DNA of 64,000 bases from Variovorax paradoxus (GTDB lineage Bacteria > Pseudomonadota > Gammaproteobacteria > Burkholderiales > Burkholderiaceae_C), in assembly GCF_009755665.1 (NCBI RefSeq), contig NZ_CP046622.1:2542001-2606000 (forward strand). The letters run 5' to 3'. The notes under the pieces are model-generated. The model ran no database searches, was not told the DNA's origin, and worked only from the letters and a program-made list of their open reading frames with translations. The position numbers and the translations under genes were made by a program. Of the stretch, positions 1 through 64,000 are shown piece after piece. Position 1 is the stretch's first letter; each line of letters starts with the position of its first letter.

Positions 1-3000
1 CGCCGATCGGACATGTGGCACAGACGCAGACCTCCGGCACCCGGCCGCTGTACCGCATGCGGCAAAAGAGCGAACTCGAATTCACCCAGCTGGTCGCAGA
101 TTCCAACGAGATTGCGAGACTGCAAGGCCTTGGATGGAGCCTGGACCTCGACGGGAGTGGCAATCCACTCGTCCTCGGATACTTGGGCGCGACCGGCACC
201 GGTGCGATGGATACGCCGTTGCAGATGGTCATGCAGGTGCTGCCGTACATCGACCCCACCGACCTGATGCCCATCCTGGGGGAGGAGCATCGCTACCTGG
301 CCGGCACCGTCAAGGTCGATCCAATGTCCGATCCGTCGGCATACGCCGATGCCATCGCCAACTCGGACCGAACCACCTTCGCCCAGTACGATGCCGTGGG
401 CCACAAGGTGCAGAGCACCGACGCCATGGGCGTCAACTACTACAGCTCCTACAACAGTCTGGGCCTGATCGCCAAGGAATGGCAGGGCGTCAGCGATAAC
501 GCGGGCACGACCCGCACCTTGTTCCGCGCCTACCAGTACGACGCACTGGGCCGCCAGACCCACGTGCTCGATCCCGGAACTTCCAGTGACAAGGCCGTCT
601 ACACGGAAGGCGCAGCCAAGCAGGGCCACGGGTACGTCAATAACCCCAAGGTCACCGTGATGCCGGGCGGCTATGGCCCGAACTACGGGCAAGTGATCTA
701 CGGCAACGACAACTCCTCAGACGGCACTCACGGCGATGTGCCTATCGGCGTCGACACGACCGTGGAGATGGGCAAGTTCACATTCGAGCTCGCGCAACTG
801 GCCAACCTCCTGGACCTGAAGACGGCCGCAGGGTTCCGGGTCGAGTTCGACTACATCACTCCCGCGCGTCCACCGAAGCTACAACCCGGCACCACCGTTC
901 CGATCGAGCCGGGTGTGCCTGCCCATACGGTCACCTATGGCCAAGACTTCACGGACATGGGCCTGCTGGACACCGCGACCAGCGTGGAGCTGGTGCCCGG
1001 CGATTCGTACGGGCCGATCGGCGCGGACGGCAGCGTGCTGCAGATCCGCGTCTACCAGCTGGGCATCGTGTTTCCGTTCCCGGTTCCCGTCAAGGAACCC
1101 GCGCCGCGCTGGCAGGGGACGCAAGCGCAGGCCGATGGGCAGAACGCGCTGATGAGCGGGCCTGGCGCGTCGGGGACGGTGGTGGACACCGCCCTGGAAT
1201 ACAACGCCTTCGGCGAACTGGTGAGCAAGGGGGTCGTGGGCCAGGAAGGCGGCGAATACTTCGACTACGACCGTGCCGGGCGCCTGTGGCGCACCAACGC
1301 GGGCGACGGCGTGGACAAGATCGCGCTGTACGACCTGCAGGGCCGCCAGACTGCCGACATCCGCAGTGCCGGTTCGGGGCGCGGCGACATCAACCTGCGC
1401 AAGGCTGCCGACGCCCAGCAGGTCGCGCAGCTGTCGGACGTGCGACGCACCGACACCACCTATGACCTGATCGGCCACATCCTGAGCCAGGCCTTGCCGG
1501 AGCGCCAGGAGGTGCAGGGCGGGGTCAGTGTGCGTACCGATGCGCTGGTGGGCGGAATCGCCTCCCGCGCCGTTCGCGGCAGCCAAGGCTGGAGCGGCAC
1601 CAACACCGTCAACCTGGGCTGGAACGCGCTCGGAGGCCTGGGCAGCGGCGACGTGCGTGTGGAGCTGTACTACATCCCCATCGATGCCCAAGGCAACGAG
1701 GGGCCCGAACAGGTCAAGAGCCAGACGCTCAACGCCACGCAAGGCAACGGCGGCGCCAGCTTCAGCTGGAATCCCGCTGCCGGCGAAGGCTACGGTGGCA
1801 TTGGCCGCATCTCGCGCGTCGTGGTGGCCAAGAAGGATCTCCAGGCCAACTGGCAGACGCTCATCTCGCAAAACGGCGTGGGCTATTCCGGCCAGAGCCT
1901 GCAGGTGGCGAGCCCGGACGATCCGAGCGCCTGGGTGCAGGTGCAATACCGGCTGGCCGGCAGCAGCGGCGCGTGGAGCGAGCTCAGCACGGTGCGGTTC
2001 GGCAATGCGGCCCGGGGCGACCTTTCGGGGATCCCGTTGGGGCGCTACGAATACCGGGCCATCACCCATGCGCCGGGTCAAAGCGACCGCACCACGTCCA
2101 CGGGGACCTTCAATATCACGCCGCGGCCGCTGGCCACATTCGGCGTGGCCGGTGTCAATGCATCGGCGCAGACACTCGACTGGCAAGGCCCGGGCGCGGG
2201 AGACCTGCAGACCATCCGGGTGCGCCAGGTCGGCGGCAGCTGGAGCGGGCCATGGGGCATCAGCCGGGCTGCGGGCAGTGACTGGAGCACCATCAATCTC
2301 TCGGGCCTGGGCGCAGGGCAGTACGAGTACGAGATCCTGTGGACCCATCCGGGCGAAGCAGGGCCCTATGCTCATGCGACCGGTCAGATCAACAAGGTGG
2401 CGGAAACGCCACCGTATCAGGTCATCACGAACGTCACAAACCCTGAAGTAGCCTATGCGCAATCGATAGGCTACGTTGTCGAGAGCAACGTTGGATACAT
2501 ATCGCACGCTCCCTTTGCCGGTGGGCTGCCAATTTATCGGTTGCTGAACACGATCTCTGGAAGGCACTTCTACACCACGTCACCGAGCGAGAGAGACACC
2601 GTTTTAGGCACCCCGGGGTGGAAGTATGAGTTTGTGAGCGGCTATGTGGCAGGTTCGCAGATTCCCGATACCACGCCCCTCTTTCGGGCTTCGAGCTTCT
2701 CAGGAGGTTTCCCGGCGCACCTCTATACCACTTCGTGGGCGGAAATCCAGCAGTTGGTTGGAATGGGATGGACCTACAACGGACCGATTGGATTTGTCGG
2801 GACTGCGGCAAATGCTGTTCGCGATACCCCGCTCGTGCGGATGTATAAGGGCGCGATCGGTGATCACTTCTACACGGCGGGTACCCTGCCCCAGAGCCAT
2901 ACTGTGCCGGGGACTCCTGCACAGTATGGCTGGAGTGCGACGAACCTGGGTCCTTACGCCATCAGCCAAGACCCGCTGCTCGGCGGGCGCCAGATCACCC

Positions 3001-6000
3001 AGGTCGCCGGTCAAAACGGCGTCGACGGTAACCGCCGGCCTGTCGTCAACCAGAACGTGGACCGTTGGGGCAATGTGGTCGCTATCACCGATCCTCGATC
3101 GACGGCCTGGAAAACCACTTACAGCTACAACGCCAACAACCAGATGGTGCGCCAGGTGCAGACCGACGCGGATGGCAATTCGGGCGTGGATACCAACGGC
3201 AACGTCAGCAATGCCAACGCGCCGGTCACCCAGATCTACTACGACGCCATGGGGCGGCAGGTGGCGGTTCGCGATGCCAATGGCAACGTCAACGGTCAGG
3301 AGTGGGATGCGGGCGGCAACCTCGTGCGCGAGCTGCATGCCGACGGCGGCGTGATCAGCCATGCCTACAACGCGTTCGGCGACAAGCTGCGCACGATCGA
3401 TGCCGTCAATCGGACCACGACTTTCCTGTACGACAAGCATGACCGGCTGGTGCGCACCAACCGGGGAAGCGGCACCGAGGCCATCGCGGAGTGGCAGAGC
3501 TGGGACCAGGCCGGTCGCAAGCTCAGCCAGACCAACGGTGCCGGTGGTCGGATCAAGTACGACTACGACCTGCGCGGCAACCTGATCAGGACCACGCAGC
3601 CGCTGGGCCAAACCACCCTGGCCGCCTACGACGCGCTGAACCGCAAGATCATCGAGATGGATGCCAACGGCGCGGTGGCCGCCTGGCGCTATGACTACTT
3701 CGGGCAGCTCAAGCGGCATACCGATATCGGCGGCGCCACCTACACATACACCTACGACAACGCACGCCAGTTGGTCGCGCAGGACAACAGCCGGGGGCAG
3801 GAACGGACCTACGCCTACGATGCCGCAGGCCAGCAGATCCGCATCGAGGATCTCGCGATCGTCCAAACCACCAGCTATCGGTATGACCTGGCGGGGCGAC
3901 GCGTGCGCGAGACCACCGTGCAGGGCGGCATCACCTACCAGGACAACCGGATCGCCTATGACGCGCTCGGGCGCATGCGCTGGGTGGCCGACACGCGTGC
4001 GTACATCAGCATCGACTACGACAAGGTGGGCAATCGCACCCACGTGGGCATCCATGTGAACGACCCGTCCAGCGGCGCAGGCGGCGACGGTCACTACATC
4101 GACAAGTACTACGCGTACGACGCGATGAACCGCCAGACGATGGTGGATGCGCAAAAGCTCGCCGACGGCACCCTGACGCTGGGGACTGAAGGCCACCGGC
4201 TGACATATTTCAAGGACGGCAGCCGCGAGAGCGACACGCACAACAGCGACCAGCGCGTGGTTCAGGTCAACGGCCAGTGGCAGGCGGTGCGGGATGTGAC
4301 GGGCGAGACCCAAGAGGTTTATTCCTACGATTCGCTCGGTCGCTTGAAGACCAACACGCGCGACGGCGTGACGATCGACACGCGCGTCTACGACGGAGCC
4401 AGCCGCGTGCTGATGAGCGGGGTCGTACTTGGCGTCGGCGGCGTGGATATCGGTTACATCAACGCGCACAACCTTCTCAACGGCGGGCCCTTGCCGGCGG
4501 ATCTGGCGGGAGGCCCGTTGCGCGGGGACATCAATAGCTACGACGCCAACGGACGCTTGACCGCCCAGGTCAGCAACAGTGTCGGCGTTACACCGGTGCA
4601 CAGCGAAACGACGTACAAGTACGACGCCGTGGGCAACATGGTGCTGTCGGAGTCGTCTTCTCTGTCAGCGGGCTCGATGCTGGCCTCGCACCATGCCGAG
4701 AGAACACGGTTCGAACGCGCCGGAGGTTATCAGGTCAAGATCCGCGAGACGGCGGCCACCGGCAAGCTGCCGGGGTACCTGGGATACGCGTACGACGCCA
4801 ACGGCTACATGATTCGAACGATCGATGCGCACGATAAACTGCTGCCGCAGCACCGCTTCGTCAACGACGTGCAAGGCACGGTGCTGTACGCGGACTACAC
4901 GAGCGCAACGGATCCGAACACGGCTTACAACGGCCAGCGCCAGATGGTCGTGAATGGGGAGGTACTCGGACGCTACGGCATGACGATCGATCAGCGCTAC
5001 CCGAACGGCAATCCCTTCATACCGGGTCTCGACGTGGTGGAGCCCGAGGTGAGCTTCAGCTTCGGCTACCAGCCCATCGACGGCAACTATCCCGCAGCCA
5101 GCCCGGGGGTGTATGCGGTGCAAGTCAACGACACGCTGCAAAGCATCGCCAAGGGTGCGTACGGTGACGGCAGCCTCTGGTACCTGATCGCAGATGCGAA
5201 CGGGTTGATGAGCAATGCGGACTTGCGTGCGGGTCAGGTGCTCACCATCCCCACGCGCGTGACGGGCGCGAACAACGTCAATACATTCAAGCCGTACGAC
5301 CCGAGCAAGCTTGCGAACGACACGCCGACGATGCTGGCGCGGCCGCAGGACGAGAAGGGCTGCGGCGGGGTCGGGCAGGTCATCGTGGCAGTCATTACCG
5401 CGGTGGTTGCCATCTACACCGGCGGCATTGGCGGTGCGATGCTGGGGTCGGTGGTCGGCCAGGCGGCAGGCGTGGCGATGGATGTGCAGGACACCATCAG
5501 CTGGAAGCAGGTGGCTCTTGCTGGCGTGAGCGCGGGAGTCTCGGCGGGTCTTACCGAGGTGATGCCCACGCCCTTTGGTGGGGCAGTCGGTGATGCCTCC
5601 AACGTGATCGCCCGGGCCGCGCTCGGCAATGCCCTAACGCAGGGGGTTGCAGTAGCCACGGGGCTGCAGGACAAGTTCAGTTGGAAGGGCGTGGTGGCGT
5701 CCGCGGCCGGCGCGGGCGTCGGGTGGGGGGTCGGCCAAGCGCTGAGCGGCGGCACACTTGCATCCGGTTTGCCAGATCCGGCGCAGCCGCCGGCGTTCAG
5801 CGAGTGGGGGGAACTTGGCGGAGGTTTGGCGCGGCGCACGGTCGCTGGGTTTGCTGCCGGATTGACGACCGCCGTGCTCAGGGGCGGGAAGGTCAGCGTG
5901 GTTCAGGTCAGCGCCGATGCTTTTGGCAATGCATTGGGGGACTCGATTGCGGCGGCCAATGGGCAGCGAACCCAAGGCGTTGGGCCATGGTCGGATGCGG

Positions 6001-7298
6001 ACTATCGGAATGGCATGGACATCCAGAGTGACAACGCCGCGCTGCAGCGGCAGACGCAGCCTTACTACGACCAGATCGTCGGGGCGTTCGGTCAGCCCGG
6101 TGAGGGCAACCGGTATCCCGGCGTGCAGCTCGCAGCAGCTTCGGGCTACAGCGGCATGGGTTCGGGCAGCAGCGACCACGACCGGAACATTGATCGGATG
6201 CTCAATCTGGCCAACAGCCCGGAATCGAGTTCGAGATATGTGAGCACAGGCGACCCCAGCACCTACATCACTGACGATGGAAGGATCGGCATCTTGGTCA
6301 GTGGAGTTGGGGATGACGGGCACAGCTTCATCGATGAAGTCAGGAGTGCGGCGGAAGGGCCGATCAATCAGGGGAGCGCGATGGGCACGCCGCTGTCGCC
6401 GTCTCCGTACCGATGGGTATCGAACGAGATGGTCGATGACGATCTTGTTCGGGGGCATTGGGAAGACAGTGCCGTCACAGGCACCATCACCAATCTGCCG
6501 CCCACTGTCTGGGAGCGAACGTACTTGTCGCCAGAGGTCCAACACGTCATGAGCAATAGCATCACTGGCAAGGCGGTTGGTGGCTTGATGAATATTGTGG
6601 GCTCTGGGGTCGCTGGCTTCCGCTCGGATGGCTACAATTTTGCGACCGGCAAGTACCTCAACCCGGTGCAGCAACGCGATGCGCGCATCGATACCTTCAT
6701 CAATGCGGCAACGCTGCCGATCGGGATGGGTAGCGTGGGTGCTGCGCGCGGATTTACGGCTATTGAACTTCGGCAACTTGCGAATGCGGAACTCAGAGCA
6801 AGCGCTACCTTTGCAGAGGACATGGCAAAGGTCGGCGTTACGCGCGGACAAATTGAATTGATGTCACAAGGCAAGGTGCCGCTAGGCTTCAAGAGTGAAC
6901 AGCAGGTTGCCCAATTCAAATCCGAACTCGATAGAGCCTTGAACAAGGCTGGTTTGCCAGATGCAGAAGTCGGGTTGAAGGGGACATCGACCACCTTCTA
7001 TTCTGAAAATCCCAGCAAGAATCTAGGCCATCACTGGGATGCAAATCCAGCGGCGCTTGGCGACTATGACCTTAACGTCACCAGCTCGAAAATGGTGGAT
7101 ACACTGACAAACGCGGGCATCTCGCCCAGCGAAAAATACGGTGTGTTCAAGACAGCCGACATGCAACGATCGTTTGGTGCACTTGATGAATTCCGTCAAA
7201 AATGGTCCGCGACCCTCGGACGTGACGTCAACTTTGTGGGGTATCCAGCACCTCAACCACGAGACCCCACCGAGTATGTCCTTAGGAGAGGAAATTGA
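1..7298 (+). CDS. Giant RHS/YD-repeat toxin, 3' part (RHS-1), 5' end outside window
   Basis: The frame is open from the window edge, so the true start lies upstream and about 2,430 residues are visible. It is built from many YD repeats (Y-D-x-x-G-R/N). At about nt 2455-2920 there is a DUF5648-like block with the HFYTT and HLYTT motifs. A LysM domain follows at about nt 5104-5265 (DTLQSIAKGAYGD...VLTIP), then Gly/Ala-rich hydrophobic stretches at about nt 5375-5620. The conserved motif DAFGNALGDSI at about nt 5914-5950 marks the point after which this protein and RHS-2 diverge. The last roughly 110 residues carry a GTSTTFY...GDYDLNV...GRDVNFVGYP pattern. That pattern resembles the G-S/DxD signature of minimal nucleotidyltransferases, so the tip may be an NTase-like toxin (inference). 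RHS proteins are known to form shells around C-terminal toxins. No secretion signal is visible because the N-terminus is missing. The stop overlaps the next gene by 4 bp, typical of a toxin/immunity pair. Confidence 0.88.
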   Translation, partial: PIGHVAQTQTSGTRPLYRMRQKSELEFTQLVADSNEIARLQGLGWSLDLDGSGNPLVLGYLGATGTGAMDTPLQMVMQVLPYIDPTDLMPILGEEHRYLAGTVKVDPMSDPSAYADAIANSDRTTFAQYDAVGHKVQSTDAMGVNYYSSYNSLGLIAKEWQGVSDNAGTTRTLFRAYQYDALGRQTHVLDPGTSSDKAVYTEGAAKQGHGYVNNPKVTVMPGGYGPNYGQVIYGNDNSSDGTHGDVPIGVDTTVEMGKFTFELAQLANLLDLKTAAGFRVEFDYITPARPPKLQPGTTVPIEPGVPAHTVTYGQDFTDMGLLDTATSVELVPGDSYGPIGADGSVLQIRVYQLGIVFPFPVPVKEPAPRWQGTQAQADGQNALMSGPGASGTVVDTALEYNAFGELVSKGVVGQEGGEYFDYDRAGRLWRTNAGDGVDKIALYDLQGRQTADIRSAGSGRGDINLRKAADAQQVAQLSDVRRTDTTYDLIGHILSQALPERQEVQGGVSVRTDALVGGIASRAVRGSQGWSGTNTVNLGWNALGGLGSGDVRVELYYIPIDAQGNEGPEQVKSQTLNATQGNGGASFSWNPAAGEGYGGIGRISRVVVAKKDLQANWQTLISQNGVGYSGQSLQVASPDDPSAWVQVQYRLAGSSGAWSELSTVRFGNAARGDLSGIPLGRYEYRAITHAPGQSDRTTSTGTFNITPRPLATFGVAGVNASAQTLDWQGPGAGDLQTIRVRQVGGSWSGPWGISRAAGSDWSTINLSGLGAGQYEYEILWTHPGEAGPYAHATGQINKVAETPPYQVITNVTNPEVAYAQSIGYVVESNVGYISHAPFAGGLPIYRLLNTISGRHFYTTSPSERDTVLGTPGWKYEFVSGYVAGSQIPDTTPLFRASSFSGGFPAHLYTTSWAEIQQLVGMGWTYNGPIGFVGTAANAVRDTPLVRMYKGAIGDHFYTAGTLPQSHTVPGTPAQYGWSATNLGPYAISQDPLLGGRQITQVAGQNGVDGNRRPVVNQNVDRWGNVVAITDPRSTAWKTTYSYNANNQMVRQVQTDADGNSGVDTNGNVSNANAPVTQIYYDAMGRQVAVRDANGNVNGQEWDAGGNLVRELHADGGVISHAYNAFGDKLRTIDAVNRTTTFLYDKHDRLVRTNRGSGTEAIAEWQSWDQAGRKLSQTNGAGGRIKYDYDLRGNLIRTTQPLGQTTLAAYDALNRKIIEMDANGAVAAWRYDYFGQLKRHTDIGGATYTYTYDNARQLVAQDNSRGQERTYAYDAAGQQIRIEDLAIVQTTSYRYDLAGRRVRETTVQGGITYQDNRIAYDALGRMRWVADTRAYISIDYDKVGNRTHVGIHVNDPSSGAGGDGHYIDKYYAYDAMNRQTMVDAQKLADGTLTLGTEGHRLTYFKDGSRESDTHNSDQRVVQVNGQWQAVRDVTGETQEVYSYDSLGRLKTNTRDGVTIDTRVYDGASRVLMSGVVLGVGGVDIGYINAHNLLNGGPLPADLAGGPLRGDINSYDANGRLTAQVSNSVGVTPVHSETTYKYDAVGNMVLSESSSLSAGSMLASHHAERTRFERAGGYQVKIRETAATGKLPGYLGYAYDANGYMIRTIDAHDKLLPQHRFVNDVQGTVLYADYTSATDPNTAYNGQRQMVVNGEVLGRYGMTIDQRYPNGNPFIPGLDVVEPEVSFSFGYQPIDGNYPAASPGVYAVQVNDTLQSIAKGAYGDGSLWYLIADANGLMSNADLRAGQVLTIPTRVTGANNVNTFKPYDPSKLANDTPTMLARPQDEKGCGGVGQVIVAVITAVVAIYTGGIGGAMLGSVVGQAAGVAMDVQDTISWKQVALAGVSAGVSAGLTEVMPTPFGGAVGDASNVIARAALGNALTQGVAVATGLQDKFSWKGVVASAAGAGVGWGVGQALSGGTLASGLPDPAQPPAFSEWGELGGGLARRTVAGFAAGLTTAVLRGGKVSVVQVSADAFGNALGDSIAAANGQRTQGVGPWSDADYRNGMDIQSDNAALQRQTQPYYDQIVGAFGQPGEGNRYPGVQLAAASGYSGMGSGSSDHDRNIDRMLNLANSPESSSRYVSTGDPSTYITDDGRIGILVSGVGDDGHSFIDEVRSAAEGPINQGSAMGTPLSPSPYRWVSNEMVDDDLVRGHWEDSAVTGTITNLPPTVWERTYLSPEVQHVMSNSITGKAVGGLMNIVGSGVAGFRSDGYNFATGKYLNPVQQRDARIDTFINAATLPIGMGSVGAARGFTAIELRQLANAELRASATFAEDMAKVGVTRGQIELMSQGKVPLGFKSEQQVAQFKSELDRALNKAGLPDAEVGLKGTSTTFYSENPSKNLGHHWDANPAALGDYDLNVTSSKMVDTLTNAGISPSEKYGVFKTADMQRSFGALDEFRQKWSATLGRDVNFVGYPAPQPRDPTEYVLRRGN
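1250..2395 (+). repeat. Long block shared with RHS-2, copy 1
   Basis: This stretch of RHS-1 is nearly identical at DNA level to about 48054-49203 in RHS-2, with only scattered, mostly synonymous changes. Similarity falls sharply on either side: upstream the two genes are unrelated over several hundred bases, and downstream each carries a different inserted domain. The DNA-level identity points to recent duplication or gene conversion between the paralogues. Confidence 0.9.
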
Positions 7299-7606
7299 AA
7301 GATTTCATTCACGTCCGTATGACAGGGGCGCTTGAGGCTTCCGCGCTGCTTGATCGACTCGATAACGTACTTCCAAACTTCAAATGGCGGCAGGGGGACA
7401 GCGATATGCAAGGCCCTTATGTCTCAGGTGTGAACGAGGATTCTGTTCAGATGATGTGGTGGTTCGGAGAGCAGCCGATCGATGTCACCGTCTCGTTTGT
7501 TCAAGCAACTTCTTCGGTGTCGTCGAACAAAGCACTGATGGACCGATTGCTGCAAGACGTACTTCCTTCTATGGGGGCGGTCGTCGAAGTGATGGGCGTT
7601 GACTAA
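7295..7606 (+). CDS. Candidate immunity protein for the RHS-1 tip
   Basis: It encodes 103 residues of a family I do not recognise. The start is TTG at 7295, chosen because AGGAGAGG sits just upstream (7284-7291) and because it overlaps the RHS-1 stop (TGA 7296-7298) by 4 bp, which implies translational coupling. The protein is small, has no signal peptide or membrane segment, and includes a tryptophan-rich motif (MMWWFGEQP). Small size, overlap with the toxin's 3' end and lack of other function make cognate immunity the natural reading, but this is inference from context. Its stop overlaps by 4 bp the stop of the convergent exonuclease gene. Confidence 0.65.
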
Positions 7607-8181
7607 GCCCTTGCCATGTTCTGTGGCGGTGCGATTGAGTTCAGCATGTTGCAAAACAGCGCCCCTTGCTCGACTGCATCGTCGAGCGCGACATGAGTGT
7701 GCGGCAGATCGTCGAACCAGTTCTTGGGCATGTTGCGCTTGGTCGCATCGCGATAGCTCGTCTTGAGCAGCGCCATCGCAAAGGTCTTCATGTCCAGCGC
7801 CGAATGAGAAAACGGGCTCTCGCCCGCGAAGCGCATCAGATACCAATAGACAAACATGAAGTCGTACGCGGCCGGGTAGCCCACGAACACCGGCTTGCCC
7901 GGCAGCGTCTTGAGCCAGGCCACGTAGTTGCGCATGGCCGTCTCCGGTGCTTGGCGATCCACTCGGCAAGCGTCCCACGCGGTTGGATTCTGCGACCACC
8001 AGGCCATCGTGTCGGGATGCCCGTTGGCATCCGGCAGCGTTTCCAGATTGGCCGTGAAGGTCGCGACCAAGGTCTTGTCGGCAAGGTAGGCGGCTGACCC
8101 GAAACTGAGCATCGAGTGCGGTCCTGGGATTGGCCCATCGGCTTCGACATCGGTGCTGATGTAGATCTCTGGCTTGCTCAT
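7603..8181 (-). CDS. DEDD-family 3'-5' exonuclease
   Basis: It encodes 192 residues. The N-terminal STDVEADG gives the DxE pair (exonuclease motif I). YDFMF in the middle fits the motif II region. HVALDDA near the C-terminus fits the HxAxxD motif III of DEDDh exonucleases of the RNase T/DnaQ superfamily. The family removes nucleotides from DNA or RNA 3' ends with two metal ions. Start ATG 8181 follows a purine-rich stretch. The gene is convergent with the RHS-1 immunity gene and overlaps it by 4 bp. No specific cellular role can be assigned. A 9-bp inverted repeat lies just upstream. Confidence 0.75.
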
Positions 8182-8208
8182 GGTTCTTCTCGTCCCTTGA
8201 TGGATGTG

Positions 8209-8240
8209 AACGACTGCAGTGCCTCGTGCGCGCAGTCGTT
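8209..8240. promoter_or_regulatory. Inverted repeat upstream of the exonuclease gene
   Basis: AACGACTGC at 8209-8217 pairs perfectly with GCAGTCGTT at 8232-8240 across a 14-nt loop. It lies 28 bp upstream of the exonuclease start, where an operator or a leader hairpin would sit. There is no T-run, so it does not look like an intrinsic terminator. Function is unknown. The rest of 8241-8359 holds nothing I recognise. Confidence 0.4.
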
Positions 8241-8359
8241 GCTCTGTTGATAGCAGCTAAAAAATAAATGCCTCACCAACCCCTTGGCCGCCGAGTGCCG
8301 GGGTTCGATGGGGGGCGCAAACTGCAACCACCCTGAGCGCGTCATCGGTCTGGCGTCTG

Positions 8360-8968
8360 TCAGCCCGAGCGCGCCTTGCCCTTCGTGGCCTTCTTCTCCT
8401 CGGGCGTCACGAACCCGATCGGCCGCTTCGGTGGATCGATCGGCATCGTCAGTTCCCTGACCGCCTCAAAGAGCTGCCTCAGCTGATTGCGCGTGTTGCG
8501 GCTGAACGTGTCGTGGCTCAATTCCAGCCGCTCCGTCTTCTCCTCGATCTCGGCCAGCCGCTTGGCCAGGTCCTCATGCAGGCTCGCTGCCTGGCGCAGC
8601 CGCACGAACGCGCGCACCACATAAATGCCCATCTCGACGGCCTGGCTGGAGGCCAGGATGTTGGCCAGCGCCACCGCCCCGAACTCCGTGAAAGCAAACG
8701 GCAGCGATCTGGAAAACTTCAGCTTCGAGAGGTGGTCACAGTTTGTGACCACCTCGGCCTTCTCGGCCGCGTCGAGCTGGAACATGAAGTCCGGCGGAAA
8801 GCGCCCCGCGTTGCGCTTGACCGCCTGGTTCAGCGCCTTGGTCGGTACGCCATAGAGCTCGGCCAGATCGGCGTCGATCATCACCTTCAGGCCGCGCAGC
8901 AGCTGGATGCGCCCCTCGATGCGCGGCAGCAGCGCGCCGGCTGTTCTTGTCGTTGTGTTGGTCGCCAT
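8360..8968 (-). CDS. ORF6N-domain protein
   Basis: It encodes 202 residues. Residues about 15-110 match the ORF6N domain found in phage Rha/KilA-type regulators: an ADLAELYGV motif, then ALNQAVKRN, RFPPDFMFQL and FTEFGAVALANIL. A predicted coiled-coil segment follows at about 120-160 (LHEDLAKRLAEIEEKTERL), then a basic tail ending in KKATKGKARSG. Start ATG 8968 has AGGGA about 6 nt upstream. Chromosomal single copies of this family are common in Proteobacteria and are usually seen as domesticated phage DNA-binding proteins. The target is unknown. It sits in a stretch of broken mobile and toxin-immunity DNA, consistent with an accessory origin. Confidence 0.75.
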   Translation of the reverse strand: MATNTTTRTAGALLPRIEGRIQLLRGLKVMIDADLAELYGVPTKALNQAVKRNAGRFPPDFMFQLDAAEKAEVVTNCDHLSKLKFSRSLPFAFTEFGAVALANILASSQAVEMGIYVVRAFVRLRQAASLHEDLAKRLAEIEEKTERLELSHDTFSRNTRNQLRQLFEAVRELTMPIDPPKRPIGFVTPEEKKATKGKARSG

Positions 8969-9098
8969 GCGTTCCCTGGTCTGGTCTTCCGGTCTTTGTT
9001 CTTCAGTGGCTGGCCTGCGCCAGCACCGTCTCCAGCATCTGGGAGACGAACTGCTGCTTGGTCTTGGGCAGTTGCTCGTGACTATTAGGGATTAGATC

Positions 9099-9719
9099 GT
9101 GTTTGAAATTTTCGAGAAAGAATTTTCTCCCGATGCAGATGAAAGCCGCAGCTTGGCGGAAACTCTACCTGCTTCCGGTGATGATCGGCTCGATCAATTG
9201 TTTGCACGGTATGGAGGGGTTTCCTTCAACCAAGGCCTCTACAGAGTTATCTCTGTAGAGGCGGTATCGCGGTGGGGCTAGCGAGTTTTTACTATGTTCC
9301 CGAGTTTCGTCGGAAAAGTCACTTGCTTTGGCATCGACTGGCTGGGTCGGGTGTTTGCGCTGGATCGTACGCGGTTGATCGACGGCGCAGCAGGCGTCGT
9401 GTTGCTGGAACCCGGAACTGGTGCGGCATTGGAAATCCCGTGCAACATAGCTAGCTTCCACGAGGTCGAGTTGATTCAGTACTCGGAGGAAGCTTTGGCT
9501 AAGAGCTTCTACAAGCAATGGCGCTCGCAGGGCGGGGCTGCTCCATGCATCGATCAATGTGTTGGGTACAAGCGTCCACTCTTTCTTGGCGGCTCGGATA
9601 CGACGGACAACCTCGAACTTTCAGATCTTGAGGTGTATTGGGAGATTGCGGGGCAATTGCTTGAGAAGACTCGTGGCTTACCCGTTGGCACGCCAATTCA
9701 GCAGGTCAATATTGAATGA
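9099..9719 (+). pseudogene. Tdi1/GAD-like T6SS immunity gene, interrupted by in-frame TAG
   Basis: Two open stretches, 9099-9281 (GTG start after AGGG) and 9294-9719, lie in the same reading frame and are separated only by a TAG at 9279-9281. Read through, they form one protein of about 206 residues. The first part is FARYGGVSFNQGLYRV, the second FGIDWLGRVFALD, LLEPGTGAALEIPC and CVGYKRPLFLGG...DLEVYWEIAGQLL. From memory of the family this resembles the GAD-like plus Tdi1-type immunity proteins that protect against T6SS DNase effectors. One nonsense change (for example from CAG, AAG or TGG) explains the split. No cognate effector gene is intact nearby. An internal restart at ATG 9294 would give only the second domain. 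Confidence 0.7.
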
Positions 9720-10083
9720 AGATAACAGCGGCGCGCTGAGGCAACCGCCGCGCGCATGCTGGCGCGCGGGGCGACGAAGCTTCGACGGTGCCTCGGGACC
9801 CACAACTGGGCTGGGTATCGCTCCCCGGCGCGATGTTGCGGCCAGATGTGTCGTCGACCACGGCCGATCAACTCTTGTCGGATTTCGGCAGGGGAGGGCA
9901 GCCTGCCTGCGGCAGTGGCGCTCAGTACGCCAATGCAGGGGTGCTGCACATCGGAGTTATGACGGACGCCGGTTTCGTCGAGGCGGACAACGGAGGTTTT
10001 GAGTACGAGCGCGTTGAATTTCGCCGATCTCTGATCCGAGATTGGAGTGAGTCTCATCGACTGGACCACTGGGGCCGTCAGAA
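9720..10083. other. No recognisable gene
   Basis: This 364-bp stretch follows the broken immunity gene. A plus-strand reading frame of about 99 codons ends at 10087, but its protein resembles nothing I know and has no convincing ribosome binding site. The last 30-40 bases probably contain the outer end of the adjoining IS3 element, since IS3 transposase genes stop close to the element end. I cannot place the exact terminus. Confidence 0.4.
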
Positions 10084-10364
10084 CTAAGTCGCCTGCTGAG
10101 CGAGTTGGGGTTCGAATTCGTTAAGTGGGCGGTAACCGAGTGCCGAGTGCGGCCACTTGGCGTTGTAGACCTCTTCGACGAACCGGGGCAGCCACGTTGC
10201 AACATCTGCGAAGTTCTCGTAGCCGGCCAGGTACACCTCTTGGACCTTGAGCGTCTGCATGAAGCTCTCGGCCTGGGCATTGTGATACGGATTGCCCGGT
10301 GAGCTCGTGGAGCCTCGAAGCCCGGGCTCCTGCAATGCGCGTCGGTACGTCTCGCTTGCATACT
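10084..10364 (-). pseudogene. IS3-family transposase OrfB, C-terminal fragment
   Basis: On the minus strand about 93 residues match the end of an IS3-family OrfB (DDE integrase). Visible motifs are QYASETYRRAL, SSPGNPYHNAQAESF, which includes the catalytic glutamate region, and EEVYNAKWPHSALGYRPLNEFE. The expected HSDRGSQYAS motif is broken at its N-terminal edge, exactly where the 26-bp inverted repeat begins at 10365. The first two-thirds of the gene and OrfA are missing, so it is a dead remnant truncated by another element. Confidence 0.85.
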
Positions 10365-10434
10365 GGGCGGATTCAACCGGTCGTCGCAACATCTTCAATC
10401 ATGGAGGGGTTGCGACGACCGGTTGAATCCGCCC
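10365..10434. mobile_element. Perfect 26-bp inverted repeat, IS30-type ends without interior
   Basis: The left arm 10365-10390 (GGGCGGATTCAACC then GGTCGTCGCAAC) is the exact reverse complement of the right arm 10409-10434, with an 18-bp spacer. The core GATTCAA..GGTC..CGCAAC resembles the terminal repeats of IS30-family elements, and both arms face as true left and right ends. The element therefore looks like an insertion sequence shrunk to its ends (MITE-like), or the scar of one. It interrupts the IS3 transposase fragment on its left; on its right the IS3 gene does not resume. The IS30 assignment is from memory of the consensus. Confidence 0.7.
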
Positions 10435-11113
10435 CTTTACTACGCGGCAGGCGTCGCATCGGTGGCGCAGCGTCCGAAGGGAGAGATATTGCCGATAGCA
10501 CCAACCGCTTCACGCGGGTGCCAGCATTCCGCTGATCCGGGCGCGGCCGAACCTTGCCTTGGGTGCCGGTGACTGCTTTTGTCAGGTGTCTACAAACAAG
10601 GCGATTCCGACGCACGACCGCAGGTTCATGACGAAGGTTTGTTGTCCGCTGATCCTCGACGGCACCTCGCGAGCCTCAGCGTGCTGGCTAAGGTGACCAG
10701 ACGAGTCTGGGTCCGCCAGCCCCTGGGCCCGAAGCTGAATCGAATCGCCAAAGCGGGAATCCGTTCGCGCGCGGCTGAGTTGTCCGATGAGACTCGACGT
10801 TGCTATGTCTGCACGTCTAGGCTCGCGAGGGCTCCCGCCTTCAAAGGAGCAGGGAGCTGGGGCCTGTGCCAGCCGTCTGATTCGATGGTGAGTGCCGGTA
10901 CGCCAAAGCTCGCCGACTAATATAAAACCAAAGAATTAACAATTGCTAGCGCGATGTATTTTAGCTGCACAGAAATGCGACTTATTGCGCAAAAACACGC
11001 ACAATCTTCTGTGTTTGAAACCACTCTTAACAAAACTGACGTTTTCGAACGCCTAATCTGTTTCAGAAGTTAGCTTGCTGGTGCTGGATGCAGAAGTTTT
11101 ATGGGGAGCGGAT
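10435..11113. other. Degenerate DNA, then leader of the flagellar-type operon
   Basis: 10435-10915 contains only short open stretches without start signals or recognisable products, probably decayed mobile DNA. From about 10918 to 11060 base composition turns clearly AT-rich, unlike the rest of the window, as expected for a promoter region of the operon starting at 11114. A possible -35 TTAACA at 10936 and -10 TATTTT at 10957 are only 15 bp apart, so the call is weak. I see no sigma-54 (GG-N10-GC type) or clear sigma-28 promoter. Confidence 0.35.
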
Positions 11114-11380
11114 ATGCACGCGGATTTGGCATTGAAGATGATGTCGGACCTGTTCTGGACAGGGCTCGTCGTATGCCTGCCGTTGCTGGGTCTCACGATG
11201 CTGGTGGGCGTCGCCATCAGCGTGCTTCAAGTCGTGACCCAAGTACAGGAAATGTCCCTGACGTTCGTTCCGAAACTCTTCACTGCCGGAGCGGTCATGG
11301 TTCTGGCCGGACCCTGGATGCTCCGCAAGCTGACGCAATTCACCGCCCAACTCTGGAGCGGCATTCCCTCGATGTTCTGA
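11114..11380 (+). CDS. fliQ: Flagellar-type export gate protein FliQ
   Basis: It encodes 88 residues, the usual FliQ length, with two membrane helices (about residues 15-38 and 50-74) joined by a loop containing QVVTQVQEMSLTF, the family hallmark. FliQ helps form the FliP-FliQ-FliR inner-membrane pore through which type III substrates pass. Start ATG 11114 is chosen because GGGGAG lies 5 nt upstream. An ATG at 11101 is in another frame. It is the first gene of the operon, following an AT-rich leader. Confidence 0.93.
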   Translation: MHADLALKMMSDLFWTGLVVCLPLLGLTMLVGVAISVLQVVTQVQEMSLTFVPKLFTAGAVMVLAGPWMLRKLTQFTAQLWSGIPSMF

Positions 11381-11393
11381 ATCGACGCTTCGA

Positions 11394-12251
11394 GTGAATG
11401 CTTTGTCGTTAGATCCGGCGCCCGCGCTGCTGACAGCCATTGCCCCCGAGATCGGGACGGCTTGGCTGGGTTTCGTCGCCCTTTTGGCTTTGCGAATCGC
11501 AGCCACTTTTGCAATGACGCCAGTGCTCTATGCGGTGCCTTTGCCGGCGTCGGTGCGCGTGCTGCTCGTGTTGAGCCTGTCCGTCGCCCTGGCCTCTGGC
11601 ATCTCCTTGCCCACGGGCAGCGAGACTGACTGGGACTCCTTCCTGACTGCAGCCATCGCAGAACTTGCACTCGGTGCGACGCTGGGTCTTGGAATCCTGC
11701 TGGCTTTTGGGGCCTTCGTGGTGGCGGGGCAGTTGCTCGATGTCCAACTCGGCTTCGGCATCGCCCAGGTGATCGATCCTGTCACAGCGCGTCCTGTTCC
11801 GATCCTGACGTCGGCCTTCCAGTATCTCGCCATCGTTGTTTTCTTTCTGCTCAACGGACACCACGCGTTGCTGCGCGGCATCCGCTACAGCGTCGAGCGC
11901 TTTCCTGTCGGAGCGCCGTGGTCGCTGGTCAACGCCGTGGAGCCGCTGATGAAGCAGGCCACCGGCTTGTTCAGCCTGGGTTTTGCCTTGGCCGCACCGG
12001 TCGTTTTTTGCATCTTGCTGGTGGAGTTTGTCCTCGGCGTGGTGGGCCGAAACCTGCCCCAGATGAACATGTTCACCATGGGCATTCCCGTCAAGATCGT
12101 GGTGGGCCTGATCGCGCTGTCACTCTGGTTTTCGGGCATCGGCGGCGTCATGACGCGGGTCTACGCAAGTATCGCGACGACCTGGGATGCGATCTTTGTC
12201 GCTGCAAACCCATTGCCTGCGAACCAGCTTCGACGTGAACAGGTTCGCTGA
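11394..12251 (+). CDS. fliR: Flagellar-type export gate protein FliR
   Basis: It encodes 285 residues with about six hydrophobic helices and the FliR/SctT pattern (RIAATFAMTPVLYAVPLPASVRV near the N-terminus, read in two halves as RIAATFAMTPVL and PLPASVRVLL; and PVLTSAFQYLAI-like PILTSAFQYLAI in the middle). It completes the export-gate pore with FliP and FliQ. The start is GTG 11394, giving the expected family N-terminus; the ribosome binding site is weak. Its stop overlaps flhB by 1 bp (TGATG), suggesting coupled translation. Confidence 0.93.
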   Translation: MNALSLDPAPALLTAIAPEIGTAWLGFVALLALRIAATFAMTPVLYAVPLPASVRVLLVLSLSVALASGISLPTGSETDWDSFLTAAIAELALGATLGLGILLAFGAFVVAGQLLDVQLGFGIAQVIDPVTARPVPILTSAFQYLAIVVFFLLNGHHALLRGIRYSVERFPVGAPWSLVNAVEPLMKQATGLFSLGFALAAPVVFCILLVEFVLGVVGRNLPQMNMFTMGIPVKIVVGLIALSLWFSGIGGVMTRVYASIATTWDAIFVAANPLPANQLRREQVR

Positions 12252-13345
12252 TGGCTGAGCAGGATCTTGATCGAAACGCAGCCGCAACGCCCTACAAGCT
12301 GCAGCGCGCGCGCGAACGCGGACAAACCGCCAAAAGCGCGGACATTGTTTCGGCGCTCGTGTTTGCTGTTGCCGTGATCTATCTGACATGGCGGGGACTC
12401 GAAGCGGTGACCAGCCAGTTCCGCTTCGATCTCGCGCTGCTGATTCACGCGGGCCGCATGGATCCGTCGGGAGTTGGCCTTTGGCCCATGATCGAACGGG
12501 CCCTGCGCGCTGTGCTCATGTTGTCGGCGCCATTCTTCGCCACGATCATGCTTGCCGCCATCGTGGGCAACATGATGCAGACCGGACCGATACTTTCCTT
12601 CGAGCCGGTCAAGGTCGACTTCGATCGCATCAACCCCGTCAATGGTCTCAAGAAGCTGTTTTCGATGCGGGTTCTGTTCGACACCGCGCGCGCCCTCGTG
12701 AAGCTCGCGCTGTTGACGCTGGTGGCGTTCCTGAGTCTCAAGGCCCTGGCAAGCCAGTTCTACGCACTTGCATCCTTGTCCCCCATCGGCTATCTGCGGA
12801 CCCTGCTGGACGACCTCGCCAGTGTGGGCCTCAAGCTGGCGCTGGTACTCGGCCTGATCGCCTTGCTCGACCTCATGTACACGCGGCGCGAATTTGCCAA
12901 GAAAATGCGCATGAGCCAGCGTGAGCTCAAGGACGAGGCCAAGCACCGCGAGGGCGATCCGCGCATCAGGGCCCGGTTGCGCGAACTGCGCCGCGAAATG
13001 CTCAAGCGAAGCCTGGCGTTGCGCCAGACTCGCAATGCGGACGTGATCATCACGAATCCGACCCATATCGCGATTGCATTGAAGTACGAACATGGGCGGA
13101 TGGCTTCCCCGCAGCTCCTGGCCAAAGGCGCGGGCCACATGGCCGCCGCCATGCGCGAGATCGCCGCACGCCACCGCATTCCCGTGGTGCAGAACCCTGC
13201 GCTTGCACGACGCCTCTATCGCGAGCTGCCGGTGGATCATCCGGTGCCGCCGCATCTCTACGCGCAGGTCGCGCGCATCATCGTCTGGGTGTTCGCGATG
13301 CGCGAGCAACGTCAAGACCGTGCGGCCACCGGAGCAGGTGCATGA
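12251..13345 (+). CDS. flhB: Export switch protein FlhB
   Basis: It encodes 364 residues. The N-terminal half has four membrane helices, and a cytoplasmic domain follows. The autocleavage motif N-P-T-H is intact at residues 269-272. In the family, cleavage between N and P switches export from rod/hook to later substrates. The N-terminus (AATPYKLQRARERGQTAKS) is typical. It overlaps fliR by 1 bp and flhA by 4 bp. Retention of NPTH argues that substrate switching is still under selection although no filament genes are present in this window. Confidence 0.95.
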   Translation: MAEQDLDRNAAATPYKLQRARERGQTAKSADIVSALVFAVAVIYLTWRGLEAVTSQFRFDLALLIHAGRMDPSGVGLWPMIERALRAVLMLSAPFFATIMLAAIVGNMMQTGPILSFEPVKVDFDRINPVNGLKKLFSMRVLFDTARALVKLALLTLVAFLSLKALASQFYALASLSPIGYLRTLLDDLASVGLKLALVLGLIALLDLMYTRREFAKKMRMSQRELKDEAKHREGDPRIRARLRELRREMLKRSLALRQTRNADVIITNPTHIAIALKYEHGRMASPQLLAKGAGHMAAAMREIAARHRIPVVQNPALARRLYRELPVDHPVPPHLYAQVARIIVWVFAMREQRQDRAATGAGA

Positions 13346-15441
13346 ACGCTCTGGCACGTGTCGCGGGCAAGCACAGCGACATCGCGTTGGTGTTGCTCGT
13401 GCTCGGCGTGCTGGTGGTGCTTTTTGCACCCATACCCAGCGGACTGCTCGATTTCCTGATCCTGAGCAACTTCAGCTTCGCGTTCCTCGTGCTGCTGCTG
13501 ACCTTCTACATGGCCAGGCCGGTGGAATTTTCGACCTTCCCGTCGCTGCTCCTGATCGCGACGCTGTTCCGTCTGTCGCTCAACGTGGCCGCGACGCGGC
13601 TGATCCTCTCGGACGGCGACGCGGGGCGGGTGATCGGCGCCATTGGTGCCTTCGTCGTCGGAGGCAACTATGTCATCGGCCTGATCGTCTTCCTGATTCT
13701 CATCGTCGTGCAGTACGTGGTGGTGACCAGCGGTGCGCAGCGGGTGTCCGAGGTGGCGGCGCGGTTCACGCTCGACAGCATGCCGGGCCAGCAGATGAGC
13801 ATCGATGCCGATCTCAACATGGGCTTCATCGATCAGGCCGAGGCCCAGCGCCGGCGCAAGAATCTGGAGAAGGAAGCCGGCTTCTATGGCGCCATGGACG
13901 GCGCCAGCAAGTTCGTCAAGGGCGACGCGATCGCGGGCATCATCATCCTGCTGATCAACATCGTCGGCGGCCTGGTGATCGGCGTGATGCAGCACGGCCT
14001 TCCGTGGGGGCAGGCGCTGAAGACATACACCCTGCTGACGATCGGCGACGGCATCGTGACGCAGGTGCCCGCGCTCGTGATCGCCGTCGGCACCGGCATC
14101 ATCGTCACGCGCTCGTCTTCCGACGCCAATCTGAGCCGCGAGGCACTGCGGCAGATCAGTTCCTTTCCCAAAACGCTCCTGCTAGTGGCCATGGCCCTCG
14201 GCGGGCTCCTGCTGTTGCCGGGCATCCCTGCGTTGCCGACCCTGGCTTTGACGTTGTGCTTCCTGCTGGCTGCAACGATGCTGTACCGGGCCACGAAGAA
14301 CAAGGCCACGGACGCCGCTGCAGTCCAGCAAGGCGCCGCCAATGCAGTGGGCGGCACGCCGGCGAGCGCAGGCGATGGCGCCGCTGTGCCGGCCAGCGAC
14401 GATCCTTACGCGCTGCTGCAGGTCGAGCCCATTGAAGTGCACCTGGGGACCCACTGGGTCTCCGTGGTCAACCAGCCGGGAAGTGTCTTCATGGAACGGA
14501 TCGCCACGTTCCGCAAGCAACATGCGCAGGAGCTCGGCCTTGTGCTGCCGCGCGTCCGCTTCAAGGACTCGGCGCGCTTGTCGGCGGACCGGTATGAAAT
14601 CCATCTTGACGGCGTGCTGGTCGGCAAGGGCGAGGCGCGGGCCGACAGGTTGCTCGCGATCCACCCCGCCGGCGACGTCAAGTCCGTCCCGGGCGAGCCG
14701 ACCCGGGATCCGACCTACGGCTTGCCCGCCCTCTGGATCGAAGAAAGCCAGCGCGACGCGGCCGGCCAGGCGAAGTACACGCTGGTCGATGCGGCCACCG
14801 TTTTCATGACGCACCTCACCGAGATGCTGCGGCGCGAGTCCGCAACGCTGCTCACGCGCGCCGAGGTCGATCGATTGCTCGCCCGCGTCCGGCAGAGTCA
14901 GCCCGGGCTGGTCGAGGAGCTGATCCCGACAGTCCTTTCGTCCAGCGATGTGCAGAAGGTGCTGCAGAACCTTCTGAGAGAGAAGGTCTCGATCCGCCAC
15001 GTGGAAGCAATCCTCGAAACGCTGGCCGATGCAGGGCGAACGACCCGCGACGCCAATCAATTGACCGAGATCGTCCGTCAGCGACTGGGCCATGCCATCT
15101 GCCAGGGACTCCTTGGCGAAGCGACTTCGCTGCAGGTGCTGACGCTCGATCCCGCGATAGAAAGCCAGTTCCTGCAGAGCGTTCAGGTCGCCACCGAAGC
15201 GGGAGGGGCGCAGCCGTTCGTGCTTGATCCGCGCCTGACCGAGCAACTGATGAAACGGCTCGTCCAGCAGGCCGAACGCATGATGAAAAGCAACCTGCTG
15301 CCGGTGCTGCTCTGCGCGCCCGAACTGCGGCGCCATGTGCGCGCGTTGTCCGAGCGCGTCATGCCTCACCTGCGCGTGCTGTCCATGTCCGAAGTGCCGC
15401 ACACCATCGAGCTGAAGTCCTTCAGCGTCGTCCAGCTCTGA
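13342..15441 (+). CDS. flhA: Export gate protein FlhA
   Basis: It encodes 699 residues, the usual length. The N-terminal half is hydrophobic with about eight membrane helices and carries the FHIPEP-family signature (RLSLNVAATRLIL). The loop with GFYGAMDGASKFVKGDAIAG is also typical. The C-terminal half is the cytosolic domain that forms a nonameric ring and docks chaperone-substrate complexes. It starts at ATG 13342 overlapping flhB by 4 bp (ATGA). The domain is complete and shows no sign of decay. Confidence 0.95.
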   Translation: MNALARVAGKHSDIALVLLVLGVLVVLFAPIPSGLLDFLILSNFSFAFLVLLLTFYMARPVEFSTFPSLLLIATLFRLSLNVAATRLILSDGDAGRVIGAIGAFVVGGNYVIGLIVFLILIVVQYVVVTSGAQRVSEVAARFTLDSMPGQQMSIDADLNMGFIDQAEAQRRRKNLEKEAGFYGAMDGASKFVKGDAIAGIIILLINIVGGLVIGVMQHGLPWGQALKTYTLLTIGDGIVTQVPALVIAVGTGIIVTRSSSDANLSREALRQISSFPKTLLLVAMALGGLLLLPGIPALPTLALTLCFLLAATMLYRATKNKATDAAAVQQGAANAVGGTPASAGDGAAVPASDDPYALLQVEPIEVHLGTHWVSVVNQPGSVFMERIATFRKQHAQELGLVLPRVRFKDSARLSADRYEIHLDGVLVGKGEARADRLLAIHPAGDVKSVPGEPTRDPTYGLPALWIEESQRDAAGQAKYTLVDAATVFMTHLTEMLRRESATLLTRAEVDRLLARVRQSQPGLVEELIPTVLSSSDVQKVLQNLLREKVSIRHVEAILETLADAGRTTRDANQLTEIVRQRLGHAICQGLLGEATSLQVLTLDPAIESQFLQSVQVATEAGGAQPFVLDPRLTEQLMKRLVQQAERMMKSNLLPVLLCAPELRRHVRALSERVMPHLRVLSMSEVPHTIELKSFSVVQL

Positions 15442-15460
15442 GATACCAGGAAACCTCTTC

Positions 15461-16249
15461 ATGACCGACGTACTTGCGATCAGCCTGCGGAGCATGCAGC
15501 AGGACATGGCGCGCCTCGAACGCATCAGCATGAACATGGCGAACGCCACGACGCCTGGCTACAAGCGGGAGGTCGCCTCGTCGCTGCCGATGCATGCCGA
15601 TGCCTTCTCCGACGCGATGCGCAACGTCGACGCGCGGCGACTTGGGGCGCAGCCCGGCGTGCCTGGCAGCGCCGCGGCTACGGGGATGCTGCTCATTCAG
15701 ACCGATGCCAGGCCCGGCACTCTCAAGTCGACCGGCCAGAGCCTGGATGTCGCATTGGCCACCCCGGGCTTCTTCGAGATTTCCACCGAGGCCGGCCCGG
15801 CCTATACGCGCCAGGGCAGTTGGCAGTTGGACGCACGCGGCCGCTTGGTCACCGCGCAAGGGCATCCGGTCATGGGGCAGGGCGGTGAGATTGTGCTCAC
15901 GCGTCCCAACCCGGTGATCGATGCCGCCGGGCGGGTCTTCGAATCCAGGCCCGGCGGCGGTGCCGAAGCAACGCCTGTTGCGCAGTTGAAGGTGGTGCAG
16001 TTCGACGACGCGAAGGACCTCAGGCGCATGGGCGATGGCCTTCTGAATACCGATCAGACACCCACGCAGCTCCCAGACAGCGAAGTGCAATTGCGCCAGG
16101 GCTTTCTCGAGAACTCGAACGTGAGCTCGATGCAGGAGATGGTGCAACTCATCCAGTCGATGCGCCACTTCGAATCGATGCAGCGCGTGGCGCTCGGCTA
16201 CGACGAAATGATCGGCGGCGCGGTGCGCAAGCTCGGCGAACTGTCGTAA
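15461..16249 (+). CDS. flgF: Flagellar basal-body rod protein FlgF
   Basis: It encodes 262 residues. The N-terminal rod motif (MNMANATTPGYKRE) and the C-terminal helix (SSMQEMVQLIQSMRHFE) are the two ends that pair in axial proteins. Position before flgG and the less canonical hydrophobic pattern favour FlgF, a proximal rod subunit, over FlgG. It is exported by the type III gate and has no signal peptide, as expected. A 19-bp gap with AGGAAACC separates it from flhA. Confidence 0.85.
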   Translation: MTDVLAISLRSMQQDMARLERISMNMANATTPGYKREVASSLPMHADAFSDAMRNVDARRLGAQPGVPGSAAATGMLLIQTDARPGTLKSTGQSLDVALATPGFFEISTEAGPAYTRQGSWQLDARGRLVTAQGHPVMGQGGEIVLTRPNPVIDAAGRVFESRPGGGAEATPVAQLKVVQFDDAKDLRRMGDGLLNTDQTPTQLPDSEVQLRQGFLENSNVSSMQEMVQLIQSMRHFESMQRVALGYDEMIGGAVRKLGELS

Positions 16250-16292
16250 GCCGGACCGCGGATACCTCAATTTTCAACAGGGATACACAAAC

Positions 16293-17081
16293 ATGTTCGA
16301 CGCCCTCTACATCAGTGCCACCGGCATGCAGGCGCAGCAGCTGAATGTCGACACCATTGCCAACAACCTGGCCAACGTCAACACCACCGGCTTCAAGAAA
16401 AGCAAGATCAGCTTCACCGACCTGATGGTTCGCGAGGCGGGTCGACTGGTGCCTTCGCAGGAGGACGCGGGCATCGTGGGCGGAGGAAGCCGCCTCGGGG
16501 CGGGCGTTGGCATTGCCTCCACCGCCAAGCTGTTCGACATGGGCGACCTCAAGAAAACCGAATCCGCCTTCGATATCGCCATCCAGGGCGAGGGCTTCCT
16601 CGAAGTGACGATGCCCGACGGTTCGAGCGCCTACACGCGCGGCGGCACCTTCAAGATCAATCGCGAGGGGCTGCTGGCCACTTCGGGCGGCTTTCCGCTC
16701 AAGCCCAACCTTGCCATCCCCGACAACGCCCAGAACATGCAGATCGACAGCGACGGGCGTGTGCGCGTCCAGATCGCCGGCCAGGCAACGCCAGTGGACC
16801 TCGGCCAGCTGGAGCTGGTCCGCTTCACCAGCCCTTCGGGGTTGACCGCCCAAGGCGACAACCTCTATCGCTCGAGCTCCAATTCCGGCGAGGCCATTGC
16901 CGGTAAGGCGGCCGAGGAGGGCCTCGGCAGCGTGGCCCAGGGTTTCCTCGAGGGATCGAACGTCAAGCTGACCGAGGAAATGGTGAGTCTCATGGTGGCC
17001 CAACGCGTGTACGAAGCCAACGTGAAGGTCATGCAGGCATCGGACGAGATGCTGGGAATGATCAATGGCCTGCGCAAATAA
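16293..17081 (+). CDS. flgG: Distal rod protein FlgG
   Basis: It encodes 262 residues with the near-consensus FlgG start (LYISATGMQAQQLNVDTIANN then NLANVNTTGFKK) and end (LTEEMVSLMVAQRVYEANVKV). FlgG forms the distal rod that crosses the periplasm through the FlgH/FlgI rings and supports the hook. It is strongly conserved here, in contrast to the reduced cap and rotor proteins of the same operon. It overlaps flgA by 17 bp. Confidence 0.95.
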   Translation: MFDALYISATGMQAQQLNVDTIANNLANVNTTGFKKSKISFTDLMVREAGRLVPSQEDAGIVGGGSRLGAGVGIASTAKLFDMGDLKKTESAFDIAIQGEGFLEVTMPDGSSAYTRGGTFKINREGLLATSGGFPLKPNLAIPDNAQNMQIDSDGRVRVQIAGQATPVDLGQLELVRFTSPSGLTAQGDNLYRSSSNSGEAIAGKAAEEGLGSVAQGFLEGSNVKLTEEMVSLMVAQRVYEANVKVMQASDEMLGMINGLRK

Positions 17082-18138
17082 GCGTGCGCCCGCTGTGCTG
17101 CGGGCCATGTGCGCAGCCTTGGCGCCGGCTCTCGCCCTGGCCGTGCCGACACTCGCCGCCGCCCAGTCGTTGATCGAACCGCAGGTCTCGATCGAGCTGC
17201 GGCCGCAGGTCAAGCTGGATCACGGCAGTGTCCGTCTGGGCGACATCGCATTCCTCACGACGCGGGACATGCCGACCTTGCGCCGGTTGATGGCGCTTCC
17301 ACTGGGCCCGGCACCGCGGCCCGGATCGCCAGCGCTGCTGGACCGCGAAACAATCGTGCGATGGGTCGAGGCACGCAGCGGCCTGCAGACGGTGGACAGC
17401 GCGCTGCGCGTGCAGTCGCCCGCCATCCGATGGACTGGCGCCAGCGAAACCGAGATCGAAAGCGCCGCTCAGCAATTGCCCGGCGAGGCCGTGGTGAGCG
17501 CGGCGCGTTCGGCGCTTCTGAACTGGCTTTCTCAGCGCAGCGTGCGCGCCGAGGTCGAGCCCGTGTCCACCGCACGCGATCTGCTTTTGCCGCCGGGCGT
17601 GCCAACACTGCGAGTGCGACCCCTGGCCAATCAGGCCCAGCCGACGCGTCGCATGCTGGTGTGGGTCGACGCCTGGGTCGATGACCGTTTCGTGCGGACG
17701 ACGGCGGTCACCTTCGAAGTGGGCGCATGGGCGCCGGTTGCCGTGGCCACCACCGATGTCGGCCGCGGTGCAACCGTCGATCCGGTGATGCTTCGCGGCG
17801 CGATGCAAACGCGCGAAGTCGACCTGACAACGGTCAGGCAAGGTACGCCCGTGGCCAGCAAGGCCGGCGGCGATTCTGCGGACGGCCGCCAGCGCCTGCG
17901 GCGTCCGTTGCGGCCGGGCGAGGTGCTCACCAGCGCGCACCTCGAGACCACGCCCGCGGTCATGCGAGGCAACTGGGCACATCTGCAGGCCCGCAGCGGC
18001 GATGTGTCGGTGGAGAGCCGTGTCGAGGTGCTTCAGGACGGTCGCCAAGGCCAGGTCGTGCGCGTCAAGGTTCCCGGGTCGAGCGGCGAGGTGCTGGCTC
18101 GCGTGACGGGGCCGGGGCAGGTCGAGGTGCAGCCATGA
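17065..18138 (+). CDS. flgA: P-ring assembly chaperone FlgA, long form
   Basis: It encodes 357 residues, longer than the roughly 220-240 usual for FlgA. A Sec signal peptide (VLRAMCAALAPALALAVP, cleavage near AAAQ) precedes the mature protein. The C-terminal third has the SAF-like region typical of FlgA (VDPVMLRGAMQTREVDL, RRPLRPGEVLT, QVVRVKVPGSSGEVLARVTG). FlgA is a periplasmic chaperone for FlgI. I chose ATG 17065, overlapping flgG by 17 bp; ATG 17107 would still leave a short signal peptide. It overlaps flgH by 4 bp. Confidence 0.88.
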   Translation: MACANKRAPAVLRAMCAALAPALALAVPTLAAAQSLIEPQVSIELRPQVKLDHGSVRLGDIAFLTTRDMPTLRRLMALPLGPAPRPGSPALLDRETIVRWVEARSGLQTVDSALRVQSPAIRWTGASETEIESAAQQLPGEAVVSAARSALLNWLSQRSVRAEVEPVSTARDLLLPPGVPTLRVRPLANQAQPTRRMLVWVDAWVDDRFVRTTAVTFEVGAWAPVAVATTDVGRGATVDPVMLRGAMQTREVDLTTVRQGTPVASKAGGDSADGRQRLRRPLRPGEVLTSAHLETTPAVMRGNWAHLQARSGDVSVESRVEVLQDGRQGQVVRVKVPGSSGEVLARVTGPGQVEVQP

Positions 18139-18737
18139 TCGCTTCCCTGCTGAAGAAAGGGCGCATCGGCTTGAGCTTGGCGCTCGCCCTGTTGCTGTCT
18201 GCTTCCCTGCCCGTAGCCGCCGAAAGCCTCTACCAGGAGGGCAGCTTCCGTCCGCTCACCGCCGATAACAAGGCGTTCCGCGTCGGGGATTCGCTCACCG
18301 TCCAAGTCTTCGAAAACTCGTCCGCATCGACCAGCGCCGACACCGGCACGCGCCGCAACAACGATATCTCCGGCTCGGTCACGCAAACCGGCAACAGGGT
18401 GGTGGGGCAGCTCGGCATCGGTGTATCCGGGGGGTTCGATGGCGGAGGCCGCACCCAGCGAGCCAACAAGCTGCTCGCCACGCTGACCGTGACAGTTCAG
18501 GAAGTGCTTGCCAGCGGCGAATTGCGCGTGGCCGGCGAGCAGCTGCTCACGGTCAACGAAGAATTGCAGAAGGTCAACCTGGAAGGGCGGGTGCGTCCGC
18601 AGGACATCTCCGATGGCAACGTGGTTCTCTCGACCCGTTTGGCCGACGCCCGCATCACCTATGTGGGCGAGGGCGACGTGACCGACCGCGCGCGCCGCGC
18701 CGGATGGCGGAAAGTTCTTGATTGGCTGGGGTTCTGA
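18135..18737 (+). CDS. flgH: L-ring protein FlgH, apparently without lipobox
   Basis: It encodes 200 residues with the FlgH core (VGDSLTVQVFENSSAS, VTVQEVLASGELRVAGEQ, RPQDISDGNVVLSTRLADARITYVG in pieces). FlgH forms the outer-membrane L-ring bushing around the rod. Start ATG 18135 overlaps flgA by 4 bp. The signal peptide (LALALLLSASLPVAAES) contains no cysteine, so the lipoprotein anchor seen in classical FlgH is missing and ordinary signal peptidase cleavage after VAA is expected. There is no other cysteine near the mature N-terminus. Confidence 0.92.
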   Translation: MIASLLKKGRIGLSLALALLLSASLPVAAESLYQEGSFRPLTADNKAFRVGDSLTVQVFENSSASTSADTGTRRNNDISGSVTQTGNRVVGQLGIGVSGGFDGGGRTQRANKLLATLTVTVQEVLASGELRVAGEQLLTVNEELQKVNLEGRVRPQDISDGNVVLSTRLADARITYVGEGDVTDRARRAGWRKVLDWLGF

Positions 18738-19873
18738 TGCGCCGCATGATTTCAACCTTGTCGCTGCGCTGCGCGCTGTCCGTGGCTATTCTGTGCACCG
18801 GGCTCTCCGTCGCGCATGCGGCCGACGCCATACGCGTGAAGGACCTGGGCAAGCTCAAGGGCTGGCGCGACAACGCGCTGTTCGGCACGGGCATCGTCAC
18901 CGGACTCGCCGGCACCGGGGATTCGCCGGCGAACCGCACCACGCGCCAGTCGCTGGCGAACGTGCTGTCGCAGTTCAACCTGACGATCGCGCCGGAAGCC
19001 GTGCAAAGCCGTAACGTCGCCGTCGTGATGGTCAGTGCAAGTCTGCCGACTTTCGCGCGCGAAGGCGACACGCTCGACGTCACCGTGAGTTCCGCGGGCG
19101 ATGCACGCAGCCTGGTAGGCGGAACATTGCTGATTACGCCGCTGAAGGGGGCCAACGGCAGGGTCTATGCGCTGGCTCAGGGCGGCCTGTCGGTCGGCGG
19201 CTATCGCTATGACGCGAATGGCAACGTGGTCCAGAAGAACCATCCGACCTCCGGATCGGTACCGAACGGCGCTACGGTTGAAGTGGGCGTCAACGCGGCC
19301 ATGCTCGACGAACAGCAGAGAGTGACCTTCGTGCTCTCTGAGCCCGACTACACCACGGCCAGCCGGGTTGCCGTTGCCATCAACAGCCAGTTGGGCGGCG
19401 GCTTGGCGAAAGCGAAGGATGCCTCCGGCATCGAGATCGCCGTGCCGCCGGCGCAGCGCGGCGACCTGGTGAGCCTCTTCACGCGCATCGAGAACGTGAC
19501 TGTCGAACCCGACCGGCGCGCCAAGGTGGTCATCAACGAGCGTACCGGCACGGTGGTCTCGGGCGGTGACGTGCGGATCTCGAAGGTGGCCATCTCGCAC
19601 GGCGACATCAAGATCGCGATCTCGAGCCAGAACACCGCCTCGCAGCCGTTCAACATCGTGAACGGCGGGGCGGACATCCGCACCGCGATCGTGACCAACA
19701 CGCGCGTCGACGTCGAGGAGCAGGGCGGCACCGGCTTCGTGACCGGCTCCAACACGGTGTCCGATCTCGTGCAGTCGCTCGCGCGGCTCAAGACCAGCAC
19801 GCGAGATGTGATTTCGATCCTGCGCGCCGTCAAGGCCGCGGGCGCACTGCACGGGGAACTGGTCGTCCAGTGA
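18737..19873 (+). CDS. flgI: P-ring protein FlgI
   Basis: It encodes 378 residues. A signal peptide ends at VAHA, followed by the family start (IRVKDLGKLKGWRDNALFG in part, and GTGIVTGLAGTGD). Internal motifs FAREGDTLDVTVSSAGDARSL and VVINERTGTVVSGGDVRISKVA (cited in parts) are characteristic. FlgI forms the periplasmic P-ring. The start ATG 18737 overlaps the flgH stop by 1 bp (TGATG); a TTG at 18722 is possible but less likely. Here flgI is followed by flgB. The usual flgJ (rod cap/muramidase) is not present. Confidence 0.95.
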   Translation: MRRMISTLSLRCALSVAILCTGLSVAHAADAIRVKDLGKLKGWRDNALFGTGIVTGLAGTGDSPANRTTRQSLANVLSQFNLTIAPEAVQSRNVAVVMVSASLPTFAREGDTLDVTVSSAGDARSLVGGTLLITPLKGANGRVYALAQGGLSVGGYRYDANGNVVQKNHPTSGSVPNGATVEVGVNAAMLDEQQRVTFVLSEPDYTTASRVAVAINSQLGGGLAKAKDASGIEIAVPPAQRGDLVSLFTRIENVTVEPDRRAKVVINERTGTVVSGGDVRISKVAISHGDIKIAISSQNTASQPFNIVNGGADIRTAIVTNTRVDVEEQGGTGFVTGSNTVSDLVQSLARLKTSTRDVISILRAVKAAGALHGELVVQ

Positions 19874-19930
19874 CCGTGTTGCACCAGGCAATTCAACCCC
19901 ACCATCCCCAGGAAGCCTCCGGAGACAGAC

Positions 19931-20314
19931 ATGACAGATGGAATCGAAGCCGTGACCCGATCGGTGCTGGCATTGGCGCTCGACGCGGCCAGCCTGCGGC
20001 AGCAGGCCATCTCGGCCAACATCGCGAACGCCAACGCGGTCGGCTATGTGCCGCAGCGCGTGAGCTTCGAGGACCAGCTTGTGGACGCGCGACGCAGCAT
20101 GGCGCAGACGGGGCGGCTCGACGCATTCGCCCTGGGCGATGTTCGGCCGCGCATGGAAACCGTGGTGGACAGCCAGGGCGTTCCGGCGCAGGTGCAGCTG
20201 GACATGGAAGCGGCCGACATGGCACGCAACGCGGTGCAGTACCAGGCGCTGGTCAAAGGCCTCTCGCGTCATTTCGCAATCCTTTCAATGGCTGCCGGCG
20301 ACGGCAGGAAATAG
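19931..20314 (+). CDS. flgB: Proximal rod protein FlgB
   Basis: It encodes 127 residues with the rod-family N-terminus (LRQQAISANIANANAVGY) and C-terminal helix (MARNAVQYQALVKGLSRH). FlgB is a proximal rod subunit that contacts the MS ring through FliE. ATG 19931 follows GGAGACAGAC. It is two bases from flgC and probably translated with it. A 57-bp gap separates it from flgI. Confidence 0.92.
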   Translation: MTDGIEAVTRSVLALALDAASLRQQAISANIANANAVGYVPQRVSFEDQLVDARRSMAQTGRLDAFALGDVRPRMETVVDSQGVPAQVQLDMEAADMARNAVQYQALVKGLSRHFAILSMAAGDGRK

Positions 20315-20316
20315 CC

Positions 20317-20793
20317 ATGGACTACATGCAATCGTTTGCCATCAGCGCGGCCGGCATGAACGTCGAACGCATGCGCGTCGACGTCGCGGCACTCAATCTG
20401 GCCAACGCCAACACCGTGCAGAGCGTGGGCGGCAGCAGCTACCAGCCGCTTCGGGTGCTGGCGGAAGCCCCATCGTCAAACGGGGCCTTGTCGGGTACTG
20501 ACGGCGGCGGTTTCGGCGCGCTGGTCAGCCAGGGACTTGAAAGCAGCGACCTCGCGTCGCAGGCGGGTCCCTTGGCACGCATTGTTCCCGCCAATGCTGC
20601 CCCTCGGCTGGTGTACGAGCCGGGCCACCCCCTGGCCGATGAGCGCGGCTTCGTGGCCTACGCGGGAGTCGATACTGCGACCGAGATGGTCAGCATGATG
20701 AGCGCGACCCGTGCCTACGAAGCCAACGTGTCGGCCATGAACACGGCCCGCACGCTGGCGCTCAGGGCGCTCGACATCGGGAGCAACGCATGA
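20317..20793 (+). CDS. flgC: Proximal rod protein FlgC
   Basis: It encodes 158 residues. The FlgC start (FAISAAGMNVERMRVDVAA then LNLANANT) and end (TEMVSMMSATRAYEANVSAMN in parts) are clear. The central region is slightly longer than usual, with Ser/Gly-rich insertions. Start ATG 20317 is preceded by GGCAGGAA. Its stop overlaps fliE by 4 bp. Confidence 0.92.
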   Translation: MDYMQSFAISAAGMNVERMRVDVAALNLANANTVQSVGGSSYQPLRVLAEAPSSNGALSGTDGGGFGALVSQGLESSDLASQAGPLARIVPANAAPRLVYEPGHPLADERGFVAYAGVDTATEMVSMMSATRAYEANVSAMNTARTLALRALDIGSNA

Positions 20794-21146
20794 GTGGTTT
20801 TCTTCCCGTCGAGGCGCTGTCCGGGCTTTCCCAACAGGCGCAGTCCATGGTGGCCGCGGCCAACGCGCAGTCGCTGCAAGGCCCTGCCTCGGTCATGGCT
20901 TCCGGAACTTCGGCCAATCCAGTTGCTGGCTCGTTCGGCCAGCTGGTGTCCGACGGACTTTCGCAGGTCAACAACCAGTTGATCGGCAGCCAGGTCGATC
21001 TGCAGAAGCTCGCGATGGGCGACGCGCAGAACCTGCACCAGATCATGATCAACCTGGAGGAGAGTCGCGTGTCTTTCCAACTGATGATGCAGGTGCGCAG
21101 CCGCCTGCTTGAGGCCTACCAAGACATCATGAAGATGCCGATATGA
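20790..21146 (+). CDS. fliE: MS ring-rod junction protein FliE
   Basis: It encodes 118 residues. The C-terminal half matches FliE (VNNQLIGSQVDLQKLAMGD, NLHQIMINLEESRVSFQL, VRSRLLEAYQDIMKMPI). FliE links the MS ring to the rod and is an early export substrate. It overlaps flgC and fliF by 4 bp each. Confidence 0.92.
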   Translation: MSGFLPVEALSGLSQQAQSMVAAANAQSLQGPASVMASGTSANPVAGSFGQLVSDGLSQVNNQLIGSQVDLQKLAMGDAQNLHQIMINLEESRVSFQLMMQVRSRLLEAYQDIMKMPI

Positions 21147-22639
21147 GTTTTTGGCAAGGACTTACCCAGCGTGCGCGCGTCGGTCTCATCGGCGGCGCCA
21201 TCGCCATCCTGTTGATGACCGCCGGGCTGGCCTGGTGGGCATTCCACACGGAGTACCAGGCGCTGTTCACCGACCTGAAACCACAGGATGCCCAGGCGAT
21301 GACGACGGAGCTGGAGCGCCTCAAGATTCCCTACCGCCTCGGGGACAGCGGCACCTCGATCCTTGTCGACAAGACGACGGTGCACGCCACCCGCATCAAG
21401 CTGATGGGCAAGGAGTTGCCGCTGCAGGGCGCGGTCGGGCTCGAACTGTTCAACAACACCGACTTCGGCATGACGGAGTTCGCGCAGAAGATCAACTACC
21501 AGCGTGCGCTGCAAGGTGAACTCACCCGCACGATCCAGTCGCTGTCCGAAGTGCGCGAGGTCCGCGTGTTGCTGGCATTGCCCGAGCAGGGGCTGTTCAA
21601 GCAGGCGACCTCGAAGGCGAAGGCATCGATCACCCTCACGATGCGGCAGGGCCAGGCGCTGCGCGCGGAGCAGGTGGTCGGCGTCCAGCGTCTGGTCGCG
21701 GCCGCTGTGCCTGGGATGGCGACACAGGACGTCACCATTGTCGATGGCCATGGCGTGGCGCTGACCCGCGCCGAAGGCAGCAATGGCGAGACCGAGGTGA
21801 ATGGCGCGAGGCTCGAACTCAAGCGCGACACCGAAGCCTATCTCTCGCGCAAGGTCGCGGTGGTTCTCGACCGGAGCTTCGGCGTGGGGCAGGCCTTGGC
21901 CAGCGTCGACGTGACGCTGAACATGGACCAGATCCGCACCACGACGGAGGACGTGCTGCCCGCCGCGACGCGCACCGGCCTGCAGGCCACGGGCGTGGTG
22001 GTGCGCGAACGCGAAGTCCTCCGCGACAGCGGGGCATCGCTCGACACCAAGGTGAGTGATGCCGGCGGTTCGCGCAATGGAAGCGCGCAGCGCGATGTCG
22101 AATACGCCGTGGGCCGTCGCGTCGAACAGGTGGTCAGTCAGCCCGGCTCCATTCGGCGCATCCAGGTGGTGGCCGTGGTGCGCAAGGCCCTGGACGCGGC
22201 ACAGGAAGAGCAGCTGCGAAAAGTCATTGCTGCGGCGGCAGGTGCTTCGACCGACCGCGGTGATGCGGTGGTTGTGCAGTCGTTGGTGGGTGGGGCTATC
22301 CAGGGGGGCGATGCGCCGGGGGGCAGCTCGGGCGCCACCGGGGCCACGGCGGCAGAAGAGAGTGTTGCTGCCAACCCAGCGGGTGCCGCCCTGTTCGACA
22401 ACGGCAAGCCTTCTCTTTTTCAACTGCTGATTGGCGGATTCTTGATTGCTGCTCTCGCGCTGCTGCTATTCAGGGCCGGCCGTCGCGAAGCACTGCCGCA
22501 GGGCAATGAGCCCCGCCGGGCACCGCTCTCGGAAGCCGAGCGCGCGGCCGCCCTGCGAAGGGTGCGTGCGTGGATGCATGAACCTGCCGCCAGTTCTTCC
22601 ACTGTCGGCACCATGGGCGCGAGGGGGCCCAACGGATGA
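21143..22639 (+). CDS. fliF: MS-ring protein FliF
   Basis: It encodes 498 residues, slightly shorter than the roughly 530-570 usual. Membrane helices lie at about residues 14-34 and 428-447, bracketing the ring-building periplasmic part (YQALFTDLKPQDAQAM, GMTEFAQKINYQRALQGEL, LSEVREVRVLLALPEQGLF). The short cytoplasmic tail ends with LRRVRAWMHEP, resembling the helix that binds FliG in classical FliF. It overlaps fliE and the fliG-like gene by 4 bp, so a rotor-facing partner is probably retained. Confidence 0.93.
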   Translation: MSFWQGLTQRARVGLIGGAIAILLMTAGLAWWAFHTEYQALFTDLKPQDAQAMTTELERLKIPYRLGDSGTSILVDKTTVHATRIKLMGKELPLQGAVGLELFNNTDFGMTEFAQKINYQRALQGELTRTIQSLSEVREVRVLLALPEQGLFKQATSKAKASITLTMRQGQALRAEQVVGVQRLVAAAVPGMATQDVTIVDGHGVALTRAEGSNGETEVNGARLELKRDTEAYLSRKVAVVLDRSFGVGQALASVDVTLNMDQIRTTTEDVLPAATRTGLQATGVVVREREVLRDSGASLDTKVSDAGGSRNGSAQRDVEYAVGRRVEQVVSQPGSIRRIQVVAVVRKALDAAQEEQLRKVIAAAAGASTDRGDAVVVQSLVGGAIQGGDAPGGSSGATGATAAEESVAANPAGAALFDNGKPSLFQLLIGGFLIAALALLLFRAGRREALPQGNEPRRAPLSEAERAAALRRVRAWMHEPAASSSTVGTMGARGPNG

Positions 22640-23298
22640 TCTCCGCGCCTCGTCCCGCCCAACCCCAGAACGCGAGCAACGGCGTGCCTGAATCGCGCGG
22701 CGCCCGCCATGCGGCACTGTTGCTGCACGCGATGTCCCCCGAAGACCGGTCATGGATGCTTGAGGCGCTGCCCGCCTCGCAGCGGGCTGGCCTGGTACCG
22801 CTGCTGGCAGAGTTGGAAGCCCTCGGCATCGAAAGAGATCCCGCACTGATCGACGACGCGACCGCCGATGCGTCGTCTCCGGCAATGCCGGAGCAAGATT
22901 TCGCGGCCACGGCGCTGCCGCGGCTGCCCGTGTCGGACGAAGCCATGCTGCACACGCTCGATGGCGGGCAAGTGCGCGAGCTCGTCGCGTGCCTGCGGGC
23001 CGAGCCGGTGGGGCTGATCACCGAATGGCTGCGTCTGGCCGACTGGCCGTGGCGCGAGGACTTGCTCGCCGCGCTGGAGCCCGCTCAACGACGTCGGATC
23101 GAAGGCAAGCTGTTGGCAACGGAGCCCGGATTTCAGGCGCCGCCTGGCATGCGCGCGGCCATGATCTCTGCTGTGGCGGCACGGTTGCGGAAGCGGCCTG
23201 CTGGCGAAGCGCCTGCTGAGGCGCCGTGGCACAACCTGAAGCAATCGTTCAGCCGGATGTTTCGAGGCGGACCGTCTCACCGGGGTTGGCATCGATGA
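22636..23298 (+). CDS. Divergent, shortened FliG-position protein
   Basis: It encodes 220 residues against about 330 for normal FliG. The N-terminus (RHAALLLHAMSPEDRSWML) has the helical pattern of the FliG N-domain that docks on FliF. The rest is helical (LNAL-type repeats such as VRELVACLRAEPVGLITEWL and WREDLLAALEPAQRRRIEGKL). I cannot find the charged torque helix of the FliG C-domain. Position between fliF and fliH, with 4-bp overlaps on both sides, equals fliG in flagella and sctK in injectisomes. It probably scaffolds the FliM/FliN-like ring rather than generating torque; this is inference. Confidence 0.6.
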   Translation: MISAPRPAQPQNASNGVPESRGARHAALLLHAMSPEDRSWMLEALPASQRAGLVPLLAELEALGIERDPALIDDATADASSPAMPEQDFAATALPRLPVSDEAMLHTLDGGQVRELVACLRAEPVGLITEWLRLADWPWREDLLAALEPAQRRRIEGKLLATEPGFQAPPGMRAAMISAVAARLRKRPAGEAPAEAPWHNLKQSFSRMFRGGPSHRGWHR

Positions 23299-24203
23299 AT
23301 CCCGCACTGCCGGATCGGAGCGACGCCGTGCCACCGAACGCCGAGTCGTTGGCGCAAGCGGTCGTGTTGCGCGATATCGTCATGCAGGGGCAAGTGGCTC
23401 TGGCACTTCCCCGCGGCCGGAACGGCCGCGGTGCTGAGCGCTCGCAGGGAGCGACGCTGCTTTCGGTGCCATCCGGCCGGAACCCGCAGCTCGGCGTTCC
23501 GGCACCGGAGACGGACGTCTCCATCCCCGTTGGTCCGCAGGGGAGTGCGCCGGATGCCTGGGCCGATCTGGCGCGAGTGGAAGAAGAAGCCCGCCAGCGC
23601 GGCTACGAGGAAGGATTTGCCAAAGGCCGCATCGATGGGCGCGCGCGTGGCGACGAAGAGTCCAGGCTGCTCGCCGCTCAAGCGGCCGAGAAGGCTTCCC
23701 GCGACCTGGAAGATCACGCCGAGCGCATGACGCGGGAGCTGCAGCAACAGGCCCAAGCCGGTTACCAAGCCCGTGTGCAGGTGCTGGACGGCCTGATTGC
23801 GGCATTGCCACCGCAGATCGAAGCACGGCTGGCTGCCACGGAAGACGACATGCTCGCACTGTGTTTCGAAGTCGTCTGTCGCACGCTGGGCGAAAACGCC
23901 GTGCAACCCGAAGCAGTGCGGGCGCAACTGGCGCAGGCGATGGACAGCTTGCGCAGCCGGAAGCTGACGGCGATTCACATGCACCCCGACGATCTGGCCA
24001 TGCTCCAGCGGGGCCAAAGCTTGTCGCAAGGACTCTTGGGCGGGGCCGACGTGCAATGGGTCGCCAGCGCCGACGTGGTACTGGGCGGCTGCATCTTGCA
24101 ATCGCCCGAAGGCGGGCTCGACACCCGCTTCGAAACCCAACTGGCAGCGTTGCGGGAGCTGTTGCTGCAAACCCGGGCCGCGGCCCGCACCGTGGAGGCA
24201 TGA
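23295..24203 (+). CDS. fliH: Export ATPase regulator FliH
   Basis: It encodes 302 residues. A disordered N-terminal part is followed by a charged helical segment with a GxxxG-like series (RGYEEGFAKGRIDGRARGDEE, cited as RGYEEGFAKGRIDGRARGD). A globular C-domain follows (MLALCFEVVCRTLGENAV, HMHPDDLAMLQRG, VVLGGCILQSPEGGLDTRFE), as in FliH/SctL. FliH dimers hold the ATPase FliI and tether it to the C-ring. The start ATG 23295 overlaps the fliG-like gene by 4 bp and gives the normal order fliG-fliH-fliI. Confidence 0.88.
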   Translation: MNPALPDRSDAVPPNAESLAQAVVLRDIVMQGQVALALPRGRNGRGAERSQGATLLSVPSGRNPQLGVPAPETDVSIPVGPQGSAPDAWADLARVEEEARQRGYEEGFAKGRIDGRARGDEESRLLAAQAAEKASRDLEDHAERMTRELQQQAQAGYQARVQVLDGLIAALPPQIEARLAATEDDMLALCFEVVCRTLGENAVQPEAVRAQLAQAMDSLRSRKLTAIHMHPDDLAMLQRGQSLSQGLLGGADVQWVASADVVLGGCILQSPEGGLDTRFETQLAALRELLLQTRAAARTVEA

Positions 24204-24204
24204 G

Positions 24205-25614
24205 TTGAGCGCGCTCGACGTTTACCGCGAAGCCGTGAAGGGTGCCGAGCTGCACCGCCGCATCGGCTGGGTGAAGGAAATGCAGGGCCTCGCCATCGAC
24301 GCGCTCGGCCCCGATGCAGCCGTGGGTGAGCTCTGCCGCATCATGGTCCGGACGCATGGCCGCACCAATAGCGTGGCAAGGGGCGGCGAAATCAAGAGCC
24401 AGCCCGGCGTGCTCGCCGAAGTCGTGGGCCTCAAGCACGGCCGCGTCACCTTGATGCCCTACGGATCCGTCGAAGGCATCGCCGCGGGTTGCGAGGTGCG
24501 CGCGCTCGGCGCGGAGTCGCAGATCGGCGTTGGCAACAGCCTGCTCGGCCGCGTGATCGATGGATTCGGCGATCCGCTGGACGGTAAACCCAGGCCTCTG
24601 ACGCAGGTGCGCAGGCCGCTCAAGGCCGCGCCCATCAATCCGATGCAGCGCCCGCCCATCCAGCGCGTTCTCGAGACCGGCATCCGTGCCATCGATGGCC
24701 TGCTCACGCTTGGGCAGGGCCAGCGCATCGGCATCTTCGCAGGCAGCGGGGTCGGAAAGAGCACCTTGCTCGGCCTGCTGGCGCGGCATGTCAAGACACA
24801 CGCCGATACCGGCACACAGGCCAGCATCAACGTGATCGCGCTCATCGGTGAGCGGGGGCGCGAGGTGCGCGAGTTCATCGAAAAGCAGCTCGGGCCCGAA
24901 GGACTGGCACGCTCCGTCGTTGTGGTTGCCACCTCCGACCAGCCCGCACTGGCCCGCTTGCGGGCGGCCTATGCCGCGCTCGCCATTGCGGAGTTCTTTC
25001 GCGATGACGGCCACAACGTCCTGCTCACCATGGACTCGATCACCCGCTTTGCAATGGCTCGGCGCGAGGTCGGGCTCTCTGCGGGAGAACCACCGACGGC
25101 GCGGGGTTATACGCCATCGGTCTTTGCCGAGCTGCCGGAGCTCTGCGAGCGTTGCGGCACGGCCCCGGGCGGAGGCTCGATCACTGCGCTGCTCACGGTG
25201 CTGGTCGAAGGCGACGACCTCAACGAGCCCGTGTCCGATGCATTGCGCGCCATTCTCGATGGCCACGTCGTGCTGTCGCGGCATCTCGCCCACCGGGGGC
25301 ACTACCCCGCCATCGATGTGCTCAAGAGCGTGAGCCGGCTGATGCCCGAACTGGCCGACAAGGAGCAGCGTGCGCTGGCGGTCTCGGCGGTGCAGCAACT
25401 CGCCGTGCTGGAGCGCAACCGGCAGATGATCGACATCGGCGCCTACGAAAAGGGTGCGAGTGCCGAACTGGACCGGGCGATCGAGCTCGAGTCCGGGTTG
25501 CGGTCATGGCTGCGGCAGAGCACGGGCGGCGTGTCCCGCGCAGAGGCGATCCAGGGGCTGCGCGGCATCCTAACGCCGGCATCGACAGCCGCGCCCATTG
25601 GACCCAAGCCATGA
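24205..25614 (+). CDS. fliI: Type III export ATPase FliI
   Basis: It encodes 469 residues. Walker A is GSGVGKST with Lys185, Walker B is LLTMDS, and the family stretch RGYTPSVFAELPELCERCG is intact (cited in part). This F1-like ATPase powers release and unfolding of substrates. The start is TTG 24205, because the in-frame upstream region is the end of fliH and the nearby ATG at 24200 hits a stop at once. A GTG at 24232 is an alternative. It overlaps fliJ by 4 bp. Confidence 0.95.
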   Translation: MSALDVYREAVKGAELHRRIGWVKEMQGLAIDALGPDAAVGELCRIMVRTHGRTNSVARGGEIKSQPGVLAEVVGLKHGRVTLMPYGSVEGIAAGCEVRALGAESQIGVGNSLLGRVIDGFGDPLDGKPRPLTQVRRPLKAAPINPMQRPPIQRVLETGIRAIDGLLTLGQGQRIGIFAGSGVGKSTLLGLLARHVKTHADTGTQASINVIALIGERGREVREFIEKQLGPEGLARSVVVVATSDQPALARLRAAYAALAIAEFFRDDGHNVLLTMDSITRFAMARREVGLSAGEPPTARGYTPSVFAELPELCERCGTAPGGGSITALLTVLVEGDDLNEPVSDALRAILDGHVVLSRHLAHRGHYPAIDVLKSVSRLMPELADKEQRALAVSAVQQLAVLERNRQMIDIGAYEKGASAELDRAIELESGLRSWLRQSTGGVSRAEAIQGLRGILTPASTAAPIGPKP

Positions 25615-26120
25615 ACAACGCGCTCAAGGCTTCCTCGTCCGCGCGCGACGTCGATGTACGCGGCTTCGTCTATGCGCTCGAGCCGGTGCGCCAGCGGCAG
25701 CAGTGGCACATGGACAAGCTCATGGCGTCGCTCGCGCGCACGCAACAATCCCTCGTCGAAACGGAAGCACGCCTGAACGAAGTTCAGTCCCTGCACGACG
25801 AGCAGGCGCGCAGTGCCGGCCAGGCGCTGGTGCAGCGCATGCACCCCGGTGCCCACAGGGGTGCACTCGGCTTTCTGACGCATCTGCGCGACCAATGGCG
25901 AGAACTGGATGCGCAGCGGAAAGAGCAGCTTGCCGAAAGAGATCGGCTGCGCAAGGAATGCATGGCGCTGCAACTGCGTCTCGACGGAATGACCCAGCAC
26001 AGGGAGGATGCCTTGACGCAATACGCCGACGAAGTCCGACAACGCAACAGCAACGAGCAGGACCGCGACTGGCTCGCGCGCTCGGTCGTGCGCGGCCATG
26101 TGGGGGAGTCTTCGCAATGA
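25611..26120 (+). CDS. fliJ: Export apparatus coiled-coil protein FliJ
   Basis: It encodes 169 residues, almost entirely charged helix with heptad character (TQQSLVETEARLNEVQSLHD, QWRELDAQRKEQLAERDRL). Length, composition and position directly after fliI identify FliJ, the stalk that couples the ATPase to FlhA. Start ATG 25611 overlaps fliI by 4 bp, and the stop overlaps the next gene by 4 bp. Confidence 0.8.
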   Translation: MNNALKASSSARDVDVRGFVYALEPVRQRQQWHMDKLMASLARTQQSLVETEARLNEVQSLHDEQARSAGQALVQRMHPGAHRGALGFLTHLRDQWRELDAQRKEQLAERDRLRKECMALQLRLDGMTQHREDALTQYADEVRQRNSNEQDRDWLARSVVRGHVGESSQ

Positions 26121-26983
26121 GCGCCAATCCTACGCCGGCGGCGACGCTCAATTCTGCCGCCTTGCCTGTGCGGCAAGGCTCGCTCGCGGGTCGGGGCGAC
26201 ACGGTGCAACAGCAGCAGGTTGCATGGCAGCGCGAGATGGAGAGGGCGCAGTTGGCGAACTGGTTCAAGCCTCCTGTTGCTTCGGATCGAGGGGACGACG
26301 CAGTGCCGCCAGGTCGCGGACCCGAACCTCTCGCGCGCCGCGCAATCAACAGTGCGGCACGAGCCTCGGGTGCGATCGCCGGAAGCAACCCCGCCGCTGT
26401 CGGATCAGCGCCGGGTATGCCCTTGGAGCCGCTTGCTGCGGGTCTGCGGATCGGCGTGGCCGATGTCTCCGAAGGTGCCGCAGAAGCGCCGCGCGCAGCC
26501 GTTCGGTTTTCCGCAGAGATGCGCCCCGCATTCATTGCAGAACCACCCTTGGAAGCCAAGGCACCGGCGGACCTGCAGATGCGCCGTGGTGCGGTCCCGT
26601 TGTGGACAGCGGACGGCCCCGCGGCGGCCAGCGCGCCGGAGCTAGAAGCTGAAGCGGCCGACGAATCCCGAGCGCAACAACCGTCGGCGTCGGACGTTCA
26701 GCCACCGCTGCGTTTGCATGAGGAGTCCATGGCCGAAGGCCAGGCGGTGTGGATTGCCATGCGTGCGGACGACGATGCGCTGGCGGCGATGTTGCCCCGC
26801 ATCGTGGCAGACCTTCAGCACGGAATGCTGCAGGACCGCGGCCAGCGCCTCTACCAGGTCGTTTGCAACGGGCGCCTCGTCTGGCGCAATGGCTTCAATG
26901 CATCCGTGTTCAGCAACACAACCGATCCGGGTGGCGGCGGTCACCCGGCACCAGTCGATTCATACATTCAAAAGGGGGCGTGA
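26117..26983 (+). CDS. FliK-position protein (possible hook-length/substrate-switch protein)
   Basis: It encodes 288 residues. The first 200 are low-complexity, Ala/Pro-rich and probably disordered, as in FliK/SctP rulers. The last 80 form a small domain (EGQAVWIAMRADDDALAAML, LYQVVCNGRLVWRNG). I do not see the canonical Flg_hook domain motif. Position between fliJ and flgD, with overlaps of 4 and 1 bp, is that of fliK. At about half to two-thirds of usual FliK length it could set a short hook. Assignment rests on context and architecture. Confidence 0.6.
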   Translation: MSANPTPAATLNSAALPVRQGSLAGRGDTVQQQQVAWQREMERAQLANWFKPPVASDRGDDAVPPGRGPEPLARRAINSAARASGAIAGSNPAAVGSAPGMPLEPLAAGLRIGVADVSEGAAEAPRAAVRFSAEMRPAFIAEPPLEAKAPADLQMRRGAVPLWTADGPAAASAPELEAEAADESRAQQPSASDVQPPLRLHEESMAEGQAVWIAMRADDDALAAMLPRIVADLQHGMLQDRGQRLYQVVCNGRLVWRNGFNASVFSNTTDPGGGGHPAPVDSYIQKGA

Positions 26984-27384
26984 TGGCCATTGACGCAATA
27001 GGCACTACGGGCACTACCAATCTGCAGGCCAACAGCATGGGCATGGAGGATTTTCTCAAGATCCTCTTGACCCAGCTGACCTACCAGGACCCGCTGAAGC
27101 CCATGGACAACCAGCAGTTCATGGCGCAGATGGCGCAGTTCACGAGCCTGGAGCAGACCCAGCAGCTCAATACCAAGATCGCGACACTGATCAGCAATCA
27201 GGCGGCGCTGCAGTCGGTCGGGTTGATCGGAAAGACCGTCGATGTGGCGACGTCGACCGGTTCCGTCACCGGCACGGTGAGCGCGCTTTCGCTGTCGGGC
27301 GATTCGCCGTTGCTGACAGTCAAGATGGCCAGCGGTGCTGTTCTGACCGATGTCTCGCTCAGCCAGCTGGTTGCGGTGCGGTGA
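26983..27384 (+). CDS. flgD: Hook cap protein FlgD, short form
   Basis: It encodes 133 residues against about 220-240 for typical FlgD. The conserved N-terminal part is clear (MGMEDFLKILLTQLTYQDP, NQQFMAQMAQFTSLEQTQQL in parts). After the second short segment (IGKTVDVATSTGSVTGTV) the protein ends, so the Fn3-like and tudor-like cap domains are largely absent. FlgD caps the growing hook. ATG 26983 overlaps the preceding stop by 1 bp. Confidence 0.88.
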   Translation: MAIDAIGTTGTTNLQANSMGMEDFLKILLTQLTYQDPLKPMDNQQFMAQMAQFTSLEQTQQLNTKIATLISNQAALQSVGLIGKTVDVATSTGSVTGTVSALSLSGDSPLLTVKMASGAVLTDVSLSQLVAVR

Positions 27385-27438
27385 GTGCGCCGTCTCGTCG
27401 CGCGCAGCAGACGCTTTGGAATTCACGAAAGATCTCTC

Positions 27439-28644
27439 ATGCTTGAATCCATCTACGTTGGAATGACCGGCTTGCTGGGCTATTCGCGCGGCCTGCGCGT
27501 GATCGCCAACAACACGGCCAACATGAACACACCCGGCTTCAAGAGCTCGAGCCTGCAGTTCGCGGATCTGTTCTATTCGGGCGGCAACCTGAGCGGCGGC
27601 AATGCCAGCCAGAACCACAACCAGACCGGCTTCGGGCTCGACACGGCTGGAACGACGCTGTCATTCAAGCAGGGCGAACTGCGCCAGACCGGCAACGACC
27701 TCGACATGGCGGTCGACGGCCAGGGCCTGTTCGTCCTGCAGGATGCGGACGGCAAGATCAGCTACACCCGCGCCGGGCAGTTCAAGTTCGACACGGACGG
27801 CGTGCTGGTGAGCCGACTCAACGGCGAGAAGGTCATGGGGCTGGACGAAAGCGGCAACTTCGTGGCGATCACGCTTGCAGGGCAGATGATGGATCTGGGA
27901 AGGCCCAGCTCCCGTTTCAAGCTGGCCGGCAATCTGCCGAACACGGCCACGGTGCAAGAACCCAAGATTCCTGTAGACACCAAGTACACCCTTCAGGTGA
28001 TCGATGCGGCGGGTGCCACTCATACGTTGACTCCCAAGTTCACAAAAAGCGACACAACGTCCGGCAATATCCCCGTGAAAGTCGAACTTCTGGACGGCAC
28101 CACGGTCGTCAGCACGGGGCAACTGCTCTTTTCCAATGGAAAGCCGACCGCCGGGACGGCCATGGTTTCCATGACCTATACGCCCGCGGGCCAGGCACCG
28201 ATGGCCTTGACATTGGACTTGACCGAAGTCTTCTACTGGGCCGGCGAATACCAGGTCGAGATGCGGTCGCAGGACGGCTTGGGGGCCGGCGCATTGAGTG
28301 GCATGGTGTTCGATGACACCGGCACGCTCAAAAAGACCTATGCGAACGGACGAACACTCGATGGAGCGCGCTTGGCACTGGCGCGCTTCGATTCGCCCGA
28401 TGCAGTGGGCGCACTGGGCGGCAATCAGTTCGAAGTCTTGAACAAGGACGCCTGGCACGTCGGCGTTGCCGGCCAAGGCGCCTTCGGTTCGGTGGCCTCG
28501 GGCAAGATCGAGATCTCGAACGTCGATCTTTCGCAGGAATTCAGCGACCTGGTGATCATGCAGCGTGGCTATCAGGCCAGTTCACAGGTGATCTCGACCG
28601 CCAACGAGATGCTGCAGGAGCTGTTCTCCATGAAGAGCAAATGA
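27439..28644 (+). CDS. flgE: Hook protein FlgE
   Basis: It encodes 401 residues. The axial N-terminus (YSRGLRVIANNTANMNTPGF) and C-terminus (DLSQEFSDLVIMQRGYQASS) are intact and enclose variable D1/D2 hook domains with an FlgE-type central segment (VDTKYTLQVIDAAGATHTLT). FlgE polymerises into the external hook. The start ATG 27439 lies 54 bp after flgD. Retaining a full hook gene without filament genes nearby suggests the visible structure may end at the hook. Confidence 0.92.
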   Translation: MLESIYVGMTGLLGYSRGLRVIANNTANMNTPGFKSSSLQFADLFYSGGNLSGGNASQNHNQTGFGLDTAGTTLSFKQGELRQTGNDLDMAVDGQGLFVLQDADGKISYTRAGQFKFDTDGVLVSRLNGEKVMGLDESGNFVAITLAGQMMDLGRPSSRFKLAGNLPNTATVQEPKIPVDTKYTLQVIDAAGATHTLTPKFTKSDTTSGNIPVKVELLDGTTVVSTGQLLFSNGKPTAGTAMVSMTYTPAGQAPMALTLDLTEVFYWAGEYQVEMRSQDGLGAGALSGMVFDDTGTLKKTYANGRTLDGARLALARFDSPDAVGALGGNQFEVLNKDAWHVGVAGQGAFGSVASGKIEISNVDLSQEFSDLVIMQRGYQASSQVISTANEMLQELFSMKSK

Positions 28645-29627
28645 ACGCCCGGCCTTCGAATGCGGTCTCGATCCCGGTGCTGCTCGGCGTCGCGGAATCC
28701 ATGCGCAAGGCGCGGCCGTTGCGCAACTGGCAAGACCAGCACAAGGACGCGGTGCGGGTGCGTTTTTCCGAGCTGTTTCGCAGTTGGCATGCCGAGTGGA
28801 TTCCGGCGCGGGAAACATCGCCCGCAGAGGCCGACATCCAGGTTCAGGAGCCTGATGGGAGCGTGCCCCTGGCACCAGGGGACATTGCCTGCTGGTCATT
28901 CGCTGCGCCGGCGCATCGCACGCGTCGACGGAGCCCGGACGCTCCTTCCTCGTCGCGCGACGGGCACGACACCGCACAGGCTGCCATCCGTGCGATTGCA
29001 GACCGGATGTTTGCATTCGACGCAGACACCTCGACAGCGTCCTCCCAGGAACCGCAGACAGTGGCACTCGCCGTCGCACGGGCGGCGTGGGAGGACTGGC
29101 TGCAGAGATTTCATGCCTTGTTTCCGGGCCTTGGGATCGAGGCAAAGGAGCCTGCGGGTTCAGAACGAGCCAGCACGCCTTCCAACCCATGGTCCGGCGC
29201 GCTGTGCGTCCGCTGGCCGTGGTGCGGCGGATCCTGGCACCTGGATCTGCCGCACGGCGCCGTCGCAGTCCTGCTTGGCCACGCCGCGGGATCTGCATCG
29301 CCGCCCCGCACTTATCCGCCCCAAATGCCCAGAGTGCCGCTCGCTCAAGCCCTGTCTGGCCAACGTGTGGCACTGCGCGTGATGCTCGAAGGCACGGAGT
29401 TGAACCTCGGACAGCTGCAAGGGCTTCAGCTCGGCGACGTATTGCCGCTCGCGCATGCGCTCGATGCGCCCGCCCAGGTGGCCGGTACGGACGGGGCACC
29501 GGTATGCCACGGCTGGCTCGGTCAAAGCGAAGGGCGAATCGCGGTCGAATTGGGAGCGCCGACATCTTCGACCGCCGTCGCAGCGCCGCTCTCGAATACT
29601 CATCCATCGAAGGAAAGAAACCTATGA
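28641..29627 (+). CDS. FliM/SctQ-like C-ring protein
   Basis: It encodes 328 residues. The C-terminal roughly 90 residues look like a SpoA (surface presentation of antigens) domain (LEGTELNLGQLQGLQLGDVL then PVCHGWLGQSEGRIAVEL). The N-terminal two-thirds is divergent, Ala/Pro/Arg-rich in its middle, and I cannot see the GGxG-type CheC-like core or the CheY-binding N-terminal peptide of chemotactic FliM. Placement between flgE and fliN with 4-bp overlaps supports a FliM or injectisome SctQ equivalent, which would form the sorting platform. Loss of the CheY-binding segment would fit a non-chemotactic machine. Confidence 0.65.
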   Translation: MNARPSNAVSIPVLLGVAESMRKARPLRNWQDQHKDAVRVRFSELFRSWHAEWIPARETSPAEADIQVQEPDGSVPLAPGDIACWSFAAPAHRTRRRSPDAPSSSRDGHDTAQAAIRAIADRMFAFDADTSTASSQEPQTVALAVARAAWEDWLQRFHALFPGLGIEAKEPAGSERASTPSNPWSGALCVRWPWCGGSWHLDLPHGAVAVLLGHAAGSASPPRTYPPQMPRVPLAQALSGQRVALRVMLEGTELNLGQLQGLQLGDVLPLAHALDAPAQVAGTDGAPVCHGWLGQSEGRIAVELGAPTSSTAVAAPLSNTHPSKERNL

Positions 29628-30079
29628 CGACAGCCTTGGAAGGCATTGCCACCGATAACCGTATCGGTGCATCCGGAACCGCCTCCGATGGGCGCGGCGA
29701 GAACAGAACGCGCCCGATGCTAGGCAGCGGCAGCCCGCCCACCGCGCAGATCATCGCGCTGCCGGATCTCCATGCAGGTCAGCACGACGAAGGCGCCAAC
29801 CCGACCGGCGACGGCACCATCCTCAAGGACTGGAATCCGCTGCATCAGATCAGGGCCAAGCTGCAGGTGTGCGTGGGAGAGGCCACGTTGTCTGTCGGCG
29901 AGCTGCTCGGTGCCAAGGAGCACCAGGTCCTGCGTCTCGATCGCGAAATCGATCAGGCCGTGGATCTGACCATCGAGGGACGCGTGGTGGCACGGGGCCA
30001 ACTCGTCGCGGTCGATGGGCACTTCGCGGTTCGTCTCACCGAGCTGCCTGTTTCGCTGGCCTTAGGCTCTGGTAGCTGA
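29624..30079 (+). CDS. fliN: C-ring protein FliN
   Basis: It encodes 151 residues. The C-terminal about 80 residues are a SpoA domain (IRAKLQVCVGEATLSVGELL, VLRLDREIDQAVDLTIEGR, VARGQLVAVDGHFAVRL). The N-terminal 65 are disordered. FliN forms the base of the C-ring and recruits FliH-bound substrates. It starts at ATG 29624 overlapping the fliM-like gene by 4 bp. Only 3 bases separate it from fliO. Confidence 0.9.
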   Translation: MTTALEGIATDNRIGASGTASDGRGENRTRPMLGSGSPPTAQIIALPDLHAGQHDEGANPTGDGTILKDWNPLHQIRAKLQVCVGEATLSVGELLGAKEHQVLRLDREIDQAVDLTIEGRVVARGQLVAVDGHFAVRLTELPVSLALGSGS

Positions 30080-30082
30080 CAA

Positions 30083-30637
30083 ATGGACGCAGGGGCGAAA
30101 TGGCAGCCGCGGATCGGCGCCTGCAAGTCGAGTCTTGTCTGCGGCATGGTCGCGGCGGGTCTGCTGCTCGCGGTACCACCCATCCATGCACAGAGCACGC
30201 GAGACAGCGGCAATGCCGTGGCACTGTCAGGCGGTACCAGCTTGCCCTCCAGCATTCCCGTCAAACGCGGACATCCGAATGACGCCGCCGGAAGCGCCGG
30301 CGATCGATGGTGGATCGCGATTCTCGTCGCGGGCGGATTGCTGGCTGGCGCCCTGGCGGTGGCTCGCCGAAAGTCCTCCCCTGCCAGGAGGGCAGGCGGG
30401 GCCTCCTGGCTGCGATTCGGCGGACTGCTCGACACCGCGTCCTCCCGCGAGATCGAACGGGTGTCGAGCACGCGACTGTCGTCGGGCCACAGCCTGCATG
30501 TGGTGGTTTGGGGTGGGCGTCGACTGCTGCTGGGGTGCACGGCCCAGTCGATTCAACTGCTCGCCGAGACCTCGACCCCCGAACAGGAGCCGTCGCCGGA
30601 GCCGGTTGCGGGGTCGACCATCGAGGCACTCCGATGA
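30083..30637 (+). CDS. fliO: Export gate assembly protein FliO
   Basis: It encodes 184 residues. A signal-like hydrophobic segment (about 18-35), a short periplasmic stretch and a membrane helix (WWIAILVAGGLLAGALAVA) precede a cytoplasmic domain. That domain has the FliO pattern (VSSTRLSSGHSLHVVVWGG then RRLLLGCTAQSIQLLAE). FliO assists FliP oligomerisation. It overlaps fliP by 4 bp. Confidence 0.85.
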   Translation: MDAGAKWQPRIGACKSSLVCGMVAAGLLLAVPPIHAQSTRDSGNAVALSGGTSLPSSIPVKRGHPNDAAGSAGDRWWIAILVAGGLLAGALAVARRKSSPARRAGGASWLRFGGLLDTASSREIERVSSTRLSSGHSLHVVVWGGRRLLLGCTAQSIQLLAETSTPEQEPSPEPVAGSTIEALR

Positions 30638-31584
30638 CGCGTGCTGCCGTACGTACTGTGGGGGAGCGCGATCGACGTGCGCGGCTGCCGTTGCATCTCG
30701 CCATCTGGCTTGTGCTGTTGGCCGTCTGCCTGTTTGCCTGGCCGGTCAGTGATGCGCGCGCGCAGGCAGAGCCGGAATCGGTTCCCGCACCGGAGATGTC
30801 GGGCGGCACCGTGTCCCCGGCGGCCACTCCTCCTGTGGCACAGCCGGCACCCGCACCAAAAACTGCCGAGACCAGGACTGCTCCCAAAAGCGGCAGCAAG
30901 TCGAATGCAGCGCCGCTGTCTTCGAGCGCACCGGTGCTTTCAGGCACTCCCGCCACCGAAACGGCGCAGGCCCTGCGGGTGGTGCTCGGCCTCACGGTGC
31001 TGGCCATCCTCCCGGCCCTGGTGGTGTGTCTGACGAGTTTCCTGCGCATCATCGTGGTGCTGTCGATGCTGCGCCATGCCATTGGCATGAACGAAACGCC
31101 GCCCAATACCGTGTTGATCGGCCTGGCGCTCTTTCTGACCCTGTTCACCATGTCTCCGGTGCTGCAGAAGCTCAATCAGGATGCCTTCGAGCCGTTCATG
31201 GCCGGAAAACTCTCGGTCGAGGAGGGCTACGGCAAGGGCATTGCGCCATTGCGCGACTTCATGGTCCGTCAGACGCGTGAAGCCGATCTGGCGTTGATGG
31301 TGGAACTGTCGAAGGCGCCCATTCCCAAGTCGATGGACGACATCAGCAACGTGCAACTCATCCCGTCGTTCATGCTGTCGGAATTGCGGGCTGCATTCCA
31401 GATCGGGTTCGTCATCTTCCTGCCCTTCCTGCTGATCGACCTGATCGTGTCGAGCATCCTGATGGCGCTGGGCATGATGATGATGCCGCCCACCACCATC
31501 GCGCTGCCGCTCAAGATACTGATGTTCATCCTGGTCGATGGCTGGAGCCTTGTGCTCAAGGCACTGGTCGGCAGTTTCCATTGA
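30634..31584 (+). CDS. fliP: Export gate protein FliP with long periplasmic N-terminal extension
   Basis: It encodes 316 residues against about 245 usual. After a signal peptide ending near SDARA there is a roughly 60-residue Pro/Ala/Ser-rich stretch (about 42-105). The canonical FliP follows: LTSFLRIIVVLSMLRHAIG, QTPPN-like ETPPNTVLIGLALFLTLF, IPSFMLSELRAAFQIGF and MMMMPPTTIALPLKI are all present. FliP is the main pore subunit. The extended N-terminal linker is unusual and its role is unknown. Start ATG 30634 overlaps fliO by 4 bp. Confidence 0.93.
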   Translation: MTRAAVRTVGERDRRARLPLHLAIWLVLLAVCLFAWPVSDARAQAEPESVPAPEMSGGTVSPAATPPVAQPAPAPKTAETRTAPKSGSKSNAAPLSSSAPVLSGTPATETAQALRVVLGLTVLAILPALVVCLTSFLRIIVVLSMLRHAIGMNETPPNTVLIGLALFLTLFTMSPVLQKLNQDAFEPFMAGKLSVEEGYGKGIAPLRDFMVRQTREADLALMVELSKAPIPKSMDDISNVQLIPSFMLSELRAAFQIGFVIFLPFLLIDLIVSSILMALGMMMMPPTTIALPLKILMFILVDGWSLVLKALVGSFH

Positions 31585-31597
31585 GACGACGCGCACG

Positions 31598-32422
31598 ATG
31601 TCTCGCGCAAGTTCGATGCCGGTGGACGCCGATACCGATCTGGATACGGCACCGCTCTGGAACCGTTGGCGGCAGGGTGCCGACGCCGCAGCACGCGAGC
31701 AGTTGATCTGTCACTATCTTCCCTATGCGCGCATGGTGGCTGCCACGGTCTTCGCCCGGCGCACCCACAGCGATGTGGAGTTCGAAGACTATCTGCAACT
31801 CGCCCGTGTCGGTCTCGTCGAAGCGGTCGACCGGTTCGATCCGGGCCAGGGCGCACAGTTCAAGACCTTCGCGGCCAAGCGCGTGCAGGGTGCCGTGCTC
31901 AACGGGCTCGTGCGCCTCACCGAAAAAAACCAGCAGATCAGCATCAAGATGCGTCTGCGCCAGGAGCGTCTCGAAGCGGCCAAAGAGGCCGCACAGGAAG
32001 CCGCCGGCACCAATACGAACGAGACCGCAGCGGGCCGGTCGTCGACGCGCGATGCCGACAAGCTCTTTCGCTATCTCGCGGAGGTCGGCATCGGTCTCGC
32101 GCTGGGTATCCTGCTCGAGGACACGGGCATGGTCGACGCCGAGTCCTTCGGCGGCGACACTCATGCGCCTTCCCCCGAAGTTAGCTATTTCCGGAAAACC
32201 GAAGTCCAGCAATTGCGTACCGTCCTCCGTGGGCTGGTTGATCAGCTCTCCGAGCAGCAGAAGCGCGTGATCCGCCACCACTATCTGCAGGACGTTCCGT
32301 TCGACGAAATCGCTGACGCCATGGGGGTGACGCGAGGGCGTATTTCGCAGCTGCATCGGCAGGGTTTGCTGCGGCTGCGTGAGCTTCTGAGCAACGACGC
32401 GCGTTGCGACGTGTCCTGGTGA
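31598..32422 (+). CDS. fliA: FliA-type (sigma-28-like) sigma factor
   Basis: It encodes 274 residues with sigma region 2 (FEDYLQLARVGLVEAVDRFD, FKTFAAKRVQGAVLNGL) and region 4 helix-turn-helix (PFDEIADAMGVTRGRISQLH). It has no long region 1, as in FliA. A non-conserved helical spacer sits between regions 2 and 4. Starts at 31598 or ATG 31616 are both possible; an upstream in-frame start would overlap fliP. FliA normally activates late flagellar genes, none of which is present here, and no flgM anti-sigma gene is seen. It may drive a dedicated regulon including the nearby rhs genes (inference). Confidence 0.82.
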   Translation: MSRASSMPVDADTDLDTAPLWNRWRQGADAAAREQLICHYLPYARMVAATVFARRTHSDVEFEDYLQLARVGLVEAVDRFDPGQGAQFKTFAAKRVQGAVLNGLVRLTEKNQQISIKMRLRQERLEAAKEAAQEAAGTNTNETAAGRSSTRDADKLFRYLAEVGIGLALGILLEDTGMVDAESFGGDTHAPSPEVSYFRKTEVQQLRTVLRGLVDQLSEQQKRVIRHHYLQDVPFDEIADAMGVTRGRISQLHRQGLLRLRELLSNDARCDVSW

Positions 32423-32456
32423 CCTCCATCGGCCAAAAGACCACATCCATTCCTTT

Positions 32457-33689
32457 ATGACCCAATCGACCGCTTACCTCGCCGCAGCACGCCAGCGCCT
32501 TGACCGACTCGACGGTTTCTTGCGCGAAGATCCATCCAACAATGCGCTCTTGATCGACGCCTTCGAGACCGCGCTGTCCTGCGGAGAGTGGGAGCGCGCG
32601 CGGTTTCACCTGGAACACGGCCAGACCCTGGAGGCCGAGCCGCTCGCCTGGCGATTGCGCGAAGGCGACTTCTGGCTCGCGCAGCAGCGCTACGACGAAG
32701 CCGCCGGCGTGCTTGAGGCATTGACGAACACACCGCAGCCGCCGGTTGGTTTTGCCGAAGTGCTGCTGCACAACCTGGCCTTCATCGATCTGAGGCGTGG
32801 CCGCTATCAAGATTGCATCGCACGGCTGGCACCGACGGTCGAAGTCGGGACTGCCGCATCTGAAGTTGCTGGCACGCAACCGGTGGTCGCGACGCGGGCC
32901 CTGCAGCAGTTGTGGCTGCGGGCGCTGCATCACGACGGTCAGCTCACCCGTGCCATGACCTGGGCGAAGGAAGCGGAAGCAAGCCGCCAACTCGACGTCA
33001 GTGCCGCCGGCGTCGCGAGCCTCATCGCCGTCGATGCGTCCGAGCTTGCCGCAGCGCAGCGCTGGTCGGCAGCCAGCCTTGGCGGCAGCACGCCGGATGA
33101 ACCTCCGGTCGAAGCCCTGGTGGCCCAGGCTTCATTGGCATTGGCGGCGCGCGACGCCGTGCGCGCGGCCGCATTGGCAGATGCGGCTTTGCAGCGCCAT
33201 CCGGACGATGGCCGGGCTTGGTCGACCCGGGGCTTTGCCGCGCTGCTGGCCGGTGATCTGGCGGCAGCCAACGCCGCCTTCGTGCGCGCGCTGTCGGCCA
33301 TGTCGGCACACATCGGGACATGGCATGGCCTTGCATGGACGCAAATCCTGCAGGGCAACTTGCCGGCGGCACGCACCAGCTTCGAGGCTGCGCTGGCGCT
33401 GGACCGGAACTTTGGAGAGAGTCATGGCGGACTCGCGGTCGTTCTTGCGATGCAGCAGTTGCGGCAAGATGCCGAGGCGCATGCCGCCTTGGCGCAGCGG
33501 CTCGACCCGGGCAATTTGTCGGGCCGCTATGCCATTGCACTGCTGAGCGGCGAAGTGAAGGATGCCAACGATCTTCAACGCCTTGCGAGGCGGCTGCTCG
33601 GCGGGCGCGCGGCTCCCTTGGGCGGCGACATGGCCGATCTGTTGCCGCCGGGCCTCGAACCTGAACTGAAACGCGAAGAAGGCGCTTAG
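32457..33689 (+). CDS. TPR-repeat protein, last gene of the operon
   Basis: It encodes 410 residues forming a helical repeat protein. TPR-like units are visible through the whole length (for example ALSCGEWERARFHLEHGQTL, AWSTRGFAALLAGDLAAANA, GTWHGLAWTQILQGNLPAA, LRQDAEAHAALAQRLDPGN). There is no signal peptide or membrane segment, so it is cytoplasmic. It follows fliA by 34 bp. TPR proteins in type III loci are often chaperones or regulators, so a chaperone or assembly role is plausible but unproven. Its 3' end overlaps by 4 bp the convergent gene below. Confidence 0.75.
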   Translation: MTQSTAYLAAARQRLDRLDGFLREDPSNNALLIDAFETALSCGEWERARFHLEHGQTLEAEPLAWRLREGDFWLAQQRYDEAAGVLEALTNTPQPPVGFAEVLLHNLAFIDLRRGRYQDCIARLAPTVEVGTAASEVAGTQPVVATRALQQLWLRALHHDGQLTRAMTWAKEAEASRQLDVSAAGVASLIAVDASELAAAQRWSAASLGGSTPDEPPVEALVAQASLALAARDAVRAAALADAALQRHPDDGRAWSTRGFAALLAGDLAAANAAFVRALSAMSAHIGTWHGLAWTQILQGNLPAARTSFEAALALDRNFGESHGGLAVVLAMQQLRQDAEAHAALAQRLDPGNLSGRYAIALLSGEVKDANDLQRLARRLLGGRAAPLGGDMADLLPPGLEPELKREEGA

Positions 33690-34177
33690 CGCGGCAAAGC
33701 CCCCCCCGGGCGCGAGGCGGGTCGACCGTGGGCATCTGGCGTCGCATCGGCGAGCAGGAGGTCGCCCGCTTCGCGCAGTGCCGCATGGAGGCCGGCATCG
33801 CTTTCCATCCGCTGCAAGACAGCATCGACCATCTGGTCGAACCCCCTGTCGTCGAGCCGCTCGCGGCCGAATGATTGCATCAGCACCGATTCGAGAAAGA
33901 GCCGAAAAGCCTTGCGCTGTCGCTGCGGATCATCGGGCGACAGCGCCCGCACACGCAGCGCCACCATCTCCTGTATTTGCGCCTGGTCCTTTCCAGGAGG
34001 CGAGCGGGGGTCATCCGCATTGCGGGGCACGTCCCTCGCGACAGTGGCGCGCTCCTTAACCTGCGCACGAAACTGCGCGCCGAACTGGGCACGGATCATG
34101 GCCGCCAAATGCGTCGACGGGTCAATCATCGGGTCGTGCGTGGGCTGGGAGAGGGCATGCGCAGTCCTGCTCGGCAA
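33686..34177 (-). CDS. Unknown protein paired with TPR gene
   Basis: It encodes up to 163 residues and I do not recognise the family. It is helical and charged, with a conserved-looking segment FRLFLESVLMQSFGRERLDDR followed by FDQMVDAVLQRMESDAGLH (cited in parts). That segment loosely recalls the FlgJ rod-binding region, but the match is too weak to name. TTG 34177 directly follows the stop of the upstream TPR gene; ATG 34129 (MIDPSTHLAAM) is an equally good start. With the TPR gene it forms a two-gene unit running against the export operon. Confidence 0.55.
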   Translation of the reverse strand: MPSRTAHALSQPTHDPMIDPSTHLAAMIRAQFGAQFRAQVKERATVARDVPRNADDPRSPPGKDQAQIQEMVALRVRALSPDDPQRQRKAFRLFLESVLMQSFGRERLDDRGFDQMVDAVLQRMESDAGLHAALREAGDLLLADATPDAHGRPASRPGGALPR

Positions 34178-34765
34178 TCAATGCGGGCGGCCCTGCTGCT
34201 GGTAGTTGGCCAACAGGACGTGGGTGTCAGATTCGGCGGGCAACTCCCCGGGGCCGTCTGCCGACGGTGCTGCATTTGGCGCAAGCGCCTTGATGCCTGC
34301 GATGATTTTCTCGATGTCGCCAGACAATGCATCGTTGGTGGTGTTGAGCGCCAAGCCTTGCTCGTAGTGCCGCAAGGCCTCGTCGAAGCGGTCTTGCGCC
34401 AGTGCCGCGAATCCGTTCACGAAGTGGGGAAGCGGATCGGAGTCGGGCAAGTGAAGCAGCGGCTGCCAGGTCAGCAGCGCGATGGCTGCTCGCCCCGAGC
34501 TGAACTGCAACAGGCCCAACTGGTAGCGCGCCATCGGGAAGTCTGGCGCCAGACGCGTGGCATTGGCAAATGCCGCTTCGGCCTGGTCCATGTTGCCCAT
34601 CGACGCAAGTTCGGCACCCAGCAAAAATTGCGGCAGGCCCGCAGCGGGCTCGGCGGCGCTCGCCTTTTGGAACCACTCGACCGCTTGCGCACCATCGTTG
34701 GCTTGGCTCGCCGCCATGCCTTGGGACATCAGGGCATCGAACGCAATGGGTTCACTGTTCGTCAT
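34178..34765 (-). CDS. TPR protein, possible type III chaperone
   Basis: It encodes 195 residues with four to five TPR units (MAASQANDGAQAVEWFQKA, ASMGNMDQAEAAFANATRL, AALAQDRFDEALRHYEQGL). Start ATG 34765 has GGAG 6 nt upstream. Size and TPR architecture are similar to LcrH/SycD-class chaperones of injectisome translocators, but the family has many other members. Its position between the export operon and the giant rhs gene makes a substrate-chaperone role an attractive guess and nothing more. Confidence 0.65.
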   Translation of the reverse strand: MTNSEPIAFDALMSQGMAASQANDGAQAVEWFQKASAAEPAAGLPQFLLGAELASMGNMDQAEAAFANATRLAPDFPMARYQLGLLQFSSGRAAIALLTWQPLLHLPDSDPLPHFVNGFAALAQDRFDEALRHYEQGLALNTTNDALSGDIEKIIAGIKALAPNAAPSADGPGELPAESDTHVLLANYQQQGRPH

Positions 34766-35129
34766 ATCAATCTCCGGTCTTCGAAGACCATCTTAGGCAT
34801 GGGAGGGGGTGGTATCCGCTGCGTCGGAGCATCCGGATCTGCCAGACAGGCAGGCCAGCGGCGAGGCAACGTTTCGCAAGCATATCCAGTGCCCAGGCGA
34901 TCTGTTTAGCGGCAGCTGCTGAGGCTCCGTGCGATTGCCCCTGCATTCCAGTTGGTCTTCCCGCTAAACGAATTGGCAACTCGCTGGATGAGTTCCGCAG
35001 AAGAACCGTAAGCCAGCCCGGTATGGGGCTGGCACAGCCAGAGGGGAGGTCCCTCCGTGTGAGCCGCCCCTCTCCAAGCGATGCGGGCGGATCCCAAGGC
35101 TGCCGATCGGCGGTTCCCAGGAACAATGG
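34766..35129. other. Non-coding leader before RHS-2, with hairpins
   Basis: No gene is recognised in these 364 bases. It must hold divergent promoters for the TPR gene and RHS-2, but I see no convincing consensus box. Close to RHS-2 there is a strong hairpin at 35012-35033. A second possible pairing of GAGGGG (about 35040-35046) with CCCCTC (about 35068-35075) lies just beyond it. Confidence 0.4.
35012..35033 (+). promoter_or_regulatory. Stem-loop in RHS-2 leader
   Basis: GCCAGCCC (35012-35019) pairs perfectly with GGGCTGGC (35026-35033) around a 6-nt loop. No T-run follows, so it is not a standard terminator. It is about 100 bases upstream of the RHS-2 start and could structure the mRNA leader. 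Confidence 0.4.
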
Positions 35130-38100
35130 GTGAGGCTCTCAATGGTTGCAATCGTCAGCGGCAATAGTCTGGGTTTGAGCTTGGGCTCGCAGGCCACACT
35201 GGGCCAGCGCGGTCAGACGGGGACGGCGGGGCAGGGGCGCAGCGGCGAGCAGGCCTACGTCAACGCCGCCACCGGCAACCTCGTGCTGCAGACCCGCGAC
35301 GAACTCCTCCTGGGCCGCGGTCCCGACACCGTCAGCCTGCGCACCTACAACAGCCAGGGCCAGCTCAGCGACGACAACGCCGACAACTGGGCCGTCGGCG
35401 CCTTCGGCCAGCGCATGCTGCTCACCGGCACCGTGGCCACCGCCGGCAGCACCCTCACCCGCACCGACCGCGACGGCGCCCAAGCCGTCTACACCTGGGA
35501 CGCTGCGAGGAACCTCTACGTCAGCACCGCCGGCGCGGGCGCCTTCGACACCATCGCCCACGACGCAGGCGCGTCCCAGTTCATCTGGACCGACGGCGAC
35601 AGCGGCCTGACCGAGCGCTACCAGGCCAGCGGACAGGGCCGCCTCGTCTCGGCCGCCGACGCCAGTGGCAACACGGTCAGCTACACCTACAACGCCAACG
35701 GCACCGTGCAGTCCGCCACCGCTGCCAACGGCGACGTCACCCACTACGACTACAGCGGCACCAACCTCACCCAGATCCGCACCGTCACCGCCGGGGGCGC
35801 CACCTCCACCCGCGTGCGCTACGCCTACGACGGCAGCAACCGCCTGTCCACCGTCACCGTCGACCTCAGCCCCGACGACAACAGCGTGGCCGATGGCAAG
35901 ACCTACGTCACCACCTACACCTACGACGGCGCCAGCAGGCGCGTGGCCAGCGTCAGCCAGAGCGACGGCACCAGCCTGGCCTTCACCTACGTGCAGGCCG
36001 GCGGCGTCTACAAGGTCCAGAGCGTCACCGACGCGCTCGGCGCCGTCACCACCTTCGCCTACGACACCGCCGCCGGTACCACCACCGTCACCGATGCGCT
36101 CGGCGCCGCCGCCGTCTACCTCTACGACGCCCAGGGCCAGCTCGTCCAGGTGCGCCAGGGCGTCACCGCCGGCAACCCCGCCGGGCTCAGCCAGGTCAGC
36201 TATGTCTACGACGCCGCGGGCAACCTCACCCTCGTCACCGACGGCGAAGGCCACAAGGTGGCGCTCACCTACGACGAGCGCGGCAACCTGCTGAAGGAAG
36301 TCGACTCGGCCGGCGACACCCGCACCCGCACCTACAGCGCCGCCAACCAGCTGCTCACCGACACCCTCTACGCCGATGCCGCCACCAGCCGAGGCGCCTT
36401 CAGCAAAGAGGCCGCGCTGCCCGAGACCGTGCGCTACGTCTACGCACAGAACAACCCCTACCAGCTGCGCTTCACCGTCAGCGCCCAGGGCAACGTCACC
36501 GAATACAGCTACGACGCCAACGGGCTGCGCACCAGCGCCGTCGAATACGCCGGCGCCCCGTACGACACCGCCGCCCTCGCGCAGACGGCCGTGCCCACCG
36601 AGGCGCAGATGACCACCTGGCGCCAGGGCCAGGACCTCACGCGCAGCCAGCGCACCGACTACACCTACGACGGCCGCGGCGAACTCCAGACCGCCACCAC
36701 CTACGGGGCCGTCAATGCGAGCGGGCAGGGCGACCCTGCTACCGCCGCCACCACCCAGTACATCTACGACCCGCGCGGCCTGCTGCTGCAGAAGATCGAG
36801 CCCGGCGCGACTGCCGGCGTCAGCCACTACGTCTACGACGGCCTGGGTAGGCTGCTCTCCGCGAGCGGCCCGTCCCTGGACGGCGGCGCCACGGCCAACG
36901 TCACCGTCACCAGCTACGACGACGCCAACGCCAGGACCACCGTCACGCTGGCCAGCGGCCTGGTCACCATCTCGGCCTACGACCGCGCCGGGCGGCTGGT
37001 CAGCGTCACGCAGACCAGCGTGGGCACCGGCGTGCTGGGCACCACCACCTATGCCTACGACAAGGACGGCAACCTGCTGATGACGCAGGACCCGACGGGC
37101 GTGCGCAAGTGGATGCTGTACGACGCGGCGGACCGCAAGATCGCCGACATCGATGCCACGGGGGCGGTGATCGAGTATGTGTACAACGCCAACGGGCAGC
37201 TGCGGCAGACCATTGCCTATGCGACGCCGATCGGCACGGCGGCCCTGGTGGATGGGGTCGGCAAGCCAACGACCGCCTGGAGTGCGACCAACACGGCCAC
37301 CGGCCTCGATGCCATCCGTCCGGCCGCCACGGCGCGGGACCAGAAGGTCTGGCGCTTCTACGACACGGCCAACCGGCTCACCTGGCAGGTGGATGCGCTG
37401 GGCTATGTGAAGCAGACCACCTATGACGGGGCGTCGCGCATCCTGAGCGTGACGCAACTGGCCAATCCGATCGATGTGACGCAGCTGGGCAATGGGGCCA
37501 ACATCGAGTTGCTGATCGATCCGGCCACCGTGGGCGGGATCTCGCTCAACGTGGGTGCGGCGCCGGCCCCGCTGGGCACGGCGGTGACCTTGACGGCCAC
37601 CATCGAGGGGACCAATCCCGGCGGGATGGTGACGTTCTTCAGCGGCGAGACCGTGATCGGCAGCGCGGCGGTGGTCAATGGCGTGGCCACGCTCGTCACG
37701 ACTGAGCTGCCGGTGGGGGGGCACAGCATCCGCGCGGCGTACTCGGGCGATGTACAGCGGCCTGCGAGCATTTCGCCGATCGCCCTAAAGACGATCTCGG
37801 GTGCAACCACCAGCGCCGCACTGAGTTTCTCAAGCAGATTCGACGCATACGGCGGGGCTTTCGGCACTCACCCAAGCTACGGACAAGCGGTGACGCTGTC
37901 GGTCGCGCTGACTACCATGCAGCCGCCCGGACTTGCGTCAGCCGCCGGCGAGGTGAAGTTCTACAACGGAACGGTACTCATCGGGACTGCAACAGTCATC
38001 GGCGGGCTGGCTATGCTCGAGATCGCCAGCCTGCCGGTGGGCAATCTGAACATTCGAGCGGAGTATGCGGGGGACGCCATGCACGCGGCGGTAACTTCCA

Positions 38101-41100
38101 GCCCGCAAAGCCTCACGATCAGTCCAAACCCCACCAAGACTGTGCTCGTTGTATCGGGTAGCGAATCGGCATTGAATCTGAGCGCATCCGTGGGCACGGC
38201 TTCCCTTTTTCCGATCTCGCCAAGCGGCACGGTGACCTTCTACAACGGCGCTACGGTGGTAGGCAGCGCGGCGCTGGTCAATGGCATTGCATCGATCCAG
38301 ATCGCAGGTCCGGCGAGTGCCGCGGCCTTCAAGGCGGTGTACAGCGGCGATGCGATCAATGCCACCAGCAACACATCGGGTCAGAACGGCGCGGTGGTGC
38401 GGTCGCCCACGGCGACGACGCTGACGGCCTCCGCGACGGGTGTGACGCAGGGCGAACCTGTGACGCTGACGGCGCAGGTGGCCGGGGCCGCTCCCAGTGG
38501 TCTGGTGACCTTTTTCGCGGGCGCGACGTTCCTGGGCAGGGCGTCGGTGGTCAACGGTGTCGCGACGCTCGTGACCAACTACCTGCCGCTGGGCGCCAGC
38601 GTGCTGCAGGCGAGCTATGGCGGCGACGCCAACAACCAGGGCAGCGTCATGGCTGCGGGGCCTTCGGTCCAGGTGGCTGCGGGATCCACGACAGTGCCTG
38701 CGCCGACGGTGACCAACTCGGTGGGTTTGTCCCAGGGCTACTCGCCGAAATCAGTCCTCGGCGTACCGGTTGGGTTGTATGCCAATTTGTATCCCAGTTC
38801 TGGCAGCAGCGGAGGCACCTTCAGCATCTTCGAGGGGCAAACGCTGCTTGGTGTCGGCAGCGGCGGCTCCTTCCAGATTCCGCCGCTGTCTCTGGGGACG
38901 CACAATCTCACGGCGGTGTACTCGGGCGATGCAAGCAATCCTGCCGGAGTGAGCGGCACGGTGCAGATCGTCATCGAGAAGGCTCCGCCCGCCATTGAGG
39001 TCACTTCGTCAAGGTCCCAGGCTACGGCTGGCTCGCCGCTGACCTTGATGGCCAAGATCGCGGTCAGGGGAACGGATATCTATTACGACGGGGCTTTCAA
39101 CGGTCCGCCCGTCACCGGCCCGGTCACGTTCTATAGCAACGGCACGGCGATCGGAACTGCCGATGTGATCAATGGCGTAGCCACACTGACGCTAAGCAGT
39201 CTGCCGTTGGGTACGGCCAGTATCACGGCCAGCTACGCGGGCGATGCCAGCTACCAGGCCGTCAGCCTTGAGTCTCGCCTGGCGCTGTACCAGCAGATCG
39301 TGGCATCGACACAAGCAGTCTCCACCACCACAACGCTGACTATCGCCCAGACGACCGGGAGCTACTCGCCTCCGATTTTGACCGCGGTAGTCACTGCGGG
39401 CGAGGGATCGCTCCTTGCGCCCGCTGGCACTGTTAGTTTCTACAACGGCTTGGAGTTGCTGGGAACTGTTGCATTGGTCAACGGCCAAGCCAGTCTCAGC
39501 GCCGACCAGCTTCCCGTAGGCAGACCCACGCTACGCGCCGTATATAGCGGCGACGCAGGCAATGCTGCGAGCGCGGCCGATCTTTTCGGTATTTCTGTTG
39601 TCAAGGCTTCGGAGACGACGCTGGCGGTTTCCGCAACCAGCGTGACGCAGGGCGAAGCTGTGACGCTGACGGCGCAGGTGGCCGGAACCGCTCCCAGCGG
39701 CGTGGTGACCTTCTTCGCGGGTGCGACGTTCCTGGGCAGGGCTTCGGTGGTCAATGGTGTCGCGACGCTCGTGACCAACTACCTGCCGCTGGGCGCCAGC
39801 GTGCTGCAGGCGAGCTATGGCGGCGACGCCAACAACCAGGGCAGCGTCATGGCTGCGGGGCCTTCGGTCCAGGTGGCTGCGGGGTCCACGGCAGTGCCTG
39901 CGCCGACTGTGGCGGCCAATTCGGTGACTTTGTCCCAGGGCTCCGTGCCAAGGCCAGTCCTCGGCATACCGGTTGGGTTGCGTGCGAGTTTGTATCCCAG
40001 TTCCGGCAGCAGCGGAGGCACCTTCAGCATCTTCGAGGGGCAAACGCTGCTTGGTGTCGGCAGCGGCGGCTCCTTCCAGATTCCGCCGCTGTCTCTGGGG
40101 ACGCACAATCTCACGGCGGTGTACTCGGGCGATGCAAGCAATCCTGCCGGAGTGAGCCGCACGGTGCAGATCGTCATCGAGAAGGCTCCGCCCGCCATTG
40201 AGGTCACTTCGTCAAGGTCCCAGGCTACGGCTGGCTCGCCGCTGACCTTGATGGCCAAGATCGCGGTCAGGGGAACGGATATCTATTACGACGGGGCTTT
40301 CAACGGTCCGCCCGTCACCGGCCCGGTCACGTTCTATAGCAACGGCACGGCGATCGGGACTGCCGATGTGATCAATGGCGTAGCCACACTGACACTGAGC
40401 AGTCTGCCGTTGGGCACGGCCAGCATCACGGCCAGCTACGCGGGCGATGCCAGCTACCAGGCCGTCAGCGTTGAGTCTTACCGGGCGTTGTCCCAGCAGA
40501 TCGTGGCTGCTCCCGTGGAGAGTTTCGTTGGCTTGACGACCAGCCCCGCCGCACCTGTCTACGGCGCTCCCCTGATCCTCACCGCCACTCCCACGGGCCA
40601 AGGCAACCCCGAAGGCGGCACAGTCAGCTTCTACGACGGCGCGGTCCTGCTGGGCACCGTGGCCCTGGTCAACGGCAAGGCCACCTTGAGCGTGAGCACC
40701 CTCGATGTGGGATCGCACAGCATCAAGGCTGTGTACTCGGGCGATGCGAACAATGCGACCTCGCAGATCACAAGCAGCGTCACGATAACCAAGGCCCCGG
40801 TCACCTTAACCAACCTCACGGCGGCTTCGATCGCCAAGGACGGCTCCTTGTCCGTGCAGGTCGGCGGCGTCGCCCCTGGCGGCCTCGTGAGCTTCTACCA
40901 AGGCCTCCGCCTCTTGGGCACCGCCCAGGTCGTCAACGGCGTGGCCACGCTGTCGGGCGTGTTCTTGCCGCCGGGTACGCAGACCTTCACCGCCGCCTAT
41001 ACAGGCGATGCCCACTACCTCGACGGCGAACTCAGCTTCAGCCAGGTCGTCCAGGGCACGCCTGTCACCACCATCTACGCGGCACTGGACATCCAGCAGG

Positions 41101-44100
41101 ACCGCACCGTCACCGAGCTGTACAACCGAGACGGGCGCCTGCAAGGCACCCTGGACGCCGAGGGCTACCTCACCGAGTACAAGTACAACGCCGCTGGCGA
41201 ACTGGTACAGACCGTCCGCTACGCCAATCGCGCCGCCAACTTCGCCAACCTGCCAGCGCGTCTTGCTGCCGTGGCCATCGCACGCGCCAGCTACAACCTG
41301 AGCGGCCTGCGCCCCAGCACCAACAGCAGCGCCGACATCCACGCCTACAACCTCCATGATGCCCAAGGCCGCCTTGTCGGGCAAGTCGATGGAGAGGGCT
41401 ACCTCACCGAAACCCTCTACGACGCCCGGGGCAACGTCACGCAGATCATCCGGCGCGCCAATCCGACGGGCGCCGTCAATGGCACGTCCACCCTGGACAG
41501 CATCCGTCCGGCCGTAGATGCTGCGCGCGATCAAGTCACTATCCAGGCCTGGAGCGCGGCCAACCAGTTGCTCACCCGCACGAACGCGGAAGGCACCGTC
41601 ACCCAGTTCGCCTATGACAGCGTCGGCCAGCTGGTCCAGACCACCACCGCGGTGGGCACGACGGACGAGCGCACCAGCCGCGCGCTCTACGACATCCAGG
41701 GCCGCCTCATCGGCCAACTCGACGGCCGCGGCAGCGACGCCGTTGCCCTGACCGATCCGTTCGCCCTGTGGACGGCCAACGGCCTCACGCACACCTACGA
41801 CGCCGCCGGCCGTCGCACCAGCACCACCGACGCCAACGGTCATCGCACGCTCTTCTTCTACGACCCCATCGGGCGCCTGGCCTACACCGTCAATGCCATG
41901 GGCGAAGTCACCGAGAGCCGCTACAACGCCCTGGGCCAACTGGCCGAAGAGGTCGTCTACGGCAGCCGCGTCGATGTGGTGACGCTCGGCGCCACCACCC
42001 CCGGCGGCCTGAACACCGCCAGCCTGGCCAGCCAGCTCGCCGCCGTGGCCGATCCCGCCAAGGACACCCACGTCCTGCACACCTACAACGCCACCGGCAC
42101 CCGCGCCAGCACCACCGACGCGCTGGACAGTGCCACCAGCTATTCCTACAACGCCTTCCGCGAGGCCACCGCCACCACCTACGCGCTCAAGAGCGGCTAT
42201 GTCGTCACCGACACCGCCAGCTACGACCGCCGCGGCCTGCTGACCCGCAGCGTGAGCGATGCGACCACCCTCGCCATCACGCGGCGCCAGACCTACGACG
42301 CCTTCGGCCGCGTCACCGAGCGCTTCGACGGCAACGGCAACCGCAGCCAGGTCGGCTACGACCGGCTCGGCCGCATCGTCACCACCGTCGACGCGCTCAA
42401 CGCCAGCCGCACCACGAGCTACGACGCCTTCGACCGCGTGCTCACCCAGCGCGATGCGCTCAACAACACCACCAGCTACAGCTACAACACCGCCAACCGC
42501 AGCACCACCGTCACCACGCCCGAAGGCGTGACCCTGACCACTGTGCGCACCCGCCAGGGCCAGACCCAGAGCGTGACCGATGGGCGCGGCAACACCACCA
42601 GCTACAGCTACGACAAGAGCGGCAACCTGCTGCAGACATCCGCAGCGCTGGATGCCACCACCACGGTTGCCACCGGCAGCACCTACGACAAGACCGGGCT
42701 CGTCCTCACCCACACCGACGCCAACGGCGTCCTCACCAACTTCACCTACGACGCGGCCAACCGCCTGTTCACCCGCACCGTCGACCCCACGGGCCTTAAC
42801 CTCGTCACCAGCTACGGCTACGATGCCAAGGGCCAGACCGTCAGCGTCACCGACGCGCGCGGCGTGGTCACCGCCACCCAGTACGACCTCAACGGCCAGG
42901 TCCTGCACCAGACGGTCGACCCCGCGGGCCTGAACCTCGTCACCACCTACGCCTACGACACCACCGGCCAGGTGCTGCGCGTGACCACGCCCAACGGCAG
43001 TACCACCCAGTACACCTACGACGGCGCCGGTCGCCGCGTGAAGGAGCAGGTCGACCCCGACGGTCTGGACCTCACGCGCCGTTACGAATACGACGCCGCC
43101 AACAACGTCGTGCGCATCGTCGATGCCAACGGCCATGCCACGCGCCAGGCCTACGACGCCGACAACCGGCTCGTCTTCACGCTTGACGCGCTGGGCAACG
43201 TCACCCGCCAGGAATACGACGCCGAAGGCCGCGTCGTGCGCCGCACCTCGTATGCGCTGCCCATCGACAGCACGGGCCTGGGCAATGCTCCCACCGTCGC
43301 GCAGATCCAGGTCAAGGTGGTGGCCAGCGCCGGTGTGGACCTTGTCGAATCGCGCCGCTACGACCGCGATGGCCGTCTGCGCTTCAGCGTCGACGGCACC
43401 GGCGCCGTCGTCGCATACACCTACGACCAGGCCAACAATGTCGTCGAGACGCGGGCGTATGCCAACCGCATCAACCTGGCGACCTGGAACATCGCCAGCG
43501 ATCCGCCCGTCAACGCCGACACGGCGCGCGACGAGCGCGTGCGCACCGTCTACGATGCCCTGAACCGCGCCACCTGGAAGGTGGACGGCGCCGGCAATGT
43601 GGTCCAGTACTTCCACGACGCCAATGGCAACGTCACGGAGTCGCGTGCCTATGCAACGGCGCTGACCAGTGCCGCGCTCGGCAACTGGAACGGCACGTCC
43701 GCACCGCCTGTGGCGGCCGATGCCACGCGCGACCAGCGGAGTCGCAGCGTCTACGACACCGCCAACCGCGCCACGTGGAATGTCGATGCCCTGGGCAATG
43801 TCACCCAATACAGCTACGACGCCAACGGCAACATCGACGCGCAGCGCCGCTATGCCACGCCTCTGACGGCCGCAGCGCTTGCGGCCTGGGACGGTCGCAC
43901 GGCGCCCGCCCCGGTGGCCGACGATGCGCACGATGCGCGCGTGCGCAACGTGCATGACGCAGCCAACCGGCTGACCTGGAGCGTGGATGGCATCGGCGCG
44001 GTCAGCAAGACCGAGTACGACGGCAACGGCAACATCACGCGCCGCGCCAGCTATCGCAATCCGGTGGGAGAGGGGACCGATCCCGCTCAGGTCGTTGCGA

Positions 44101-47100
44101 GCGACCAGGACCGTGTTACCGACTACCTGTACGACGACGCCAACCGGCTGCGGTACGAACTGCGCTACACCAATACGTCCGATCTGGTGTCGGGCGTGGG
44201 CGAGATGCGCCAGGTCACCTCCTACGACTACGACGGTGTGGGCCGGCTGGTGCGCCAGACCGCGCATGCGTGGCCGCTGTTCAGCTCCGTGCCCAACGAC
44301 ATCGATGCCGTCTTCGGCAATCTCACCGTCGCGCCCGACATGGACCAGGCGCAGTACATGGTGTACGACGCCGCAGGGCGGCTGGCCTGGCGCGTCGACG
44401 GCGTGGGTGCGGTCACGCGCAACACCTATGACGGCGTCGGCCGCGTCGTGCGCACTGCCCAATATGCACGGCCCATCGACGTTCTGGGCTTCAGCGGTGT
44501 CGCAAACGGCTACACCATTGCGCCGCTCACCGAGAGCGCCATGCTCACGGCTGTTCAGCCCGACGCCGGCGCCGACCGCGTGTCTGTGTTCGCCCACGAC
44601 GGCGCAGGCCATCGGACCTTCACGGTCGATGCCTTGGGCGGCGTCACCCGCAGCGTCTACGACGCCTTCGGCAACGTGACCCAGCAGATCGGCTACGCCA
44701 ACCCCATCGCTGCGCCCACTGCCGCCACAACCTACACCGATGCGGCCCTGCAGGGCGCCGTCTCTGCCAACGCGGGCGTCGACCGCATCCAGCGCTTTGC
44801 CTACGACCAGGCCAACCGCCAGGTCTTCGCTGTCAACGCCCAGGGCGCGGTCACCGAATCCATCTACGACGGCCTGGGGCAGGTCGTCCAGAGCCGCGGC
44901 TATGCGCAGGCCCTCAACGTCGCCGGGCTGAGCACCACCGCCAGCGTGAGCGACATCCGTTCCCGCACGGCACTTGACGCCGCCAACGACCGTGTGTCCT
45001 CCCACGTCTTCAATGCCGGCGGACAAGAAATCTACAGCGTCGATCCCCTGGGCTTCGTCAGCAAGACCGACTACGACGGGCTCGGGCAGGTGCGCGCCAC
45101 CTTGCACTATGCGCTGTCCATCCCTGCCGGCACCGCCAGCACCTCCGCCGCCATTGCCGCGGCTGTCGTCACCAGCGCCGAAGACCGCAGCAAGAGCTTC
45201 CAGTACGACGCCGCAGGGCGCGTTCTGTCCAGCGTCGACGGGGACTTCACCGAGTCGTGGACCTACGATGCGCTGGACAACAAGACCAGCTACACCAATG
45301 CCAAGACCTTGGTGTGGCAGTACGAATACGACCGCAGCGGCCGCATGCTGCGGGAGATCTCCCCGCCGGTCGAGCTCACCGCTGTCACGGTCGGCGGCGA
45401 TGGGCGGCTGCAGGTCAACGCCGGCTCGAGCGGTATCGGCAACGTCATCACCGTGCTGGCCTACGACAGCTTCGGCAACCTGCGCAGCCGCACGGAAGGA
45501 GCGGGGCGGCCCGAGCAGCGCACCACCACGTACGAATACGACCAGGTGGGACGCCAGGTCAAGGTCATCTACCCGCCGGTGGGCGTGTACAACCCCTCGG
45601 GCGACACCTTCGCCGTCGATGGGCTGGACGGCCGCCACGACACCGTCCAGACCCTCTACACCCAGACCACCTACGACGCGCTAGGCAATGCCGTTGCCAA
45701 CCGCGACATCGGCGGCAACTACAGCTACAAGACCTACGACCTCGCCGGACGCGTGGTCCATGAGGTCGATGCCCTGGGCTTCGTCACCGGCTACAGCCGC
45801 AACATCTTCGGCGATGCGACCGTGCTCACCCGCTACGGCGTCGCGACCGGCCTGGCGGCAGGGCATCCGCCGAGCCTGGGCCGCGCACAGGTCCAGGCCA
45901 CGGTCGATGCGCTGGTTCACGATGCCGATCGCACCTTGTCGACCACGTACGACCGCCTGGGCCGGGGCATCGAGGTGCGCGAGGCGGCTGCCTACGTTCA
46001 CGAGGGCGGCAGCAGCACTGCGCAGGATACCTTCGCGGGCAAGACGACCCGCAACACCTACAACACCTTCGGTGAACTCACCCAGGTGGCACAACTCAAG
46101 AGTGCGGGCACCTGGACCCTGAGCACCCACTTCTACGACCGCCGCGGCCAGCAGATTGCCAGTGTCGATGCGATGGGCTACCTCACCACCCAGGCGTTCG
46201 ATGCGGTGGGCAACGCCACCATGCGCATCGAATATGCGAAGGCGGTGAGCTGGGCCGGCACCAGCAGCCTGGCGGGCTGGACCGGTGCGGTCAACGCAGG
46301 CGGCACGCCGCCGGCTCCCGTGGCGGACGCCAACAACGACCGCCGCGTGGACACCACCTACGACCGCAACAACCGCAAGACGAGCGAGATCCGGCGCAAC
46401 GTGGAGTACAGCTCCGCGTCCAACGGCACCAGCACGCGCGGCGACCTGACCACCAGCTACGGCTACGACGCCGTGGGCAATCTCACGCGCACCACCGACG
46501 CCAAGGGTGCCTCCACCTACAGCTACTACGACGCGCTGGGCCGCGTCACTGCCGTGGCCGAGCCCACGCGCGCGGGCAGCGACGGCGCAACCCCGGTCAC
46601 GCCGCTGACCGTCTTCCGCCGCGATGCCTTCGGCAACGTGGTCATGAAGACCGAGTACCTCAACGGCGCCGATGCCGAGGGCAATCCGTTGGCACCCAGC
46701 CCGCTGCCGCCCTACGCACTGGCGCCCAATACGGAGGTCGCCTTCATCGAGGGGAATCCCCTCTGGGCCAAGGAGGGTGTGGTGGGCTACATCGCAAGCG
46801 CTCCTTTCGAGGGCGGAACGGCGCTGTACAGGATCAACAACACCTACTTCGGCAAGCACCTCTACACCACCAACCTGTCGGAGTACCAGTCCTGGCTGGC
46901 AATGCCCTTCGTGGTGGGCGAGGGCATCCAGGGCTATGTCGCCACGGCCGAGCAACCGGGCAGCATCAGGCTGTACCGGCTCACATCCGCGCAGCCGGGC
47001 TTCGTCGATGTCGTCTACACCACCAGCCTGGCGGAAGTCCAGGCGCTCACCAGCAACCCCCAATACCCGTACGTCGTGGACGAGGGGCAGCCCGTCTATC

Positions 47101-50100
47101 TGGGAGGCAGTGCAGCGGGCCCCTTCGATGCGCAGCTGACACGGTACGTGGGGCCATCGCTGTCGTTCATGACCGGCTTGGACCACCTCTACCTGCCCGA
47201 CCGGAAGCCGGTGGATGCCTGGGGCGACGCCGACACGCTCGCCCGCACCGACCGCACCAGCTATGCCCAGTACGACGCGCTGGGCCACACGGTGCAGAGC
47301 ACCGATGCCATGGGCGTCAACCACTACAGCTCCTACAACAGCCTGGGCCTGATCGCCAAGGAATGGCAGGGCGTGACCGACAACGCAGGCACCGTGCGCA
47401 CGCTGTACCGCGCGTATGAGTACGATGCCCTGGGCCAGCAGACGCACATCTACGATCCCGGCACGTCGACCGACAGCGCCGACTACACCCAAGGCGCGGC
47501 CGCAACCAACGGGATCTACACCACTCGGCCGCGCGCCGTGGTGACACCCGGCGCGTACGGCAGCGGCACAGGCGAGGGCGAGGGCGGTAACCCGGTGCCG
47601 TCGCCCGACGGCAATGCGCCGCCGATAGCCAGCTACGGCAGCGTCGCACTGTCGCACTTGGCGAATCTGGTCAACGCCGCTGGCGGCGCGGTTCAGGTTC
47701 AACTCGACTTCATCACGCCCAGCTACGACGTCGCGGGCACGGAGAACACAGAACCGTCCACGGTGCCCGGCCATGCCGCCAGCTACTCCCGCACCTTCTC
47801 GGCGCCGGGCGAAGTGCTGCGGCCCGATGGCGTGACCATCTCCCCGGACAACGAGCCCATCGCCAGCGTCACGACCATCCGCATACTGCAATGGAACGGC
47901 GCGGCCTGGGTCACTCTCTGGCAAGGCAGCCCGGCCGAAGCCACCGGGCAGGACACGCTCAATGCGGGAGCCGGAGTGTCCGGCGCCAAAGTGGACACCG
48001 CCCTGGAATACAACGCATTCGGCGAACTGACGGCCAAGCGCGTCAATGGCCAGCTCGGCGAATACTTCGACTACGACCGTGCCGGGCGCCTGTGGCGCAC
48101 CAACGCGGGCGACGGCGTGGACAAGATCGCGCTGTACGACCTGCAGGGCCGCCAGACTGCCGACATCCGCAGTGCCGGCTCGGGGCGCGGCGACATCAAC
48201 CTGCGCAACGCTGCCGACGCCCAGCAGGTCGCGCAGCTGTCGGACGTGCGACGCACCGACACCACCTATGACCTGATCGGCCACATCCTGAGCCAGGCCC
48301 TGCCGGAACGCCAGGAGGTGCAGGGCGGGGTCAGTGTGCGTACCGATGCGCTGGTGGGCGGAATCGCCTCCCGTGCTGTTCGCGGCAGCCAAGGCTGGAG
48401 CGGCACCAACACCGTCAACCTGGGCTGGAACGCGCTCGGAGGCCTGGGCAGCGGCGACGTGCGCGTCGACCTCTACTACATCCCCATCGATGCACAAGGC
48501 AACGAGGGGCCCGAACAGGTCAAGAGCCAGACGCTCAACGCCACGCAAGGCAACGGCGGCGCCAGCTTCAGCTGGAATCCCGCTGCCGGCGAAGGCTACG
48601 GTGGCATTGGCCGCATCTCGCGCGTCGTGGTGGCCAAGAAGGATCTCCAGGCCAACTGGCAGACGCTCATCTCGCAAAATGGTGTCGGCTATTCCGGCCA
48701 GAGCCTGCAGGTGGCGAGCCCGGACGATCCGAACGCCTGGGTGCAGGTGCAATACCGGCTGGCCGGCAGCAGCGGCGCGTGGAGCGAGCTCAGCACGGTG
48801 CGGTTCGGCGATGCGGCCCGAGGCGACCTTTCGGGGATCCCGTTGGGGCGCTACGAATACCAAGCCATCACCCATGCACCGGGTCAAAGCGACCGCACCA
48901 CCTCCATGGGCGTCTTCGAAATCACGCCGCGGCCCCTGGCCACATTCGGCGTGGCCGGTGTCAACGGGTCGGCGCAGACGCTCGACTGGCAAGGCCCCGG
49001 CGCGGGAGACCTGCAAACCATCCGGGTGCGCCCGGTGGGCGGCGGCTGGAGTGCGCCATGGGGCATCAGCCGAGCTGCAGGCAGCGACTGGAGCACCATC
49101 AATCTCTCGGGCCTGGGCGCGGGCCAATACGAGTACGAGATTCTGTGGACTCATCCCGGCGAAGCCGGGCCCTATGCCCATGCCACCGGCCAGATCCACA
49201 AGGTCGACGGCACGCCGGGCACACCCGGCACGCCGCCCACGCCTGCTCAAGGCCTGCCTCGCATCGACGGCCTGTACGTCGAATCCCGGCAAGAACAGAT
49301 CGGCAATGACGAGCAGACCGGTCCCATTTATCAAACGGTCTTCGTGGTGCGGGTGCCCGGTCCGCCCGCAGGCTCTATCAGCAGCTTTGGCGTGCGCATC
49401 AAGGGCAGCGGCAGTGGCTTCCTGCCCCTTCAGGTTCGGCTTCGGAGCGATTTCGGCTGGGAAGTCAACATCACCAGCGCCCATCTGTCTCCCGGCCTCT
49501 ACGAATACGTCTACAGCTTTCATCCTGGCCTCGGTGCGGCGGCCACGGCTCACGCCCTTGGCGACCTGGCGCTCAATGGTGCGGGAATCGTTTCCATCAC
49601 CGACACCACGCCGGCCTACGTTCCCGCGACGCCTGGCACCCCCGGCACGCCGCCGACACCGCCGCAGTACGGATGGGGCGCGACCGACATGGGTCCGTAC
49701 CCGATCAGCCAGGATCCGCTGCTTGGCGGCCGCGTCATCGGCCAGAGCGCCGGCCTGAACGGCCTGGACGGCTACCAGCGGCCGTTGGTCAAGCAGACCT
49801 TCGACCGCTGGGGCAACGTGCTGAGCATCAACGACCCGCGTTCCACCGCTTGGGTGACGAACTACAGCTACAACGCCAACAACCAGATGGTCCGCCAGGT
49901 GCAGACCGACGCGGACGGCAACTCGGGCGTGGATGCCAACGGCAACGTCAGCAATGCCAACGCGCCGGTCACCCGGATCTACTACGACGCCATAGGGCGG
50001 CAGGTGGCGGTTCGCGATGCCAATGGCAACGTCAACGGCCAGGAGTGGGATGCGGGCGGCAACCTCGTACGCGAACTCCATGCGGATGGCAACGGTGTCG

Positions 50101-53100
50101 ACACCGGCGTGGTCAGGCATGCCTACAACGCCTTCGGAAACAAGGTTCGCACCATCGATGCCAAGAACTATGCAACGGCGTTCGTGTTCGACAAGCTCGA
50201 CCGGCAGGTACGCACCACCTTCGAATCGGTGGGCATCAGCCAAAGCCAGCGGTGGGACCAGGCCGGTCGCCTGCTCTCGCAGACCAACGGCGCGGGCGAG
50301 ACTGTTCGCTACGATTACGACCTGCGCGGCAACCTGATCAAGACCACGCAGCCGCTGGGCCAGAGCACCCGGGCCGGCTACGACGCGTTCAACCGCAAGG
50401 TTGTGGAGGTGGACGGCAACGGCGCGCTGGCCACCTGGAAGTACGATTACTTCGGCCAGCTGCAAGGCCACAGCGACATCGGCGGGGCCAACTATGCCTA
50501 CAGCTACGACAACGCACGCCAACTGGTAGCGCAAAGCAACAGCCGGGGCCAGAACCGCGTTTACGGCTACGACGCAGCCGGCCAGCAGACCCGCATCCAG
50601 GATGTTGCCGTCGGCCAGACCAGCAGCTACCGCTACGACCTGTCGGGCCGCCGCGTGCGCGAAGTCACCGTGAAGGGCAATGTCACCTACCAGGACAATC
50701 ACATCGCCTATGACGCGCTCGGGCGCATGCGCTGGGTGAGCGATGCGCGCGCGGTGCTCACCATCGACTACGACAAGGTGGGCAACCGCACGCACATCCA
50801 CACCCACTTGAACGATGCCGGCGTGAGCACGCTGCCCCCGGACAGCGACCGCTACTACCAGTACGACGCCATGAACCGCCAGACCTTGGTGGATTCGGCC
50901 ACCGCCGACGGCTCTTACCTGGGGCCGGACGGTCATCGCCTGACCTATGACTACAACGGTCTGCGCGCCAGCGACAAGCACGAAGGCATCCGCATCGTGC
51001 AGCAGGGCGACGGCCAGTGGGTCGTGCAAGCGGGCGGCGAAACCGAGGAGGTCTACGACTACGACGGCATGAACCGGCTGACGAGCACCACCCGCGACGG
51101 CACGGCGGTGGACTCGCGCTCCTATGACGGCGCCAGCCGTGTGATCGCCAGCGGCGTGGCGGATCTGGATCCCCAGTACACCGCGCTGCACACGCAACAC
51201 CATGGCGGCAGCGACCCGCTCCAGGTGCGCCAGAGCCAATACGACGACAACGGCCGGCTCGTCTACCAGAGCACGCTGGCCCATGTCTCGCCCTTTGTGA
51301 GCCCCACCAGGCAGAGCTTCAGCGGCGTTGGCTACACCTACGACGACGCGGGCAACGTGCTGGGCTACGTCACCGCCAACGCGGATCCGGCGAACCCGAC
51401 CTTCGTCACCACCACCAACACGCTGCAGCGCGCCGAAGGCTACAGGCAGCTCACCAGTGTCAGCCAGAGCCGCTCGGCCACAACGGGTGCCCCGGGTGCG
51501 CAGGGCGGTGTGGGCTACAACTACGACGTCAACGGCTTCCTGACGCACACCGGAGACCCGGGCAACCAGAGCGTCACGCAGAACCACTTCTTCGTCAACG
51601 ACGCGAACGGTACGGCGCTGTACGCCTACTACGGCGATCCGGCGAACCCGACCCAGGGCCAGCGGCAGCTGGTGGTCAACGGAGAGGTGCTGGGGCGCTA
51701 TGGCTGGGTGCCCGACGAGCTCTACGCGGGCATCAGCTTTCCGGTGCCGGGCTTCACGCCCTACACGCAGAAGGCGAGCTTCAGCTTCGGCTACCAGCCC
51801 ATCAACGGCAACTACCCGGCGGGCACGCCCGGCACCTACGCGGTGGGCGCGGGCGACACGCTGCAGAGCATCGCCAAGGGGGCGTATGGCGATGCGAACC
51901 TGTGGTATCTGATCGCGGACGCCAACGGGCTGGGCGGCAACGCCGAGATGCGCGTGGGGCAGGTGCTGACGATACCGGCGCATGTGTCCAACGCGAACAA
52001 CAGCGGCACGTTCAAGCCCTACGACCCGAGCAAGATCATGGAGGGCACCAGCCCGACCATGATGGCGATGCCGCAGGGCCAGGATGGCGGCTGCGGGGCC
52101 GTCGGGCAGATCATCATGATCGTTGTCGCTGTGGTGGTGACGATCTGGACCGCAGGGGCGGCTTCGGCGGCATTCGGTGCATCTAGTGCCTCCTTTGGCG
52201 CCACTGCAGGGGTCACTGCAGCTAGTGCTGCGACTGCTGGCACCACCTTCGCAAGCGGGCTTACTGCACTTGCCGGAGGCTACGGCGCAGTGGGTGCTGC
52301 TGCTGCTGCTGTAGGTGGCGCAGTAGGGTCCGTCGTGAGCCAAAGCGTAGGTATTGGAATCGAGGCACAAGATTCCTTTAGCTGGAAAGGAGTCGCTCTT
52401 GGCGCACTTGGTGCTGGTGTAACCGCTGGCCTTGGGAGCTATCTTGGGCCGATCAGCCAGAGTGTGCAAGGTATGGACAGGTTTGCTGCATACGCTGGCC
52501 GAGCTGCGCTATCCAGCGCGGTGACCCAGGGCCTCTCGGTCGTAACCGGACTTCAAAGCAGCTTTAGCTGGAGAAGTGTTGCGGCATCCGCGGCAGGCGC
52601 GGGCGTCGGTGCTGCGGTGGGTGGCGCGTTGGGCATGAATGATCCGGGTTTCGAGGCCCTGAACTTCGAAGACCAATTCGGTAAAAGACTTGTGACAGGG
52701 CTGACTGCTGGCGCGGCCACGGCCGCGATGCGAGGCGGACGCATCAGCGCGACTCAGGTTGCGATAGATGCCTTTGGCAATGCGTTGGGGGACTCCATCG
52801 CGGGGGCCAACGGGCAGAGTTCCAGAAGCGCTGGCGGCAGCGACTCGCTGGATGCGTTCCTCGCGCTGAACGACAACTTCAGCGGGGTGGACGTCAATGG
52901 CGGCCTGCCGATGGTCAGCGGGCGGAATTTCTCGCAGGATGCGCAGGCGCGCCAAGCGGGCCTTGACCGGCTGGGCATCCGGCAGATGACGCCGCAAGCT
53001 CCCGCTGCGGTGCCGTACGTCGACTCGGACAACTGGGATCTGATGGGCACTCCGCGAAGTGTGGGCGTCGCGGGTCGCGAGGCGTCACGCGGGGCCTGGG

Positions 53101-54230
53101 GCATTGCCGCTTCCCTGGTCGGAAAAGGTGCGAGCAACGCAGAGATCAACCAGGTCAAGAACCAGTTGCTGACCTTGAATCCCGAACTGGCCAATGGCGC
53201 GGAGTCGGGGCAGCGTTACTACGTGCCGGATGCAAACACCCCGGAGAACCTTGCGCTAGCACGAGGTGCTGATCGGGTCTATGCGACACAGGTGCAAGCC
53301 AGAGCTGATGCGCAAGCGCACGGGACGGCAAACGGGGCACAGGCAGCCATCTCGCGCAACGAGAACTATGGAAACGAGGGGCGCCAGAGTATGTTGGCTC
53401 GCGCGGACGACATTGCGCTTGTCGCGAGCGTGTTTGGGAAGAGCCCAGCGATTCCTGCACCCGTCGCAGCACCAGCCCAATGGAGCGTTGCTGAGCAGTC
53501 ATCACCGATGGCGCGAGGCTCAACAATTGAGCAGGTCCGGGCGGGGGGGCTCGATGTAAGGGGCGGGCCGTCTAGCTTTGCGCAAGGAATGGATTTTGGA
53601 AGTTTGCAGGGTCAGGAGTTGACGCCATTCCAACGAAAGTTAGGAGAGTTTTCGATCGACATCCCGAAGATGCCGGGGAACATCGTCGTGGGTGCCGCTG
53701 AGGGGGGGCTGAATCTTTTGTGGGGCGCTATTCCTGGTGCGCCAGATTACGTACCAATGTTGAATTCGCTGCGAGTGCCATATAACAGCCCCGCTTCGGA
53801 ATACGGGGAATTTGGGTTGGGGTTGGCCACCGCCGCTATGGCTTCCAAGACTAAGAATCAGAATGTCGAATTCGCCGGTGGAACTCAAGTCTATGTATCA
53901 GACCTAACTCACGTCACCGGTCGTGGTGCGGTTGCGAGAAATCGAGCCATCGAGGTGGTAATTAAAGAAGATTTTCCAGATCTTCAATTGACCTATACGC
54001 CAAAGTACAGCCCCTTTATCGGACATGGGGTCGCCGAGAGAGGGAGTGGTACGCAGATCGGCAAGAAGCCGTTTGCGTCGCGCGCATCTTTGCGAGACAC
54101 GATAGTTCACGAGGAGCTACATCATCGATGGTGGGAACGTGGTATTTATGATCATCATCCTCTAGGAAGTGCAAAGGAGGCACGGTTTTACGAGACGGTA
54201 GAGCGCTATATTCGCATGCGAGGTTGGTAA
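35130..54230 (+). CDS. Giant RHS/YD-repeat protein with Ig-like repeats, LysM and HExxH tip (RHS-2)
   Basis: It encodes about 6,366 residues. The start is GTG 35130, or ATG 35142 after TGAGG. There is no signal peptide. Domains by residue: YD-repeats about 30-790; twelve Ig-like (Big_3-type) repeats about 790-1975, each ending in a YSGD/YAGD-type motif; more YD-repeats 1980-3860; a DUF5648-like block about 3870-4020; the block shared with RHS-1 about 4310-4690; an RHS core to about 5550; LysM about 5567-5623; Gly/Ala-rich hydrophobic helices about 5650-5830; boundary motif DAFGNALGDSI near 5880; then a unique tip. The tip ends with HEELHH at 6327-6332, an HExxH zinc-protease-like motif, suggesting a metallopeptidase toxin (inference). 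The Ig repeats suggest cell contact. The gene for a candidate immunity protein follows directly. Confidence 0.9.
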   Translation: MRLSMVAIVSGNSLGLSLGSQATLGQRGQTGTAGQGRSGEQAYVNAATGNLVLQTRDELLLGRGPDTVSLRTYNSQGQLSDDNADNWAVGAFGQRMLLTGTVATAGSTLTRTDRDGAQAVYTWDAARNLYVSTAGAGAFDTIAHDAGASQFIWTDGDSGLTERYQASGQGRLVSAADASGNTVSYTYNANGTVQSATAANGDVTHYDYSGTNLTQIRTVTAGGATSTRVRYAYDGSNRLSTVTVDLSPDDNSVADGKTYVTTYTYDGASRRVASVSQSDGTSLAFTYVQAGGVYKVQSVTDALGAVTTFAYDTAAGTTTVTDALGAAAVYLYDAQGQLVQVRQGVTAGNPAGLSQVSYVYDAAGNLTLVTDGEGHKVALTYDERGNLLKEVDSAGDTRTRTYSAANQLLTDTLYADAATSRGAFSKEAALPETVRYVYAQNNPYQLRFTVSAQGNVTEYSYDANGLRTSAVEYAGAPYDTAALAQTAVPTEAQMTTWRQGQDLTRSQRTDYTYDGRGELQTATTYGAVNASGQGDPATAATTQYIYDPRGLLLQKIEPGATAGVSHYVYDGLGRLLSASGPSLDGGATANVTVTSYDDANARTTVTLASGLVTISAYDRAGRLVSVTQTSVGTGVLGTTTYAYDKDGNLLMTQDPTGVRKWMLYDAADRKIADIDATGAVIEYVYNANGQLRQTIAYATPIGTAALVDGVGKPTTAWSATNTATGLDAIRPAATARDQKVWRFYDTANRLTWQVDALGYVKQTTYDGASRILSVTQLANPIDVTQLGNGANIELLIDPATVGGISLNVGAAPAPLGTAVTLTATIEGTNPGGMVTFFSGETVIGSAAVVNGVATLVTTELPVGGHSIRAAYSGDVQRPASISPIALKTISGATTSAALSFSSRFDAYGGAFGTHPSYGQAVTLSVALTTMQPPGLASAAGEVKFYNGTVLIGTATVIGGLAMLEIASLPVGNLNIRAEYAGDAMHAAVTSSPQSLTISPNPTKTVLVVSGSESALNLSASVGTASLFPISPSGTVTFYNGATVVGSAALVNGIASIQIAGPASAAAFKAVYSGDAINATSNTSGQNGAVVRSPTATTLTASATGVTQGEPVTLTAQVAGAAPSGLVTFFAGATFLGRASVVNGVATLVTNYLPLGASVLQASYGGDANNQGSVMAAGPSVQVAAGSTTVPAPTVTNSVGLSQGYSPKSVLGVPVGLYANLYPSSGSSGGTFSIFEGQTLLGVGSGGSFQIPPLSLGTHNLTAVYSGDASNPAGVSGTVQIVIEKAPPAIEVTSSRSQATAGSPLTLMAKIAVRGTDIYYDGAFNGPPVTGPVTFYSNGTAIGTADVINGVATLTLSSLPLGTASITASYAGDASYQAVSLESRLALYQQIVASTQAVSTTTTLTIAQTTGSYSPPILTAVVTAGEGSLLAPAGTVSFYNGLELLGTVALVNGQASLSADQLPVGRPTLRAVYSGDAGNAASAADLFGISVVKASETTLAVSATSVTQGEAVTLTAQVAGTAPSGVVTFFAGATFLGRASVVNGVATLVTNYLPLGASVLQASYGGDANNQGSVMAAGPSVQVAAGSTAVPAPTVAANSVTLSQGSVPRPVLGIPVGLRASLYPSSGSSGGTFSIFEGQTLLGVGSGGSFQIPPLSLGTHNLTAVYSGDASNPAGVSRTVQIVIEKAPPAIEVTSSRSQATAGSPLTLMAKIAVRGTDIYYDGAFNGPPVTGPVTFYSNGTAIGTADVINGVATLTLSSLPLGTASITASYAGDASYQAVSVESYRALSQQIVAAPVESFVGLTTSPAAPVYGAPLILTATPTGQGNPEGGTVSFYDGAVLLGTVALVNGKATLSVSTLDVGSHSIKAVYSGDANNATSQITSSVTITKAPVTLTNLTAASIAKDGSLSVQVGGVAPGGLVSFYQGLRLLGTAQVVNGVATLSGVFLPPGTQTFTAAYTGDAHYLDGELSFSQVVQGTPVTTIYAALDIQQDRTVTELYNRDGRLQGTLDAEGYLTEYKYNAAGELVQTVRYANRAANFANLPARLAAVAIARASYNLSGLRPSTNSSADIHAYNLHDAQGRLVGQVDGEGYLTETLYDARGNVTQIIRRANPTGAVNGTSTLDSIRPAVDAARDQVTIQAWSAANQLLTRTNAEGTVTQFAYDSVGQLVQTTTAVGTTDERTSRALYDIQGRLIGQLDGRGSDAVALTDPFALWTANGLTHTYDAAGRRTSTTDANGHRTLFFYDPIGRLAYTVNAMGEVTESRYNALGQLAEEVVYGSRVDVVTLGATTPGGLNTASLASQLAAVADPAKDTHVLHTYNATGTRASTTDALDSATSYSYNAFREATATTYALKSGYVVTDTASYDRRGLLTRSVSDATTLAITRRQTYDAFGRVTERFDGNGNRSQVGYDRLGRIVTTVDALNASRTTSYDAFDRVLTQRDALNNTTSYSYNTANRSTTVTTPEGVTLTTVRTRQGQTQSVTDGRGNTTSYSYDKSGNLLQTSAALDATTTVATGSTYDKTGLVLTHTDANGVLTNFTYDAANRLFTRTVDPTGLNLVTSYGYDAKGQTVSVTDARGVVTATQYDLNGQVLHQTVDPAGLNLVTTYAYDTTGQVLRVTTPNGSTTQYTYDGAGRRVKEQVDPDGLDLTRRYEYDAANNVVRIVDANGHATRQAYDADNRLVFTLDALGNVTRQEYDAEGRVVRRTSYALPIDSTGLGNAPTVAQIQVKVVASAGVDLVESRRYDRDGRLRFSVDGTGAVVAYTYDQANNVVETRAYANRINLATWNIASDPPVNADTARDERVRTVYDALNRATWKVDGAGNVVQYFHDANGNVTESRAYATALTSAALGNWNGTSAPPVAADATRDQRSRSVYDTANRATWNVDALGNVTQYSYDANGNIDAQRRYATPLTAAALAAWDGRTAPAPVADDAHDARVRNVHDAANRLTWSVDGIGAVSKTEYDGNGNITRRASYRNPVGEGTDPAQVVASDQDRVTDYLYDDANRLRYELRYTNTSDLVSGVGEMRQVTSYDYDGVGRLVRQTAHAWPLFSSVPNDIDAVFGNLTVAPDMDQAQYMVYDAAGRLAWRVDGVGAVTRNTYDGVGRVVRTAQYARPIDVLGFSGVANGYTIAPLTESAMLTAVQPDAGADRVSVFAHDGAGHRTFTVDALGGVTRSVYDAFGNVTQQIGYANPIAAPTAATTYTDAALQGAVSANAGVDRIQRFAYDQANRQVFAVNAQGAVTESIYDGLGQVVQSRGYAQALNVAGLSTTASVSDIRSRTALDAANDRVSSHVFNAGGQEIYSVDPLGFVSKTDYDGLGQVRATLHYALSIPAGTASTSAAIAAAVVTSAEDRSKSFQYDAAGRVLSSVDGDFTESWTYDALDNKTSYTNAKTLVWQYEYDRSGRMLREISPPVELTAVTVGGDGRLQVNAGSSGIGNVITVLAYDSFGNLRSRTEGAGRPEQRTTTYEYDQVGRQVKVIYPPVGVYNPSGDTFAVDGLDGRHDTVQTLYTQTTYDALGNAVANRDIGGNYSYKTYDLAGRVVHEVDALGFVTGYSRNIFGDATVLTRYGVATGLAAGHPPSLGRAQVQATVDALVHDADRTLSTTYDRLGRGIEVREAAAYVHEGGSSTAQDTFAGKTTRNTYNTFGELTQVAQLKSAGTWTLSTHFYDRRGQQIASVDAMGYLTTQAFDAVGNATMRIEYAKAVSWAGTSSLAGWTGAVNAGGTPPAPVADANNDRRVDTTYDRNNRKTSEIRRNVEYSSASNGTSTRGDLTTSYGYDAVGNLTRTTDAKGASTYSYYDALGRVTAVAEPTRAGSDGATPVTPLTVFRRDAFGNVVMKTEYLNGADAEGNPLAPSPLPPYALAPNTEVAFIEGNPLWAKEGVVGYIASAPFEGGTALYRINNTYFGKHLYTTNLSEYQSWLAMPFVVGEGIQGYVATAEQPGSIRLYRLTSAQPGFVDVVYTTSLAEVQALTSNPQYPYVVDEGQPVYLGGSAAGPFDAQLTRYVGPSLSFMTGLDHLYLPDRKPVDAWGDADTLARTDRTSYAQYDALGHTVQSTDAMGVNHYSSYNSLGLIAKEWQGVTDNAGTVRTLYRAYEYDALGQQTHIYDPGTSTDSADYTQGAAATNGIYTTRPRAVVTPGAYGSGTGEGEGGNPVPSPDGNAPPIASYGSVALSHLANLVNAAGGAVQVQLDFITPSYDVAGTENTEPSTVPGHAASYSRTFSAPGEVLRPDGVTISPDNEPIASVTTIRILQWNGAAWVTLWQGSPAEATGQDTLNAGAGVSGAKVDTALEYNAFGELTAKRVNGQLGEYFDYDRAGRLWRTNAGDGVDKIALYDLQGRQTADIRSAGSGRGDINLRNAADAQQVAQLSDVRRTDTTYDLIGHILSQALPERQEVQGGVSVRTDALVGGIASRAVRGSQGWSGTNTVNLGWNALGGLGSGDVRVDLYYIPIDAQGNEGPEQVKSQTLNATQGNGGASFSWNPAAGEGYGGIGRISRVVVAKKDLQANWQTLISQNGVGYSGQSLQVASPDDPNAWVQVQYRLAGSSGAWSELSTVRFGDAARGDLSGIPLGRYEYQAITHAPGQSDRTTSMGVFEITPRPLATFGVAGVNGSAQTLDWQGPGAGDLQTIRVRPVGGGWSAPWGISRAAGSDWSTINLSGLGAGQYEYEILWTHPGEAGPYAHATGQIHKVDGTPGTPGTPPTPAQGLPRIDGLYVESRQEQIGNDEQTGPIYQTVFVVRVPGPPAGSISSFGVRIKGSGSGFLPLQVRLRSDFGWEVNITSAHLSPGLYEYVYSFHPGLGAAATAHALGDLALNGAGIVSITDTTPAYVPATPGTPGTPPTPPQYGWGATDMGPYPISQDPLLGGRVIGQSAGLNGLDGYQRPLVKQTFDRWGNVLSINDPRSTAWVTNYSYNANNQMVRQVQTDADGNSGVDANGNVSNANAPVTRIYYDAIGRQVAVRDANGNVNGQEWDAGGNLVRELHADGNGVDTGVVRHAYNAFGNKVRTIDAKNYATAFVFDKLDRQVRTTFESVGISQSQRWDQAGRLLSQTNGAGETVRYDYDLRGNLIKTTQPLGQSTRAGYDAFNRKVVEVDGNGALATWKYDYFGQLQGHSDIGGANYAYSYDNARQLVAQSNSRGQNRVYGYDAAGQQTRIQDVAVGQTSSYRYDLSGRRVREVTVKGNVTYQDNHIAYDALGRMRWVSDARAVLTIDYDKVGNRTHIHTHLNDAGVSTLPPDSDRYYQYDAMNRQTLVDSATADGSYLGPDGHRLTYDYNGLRASDKHEGIRIVQQGDGQWVVQAGGETEEVYDYDGMNRLTSTTRDGTAVDSRSYDGASRVIASGVADLDPQYTALHTQHHGGSDPLQVRQSQYDDNGRLVYQSTLAHVSPFVSPTRQSFSGVGYTYDDAGNVLGYVTANADPANPTFVTTTNTLQRAEGYRQLTSVSQSRSATTGAPGAQGGVGYNYDVNGFLTHTGDPGNQSVTQNHFFVNDANGTALYAYYGDPANPTQGQRQLVVNGEVLGRYGWVPDELYAGISFPVPGFTPYTQKASFSFGYQPINGNYPAGTPGTYAVGAGDTLQSIAKGAYGDANLWYLIADANGLGGNAEMRVGQVLTIPAHVSNANNSGTFKPYDPSKIMEGTSPTMMAMPQGQDGGCGAVGQIIMIVVAVVVTIWTAGAASAAFGASSASFGATAGVTAASAATAGTTFASGLTALAGGYGAVGAAAAAVGGAVGSVVSQSVGIGIEAQDSFSWKGVALGALGAGVTAGLGSYLGPISQSVQGMDRFAAYAGRAALSSAVTQGLSVVTGLQSSFSWRSVAASAAGAGVGAAVGGALGMNDPGFEALNFEDQFGKRLVTGLTAGAATAAMRGGRISATQVAIDAFGNALGDSIAGANGQSSRSAGGSDSLDAFLALNDNFSGVDVNGGLPMVSGRNFSQDAQARQAGLDRLGIRQMTPQAPAAVPYVDSDNWDLMGTPRSVGVAGREASRGAWGIAASLVGKGASNAEINQVKNQLLTLNPELANGAESGQRYYVPDANTPENLALARGADRVYATQVQARADAQAHGTANGAQAAISRNENYGNEGRQSMLARADDIALVASVFGKSPAIPAPVAAPAQWSVAEQSSPMARGSTIEQVRAGGLDVRGGPSSFAQGMDFGSLQGQELTPFQRKLGEFSIDIPKMPGNIVVGAAEGGLNLLWGAIPGAPDYVPMLNSLRVPYNSPASEYGEFGLGLATAAMASKTKNQNVEFAGGTQVYVSDLTHVTGRGAVARNRAIEVVIKEDFPDLQLTYTPKYSPFIGHGVAERGSGTQIGKKPFASRASLRDTIVHEELHHRWWERGIYDHHPLGSAKEARFYETVERYIRMRGW
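38410..39306 (+). repeat. Tandem 0.9-kb repeat in RHS-2, unit 1
   Basis: It encodes three Ig-like domains. It is almost identical at DNA level to 39610-40509, offset by 1,200-1,203 bp. Between the units lies one different Ig-like domain (about 39307-39609). The copies differ by few substitutions and small in-frame changes, so the duplication is recent. Confidence 0.92.
39610..40509 (+). repeat. Tandem 0.9-kb repeat in RHS-2, unit 2
   Basis: This is the second copy of the three-domain Ig-like block at 38410-39306. The long perfect stretches (for example around 39810-39890 and 40195-40400) could support recombination that expands or shrinks the stalk. They are also a likely place for assembly collapse. 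Confidence 0.92.
48054..49203 (+). repeat. Long block shared with RHS-1, copy 2
   Basis: This is the counterpart of 1250-2395. Right after it RHS-2 carries a roughly 450-bp segment encoding a Pro/Thr-rich linked domain flanked by TPGTPGTPPTP-type linkers. RHS-1 has a DUF5648-like domain at the same place. Homology then resumes at about 49674 (copy 1 about 2928). Confidence 0.9.
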
Positions 54231-54235
54231 GGAAA

Positions 54236-54673
54236 ATGGATATGCAGGATCCGACAAATATGAGTCAATTTACGGCTTGCCCCAGATGTGGGTTCGATGA
54301 CGCGGTCAAGGTCGGGCAATCTAGTCGCGGAGGCACGCTTCGATGGTACGAGAGCATAAATTGCTCCAACTGCGGCATGCATGCCGAAGTGGACGGGGAA
54401 GGCTTCCCCCCCGCGGAGATTCGTCAACGCTTGGTCGCGACCGAAGGATTATGGGTAGTTCAACTGTCGGATATGAAATCCGGAGTGATAGTCGGGAAGG
54501 TGTTGCGCGAAGCTTTAGGTCTCGACATGAAGCAGGTGTCCTCCCTAGTCAAAGGGCTGCCTGGTATTGCATACACCGGTACCAAAGGGGAGTCAGCGTG
54601 GATATTAGATCTACTACGTGCTGCAGGTGAATCGCCGCACATGAGTATGAGTGGGTCACCCATCAAGCTTTGA
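54236..54673 (+). CDS. Candidate immunity protein: zinc ribbon plus L7/L12-like domain
   Basis: It encodes 145 residues. Two CxxC pairs (CPRCGF and CSNCGM) form a zinc ribbon at about residues 12-40. The C-terminal 55 residues (GVIVGKVLREALGLDMKQV, SSLVKGLPGIAYTG, WILDLLRAAGE) resemble the C-terminal domain of ribosomal protein L7/L12. ATG 54236 lies 6 bases after the RHS-2 stop with AAGGA overlapping that stop; ATG 54242 is also possible. Codon use and lower GC than neighbours suggest the pair was acquired together with the RHS-2 tip. Immunity is inferred from position. Confidence 0.65.
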   Translation: MDMQDPTNMSQFTACPRCGFDDAVKVGQSSRGGTLRWYESINCSNCGMHAEVDGEGFPPAEIRQRLVATEGLWVVQLSDMKSGVIVGKVLREALGLDMKQVSSLVKGLPGIAYTGTKGESAWILDLLRAAGESPHMSMSGSPIKL

Positions 54674-54989
54674 AGTAGTGAGGTCTCGCCTGTCATCTCA
54701 ATGCATTTGGCAATGCATGGGGGATTCCATCGCGAGGGGCTAAATGGGCAGGGCTCGCAAGCCCTTCGGCCTTTTGGGAAACCGCTGTCGGGGCATGGGT
54801 CGCGTGCCTGAAGCTGCAGCAGCTGAGTCACTAGCTCGCGATGCTCAGTCGCGGCTGCTTGCCAAAACGGGGCGGCCTTGAAAAGCTTCGGGCAGTAGAA
54901 AGACCATTCAGCGCAGTCGGAAAACGCTAAACAAGGGTCGGCATCCCCGGATATGTACGTCTGAAGCCCAATCCGACTAGCCTGAGTCG
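54674..54989 (+). pseudogene. Decayed rhs C-terminal remnant, no intact gene
   Basis: 54701-54752 closely matches the boundary segment of both rhs genes (compare about 52768-52815 and 5914-5960): the bases for FGNA...DSI...NGQ are recognisable but frameshifted. The following 200 bases contain only stop-ridden sequence with Ala/Arg-rich fragments. This is what an old, displaced rhs tip looks like downstream of a newer tip/immunity pair. It also has to contain the leader of the ATP-grasp gene; I see no clear promoter. Confidence 0.65.
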
Positions 54990-56063
54990 GTGGGTCTATC
55001 GCACCTCTTTTTTCTTTCTCACCGTCCGTCGACGGCTCTTTCCATGTACATGACCATGCTCACGAACCACATCCGTGCGGTCAAAAGGTGGGGTGAAAAA
55101 CATTCGGCGCAGTCCTCGATCGATGTCGACTCGTTTCAGATGGAGGTGAAGGCAAGGAATCGCTTCTTCACCCTGCACCCCCAATTCCGGGTTCGCATCA
55201 ACGGACAGCTGGCCAACGTGAGCAAGTTCTCGAACGAGACCACGGGTTTCTTGGGCTGGCTTCCCTATCAACCGGTGCGATGGGCGCTTTCGACCGACAA
55301 GCTCCTGTTCAAGGCCTACATGGCAGAGCACGCGCTTCGCACGCCGGCTTGGTGGCTGCCGCCGGAGCAGCCCGATCAGGATTTCATCTTCAAAGGAGCC
55401 ATGGGTTCCTTCGGCCTGCATATCGTCGGGCCATTTCGCGCTGACGCTGCCCAGGCGGATGAACTGGGCAGCTCCGCATCTCCGAAAGAGACCCGCTATG
55501 CCGAGCAATTCGTTCCAGGCGTCAATCTCAAGCTGTGGGTCTGGGGGCGAACCATTTTTCATGTGCACGCCCATCCATATTCGACAGTGATCGGCGATGG
55601 CACCCGTAGCGTCGATGAGCTGATTGAGCAACTCGCCCGTGCCCAGTCGCCTCAGATGCCCCGGCCTCGAGGCGATGCCGAAGCAGTAGCGGTGTCGCTC
55701 GCGTACCAAGGGTGCACCCGCGACGAGGTGCTGCCCCGCGGAAAGTCGGTGTGGCTCGACTTTCGCTATGGGCGAGGCTATGAGTCTCCACCGACCACGG
55801 AGGCGGCAGACAATGCATTACCGAATTTACCCGGTACCCTCCTGCAGCAGGCCAGGCAGGCGGTCGAGGTGCTCGCCAGCGATCTCGAAGCCCGCTTTTC
55901 CGCGCCGGTCTTGTATTCCCTGGACGGTGTTCTCGATGACAGCGGAAACGCCTGGTGGCTCGAAGTGAATTCGAATCCCACGCTGCCGCCCAGTGGTTAT
56001 ACCCACATCTTTTCCACGTTGTTCGGAACTCAGGCCGACACATCAGATTTTCTGGGCAGTTAG
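54990..56063 (+). CDS. ATP-grasp ligase, candidate peptide-modifying enzyme
   Basis: It encodes 357 residues from GTG 54990 (339 if ATG 55044 is used; neither has a strong ribosome binding site). ATP-grasp features are a nucleotide-binding lysine in FIFKGAMGSFG (about residue 135), YAEQFVPGVNLKLWVWG, VIGDGTRSV (about 201-208) and the metal-binding LEVNSNP at 324-330 (E325, N327, N329). The family joins a carboxylate to an amine, thiol or alcohol through an acyl phosphate. The N-terminal 100 residues are not a standard pre-ATP-grasp fold I recognise and may bind the substrate. It is followed at 52 bp by a small-peptide gene and three dioxygenase genes. It resembles RimK/graspetide-type ligases in general plan, but I cannot assign a subfamily. 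Confidence 0.8.
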   Translation: MGLSHLFFLSHRPSTALSMYMTMLTNHIRAVKRWGEKHSAQSSIDVDSFQMEVKARNRFFTLHPQFRVRINGQLANVSKFSNETTGFLGWLPYQPVRWALSTDKLLFKAYMAEHALRTPAWWLPPEQPDQDFIFKGAMGSFGLHIVGPFRADAAQADELGSSASPKETRYAEQFVPGVNLKLWVWGRTIFHVHAHPYSTVIGDGTRSVDELIEQLARAQSPQMPRPRGDAEAVAVSLAYQGCTRDEVLPRGKSVWLDFRYGRGYESPPTTEAADNALPNLPGTLLQQARQAVEVLASDLEARFSAPVLYSLDGVLDDSGNAWWLEVNSNPTLPPSGYTHIFSTLFGTQADTSDFLGS

Positions 56064-56115
56064 TGCCCGCCATCCGCTTCGGCACCCGTCGAAGCACACT
56101 TCAGGAGAGCTCACC

Positions 56116-56448
56116 GTGCAGACACTTCAAAAGATTCAACCAGCGGACGCAAGCGAAAACATGGCTTCGGCGTTTTCAAGCGCAGAAAGCAACGTGCTGC
56201 CGCTCAAGCGGGAAGCAGCAACGGCCGTTCGAGAGATTGCAACGGGCTCCCACGCCCCGGTGGTGGTGGGGAGCATCTACCTCATCGGCGATGGCACACC
56301 CGAGAATCCGCTGCGAATCAACGTACCGGCACTGACCTCGGCCATCATCAACTCGATGACGAGCGCGAACTTCATGGCGCTTCAGAACGGCATTGCTGCT
56401 TGCAACAGCGCAGGTGCCACCGGCAGCATCGGAGCGGGTGGGGATTAA
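56116..56448 (+). CDS. Small 110-aa protein, candidate precursor peptide
   Basis: GTG 56116 follows AGGAG (56103-56107) with ideal spacing; the in-frame region upstream lacks such a signal. The first 45 residues are charged and helical (leader-like, with LPLKREAATAVREIA). The remainder is hydrophobic and Ser/Thr/Asn/Gly-rich, with one cysteine (Cys96) and ending ATGSIGAGGD. It contains several Asn, Asp, Pro and Thr residues that ligases and hydroxylases could modify (GDGTPENP, INVPALTS, AACNSAG). It lies between the ATP-grasp gene and three dioxygenases and abuts the first (stop 56446-56448, next start 56449). No known family is recognised; precursor function is inferred from context and size. 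Confidence 0.7.
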   Translation: MQTLQKIQPADASENMASAFSSAESNVLPLKREAATAVREIATGSHAPVVVGSIYLIGDGTPENPLRINVPALTSAIINSMTSANFMALQNGIAACNSAGATGSIGAGGD

Positions 56449-57060
56449 TTGTTCCCGAATCCGGTTCACATGGTCAGCGGCGGGATAGAGGTTTCGAAAA
56501 CCACTATCCCGCCCGAACTCATCCAGAGTTGCTTTTCTGTGTTCGAGACCGAGGAGCTCGAGTTGTCGTTCGACATCTACTCGAATGTCGGCGACGAAGA
56601 CAAAAGGCTGCGCAGGTCGAAGGAACTCAAGAGCCGCCAGCCCGAACGGTTCGCGCCGCTCTATCAGATGCTGGACGAATTCGTTCTTCAGTCGCTGTAC
56701 ACGCGCGGAGAGGGCTATTCGGGATCAGTTTCGCGGCAGCAATTCATGATCTATACCGAAGGCGCAGGGGCCGGGCTGCACGTCGACGATCAGTTCAAGC
56801 CGCCGCAGCAGTTCGGCCGCAACAAGTACGTCATGCACTTGCTCAACCAGTTTGCGGGCCTGCTGTACGTCAGCTCTGATGACCTGGAAGGCGGGGAACT
56901 GGTTTTTCCGACGCATGACGTCTCCGTGAAACCGCTGACGGGAACGCTGGTTGCGTTCCCCTCGAACTATCTTTTCCCGCATCTGGTGACGCCGGTGACA
57001 AGAGGGAAGCGAATCGCCATTGCACGGCACTACTATGTCAAAGATACGCCCGCTGTTTAA
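56449..57060 (+). CDS. 2-oxoglutarate/Fe(II) dioxygenase 1 (P4H-like)
   Basis: It encodes 203 residues from TTG 56449, directly after the stop of the small-protein gene with GGTGGGGA upstream; ATG 56470 is an alternative. The double-stranded beta-helix signature is complete: H111-V-D113 as the first two iron ligands, EGGELVFP in the middle, and H178 with Arg185 (FPHLVTPVTRGKR) for iron and 2-oxoglutarate. Family members hydroxylate peptidyl residues such as Pro, Asn or Asp. A candidate substrate is the peptide encoded just upstream. Confidence 0.8.
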   Translation: MFPNPVHMVSGGIEVSKTTIPPELIQSCFSVFETEELELSFDIYSNVGDEDKRLRRSKELKSRQPERFAPLYQMLDEFVLQSLYTRGEGYSGSVSRQQFMIYTEGAGAGLHVDDQFKPPQQFGRNKYVMHLLNQFAGLLYVSSDDLEGGELVFPTHDVSVKPLTGTLVAFPSNYLFPHLVTPVTRGKRIAIARHYYVKDTPAV

Positions 57061-57652
57061 CCCGTGCTTCACGGTGTCGACGCCAGACGGGCGCGACGGC
57101 ATCCGGACCAGGCACCTTGCCATTGAAGACTATCGGCAGGTCATCCAGGATGCCTGGAAGGCCAACCCGAAGCCTTCGAAGACATACAACACCGACCATG
57201 GCCGCGAGCGCGGCCGCATGAGTTTCGATGTCGACATGCCGGGCAAAGAAGCGCTTGTCGAAATTGTTCGCCAGCAGGTTGAAGCACTGGCCGGCGAGTA
57301 CAACTATGCGGGCCGAAACATCAGCCTCGCGTCCAGCCAGATACTGCTGTACTTCGAGGGCGCGGGCTGCCCCGTGCACTGCGACGATCAAGACCCGGCC
57401 GACAAGGACTATGGCTTGGGCACGGTCATGTTCAACTGGGCTAACCAACTGGTGGCGCTGCTCTATCTGTCCACCGAGGGCATCGACTTCGAAGGCGGCA
57501 AGCTCCACTTTCCCAACGCAAACCTGCAGATCGACGGCGTCGCCGGAAAACTGGTGACCTTCCCAGGGCACTTCAAGTACAAGCACGGCGTGACCGAGAT
57601 CCGGTCTGGCGCGCGGAGCTTGTTGCAGACCACCTGGAGGTTCGATCTGTGA
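57020..57652 (+). CDS. 2-oxoglutarate/Fe(II) dioxygenase 2
   Basis: It encodes 210 residues from ATG 57020 (AGGGAAG about 10 nt upstream), overlapping the previous gene by 41 bp; ATG 57035 would give 205. Iron ligands are H120-C-D122 (PVHCDDQD) and H189 (KYKHGVTEIRSGAR), with FEGGKLHFP between. It is clearly a paralogue of the flanking enzymes but divergent over the first 100 residues. This suggests a different site on the same substrate rather than a simple duplication. Confidence 0.8.
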   Translation: MHGTTMSKIRPLFNPCFTVSTPDGRDGIRTRHLAIEDYRQVIQDAWKANPKPSKTYNTDHGRERGRMSFDVDMPGKEALVEIVRQQVEALAGEYNYAGRNISLASSQILLYFEGAGCPVHCDDQDPADKDYGLGTVMFNWANQLVALLYLSTEGIDFEGGKLHFPNANLQIDGVAGKLVTFPGHFKYKHGVTEIRSGARSLLQTTWRFDL

Positions 57653-58302
57653 TCACCTACGCCGAGTCCATTCAAAAGCCGGACGCTGCCATCTTCCAGG
57701 GTGCTTGCGCCTTGCCTGTCGATTCCTGCGTGGCTCACATCGAGAGCCAGTTGCTTGCCAACGAATATCGCGTGCACGAGGTCTATGGCCGCGATGGCAA
57801 TTCAATCATCGATACGCGATACCGGGACAGCAAGGCCATCGTGCCCCGCCATGACGAGGAACTGGCGTTCCATATCTACGAGTCGGTCTACCAATATTTC
57901 CTGGCAAATTTTTCAGCGCATCCTTCAGACAGCCTCGTGCTCGCGCAGACCGAATTCTTCGCGTACGCGCCGGGCGTCGGTCTGAAAATGCACTCGGACG
58001 ACCATGCACGTGGAGCCGACGGCAGCATTTTGAAGCTGGACGTTCAACGCGGAATCACCGCCATCCTGTATCTCAATTCAGACTTTGACGGCGGAGAGAT
58101 CCACTTTCCAAAGCAGGGCCTTGAACTGCGACCGAGTACGGGAACGCTGGTCATCTTTCCGTCGAACAGAAATTTCCCGCATGAGGTGAGGCCGATCGTG
58201 CGCGGTCAGCGGTACTCGTACCAACGCATCTATGGCATTCTGAACGGACGGGCTGCAAGTTTTTTGACCACGAATGAGGCCTCCGAAGCCGCCACACGAT
58301 AG
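57649..58302 (+). CDS. 2-oxoglutarate/Fe(II) dioxygenase 3
   Basis: It encodes 217 residues from GTG 57649, overlapping dioxygenase 2 by 4 bp (GTGA), so the two are coupled. Ligands are H115-S-D117 (KMHSDDH), then DGGEIHFP, and H178 with Arg185 (FPHEVRPIVRGQR). The ligand spacing matches dioxygenase 1 closely. It is the last gene of the set. Confidence 0.82.
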   Translation: MITYAESIQKPDAAIFQGACALPVDSCVAHIESQLLANEYRVHEVYGRDGNSIIDTRYRDSKAIVPRHDEELAFHIYESVYQYFLANFSAHPSDSLVLAQTEFFAYAPGVGLKMHSDDHARGADGSILKLDVQRGITAILYLNSDFDGGEIHFPKQGLELRPSTGTLVIFPSNRNFPHEVRPIVRGQRYSYQRIYGILNGRAASFLTTNEASEAATR

Positions 58303-58639
58303 ATTCGTGATCACCCGGTTTGTGTATGACACGCGTTAGATGACGCCTCAGCTCAAGATTTCGCCGGCACGAGCGACGCCAATGTTCTGAGCTACCTTCG
58401 GGGGCTGTCAAAAGAGATAGTTGTCTAGGGATGCACTTCGTCGCACGCTAACGCAAATCCATGCGGGAGACGATTTCGAACAGAAGGCTGCCGCTGGGTT
58501 GATTGCGATTGTTCAGCCCCGCGGACGGCACTGTTGCTGCGGCCGGGCACTGGTTCCACTTCCATCCGGGCTCTTCAAGCGAGGCATTTCATCTCAAACA
58601 ATCACGACTTGAAAGCACGGCACCCATAAAGGATCTGTC
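58303..58639. other. No recognisable gene
   Basis: This 337-bp stretch separates the dioxygenase set from the AlpA gene. A reading frame of about 63 codons (58421-58612) has no ribosome binding site and an unfamiliar product. I find no intrinsic terminator after the dioxygenase genes. AAAGGATC before 58640 is the binding site for the next gene. Confidence 0.4.
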
Positions 58640-58897
58640 ATGCAACTCGAACACCATGTCGACCGCCGCGAAGTCGGTGCTCAGACCGTCGGTACACCTG
58701 CATTTTTTCGCATGGCTGACGTGATTCGCATCACCGCATTGAGTCGTGCGACCGTGTATCGAAGAATTGCCGAAGGCAAGTTCCCGCCGCCGGTCCATAT
58801 AGGAGGGCGGGCCTGCAGGTGGCCGCGCGCAGCGCTTCAGCAGTGGATTGACGATCCGGAGAGCTATTCGAACATACCTCAATCGCCAGCGCAGTGA
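58640..58897 (+). CDS. AlpA-family phage regulator
   Basis: It encodes 85 residues. A MerR-like winged helix-turn-helix is visible (FFRMADVIRITALSRATVYRR, then FPPPVHIGGRACRWPRAALQQW, cited in parts), as in AlpA excisionase/regulators of P4-type elements. ATG 58640 has AAAGGATC upstream. In the family AlpA controls integrase expression and excision. It lies next to the integrase with opposite orientation (convergent). Confidence 0.85.
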   Translation: MQLEHHVDRREVGAQTVGTPAFFRMADVIRITALSRATVYRRIAEGKFPPPVHIGGRACRWPRAALQQWIDDPESYSNIPQSPAQ

Positions 58898-59035
58898 GTG
58901 CAGTTGCCTGCGCGATCCGGTCGCCGCTAGGTCCGCACGCCCGTGAGGCAGGCGCCGGAATAGCCTCCTGTCCGCTAGCAGAGAAATGCGCCGGGCCTGG
59001 TTTCTAAGGCAGAAAAGCGATGAGCGCTCGTCGCC

Positions 59036-60277
59036 TCAAGCTGCCTTGAGCGCCATGACCTGCGCGCCGGCCGCAAGTTGGTCCAGATAGTCCGCCCAAC
59101 GCTGCATCATGTCTTTGCGCTTGTCCATGAATTCCGCCCGGTCGTAGGCTGCACCCAGCGGGCCGCTCTTGCCGTGCGCAAGCTGCGCCTCGATCACGTC
59201 AGGCTGGATGCCATGCAGTTGCTCTGCCATGACGGTGCGGGCCATCGCGCGAAACCCGTGCGCGGTCATCTCGTCGTTGGTGTATCCAAGCCTGCGCAAT
59301 GCGGCATTGACGGTGTTCTCGCTCATGGGGCGCTCTCCGGTACGGATGCTTGGGAAAACGTACCTGCCATGTCCGGTCAATGGATGCACAGCGTTCAGTG
59401 CCTCCAGTGCCTGCGTTGCCAGCGGGACGAGGTGAGGCCGGCCGTTGATCTTTTCGTGGAGCCTCCGTTTCATGTCCTGCGCCGGGATGGTGAGCATGGC
59501 CTTCTCGAAGTCGATCCAAGCCCATTCCATCGCGCGGATGTTGCCGGGCCGCTGGAAGAGGAGGGCGGACAGCAGGAGGGCGGCGCGGGTCATGGGTTGG
59601 CCGCCATACCCCTGGATCGCGCGCATCAACTCGCCGACCTTTTTCGGTTCCAGTACGGCGGCCATGCTCTTGGTGATCACAGGTCGTAGGGCGCCATGCA
59701 GATCGGGCGCCGGATTGCTTTCGCATCGACCGGTCTGGACGCCGTAGCGGAACACCTGGCCGGCGCACTGTCGCAAGGTATGCGCCGTCTCGATGACTCC
59801 ACGGGCTTCGATGCGCTTGAGCGCATGCAGGAGGTCCTTCGCGCGGATCGATGCGATGGGCTGTCGCCCCAGGTAGGGAAACAGGTCCTTTTCCATGATG
59901 CGCAGCCAGCGCTCAGAATAGGACGCGCTCCAGCTGCTGGCCTTGGTGGCGTGGAATTCCCTTGCCAGCGCCTCGAAGGTGTTGGCGGCCTCGGTGGCCC
60001 GGCACTGCTTTTCCGCGCGCCTGGCAGCGCTGGGATCGACGCCTTCGGCCAGCAGTTCGCGCGCCTTGTCGCGCCGTTGCCGGGCCTTGGCGAGCGAGAC
60101 TGCGGGGTAGACGCCGAGCGCGAGGGTCTTGGCCTTGCCGTGGAAGCGATAGTCCATGCGCCAGTACCTGCCCGCCGCCTTGACGCGCAGGTACATGCCG
60201 CCGCCATCGGCGTAGCGCTCGCCGATGGCGGCGCCCTTGTGCTTCACTTGCCTCACGAATGTGTCTGTCAGTGGCAT
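59036..60277 (-). CDS. P4-type tyrosine integrase
   Basis: It encodes 413 residues from ATG 60277, chosen because GGGGGA precedes it and the product begins MPLTDTFVRQVKHKG, as P4-type integrases do (DUF4102 N-terminal domain with YADGGGMYLRV). Catalytic residues are visible: Arg in QRPGNIRAMEW, HGFRAMART (H-x-x-R), LAHGKSG and the tyrosine of AAYDR. These enzymes integrate islands at tRNA genes. A tRNA-Arg lies about 180 bp upstream, exactly as expected. Confidence 0.92.
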   Translation of the reverse strand: MPLTDTFVRQVKHKGAAIGERYADGGGMYLRVKAAGRYWRMDYRFHGKAKTLALGVYPAVSLAKARQRRDKARELLAEGVDPSAARRAEKQCRATEAANTFEALAREFHATKASSWSASYSERWLRIMEKDLFPYLGRQPIASIRAKDLLHALKRIEARGVIETAHTLRQCAGQVFRYGVQTGRCESNPAPDLHGALRPVITKSMAAVLEPKKVGELMRAIQGYGGQPMTRAALLLSALLFQRPGNIRAMEWAWIDFEKAMLTIPAQDMKRRLHEKINGRPHLVPLATQALEALNAVHPLTGHGRYVFPSIRTGERPMSENTVNAALRRLGYTNDEMTAHGFRAMARTVMAEQLHGIQPDVIEAQLAHGKSGPLGAAYDRAEFMDKRKDMMQRWADYLDQLAAGAQVMALKAA

Positions 60278-60456
60278 GCTGATCCCCCGTGCTGTCGGTA
60301 CCTGGATCCAGGCCATGTGCAGGTACCTGTAGAAGTACCGACAAATTGCGAAGATTTAATGCTATGCCCCGACGCCGCGCGAGGCAAAGAAAACCCCGCC
60401 ACCCCTGTGAGAAGTGCGAGTTCTGAGTCAGCGTGAAGCTGCGAGAAATGGGGCAT

Positions 60457-60533
60457 TGGCCTGCCCGGAGGGGATCGAACCCCCGACAACCTGCTTAGAA
60501 GGCAGGTGCTCTATCCAACTGAGCTACGGGCAG
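60457..60533 (-). tRNA. tRNA-Arg (anticodon TCT)
   Basis: The minus strand folds as a complete tRNA. The 7-bp acceptor CTGCCCG/CGGGCAG pairs perfectly. The rest is a D-arm with GCTC, an anticodon stem CCTGC/GCAGG around loop CTTCTAA (anticodon TCT), the T-loop TTCGATC, discriminator G and an encoded CCA. It is intact. Its 3' end faces the integrase, so this end likely contains the attachment core. Confidence 0.95.
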
Positions 60534-60677
60534 ATTCCGGGCCGGACAGAGGCAGAACGAAAACACAGAAGGAATCTGGTTGCGTTTTCCCTCTGGCGCG
60601 GAAACATTGAGGGGAGGAGTTTAGCGCCTCGCGCTATGCGGTCGGTCGCACCGGAAAGCAGACGTTGCTAGCTATGT

Positions 60678-61572
60678 TCAGGGCGCTGCTGTTCCAAGCG
60701 CTGCTACCAGTGCATCGGCCAGGCCGCGCCCGGCGCTGCCGTCCTCATCAAGGCGCGGGTTGTAGATCGTGATCTCGAGGCCGGCCGCCTTACCGCTCGC
60801 CAAGGCAACCCGCAGCGCGGTCACCAGTTCGTTCCACAACAACCCGCCCGGCACACGAAAATCGACGGCCGGCATGAGGCCGTCGTCGAGGCAATCGGCG
60901 TCGAGATGGATGAAGAAGCCGTCCAGTTCTTCTCGCGTCAGGTGGTCGACCCGCTTTGCGCGCCGCAGCCTCGATGCCCATCGCGCGCACGGCGGGAAGG
61001 TCGATCGCCTTCAGTTCCTTGGGGAGCGGCTGGCTTCCGTACTCCTCCTGGTCCTTGTGGTCGCGATAGGCGAACGCGACAGCGTCTTCGGGGCGGACCA
61101 GGGGAGCGCGCGCTTCAATGTCGGTCAGGAGCGAAGGGCCGTAGCCGGTGACGAGAGCCAAGTCCATCGAGGCGCCTTCACCATTGGGTTCCGCCTCGGG
61201 CTGGAAGAAATCGGCGTTGCCGTCGATGAAGAAGAGGCCGTAGCGGCCGCGACGTCGAAACGCAAGCATCGACCCCAGCACGATCGTGCAATCGCCGCCC
61301 AGCACGACCGGGAATTCGCGCGCATCGAGCACCGCTTCAACCGCATCGGCGAGGCGGGGCGACCAGGCCGCAATGGCCCTGGCATTCAGGATGCCGGTTT
61401 CGGGGTCGGGCGCAGGGTCCTTCGCAGGCACTGCCAGCCGCTCGGCGCGCCGCGCATGGATGCGCTCCGCAAGACCGAGACCCAGTAGCCGCTCGGGCAA
61501 TCGCTCCACGCCGTCTGTCGCCAAGCCCAGCGTGGAAGGGGCTTCGAGAATTGCATAGGGACGTGTCGGCAT
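60678..61572 (-). pseudogene. Arginase/agmatinase-family gene with frameshift
   Basis: ATG 61572 has a strong GGAGG site. The first about 205 residues match the ureohydrolase family ([23 protein letters not shown] with metal-binding residues). At 60955-60957 (TTT) one extra base shifts the frame. In the other frame the protein continues as [40 protein letters not shown] (split here) to a stop at 60678, restoring the second metal motif HLDAD. With one base removed it would be a normal protein of about 297 residues. It is either a recent pseudogene or a sequencing error. Confidence 0.8.
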
Positions 61573-61651
61573 GGCGCCTCCGTAAGCGACGACCTCTTGC
61601 GGAGCAGTTTACTGGCCGATGCCCGGCGTGGGCAGCTGGGGCTCTTGGCTG

Positions 61652-61924
61652 TCAGCCCGGTCCTGCTGCGCGCGGGTGGCGAATCAAACTTGCCGCGGTC
61701 TCTTGAAGAACCAGCTGCCGATCCGGGTCGTTGCTCACATACGGGCTTGAAAGCAACTGAGCCATCAATTGATCGAAGTGATGCCTGACCCTTTCCGGGG
61801 CGGGGTGTGCCATGTACATCGCGCGCAGCATCGAAACGATCGCGCTGATCTGCGCGCCGAACACTTCGGATTCGCCGATGCGCCCTGCCGCCTCGGAAGC
61901 GATCCATTGATCTTCTAGGTTCAT
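61652..61924 (-). CDS. Small unknown protein
   Basis: It encodes 90 residues from ATG 61924; a GTG at 61945 would add seven. It is helical and acidic at the N-terminus (MNLEDQWIASEAAGRIGESE) with a segment VRHHFDQLMAQLLSSPYVSN. No signal peptide or membrane helix is present. It lies divergently to the autotransporter and 79 bp upstream of the arginase-family gene, possibly as one unit. The family is not recognised. Confidence 0.5.
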   Translation of the reverse strand: MNLEDQWIASEAAGRIGESEVFGAQISAIVSMLRAMYMAHPAPERVRHHFDQLMAQLLSSPYVSNDPDRQLVLQETAASLIRHPRAAGPG

Positions 61925-61945
61925 GTGGATGCCGCCGTTTTTCAC

Positions 61946-62313
61946 GGCCCTGATACGGGTGGGCTGGCGCTGTTCTGTTGTCGCTTTTGGCGCAGATCAG
62001 ACAATCAGCGATCAGTAAAAGTAGAACAAAGGAACTACATTTTAGCCCAAGTGGTGCTTAGAGGCACCTGCAAACCCTGCCAGCAACGTCACCGGATCGT
62101 TGGAACGGGTACTAAATCGCACCTTTGTGAACTAGTTAATGGAATGAGTTCAAAAGTTAACAATGATTAGGCCCAACCGGGCACTTGTTACATAAGCTCG
62201 CGCGCTCACGCTCGGCGCTCCGGCTCAGAGGGTTTGTTCGGCAATGCCCGGACTTCCTGCTCCTGATTGGTACAGCGCCACTCCACCGCGGCGGCGGACC
62301 AACCAGGAACATC
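61946..62313. other. Intergenic region before autotransporter
   Basis: No gene is recognised. 62005-62180 is AT-rich and should carry the autotransporter promoter; I cannot name a convincing -35/-10 pair. A long leader is likely. AGGA at about 62304 serves the autotransporter start. Confidence 0.4.
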
Positions 62314-64000
62314 ATGAACAAAGTATTTCGGATCGTGTGGAATGACGCGCTTGCAGCGTGGACGGTCGTCTCGGAGCTGAGCCGCGGTCACGCGAAGGCC
62401 AGCAGCGCCGCCAGCACGGCAGGCGCGGCGGTGGTCCTGGCTTTGGCAACCTTGTCCATGCCCGCAGCGGCGGATTGTGTGGCCGCGGGCGCGGCCATCA
62501 CATGCAGCACGGTCGGCGGAACGCAGGGCACAACGGTCGGAACCGGGCCAACCACGGCTGCCAACACCTCGGTGGATGTTCAGCCAGATGCGGAGATCAG
62601 GACGGGCAACAGCACCGCGATCAGCCTTGGCAACAATGCCGCCATCACGGTTCGCGGCGGCGCCACGGTCCAGAACATCTCCACGGGCGCAGACAGCCCA
62701 TACGGTGGCAGCATCGGCGCCAATACGATCGAGTTCAACAGCAACAGCACCCTCCTCATCGAGCGGAACGCCAACGTCTTTGCCGATGGAACCGCCGGCA
62801 ATTCGGAGGCCGTCAATCCGCTCGGTAGCGGCAACACGATCATCAATCACGGCACCGTGCGGTCGACCCATGCGGCGATCTGGTTCCAGGCGAACTCGGG
62901 CAACAACACCATCCTCAACACCGGCAGGATGGAAGCGGGCTATGTGGCGGGCGGCAGCAACCCCGGCACCGACACGGTGTTCGGCGCCAACGGCACCTCG
63001 GCGGTCGATTTCACCAACAAGGGCAGCGTCATCGGATCGCTCAACTTCGCCAACGGAAACGATGCCTTGCATGCCTTCACGGGCTCGTCGATCACCGGCC
63101 ACATCACTGGTGGCGACGGTGCCAATCTGCTCACGCTCGAGAGCGAAGATGGCGCGGCATCGACCTTTGCGCCCCTCTCTCTGAGCGGCTTCCAGACGCT
63201 GCAGAGCAATGCCGGCATCTGGACCTTCAATGTCTCGCTGCCGGGCTCGGGCATCACCAGCACGACCGTGAATGGCGGCACCCTGATCCTGGGTGCCAAC
63301 GCCAGCACCTACACGGGCAGCATGAATGTCGCAGCGGCGGGCGTCCTGCAGAGCACGGCGGAGTTCGCGCCTGGTGCGATCAGCAATGCAGGGCTGGTGC
63401 GCTTCGCCCAGCCGACCGACGCAACATACGCCGGGCTTGTCACCGGCTCCGGCGGCATCGAGAAGACCGGCGCGGGCGTGCTCACGCTGACCGCGGACCA
63501 GGCCTTCACTGGTCTCACCACCATTTCTGCGGGAACGCTGCAGCTTGGCAACGGCGGCACCTCGGGCAGCATCGTGGGCGACGTGGTGAACAACGCGACG
63601 CTGGCCGTCAACCGCTCGGATGCGCTGCTGCTCTCGGGCACCATCAGCGGCACGGGCTCGCTGGTGAAGCAAGGCGCGGGCACCACCACGCTCACAGCAG
63701 CCAACAGCTATGGCGGCGGCACCGCGCTCAAGGAAGGCCGATTGAATGTCGGCCACAACCTGGCGCTGGGCACCGGCACGCTGGCCATGGACGATGGCAC
63801 CACGCTCGGCTTCGTGGCCGACGGCCTGAACCTCGCCAACGCCATTGAGCTGACCGGCAACAACGATCCGGTCATCGACACCGGCGCCTTCAGCGAAACG
63901 CTCAGCGGCAACATCAGCGGCGGCGGCTTCATCACCAAGCTGGGCAGCGGCACGCTCACGCTCTCGGGCGCCAACACCCACACCGGCGCCACCAATGTGG
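62314..64000 (+). CDS. Autotransporter with ESPR and PATR repeats, 5' part
   Basis: The frame is open from ATG 62314 to the window end, giving 562 visible residues. It begins with an extended signal peptide region (MNKVFRIVWNDALAAWTVVS) followed by a hydrophobic core and cleavage near PAAA-DC (residue about 53). The passenger is a beta-helix: repeated GSGGIEKTGAGVLTLTA, GTGSLVKQGAGTTTLTAAN and GGGFITKLGSGTLTLSGAN units are the PATR motif. Type Va autotransporters carry such passengers to the surface for adhesion. The translocator domain lies beyond the window. Confidence 0.88.
   Translation, partial: MNKVFRIVWNDALAAWTVVSELSRGHAKASSAASTAGAAVVLALATLSMPAAADCVAAGAAITCSTVGGTQGTTVGTGPTTAANTSVDVQPDAEIRTGNSTAISLGNNAAITVRGGATVQNISTGADSPYGGSIGANTIEFNSNSTLLIERNANVFADGTAGNSEAVNPLGSGNTIINHGTVRSTHAAIWFQANSGNNTILNTGRMEAGYVAGGSNPGTDTVFGANGTSAVDFTNKGSVIGSLNFANGNDALHAFTGSSITGHITGGDGANLLTLESEDGAASTFAPLSLSGFQTLQSNAGIWTFNVSLPGSGITSTTVNGGTLILGANASTYTGSMNVAAAGVLQSTAEFAPGAISNAGLVRFAQPTDATYAGLVTGSGGIEKTGAGVLTLTADQAFTGLTTISAGTLQLGNGGTSGSIVGDVVNNATLAVNRSDALLLSGTISGTGSLVKQGAGTTTLTAANSYGGGTALKEGRLNVGHNLALGTGTLAMDDGTTLGFVADGLNLANAIELTGNNDPVIDTGAFSETLSGNISGGGFITKLGSGTLTLSGANTHTGATNV

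Follow-up and report, generated by a model that had tools for sequence, protein, structure and literature searches.

A putative peptide-modification cassette in Variovorax combining an ATP-grasp ligase, a short peptide and three 2OG-Fe(II) dioxygenases

A ribosomal peptide on which an ATP-grasp enzyme and a 2OG enzyme of PF13640 both act, corallotide (graspetide group 15, Corallococcus), has been described in the available portion of PMC13097080, which also reports an oxygenase pair in graspetide group 18 and states that some predicted graspetide clusters are dioxygenase-rich. ATP-grasp genes were placed beside YcaO/TfuA in one branch, and with a SagB-like nitroreductase in other loci, by a Makarova-type survey (available text of PMC8939145). 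Enterobacterial flag-2 loci were characterized as cargo hotspots, and at least one strain carries an Rhs gene there (available text of PMC6993521).

We analysed a stretch of 64,000 nucleotides from Variovorax paradoxus (the window). At 55044–58302, its open reading frames encode a ligase of the ATP-grasp type, a peptide of 110 residues (PEP) and three intact dioxygenases of the 2OG-Fe(II) type (D1, D2 and D3), all five of which had been listed in a first-pass annotation of the same DNA:

55044–56063, + strand: ATP-grasp ligase (mechanical open reading frame from GTG 54990; likely start ATG 55044)
56103–56109, + strand: putative Shine-Dalgarno-like AGGAGAG before PEP, present in 4/4 loci
56116–56448, + strand: PEP, putative precursor peptide of 110 residues, GTG start at 56116
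56449–57060, + strand: D1, 2OG-Fe(II) dioxygenase (PF13640, 40.8 bits), TTG start directly after the PEP stop
57035–57652, + strand: D2, divergent 2OG-Fe(II) dioxygenase, overlapping D1 by 26 bp
57649–58302, + strand: D3, 2OG-Fe(II) dioxygenase (PF13640, 49.5 bits), overlapping D2 by 4 bp

The ligase gene itself was called correctly in that annotation, but its start was set at 54990; ATG 55044 is the more likely start, judging from close homologues that begin 'MYMTML'. Alignment of 21 ATP-grasps (window included) revealed invariant K104, K135, D312, E325 and N327 (numbered from 54990), which we take to be nucleotide and metal positions, in line with the intact motifs described in the first reading. 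D1 and D3 passed the Pfam cut-off for PF13640, whereas D2 scored 25.0 bits, just under the cut-off of 27. The HxD...H...R set was complete in all 12 dioxygenases (D1, D2 and D3 at four loci each), in agreement with the first reading. The nearest solved structure was PiuC for D1, and prolyl 3-hydroxylase 1 and PiuC for D3.

The five-gene set recurs in four Variovorax genomes, window and V. beijingensis included, with identical last three junctions (gaps of 0, −26 and −4 bp in 4/4 loci); the last four genes do abut or overlap, as stated in the first reading, and the small gene and the three dioxygenases accompany the ATP-grasp in all four genomes. Values of dN/dS ranged from 0.04 to 0.19 for all pairs of the four loci and all five genes, indicating purifying selection, and the cassette is therefore more than a chance arrangement. 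A short putative precursor gene kept by selection beside modifying enzymes, as expected of a RiPP locus, was found in 4/4 loci, and we infer that the five genes form one operon. No dedicated protease or transporter occurs among the five genes, as had been remarked, and a maturation protease was not seen. Many RiPP clusters lack a protease or transporter of their own, so that this absence does not exclude a RiPP.

We consider it fairly probable that the five genes work as an operon whose product is a ribosomal peptide modified after translation, and that they are one of a set of interchangeable cassettes sharing the ATP-grasp. PEP would be the substrate. The ATP-grasp would spend ATP on activating a carboxylate, either on PEP or on an amino acid joined to PEP, and convert it to an ester or amide bond; D1, D2 and D3 would hydroxylate side chains of PEP, probably in the stretch 51–92 or in the Gly-rich tail. 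In the usual sister type the ATP-grasp goes with a YcaO, which in most cases is joined to a SagB-like part, and the partner is a 2OG, radical SAM or Hint protein; in the version in the window, three dioxygenases would have taken the place of YcaO.

This RiPP-type reading is supported mainly by comparison of ATP-grasp relatives. We compared 20 loci lacking PEP, comprising every long ATP-grasp match of the searches; the wider searches scored the best five or fewer candidates per genome (one search at 1e-15), and relatives may thus be missed. Set aside were 56 of the 68 matching genomes of one search, with partial matches only (mostly query 150–290, in long frames), which are probably cyanophycin synthetases, together with weak or broken additional matches in G047 and G092. 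A YcaO gene, usually SagB-YcaO-like, adjoins the ATP-grasp in 16 of the 20 loci (two of the loci studied, L027 and L029, come from different genomes but are nearly identical), and further partners are 2OG, radical SAM or Hint genes. Family models were applied to L021, L027 and L062 (YcaO), L023 (radical SAM), L021 and L059 (2OG) and L027 (Hint, a match below cut-off), and partner genes of other loci were assigned by BLAST to these. The YcaO part resembles TIGR03604, with matches below cut-off (156 and 145 vs 219 bits), and is accompanied by a SagB-like part. A short peptide gene with a conserved middle and a variable tail is present in 10 of the 16 YcaO loci. The YcaO or SagB-YcaO-like cyclodehydratases and short peptide genes beside relatives of the ATP-grasp support the first-pass annotation in its assignment to a RiPP-type peptide-modification cluster. 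The remaining six loci (four Hint loci, L025 and L062) showed no separate short peptide, and the sister peptides, compared by eye, are unlike PEP; both observations count against a RiPP. L062 also carries PLP enzymes and a methyltransferase. Membership of homologues in a small-molecule pathway, named earlier as a refuting case, may hold for L025 and L062.

In a midpoint-rooted tree, the four PEP-linked ATP-grasps form one clade (100/100) within an 18-row clade (100/99), the other 14 rows of which are all YcaO-linked. No YcaO adjoins the ATP-grasp of the window or of L002, L019 and L020, which sets these loci apart from TOMM/azoline clusters. Because the PEP-linked branch is nested among YcaO-linked ones, three dioxygenases probably replaced YcaO in the PEP cassette.

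We then consider PEP itself, whose family holds 30 proteins in databases, that of the window counted in. For 8 of 18 closer ATP-grasp homologues, and for 0 of 45 others, the longest contig equals in length that of a PEP homologue, which suggests that the two lie on one contig. Across the 30 sequences, residues 51–90 are the best-conserved part; D59, T61, P65, N69, P71 and N79 are invariant within the stretch 51–92, and E63 is kept at 90% or more. D59, T61 and E63 are possible graspetide donor or acceptor residues, with no repeated motif. A variable C-terminal half had been expected, and this was not borne out: within that half, only the last 10–20 residues vary more. The conserved part of PEP falls where the core is variable in many RiPPs, an observation that speaks against a RiPP. 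PEP matched no family above cut-off, has no solved relative and gave no confident fold, which favours the RiPP-type reading.

PEP could alternatively be a carrier rather than the product, with the ATP-grasp ligating an amino acid to it, the dioxygenases tailoring the attached residue and a small molecule being released. ArgX and LysX ligate amino acids onto the LysW carrier in this way. A LysW-type carrier has a fixed attachment residue, whereas the C-terminal residue of PEP varies (family ends GGD, GGS, GGE and IGP in 30 sequences); moreover, sister cassettes combine quite different short peptides with YcaO, an enzyme known for acting on peptide backbones. We regard the carrier as improbable. 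The AF2 model of the ATP-grasp (pLDDT 86.6) matched cyanophycin synthetases best, and the structural matches listed for it were cyanophycin synthetases and other ligases in the graspetide fold comparison; its best structural and profile kin are amino-acid or poly-peptide ligases. Curated NCBIfam graspetide-synthetase models gave no match to the window ATP-grasp at E up to 1, nor at 0.01 to any of the 21 family members. Such kinship and the lack of a graspetide-synthetase match likewise speak against the RiPP-type operon that we prefer.

The surroundings of the cassette, overlooked at first together with the YcaO-linked relatives, contain a giant Rhs toxin gene and a second flagellar-type locus, a setting that could answer the missing-transporter point:

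11075–31584, + strand: second flagellar-type gene set (FlhA, FliI, FlgD, FlgE and a FliM/N-type C-ring protein by Pfam; FliF assigned by kinship; remaining genes named by eye)
31538–32422, + strand: sigma-70-family gene, recurring beside related cassettes
32457–33689, + strand: TPR gene, recurring beside related cassettes
35130–54230, + strand: giant Rhs/YD-repeat gene of 6366 codons with a C-terminal Tox-MPTase5 domain (about 53904–54230)
54224–54673, + strand: 149-aa zinc-ribbon-like gene, a possible immunity gene
58640–58897, + strand: AlpA-type regulator, a sign of a mobile island
59036–60316, − strand: tyrosine recombinase, a sign of a mobile island

Among 100 Variovorax genomes, 12 carry the ATP-grasp; an Rhs with the same N-terminus is present in 12/12 of these and a second FliF in 11/12 (9 linked within about 32 kb), as raw genome counts that ignore kinship among genomes. 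This co-occurrence would fit enzymes that hydroxylate or cross-link the Rhs protein or a flagellar-type component, with PEP as an accessory or structural subunit, and the Pro-rich linkers seen in the window Rhs and in that of V. beijingensis would suit prolyl hydroxylases. However, the linkers were seen in only two of the four PEP-linked genomes (the other two Rhs were partly read), 8 of the 23 places where Rhs occurs in the genus lack an adjoining ATP-grasp and show no flagellar-type genes on the stretches read, and D1 directly follows PEP; we judge such a target improbable as well.

No flagellin was found at the second locus: PF00669 matches of the genome occur only at 4.55 and 4.56 Mb, on the side of the other FlhA (4.53 Mb), where the genome has its other flagellar locus. 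Lacking its own flagellin, the flagellar-type type III apparatus might have become a weapon-delivery locus, its payload being the giant Rhs toxin and an interchangeable modified peptide that leaves through the apparatus, either as cargo or built into its tip or filament in modified form. The peptide would need no transporter of its own because it would exit by this route; in the window version it would be ligated by the ATP-grasp and hydroxylated several times by the three 2OG enzymes, and would represent a new RiPP type from an ATP-grasp/YcaO ancestor. We offer this as an unlikely proposal.

The main rival to a functional export link, compatible with any chemistry, is that integration is frequent at the second flagellar-type locus, a hotspot at which the cassettes would be mere passengers with no working connection to Rhs or export, which we find quite possible, a little short of probable. 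The window cluster has AlpA and integrase genes at its border, and flag-2 loci offer a described precedent for cargo hotspots, with Rhs in one strain (available text of PMC6993521). Genomes G196 and G198 have a cassette, yet the roughly 54 and 49.5 kb read there showed no match to Rhs or flagellar-type genes, G023 has the second flagellar-type locus and Rhs without the ATP-grasp, the FliF of G086 lies megabases from its Rhs genes, and the co-occurrence statistics disregard relatedness. On the other hand, the payloads differ (PEP/2OG, YcaO/2OG, YcaO/radical SAM, YcaO/Hint) with the same ATP-grasp family each time, and the pattern is seen again outside the genus, in other genera and in one case in another family (G445, G869; in G195, sigma- and TPR-like genes accompany an Rhs). 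A functional setting would join RiPP biosynthesis to Rhs toxins and flagellar-type secretion, and our literature search did not show such a link.

Compared by description only, the Variovorax locus resembles flag-2 in being a second flagellar locus with variable cargo including Rhs; the available text on flag-2 does not mention a peptide-modification cassette (PMC6993521). The YcaO- and SagB-linked ATP-grasp neighbourhoods of the survey, again by description only, resemble the sister cassettes, and its available text does not mention Variovorax, Burkholderi-, Rhs, oxoglutarate or dioxygenase (PMC8939145). TOMM/azoline clusters (SagB, YcaO) likewise resemble the sister cassettes, whereas the window cassette is without YcaO. 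Unlike cyanophycin synthetase, the window ATP-grasp has no Mur-ligase-like second half, has a 357-codon frame and lies beside a peptide gene. In the corallotide cluster as in the window cassette, an ATP-grasp ligase and a 2OG oxygenase of PF13640 go with a precursor of unusual size; however, in the available portion of PMC13097080, corallotide has one 2OG enzyme and a beta-lactamase where the window has three 2OG enzymes, its synthetase is described as TIGR04187, which the window ATP-grasp does not match, and its precursor has repeated KxxxD motifs, none of which were seen by eye in PEP. The combination had been called undescribed; in part it is not, with ATP-grasp plus PF13640 2OG published there, a precedent that also favours the RiPP-type reading, while three dioxygenases with the ATP-grasp family of the window were not found in our literature search. 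ATP-grasp with 2OG, with YcaO and with SagB-like partners are each already published and the window cassette is a variant of these, adding an ATP-grasp family, unmatched by NCBIfam graspetide models, whose companions are short peptides and either YcaO, radical SAM or Hint proteins or several 2OG enzymes.

The cluster lies on the single 5.57-Mb contig of the genome with the window, and comprises the following genes, called as ORFs and, for the dioxygenases, also by Pfam.

55044–56063, + strand, ATP-grasp ligase gene (mechanical ORF from 54990)
56116–56448, + strand, PEP, the putative precursor peptide (110 codons)
56449–57060, + strand, D1, 2OG-Fe(II) dioxygenase
57035–57652, + strand, D2, 2OG-Fe(II) dioxygenase
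57649–58302, + strand, D3, 2OG-Fe(II) dioxygenase

The ATP-grasp gene, small gene and three intact dioxygenases of the first-pass annotation were all recovered, with the likely ATP-grasp start moved from 54990 to 55044. A Pfam search placed D1 and D3 above the PF13640 cut-off and D2 at 25.0 bits (cut-off 27); the ATP-grasp gave a weak YheC/D-type match. An ATP-grasp of this family occurs in 12 of 101 Variovorax genomes (12/100 in one count), four of which carry all five genes (G000, the window genome; G082, L002; G090, L019; G076, L020). At all four loci the HxD...H...R motif is complete in D1, D2 and D3, and the spacing at the last three junctions is identical (0, −26 and −4 bp). Identities of the other copies to the window were 67–90% (ATP-grasp), 80–94% (PEP), 84–96% (D1), 85–97% (D2) and 71–84% (D3), with dN/dS of 0.04–0.19 across all pairs of cluster copies. 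The five-gene cluster is real and conserved. The protein database returned 63 ATP-grasp matches and 30 PEP matches (own sequence counted); the longest contig equalled that of a PEP match in length for 8 of the 18 ATP-grasp matches with at least 51% identity and for 0 of the remaining 45, which suggests, rather than proves, that the two homologues share one contig.

Across the 30 PEP sequences, conservation was highest at residues 51–90 (invariant positions include D59, T61, P65, N69, P71 and N79), lowest at residues 11–20, and intermediate in the tail (101–110). The AF2 model (mean pLDDT 57, pTM 0.30) contains a single helix at 70–97, and no PEP relative was found in the PDB. We favour, with some reserve, a RiPP-type cassette; one rival reading is that PEP acts as a carrier peptide.

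We read the surroundings of the 20 other long ATP-grasp matches. A YcaO gene adjoins the ATP-grasp in 16: in 14 as a frame of 730–895 codons, and in L025 and L062 as YcaO alone (about 390 codons). In the two loci tested against family models, L021 and L027, the YcaO match was clear, and the nitroreductase/SagB part of L021 exceeded the Pfam cut-off, that of L027 falling just short of it. Identity to the window protein was 31–42% for 15 of the 16 YcaO-linked ATP-grasps (for L113, the sixteenth, the comparison was with another member only) and 29–33% for the four lacking YcaO. Partners include a PF13640-type 2OG enzyme (L021, L059, L060, L113) or a PapB-like radical SAM enzyme (L022, L023, L024, L026, L061). 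Short peptides with a common middle and variable tails occur in 10/16 loci, one type in L021, L058, L059, L060 and L113, another in L022, L023, L024 and L026, with L061 more distant. No separate short peptide gene was identified at the YcaO-linked Hint loci, L025 or L062.

At the Hint loci, a Hint-like protein (L027:5078–5950, L028:5960–6712, L029:11473–12240, L063:7654–8418) lies beside YcaO and ATP-grasp; its N-terminal 60–80 residues are conserved and may act as a precursor that the Hint domain releases. L062 (6597–14372) and, with similar partners, L025 (8744–14931) combine the ATP-grasp and lone YcaO with PLP enzymes, an FkbM methyltransferase and 2OG enzymes (TauD and another in L062), a larger and perhaps different pathway. 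A glycosyltransferase-like gene also recurs beside cassettes (L020:11973–13196, L060:9197–10534, L063:3174–4556), with EryCIII-like_C above cut-off solely in L063.

In a midpoint-rooted tree of 24 ATP-grasps (long branches flagged), the four PEP-linked proteins formed a single clade (100/100) nested in an 18-row clade (100/99) whose remaining 14 rows are YcaO-linked; YcaO-linked L113 and L063 fall outside it. The simplest history is that three dioxygenases took the place of YcaO in the PEP cassette.

Upstream of the cluster lies a second flagellar-type locus, most of whose genes carry presumptive names, followed by genes for a sigma-70-family protein and a TPR protein and by an Rhs (YD-repeat toxin) gene of 6366 codons.

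11075–31584 (about 11–31.6 kb), flagellar-type genes
53904–54230, Tox-MPTase5 metallopeptidase domain, C-terminal end of Rhs
54224–54673, zinc-ribbon-like gene (149 aa), following the Tox-MPTase5 domain

The last two are perhaps a toxin/immunity pair, the second as putative immunity gene. The Rhs N-terminus (145 residues) was found in 15/100 Variovorax genomes, including all 12 with the ATP-grasp (hypergeometric 4e-13, phylogeny ignored). Window-type FliF (at least 69% identity; the common FliF is at about 30%) was found in 13/100, including 11 of these 12 (6e-12, phylogeny ignored); the exception, G047, is a 330-contig assembly, and G023 and G086 carry this FliF without the ATP-grasp. In 9/12 genomes (G000, G082, G090, G076, G061, G096, G081, G092, G030) the ATP-grasp shares a contig with flagellar-type genes no more than about 32 kb away; in G060 and G087 FliF and ATP-grasp are on separate contigs. 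The converse association, from Rhs to the other genes, is weaker: genome-wide, 8/23 Variovorax Rhs places had no adjoining ATP-grasp (G076 at 275 kb, G061 C3 and C5, G096 C12, G060 C129, two in G086, G097), nor flagellar-type genes in the stretches read, some on one side only. Among seven YcaO-linked loci outside Variovorax, five have Rhs-like matches within about 11 kb (G320, G445, G195, G869 and G230, the last weak and short) and two flagellar-type genes (G445, G869); neither was seen in G196 (about 54 kb read) or G198 (about 49.5 kb).

The window genome has two FlhA genes, one in the second set (C1:2555408–2557408). The PF00669 flagellin matches of this genome are confined to the neighbourhood of the other (4.53–4.56 Mb), so the second set may serve as an export apparatus. 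It is flanked by two giant Rhs genes (C1:2529967 and C1:2577142, the latter at window 35142) whose N-termini are identical over 145 residues; the upstream one appears to end at about window 7298. G090 seemingly has two flagellar-type loci of this second kind (C27 and C28; L029, L110), both accompanied by sigma, TPR and Rhs genes.

Flag-2 loci are described as cargo hotspots in PMC6993521. No publication linking cassettes of this kind to Rhs and a flagellar-type locus, or three 2OG enzymes to an ATP-grasp, was found by title and abstract in a search mostly outside the subscription literature. The combination of ATP-grasp and 2OG enzyme is in itself not new: PMC13097080 describes corallotide, in which both act on one peptide, a pair of oxygenases in group 18, and some dioxygenase-rich predicted clusters. 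ATP-grasps with YcaO, and with SagB-like enzymes, appear in PMC8939145. What is novel is the cassette with three dioxygenases, together with its relatives linked to YcaO and its setting beside flagellar-type and Rhs genes.
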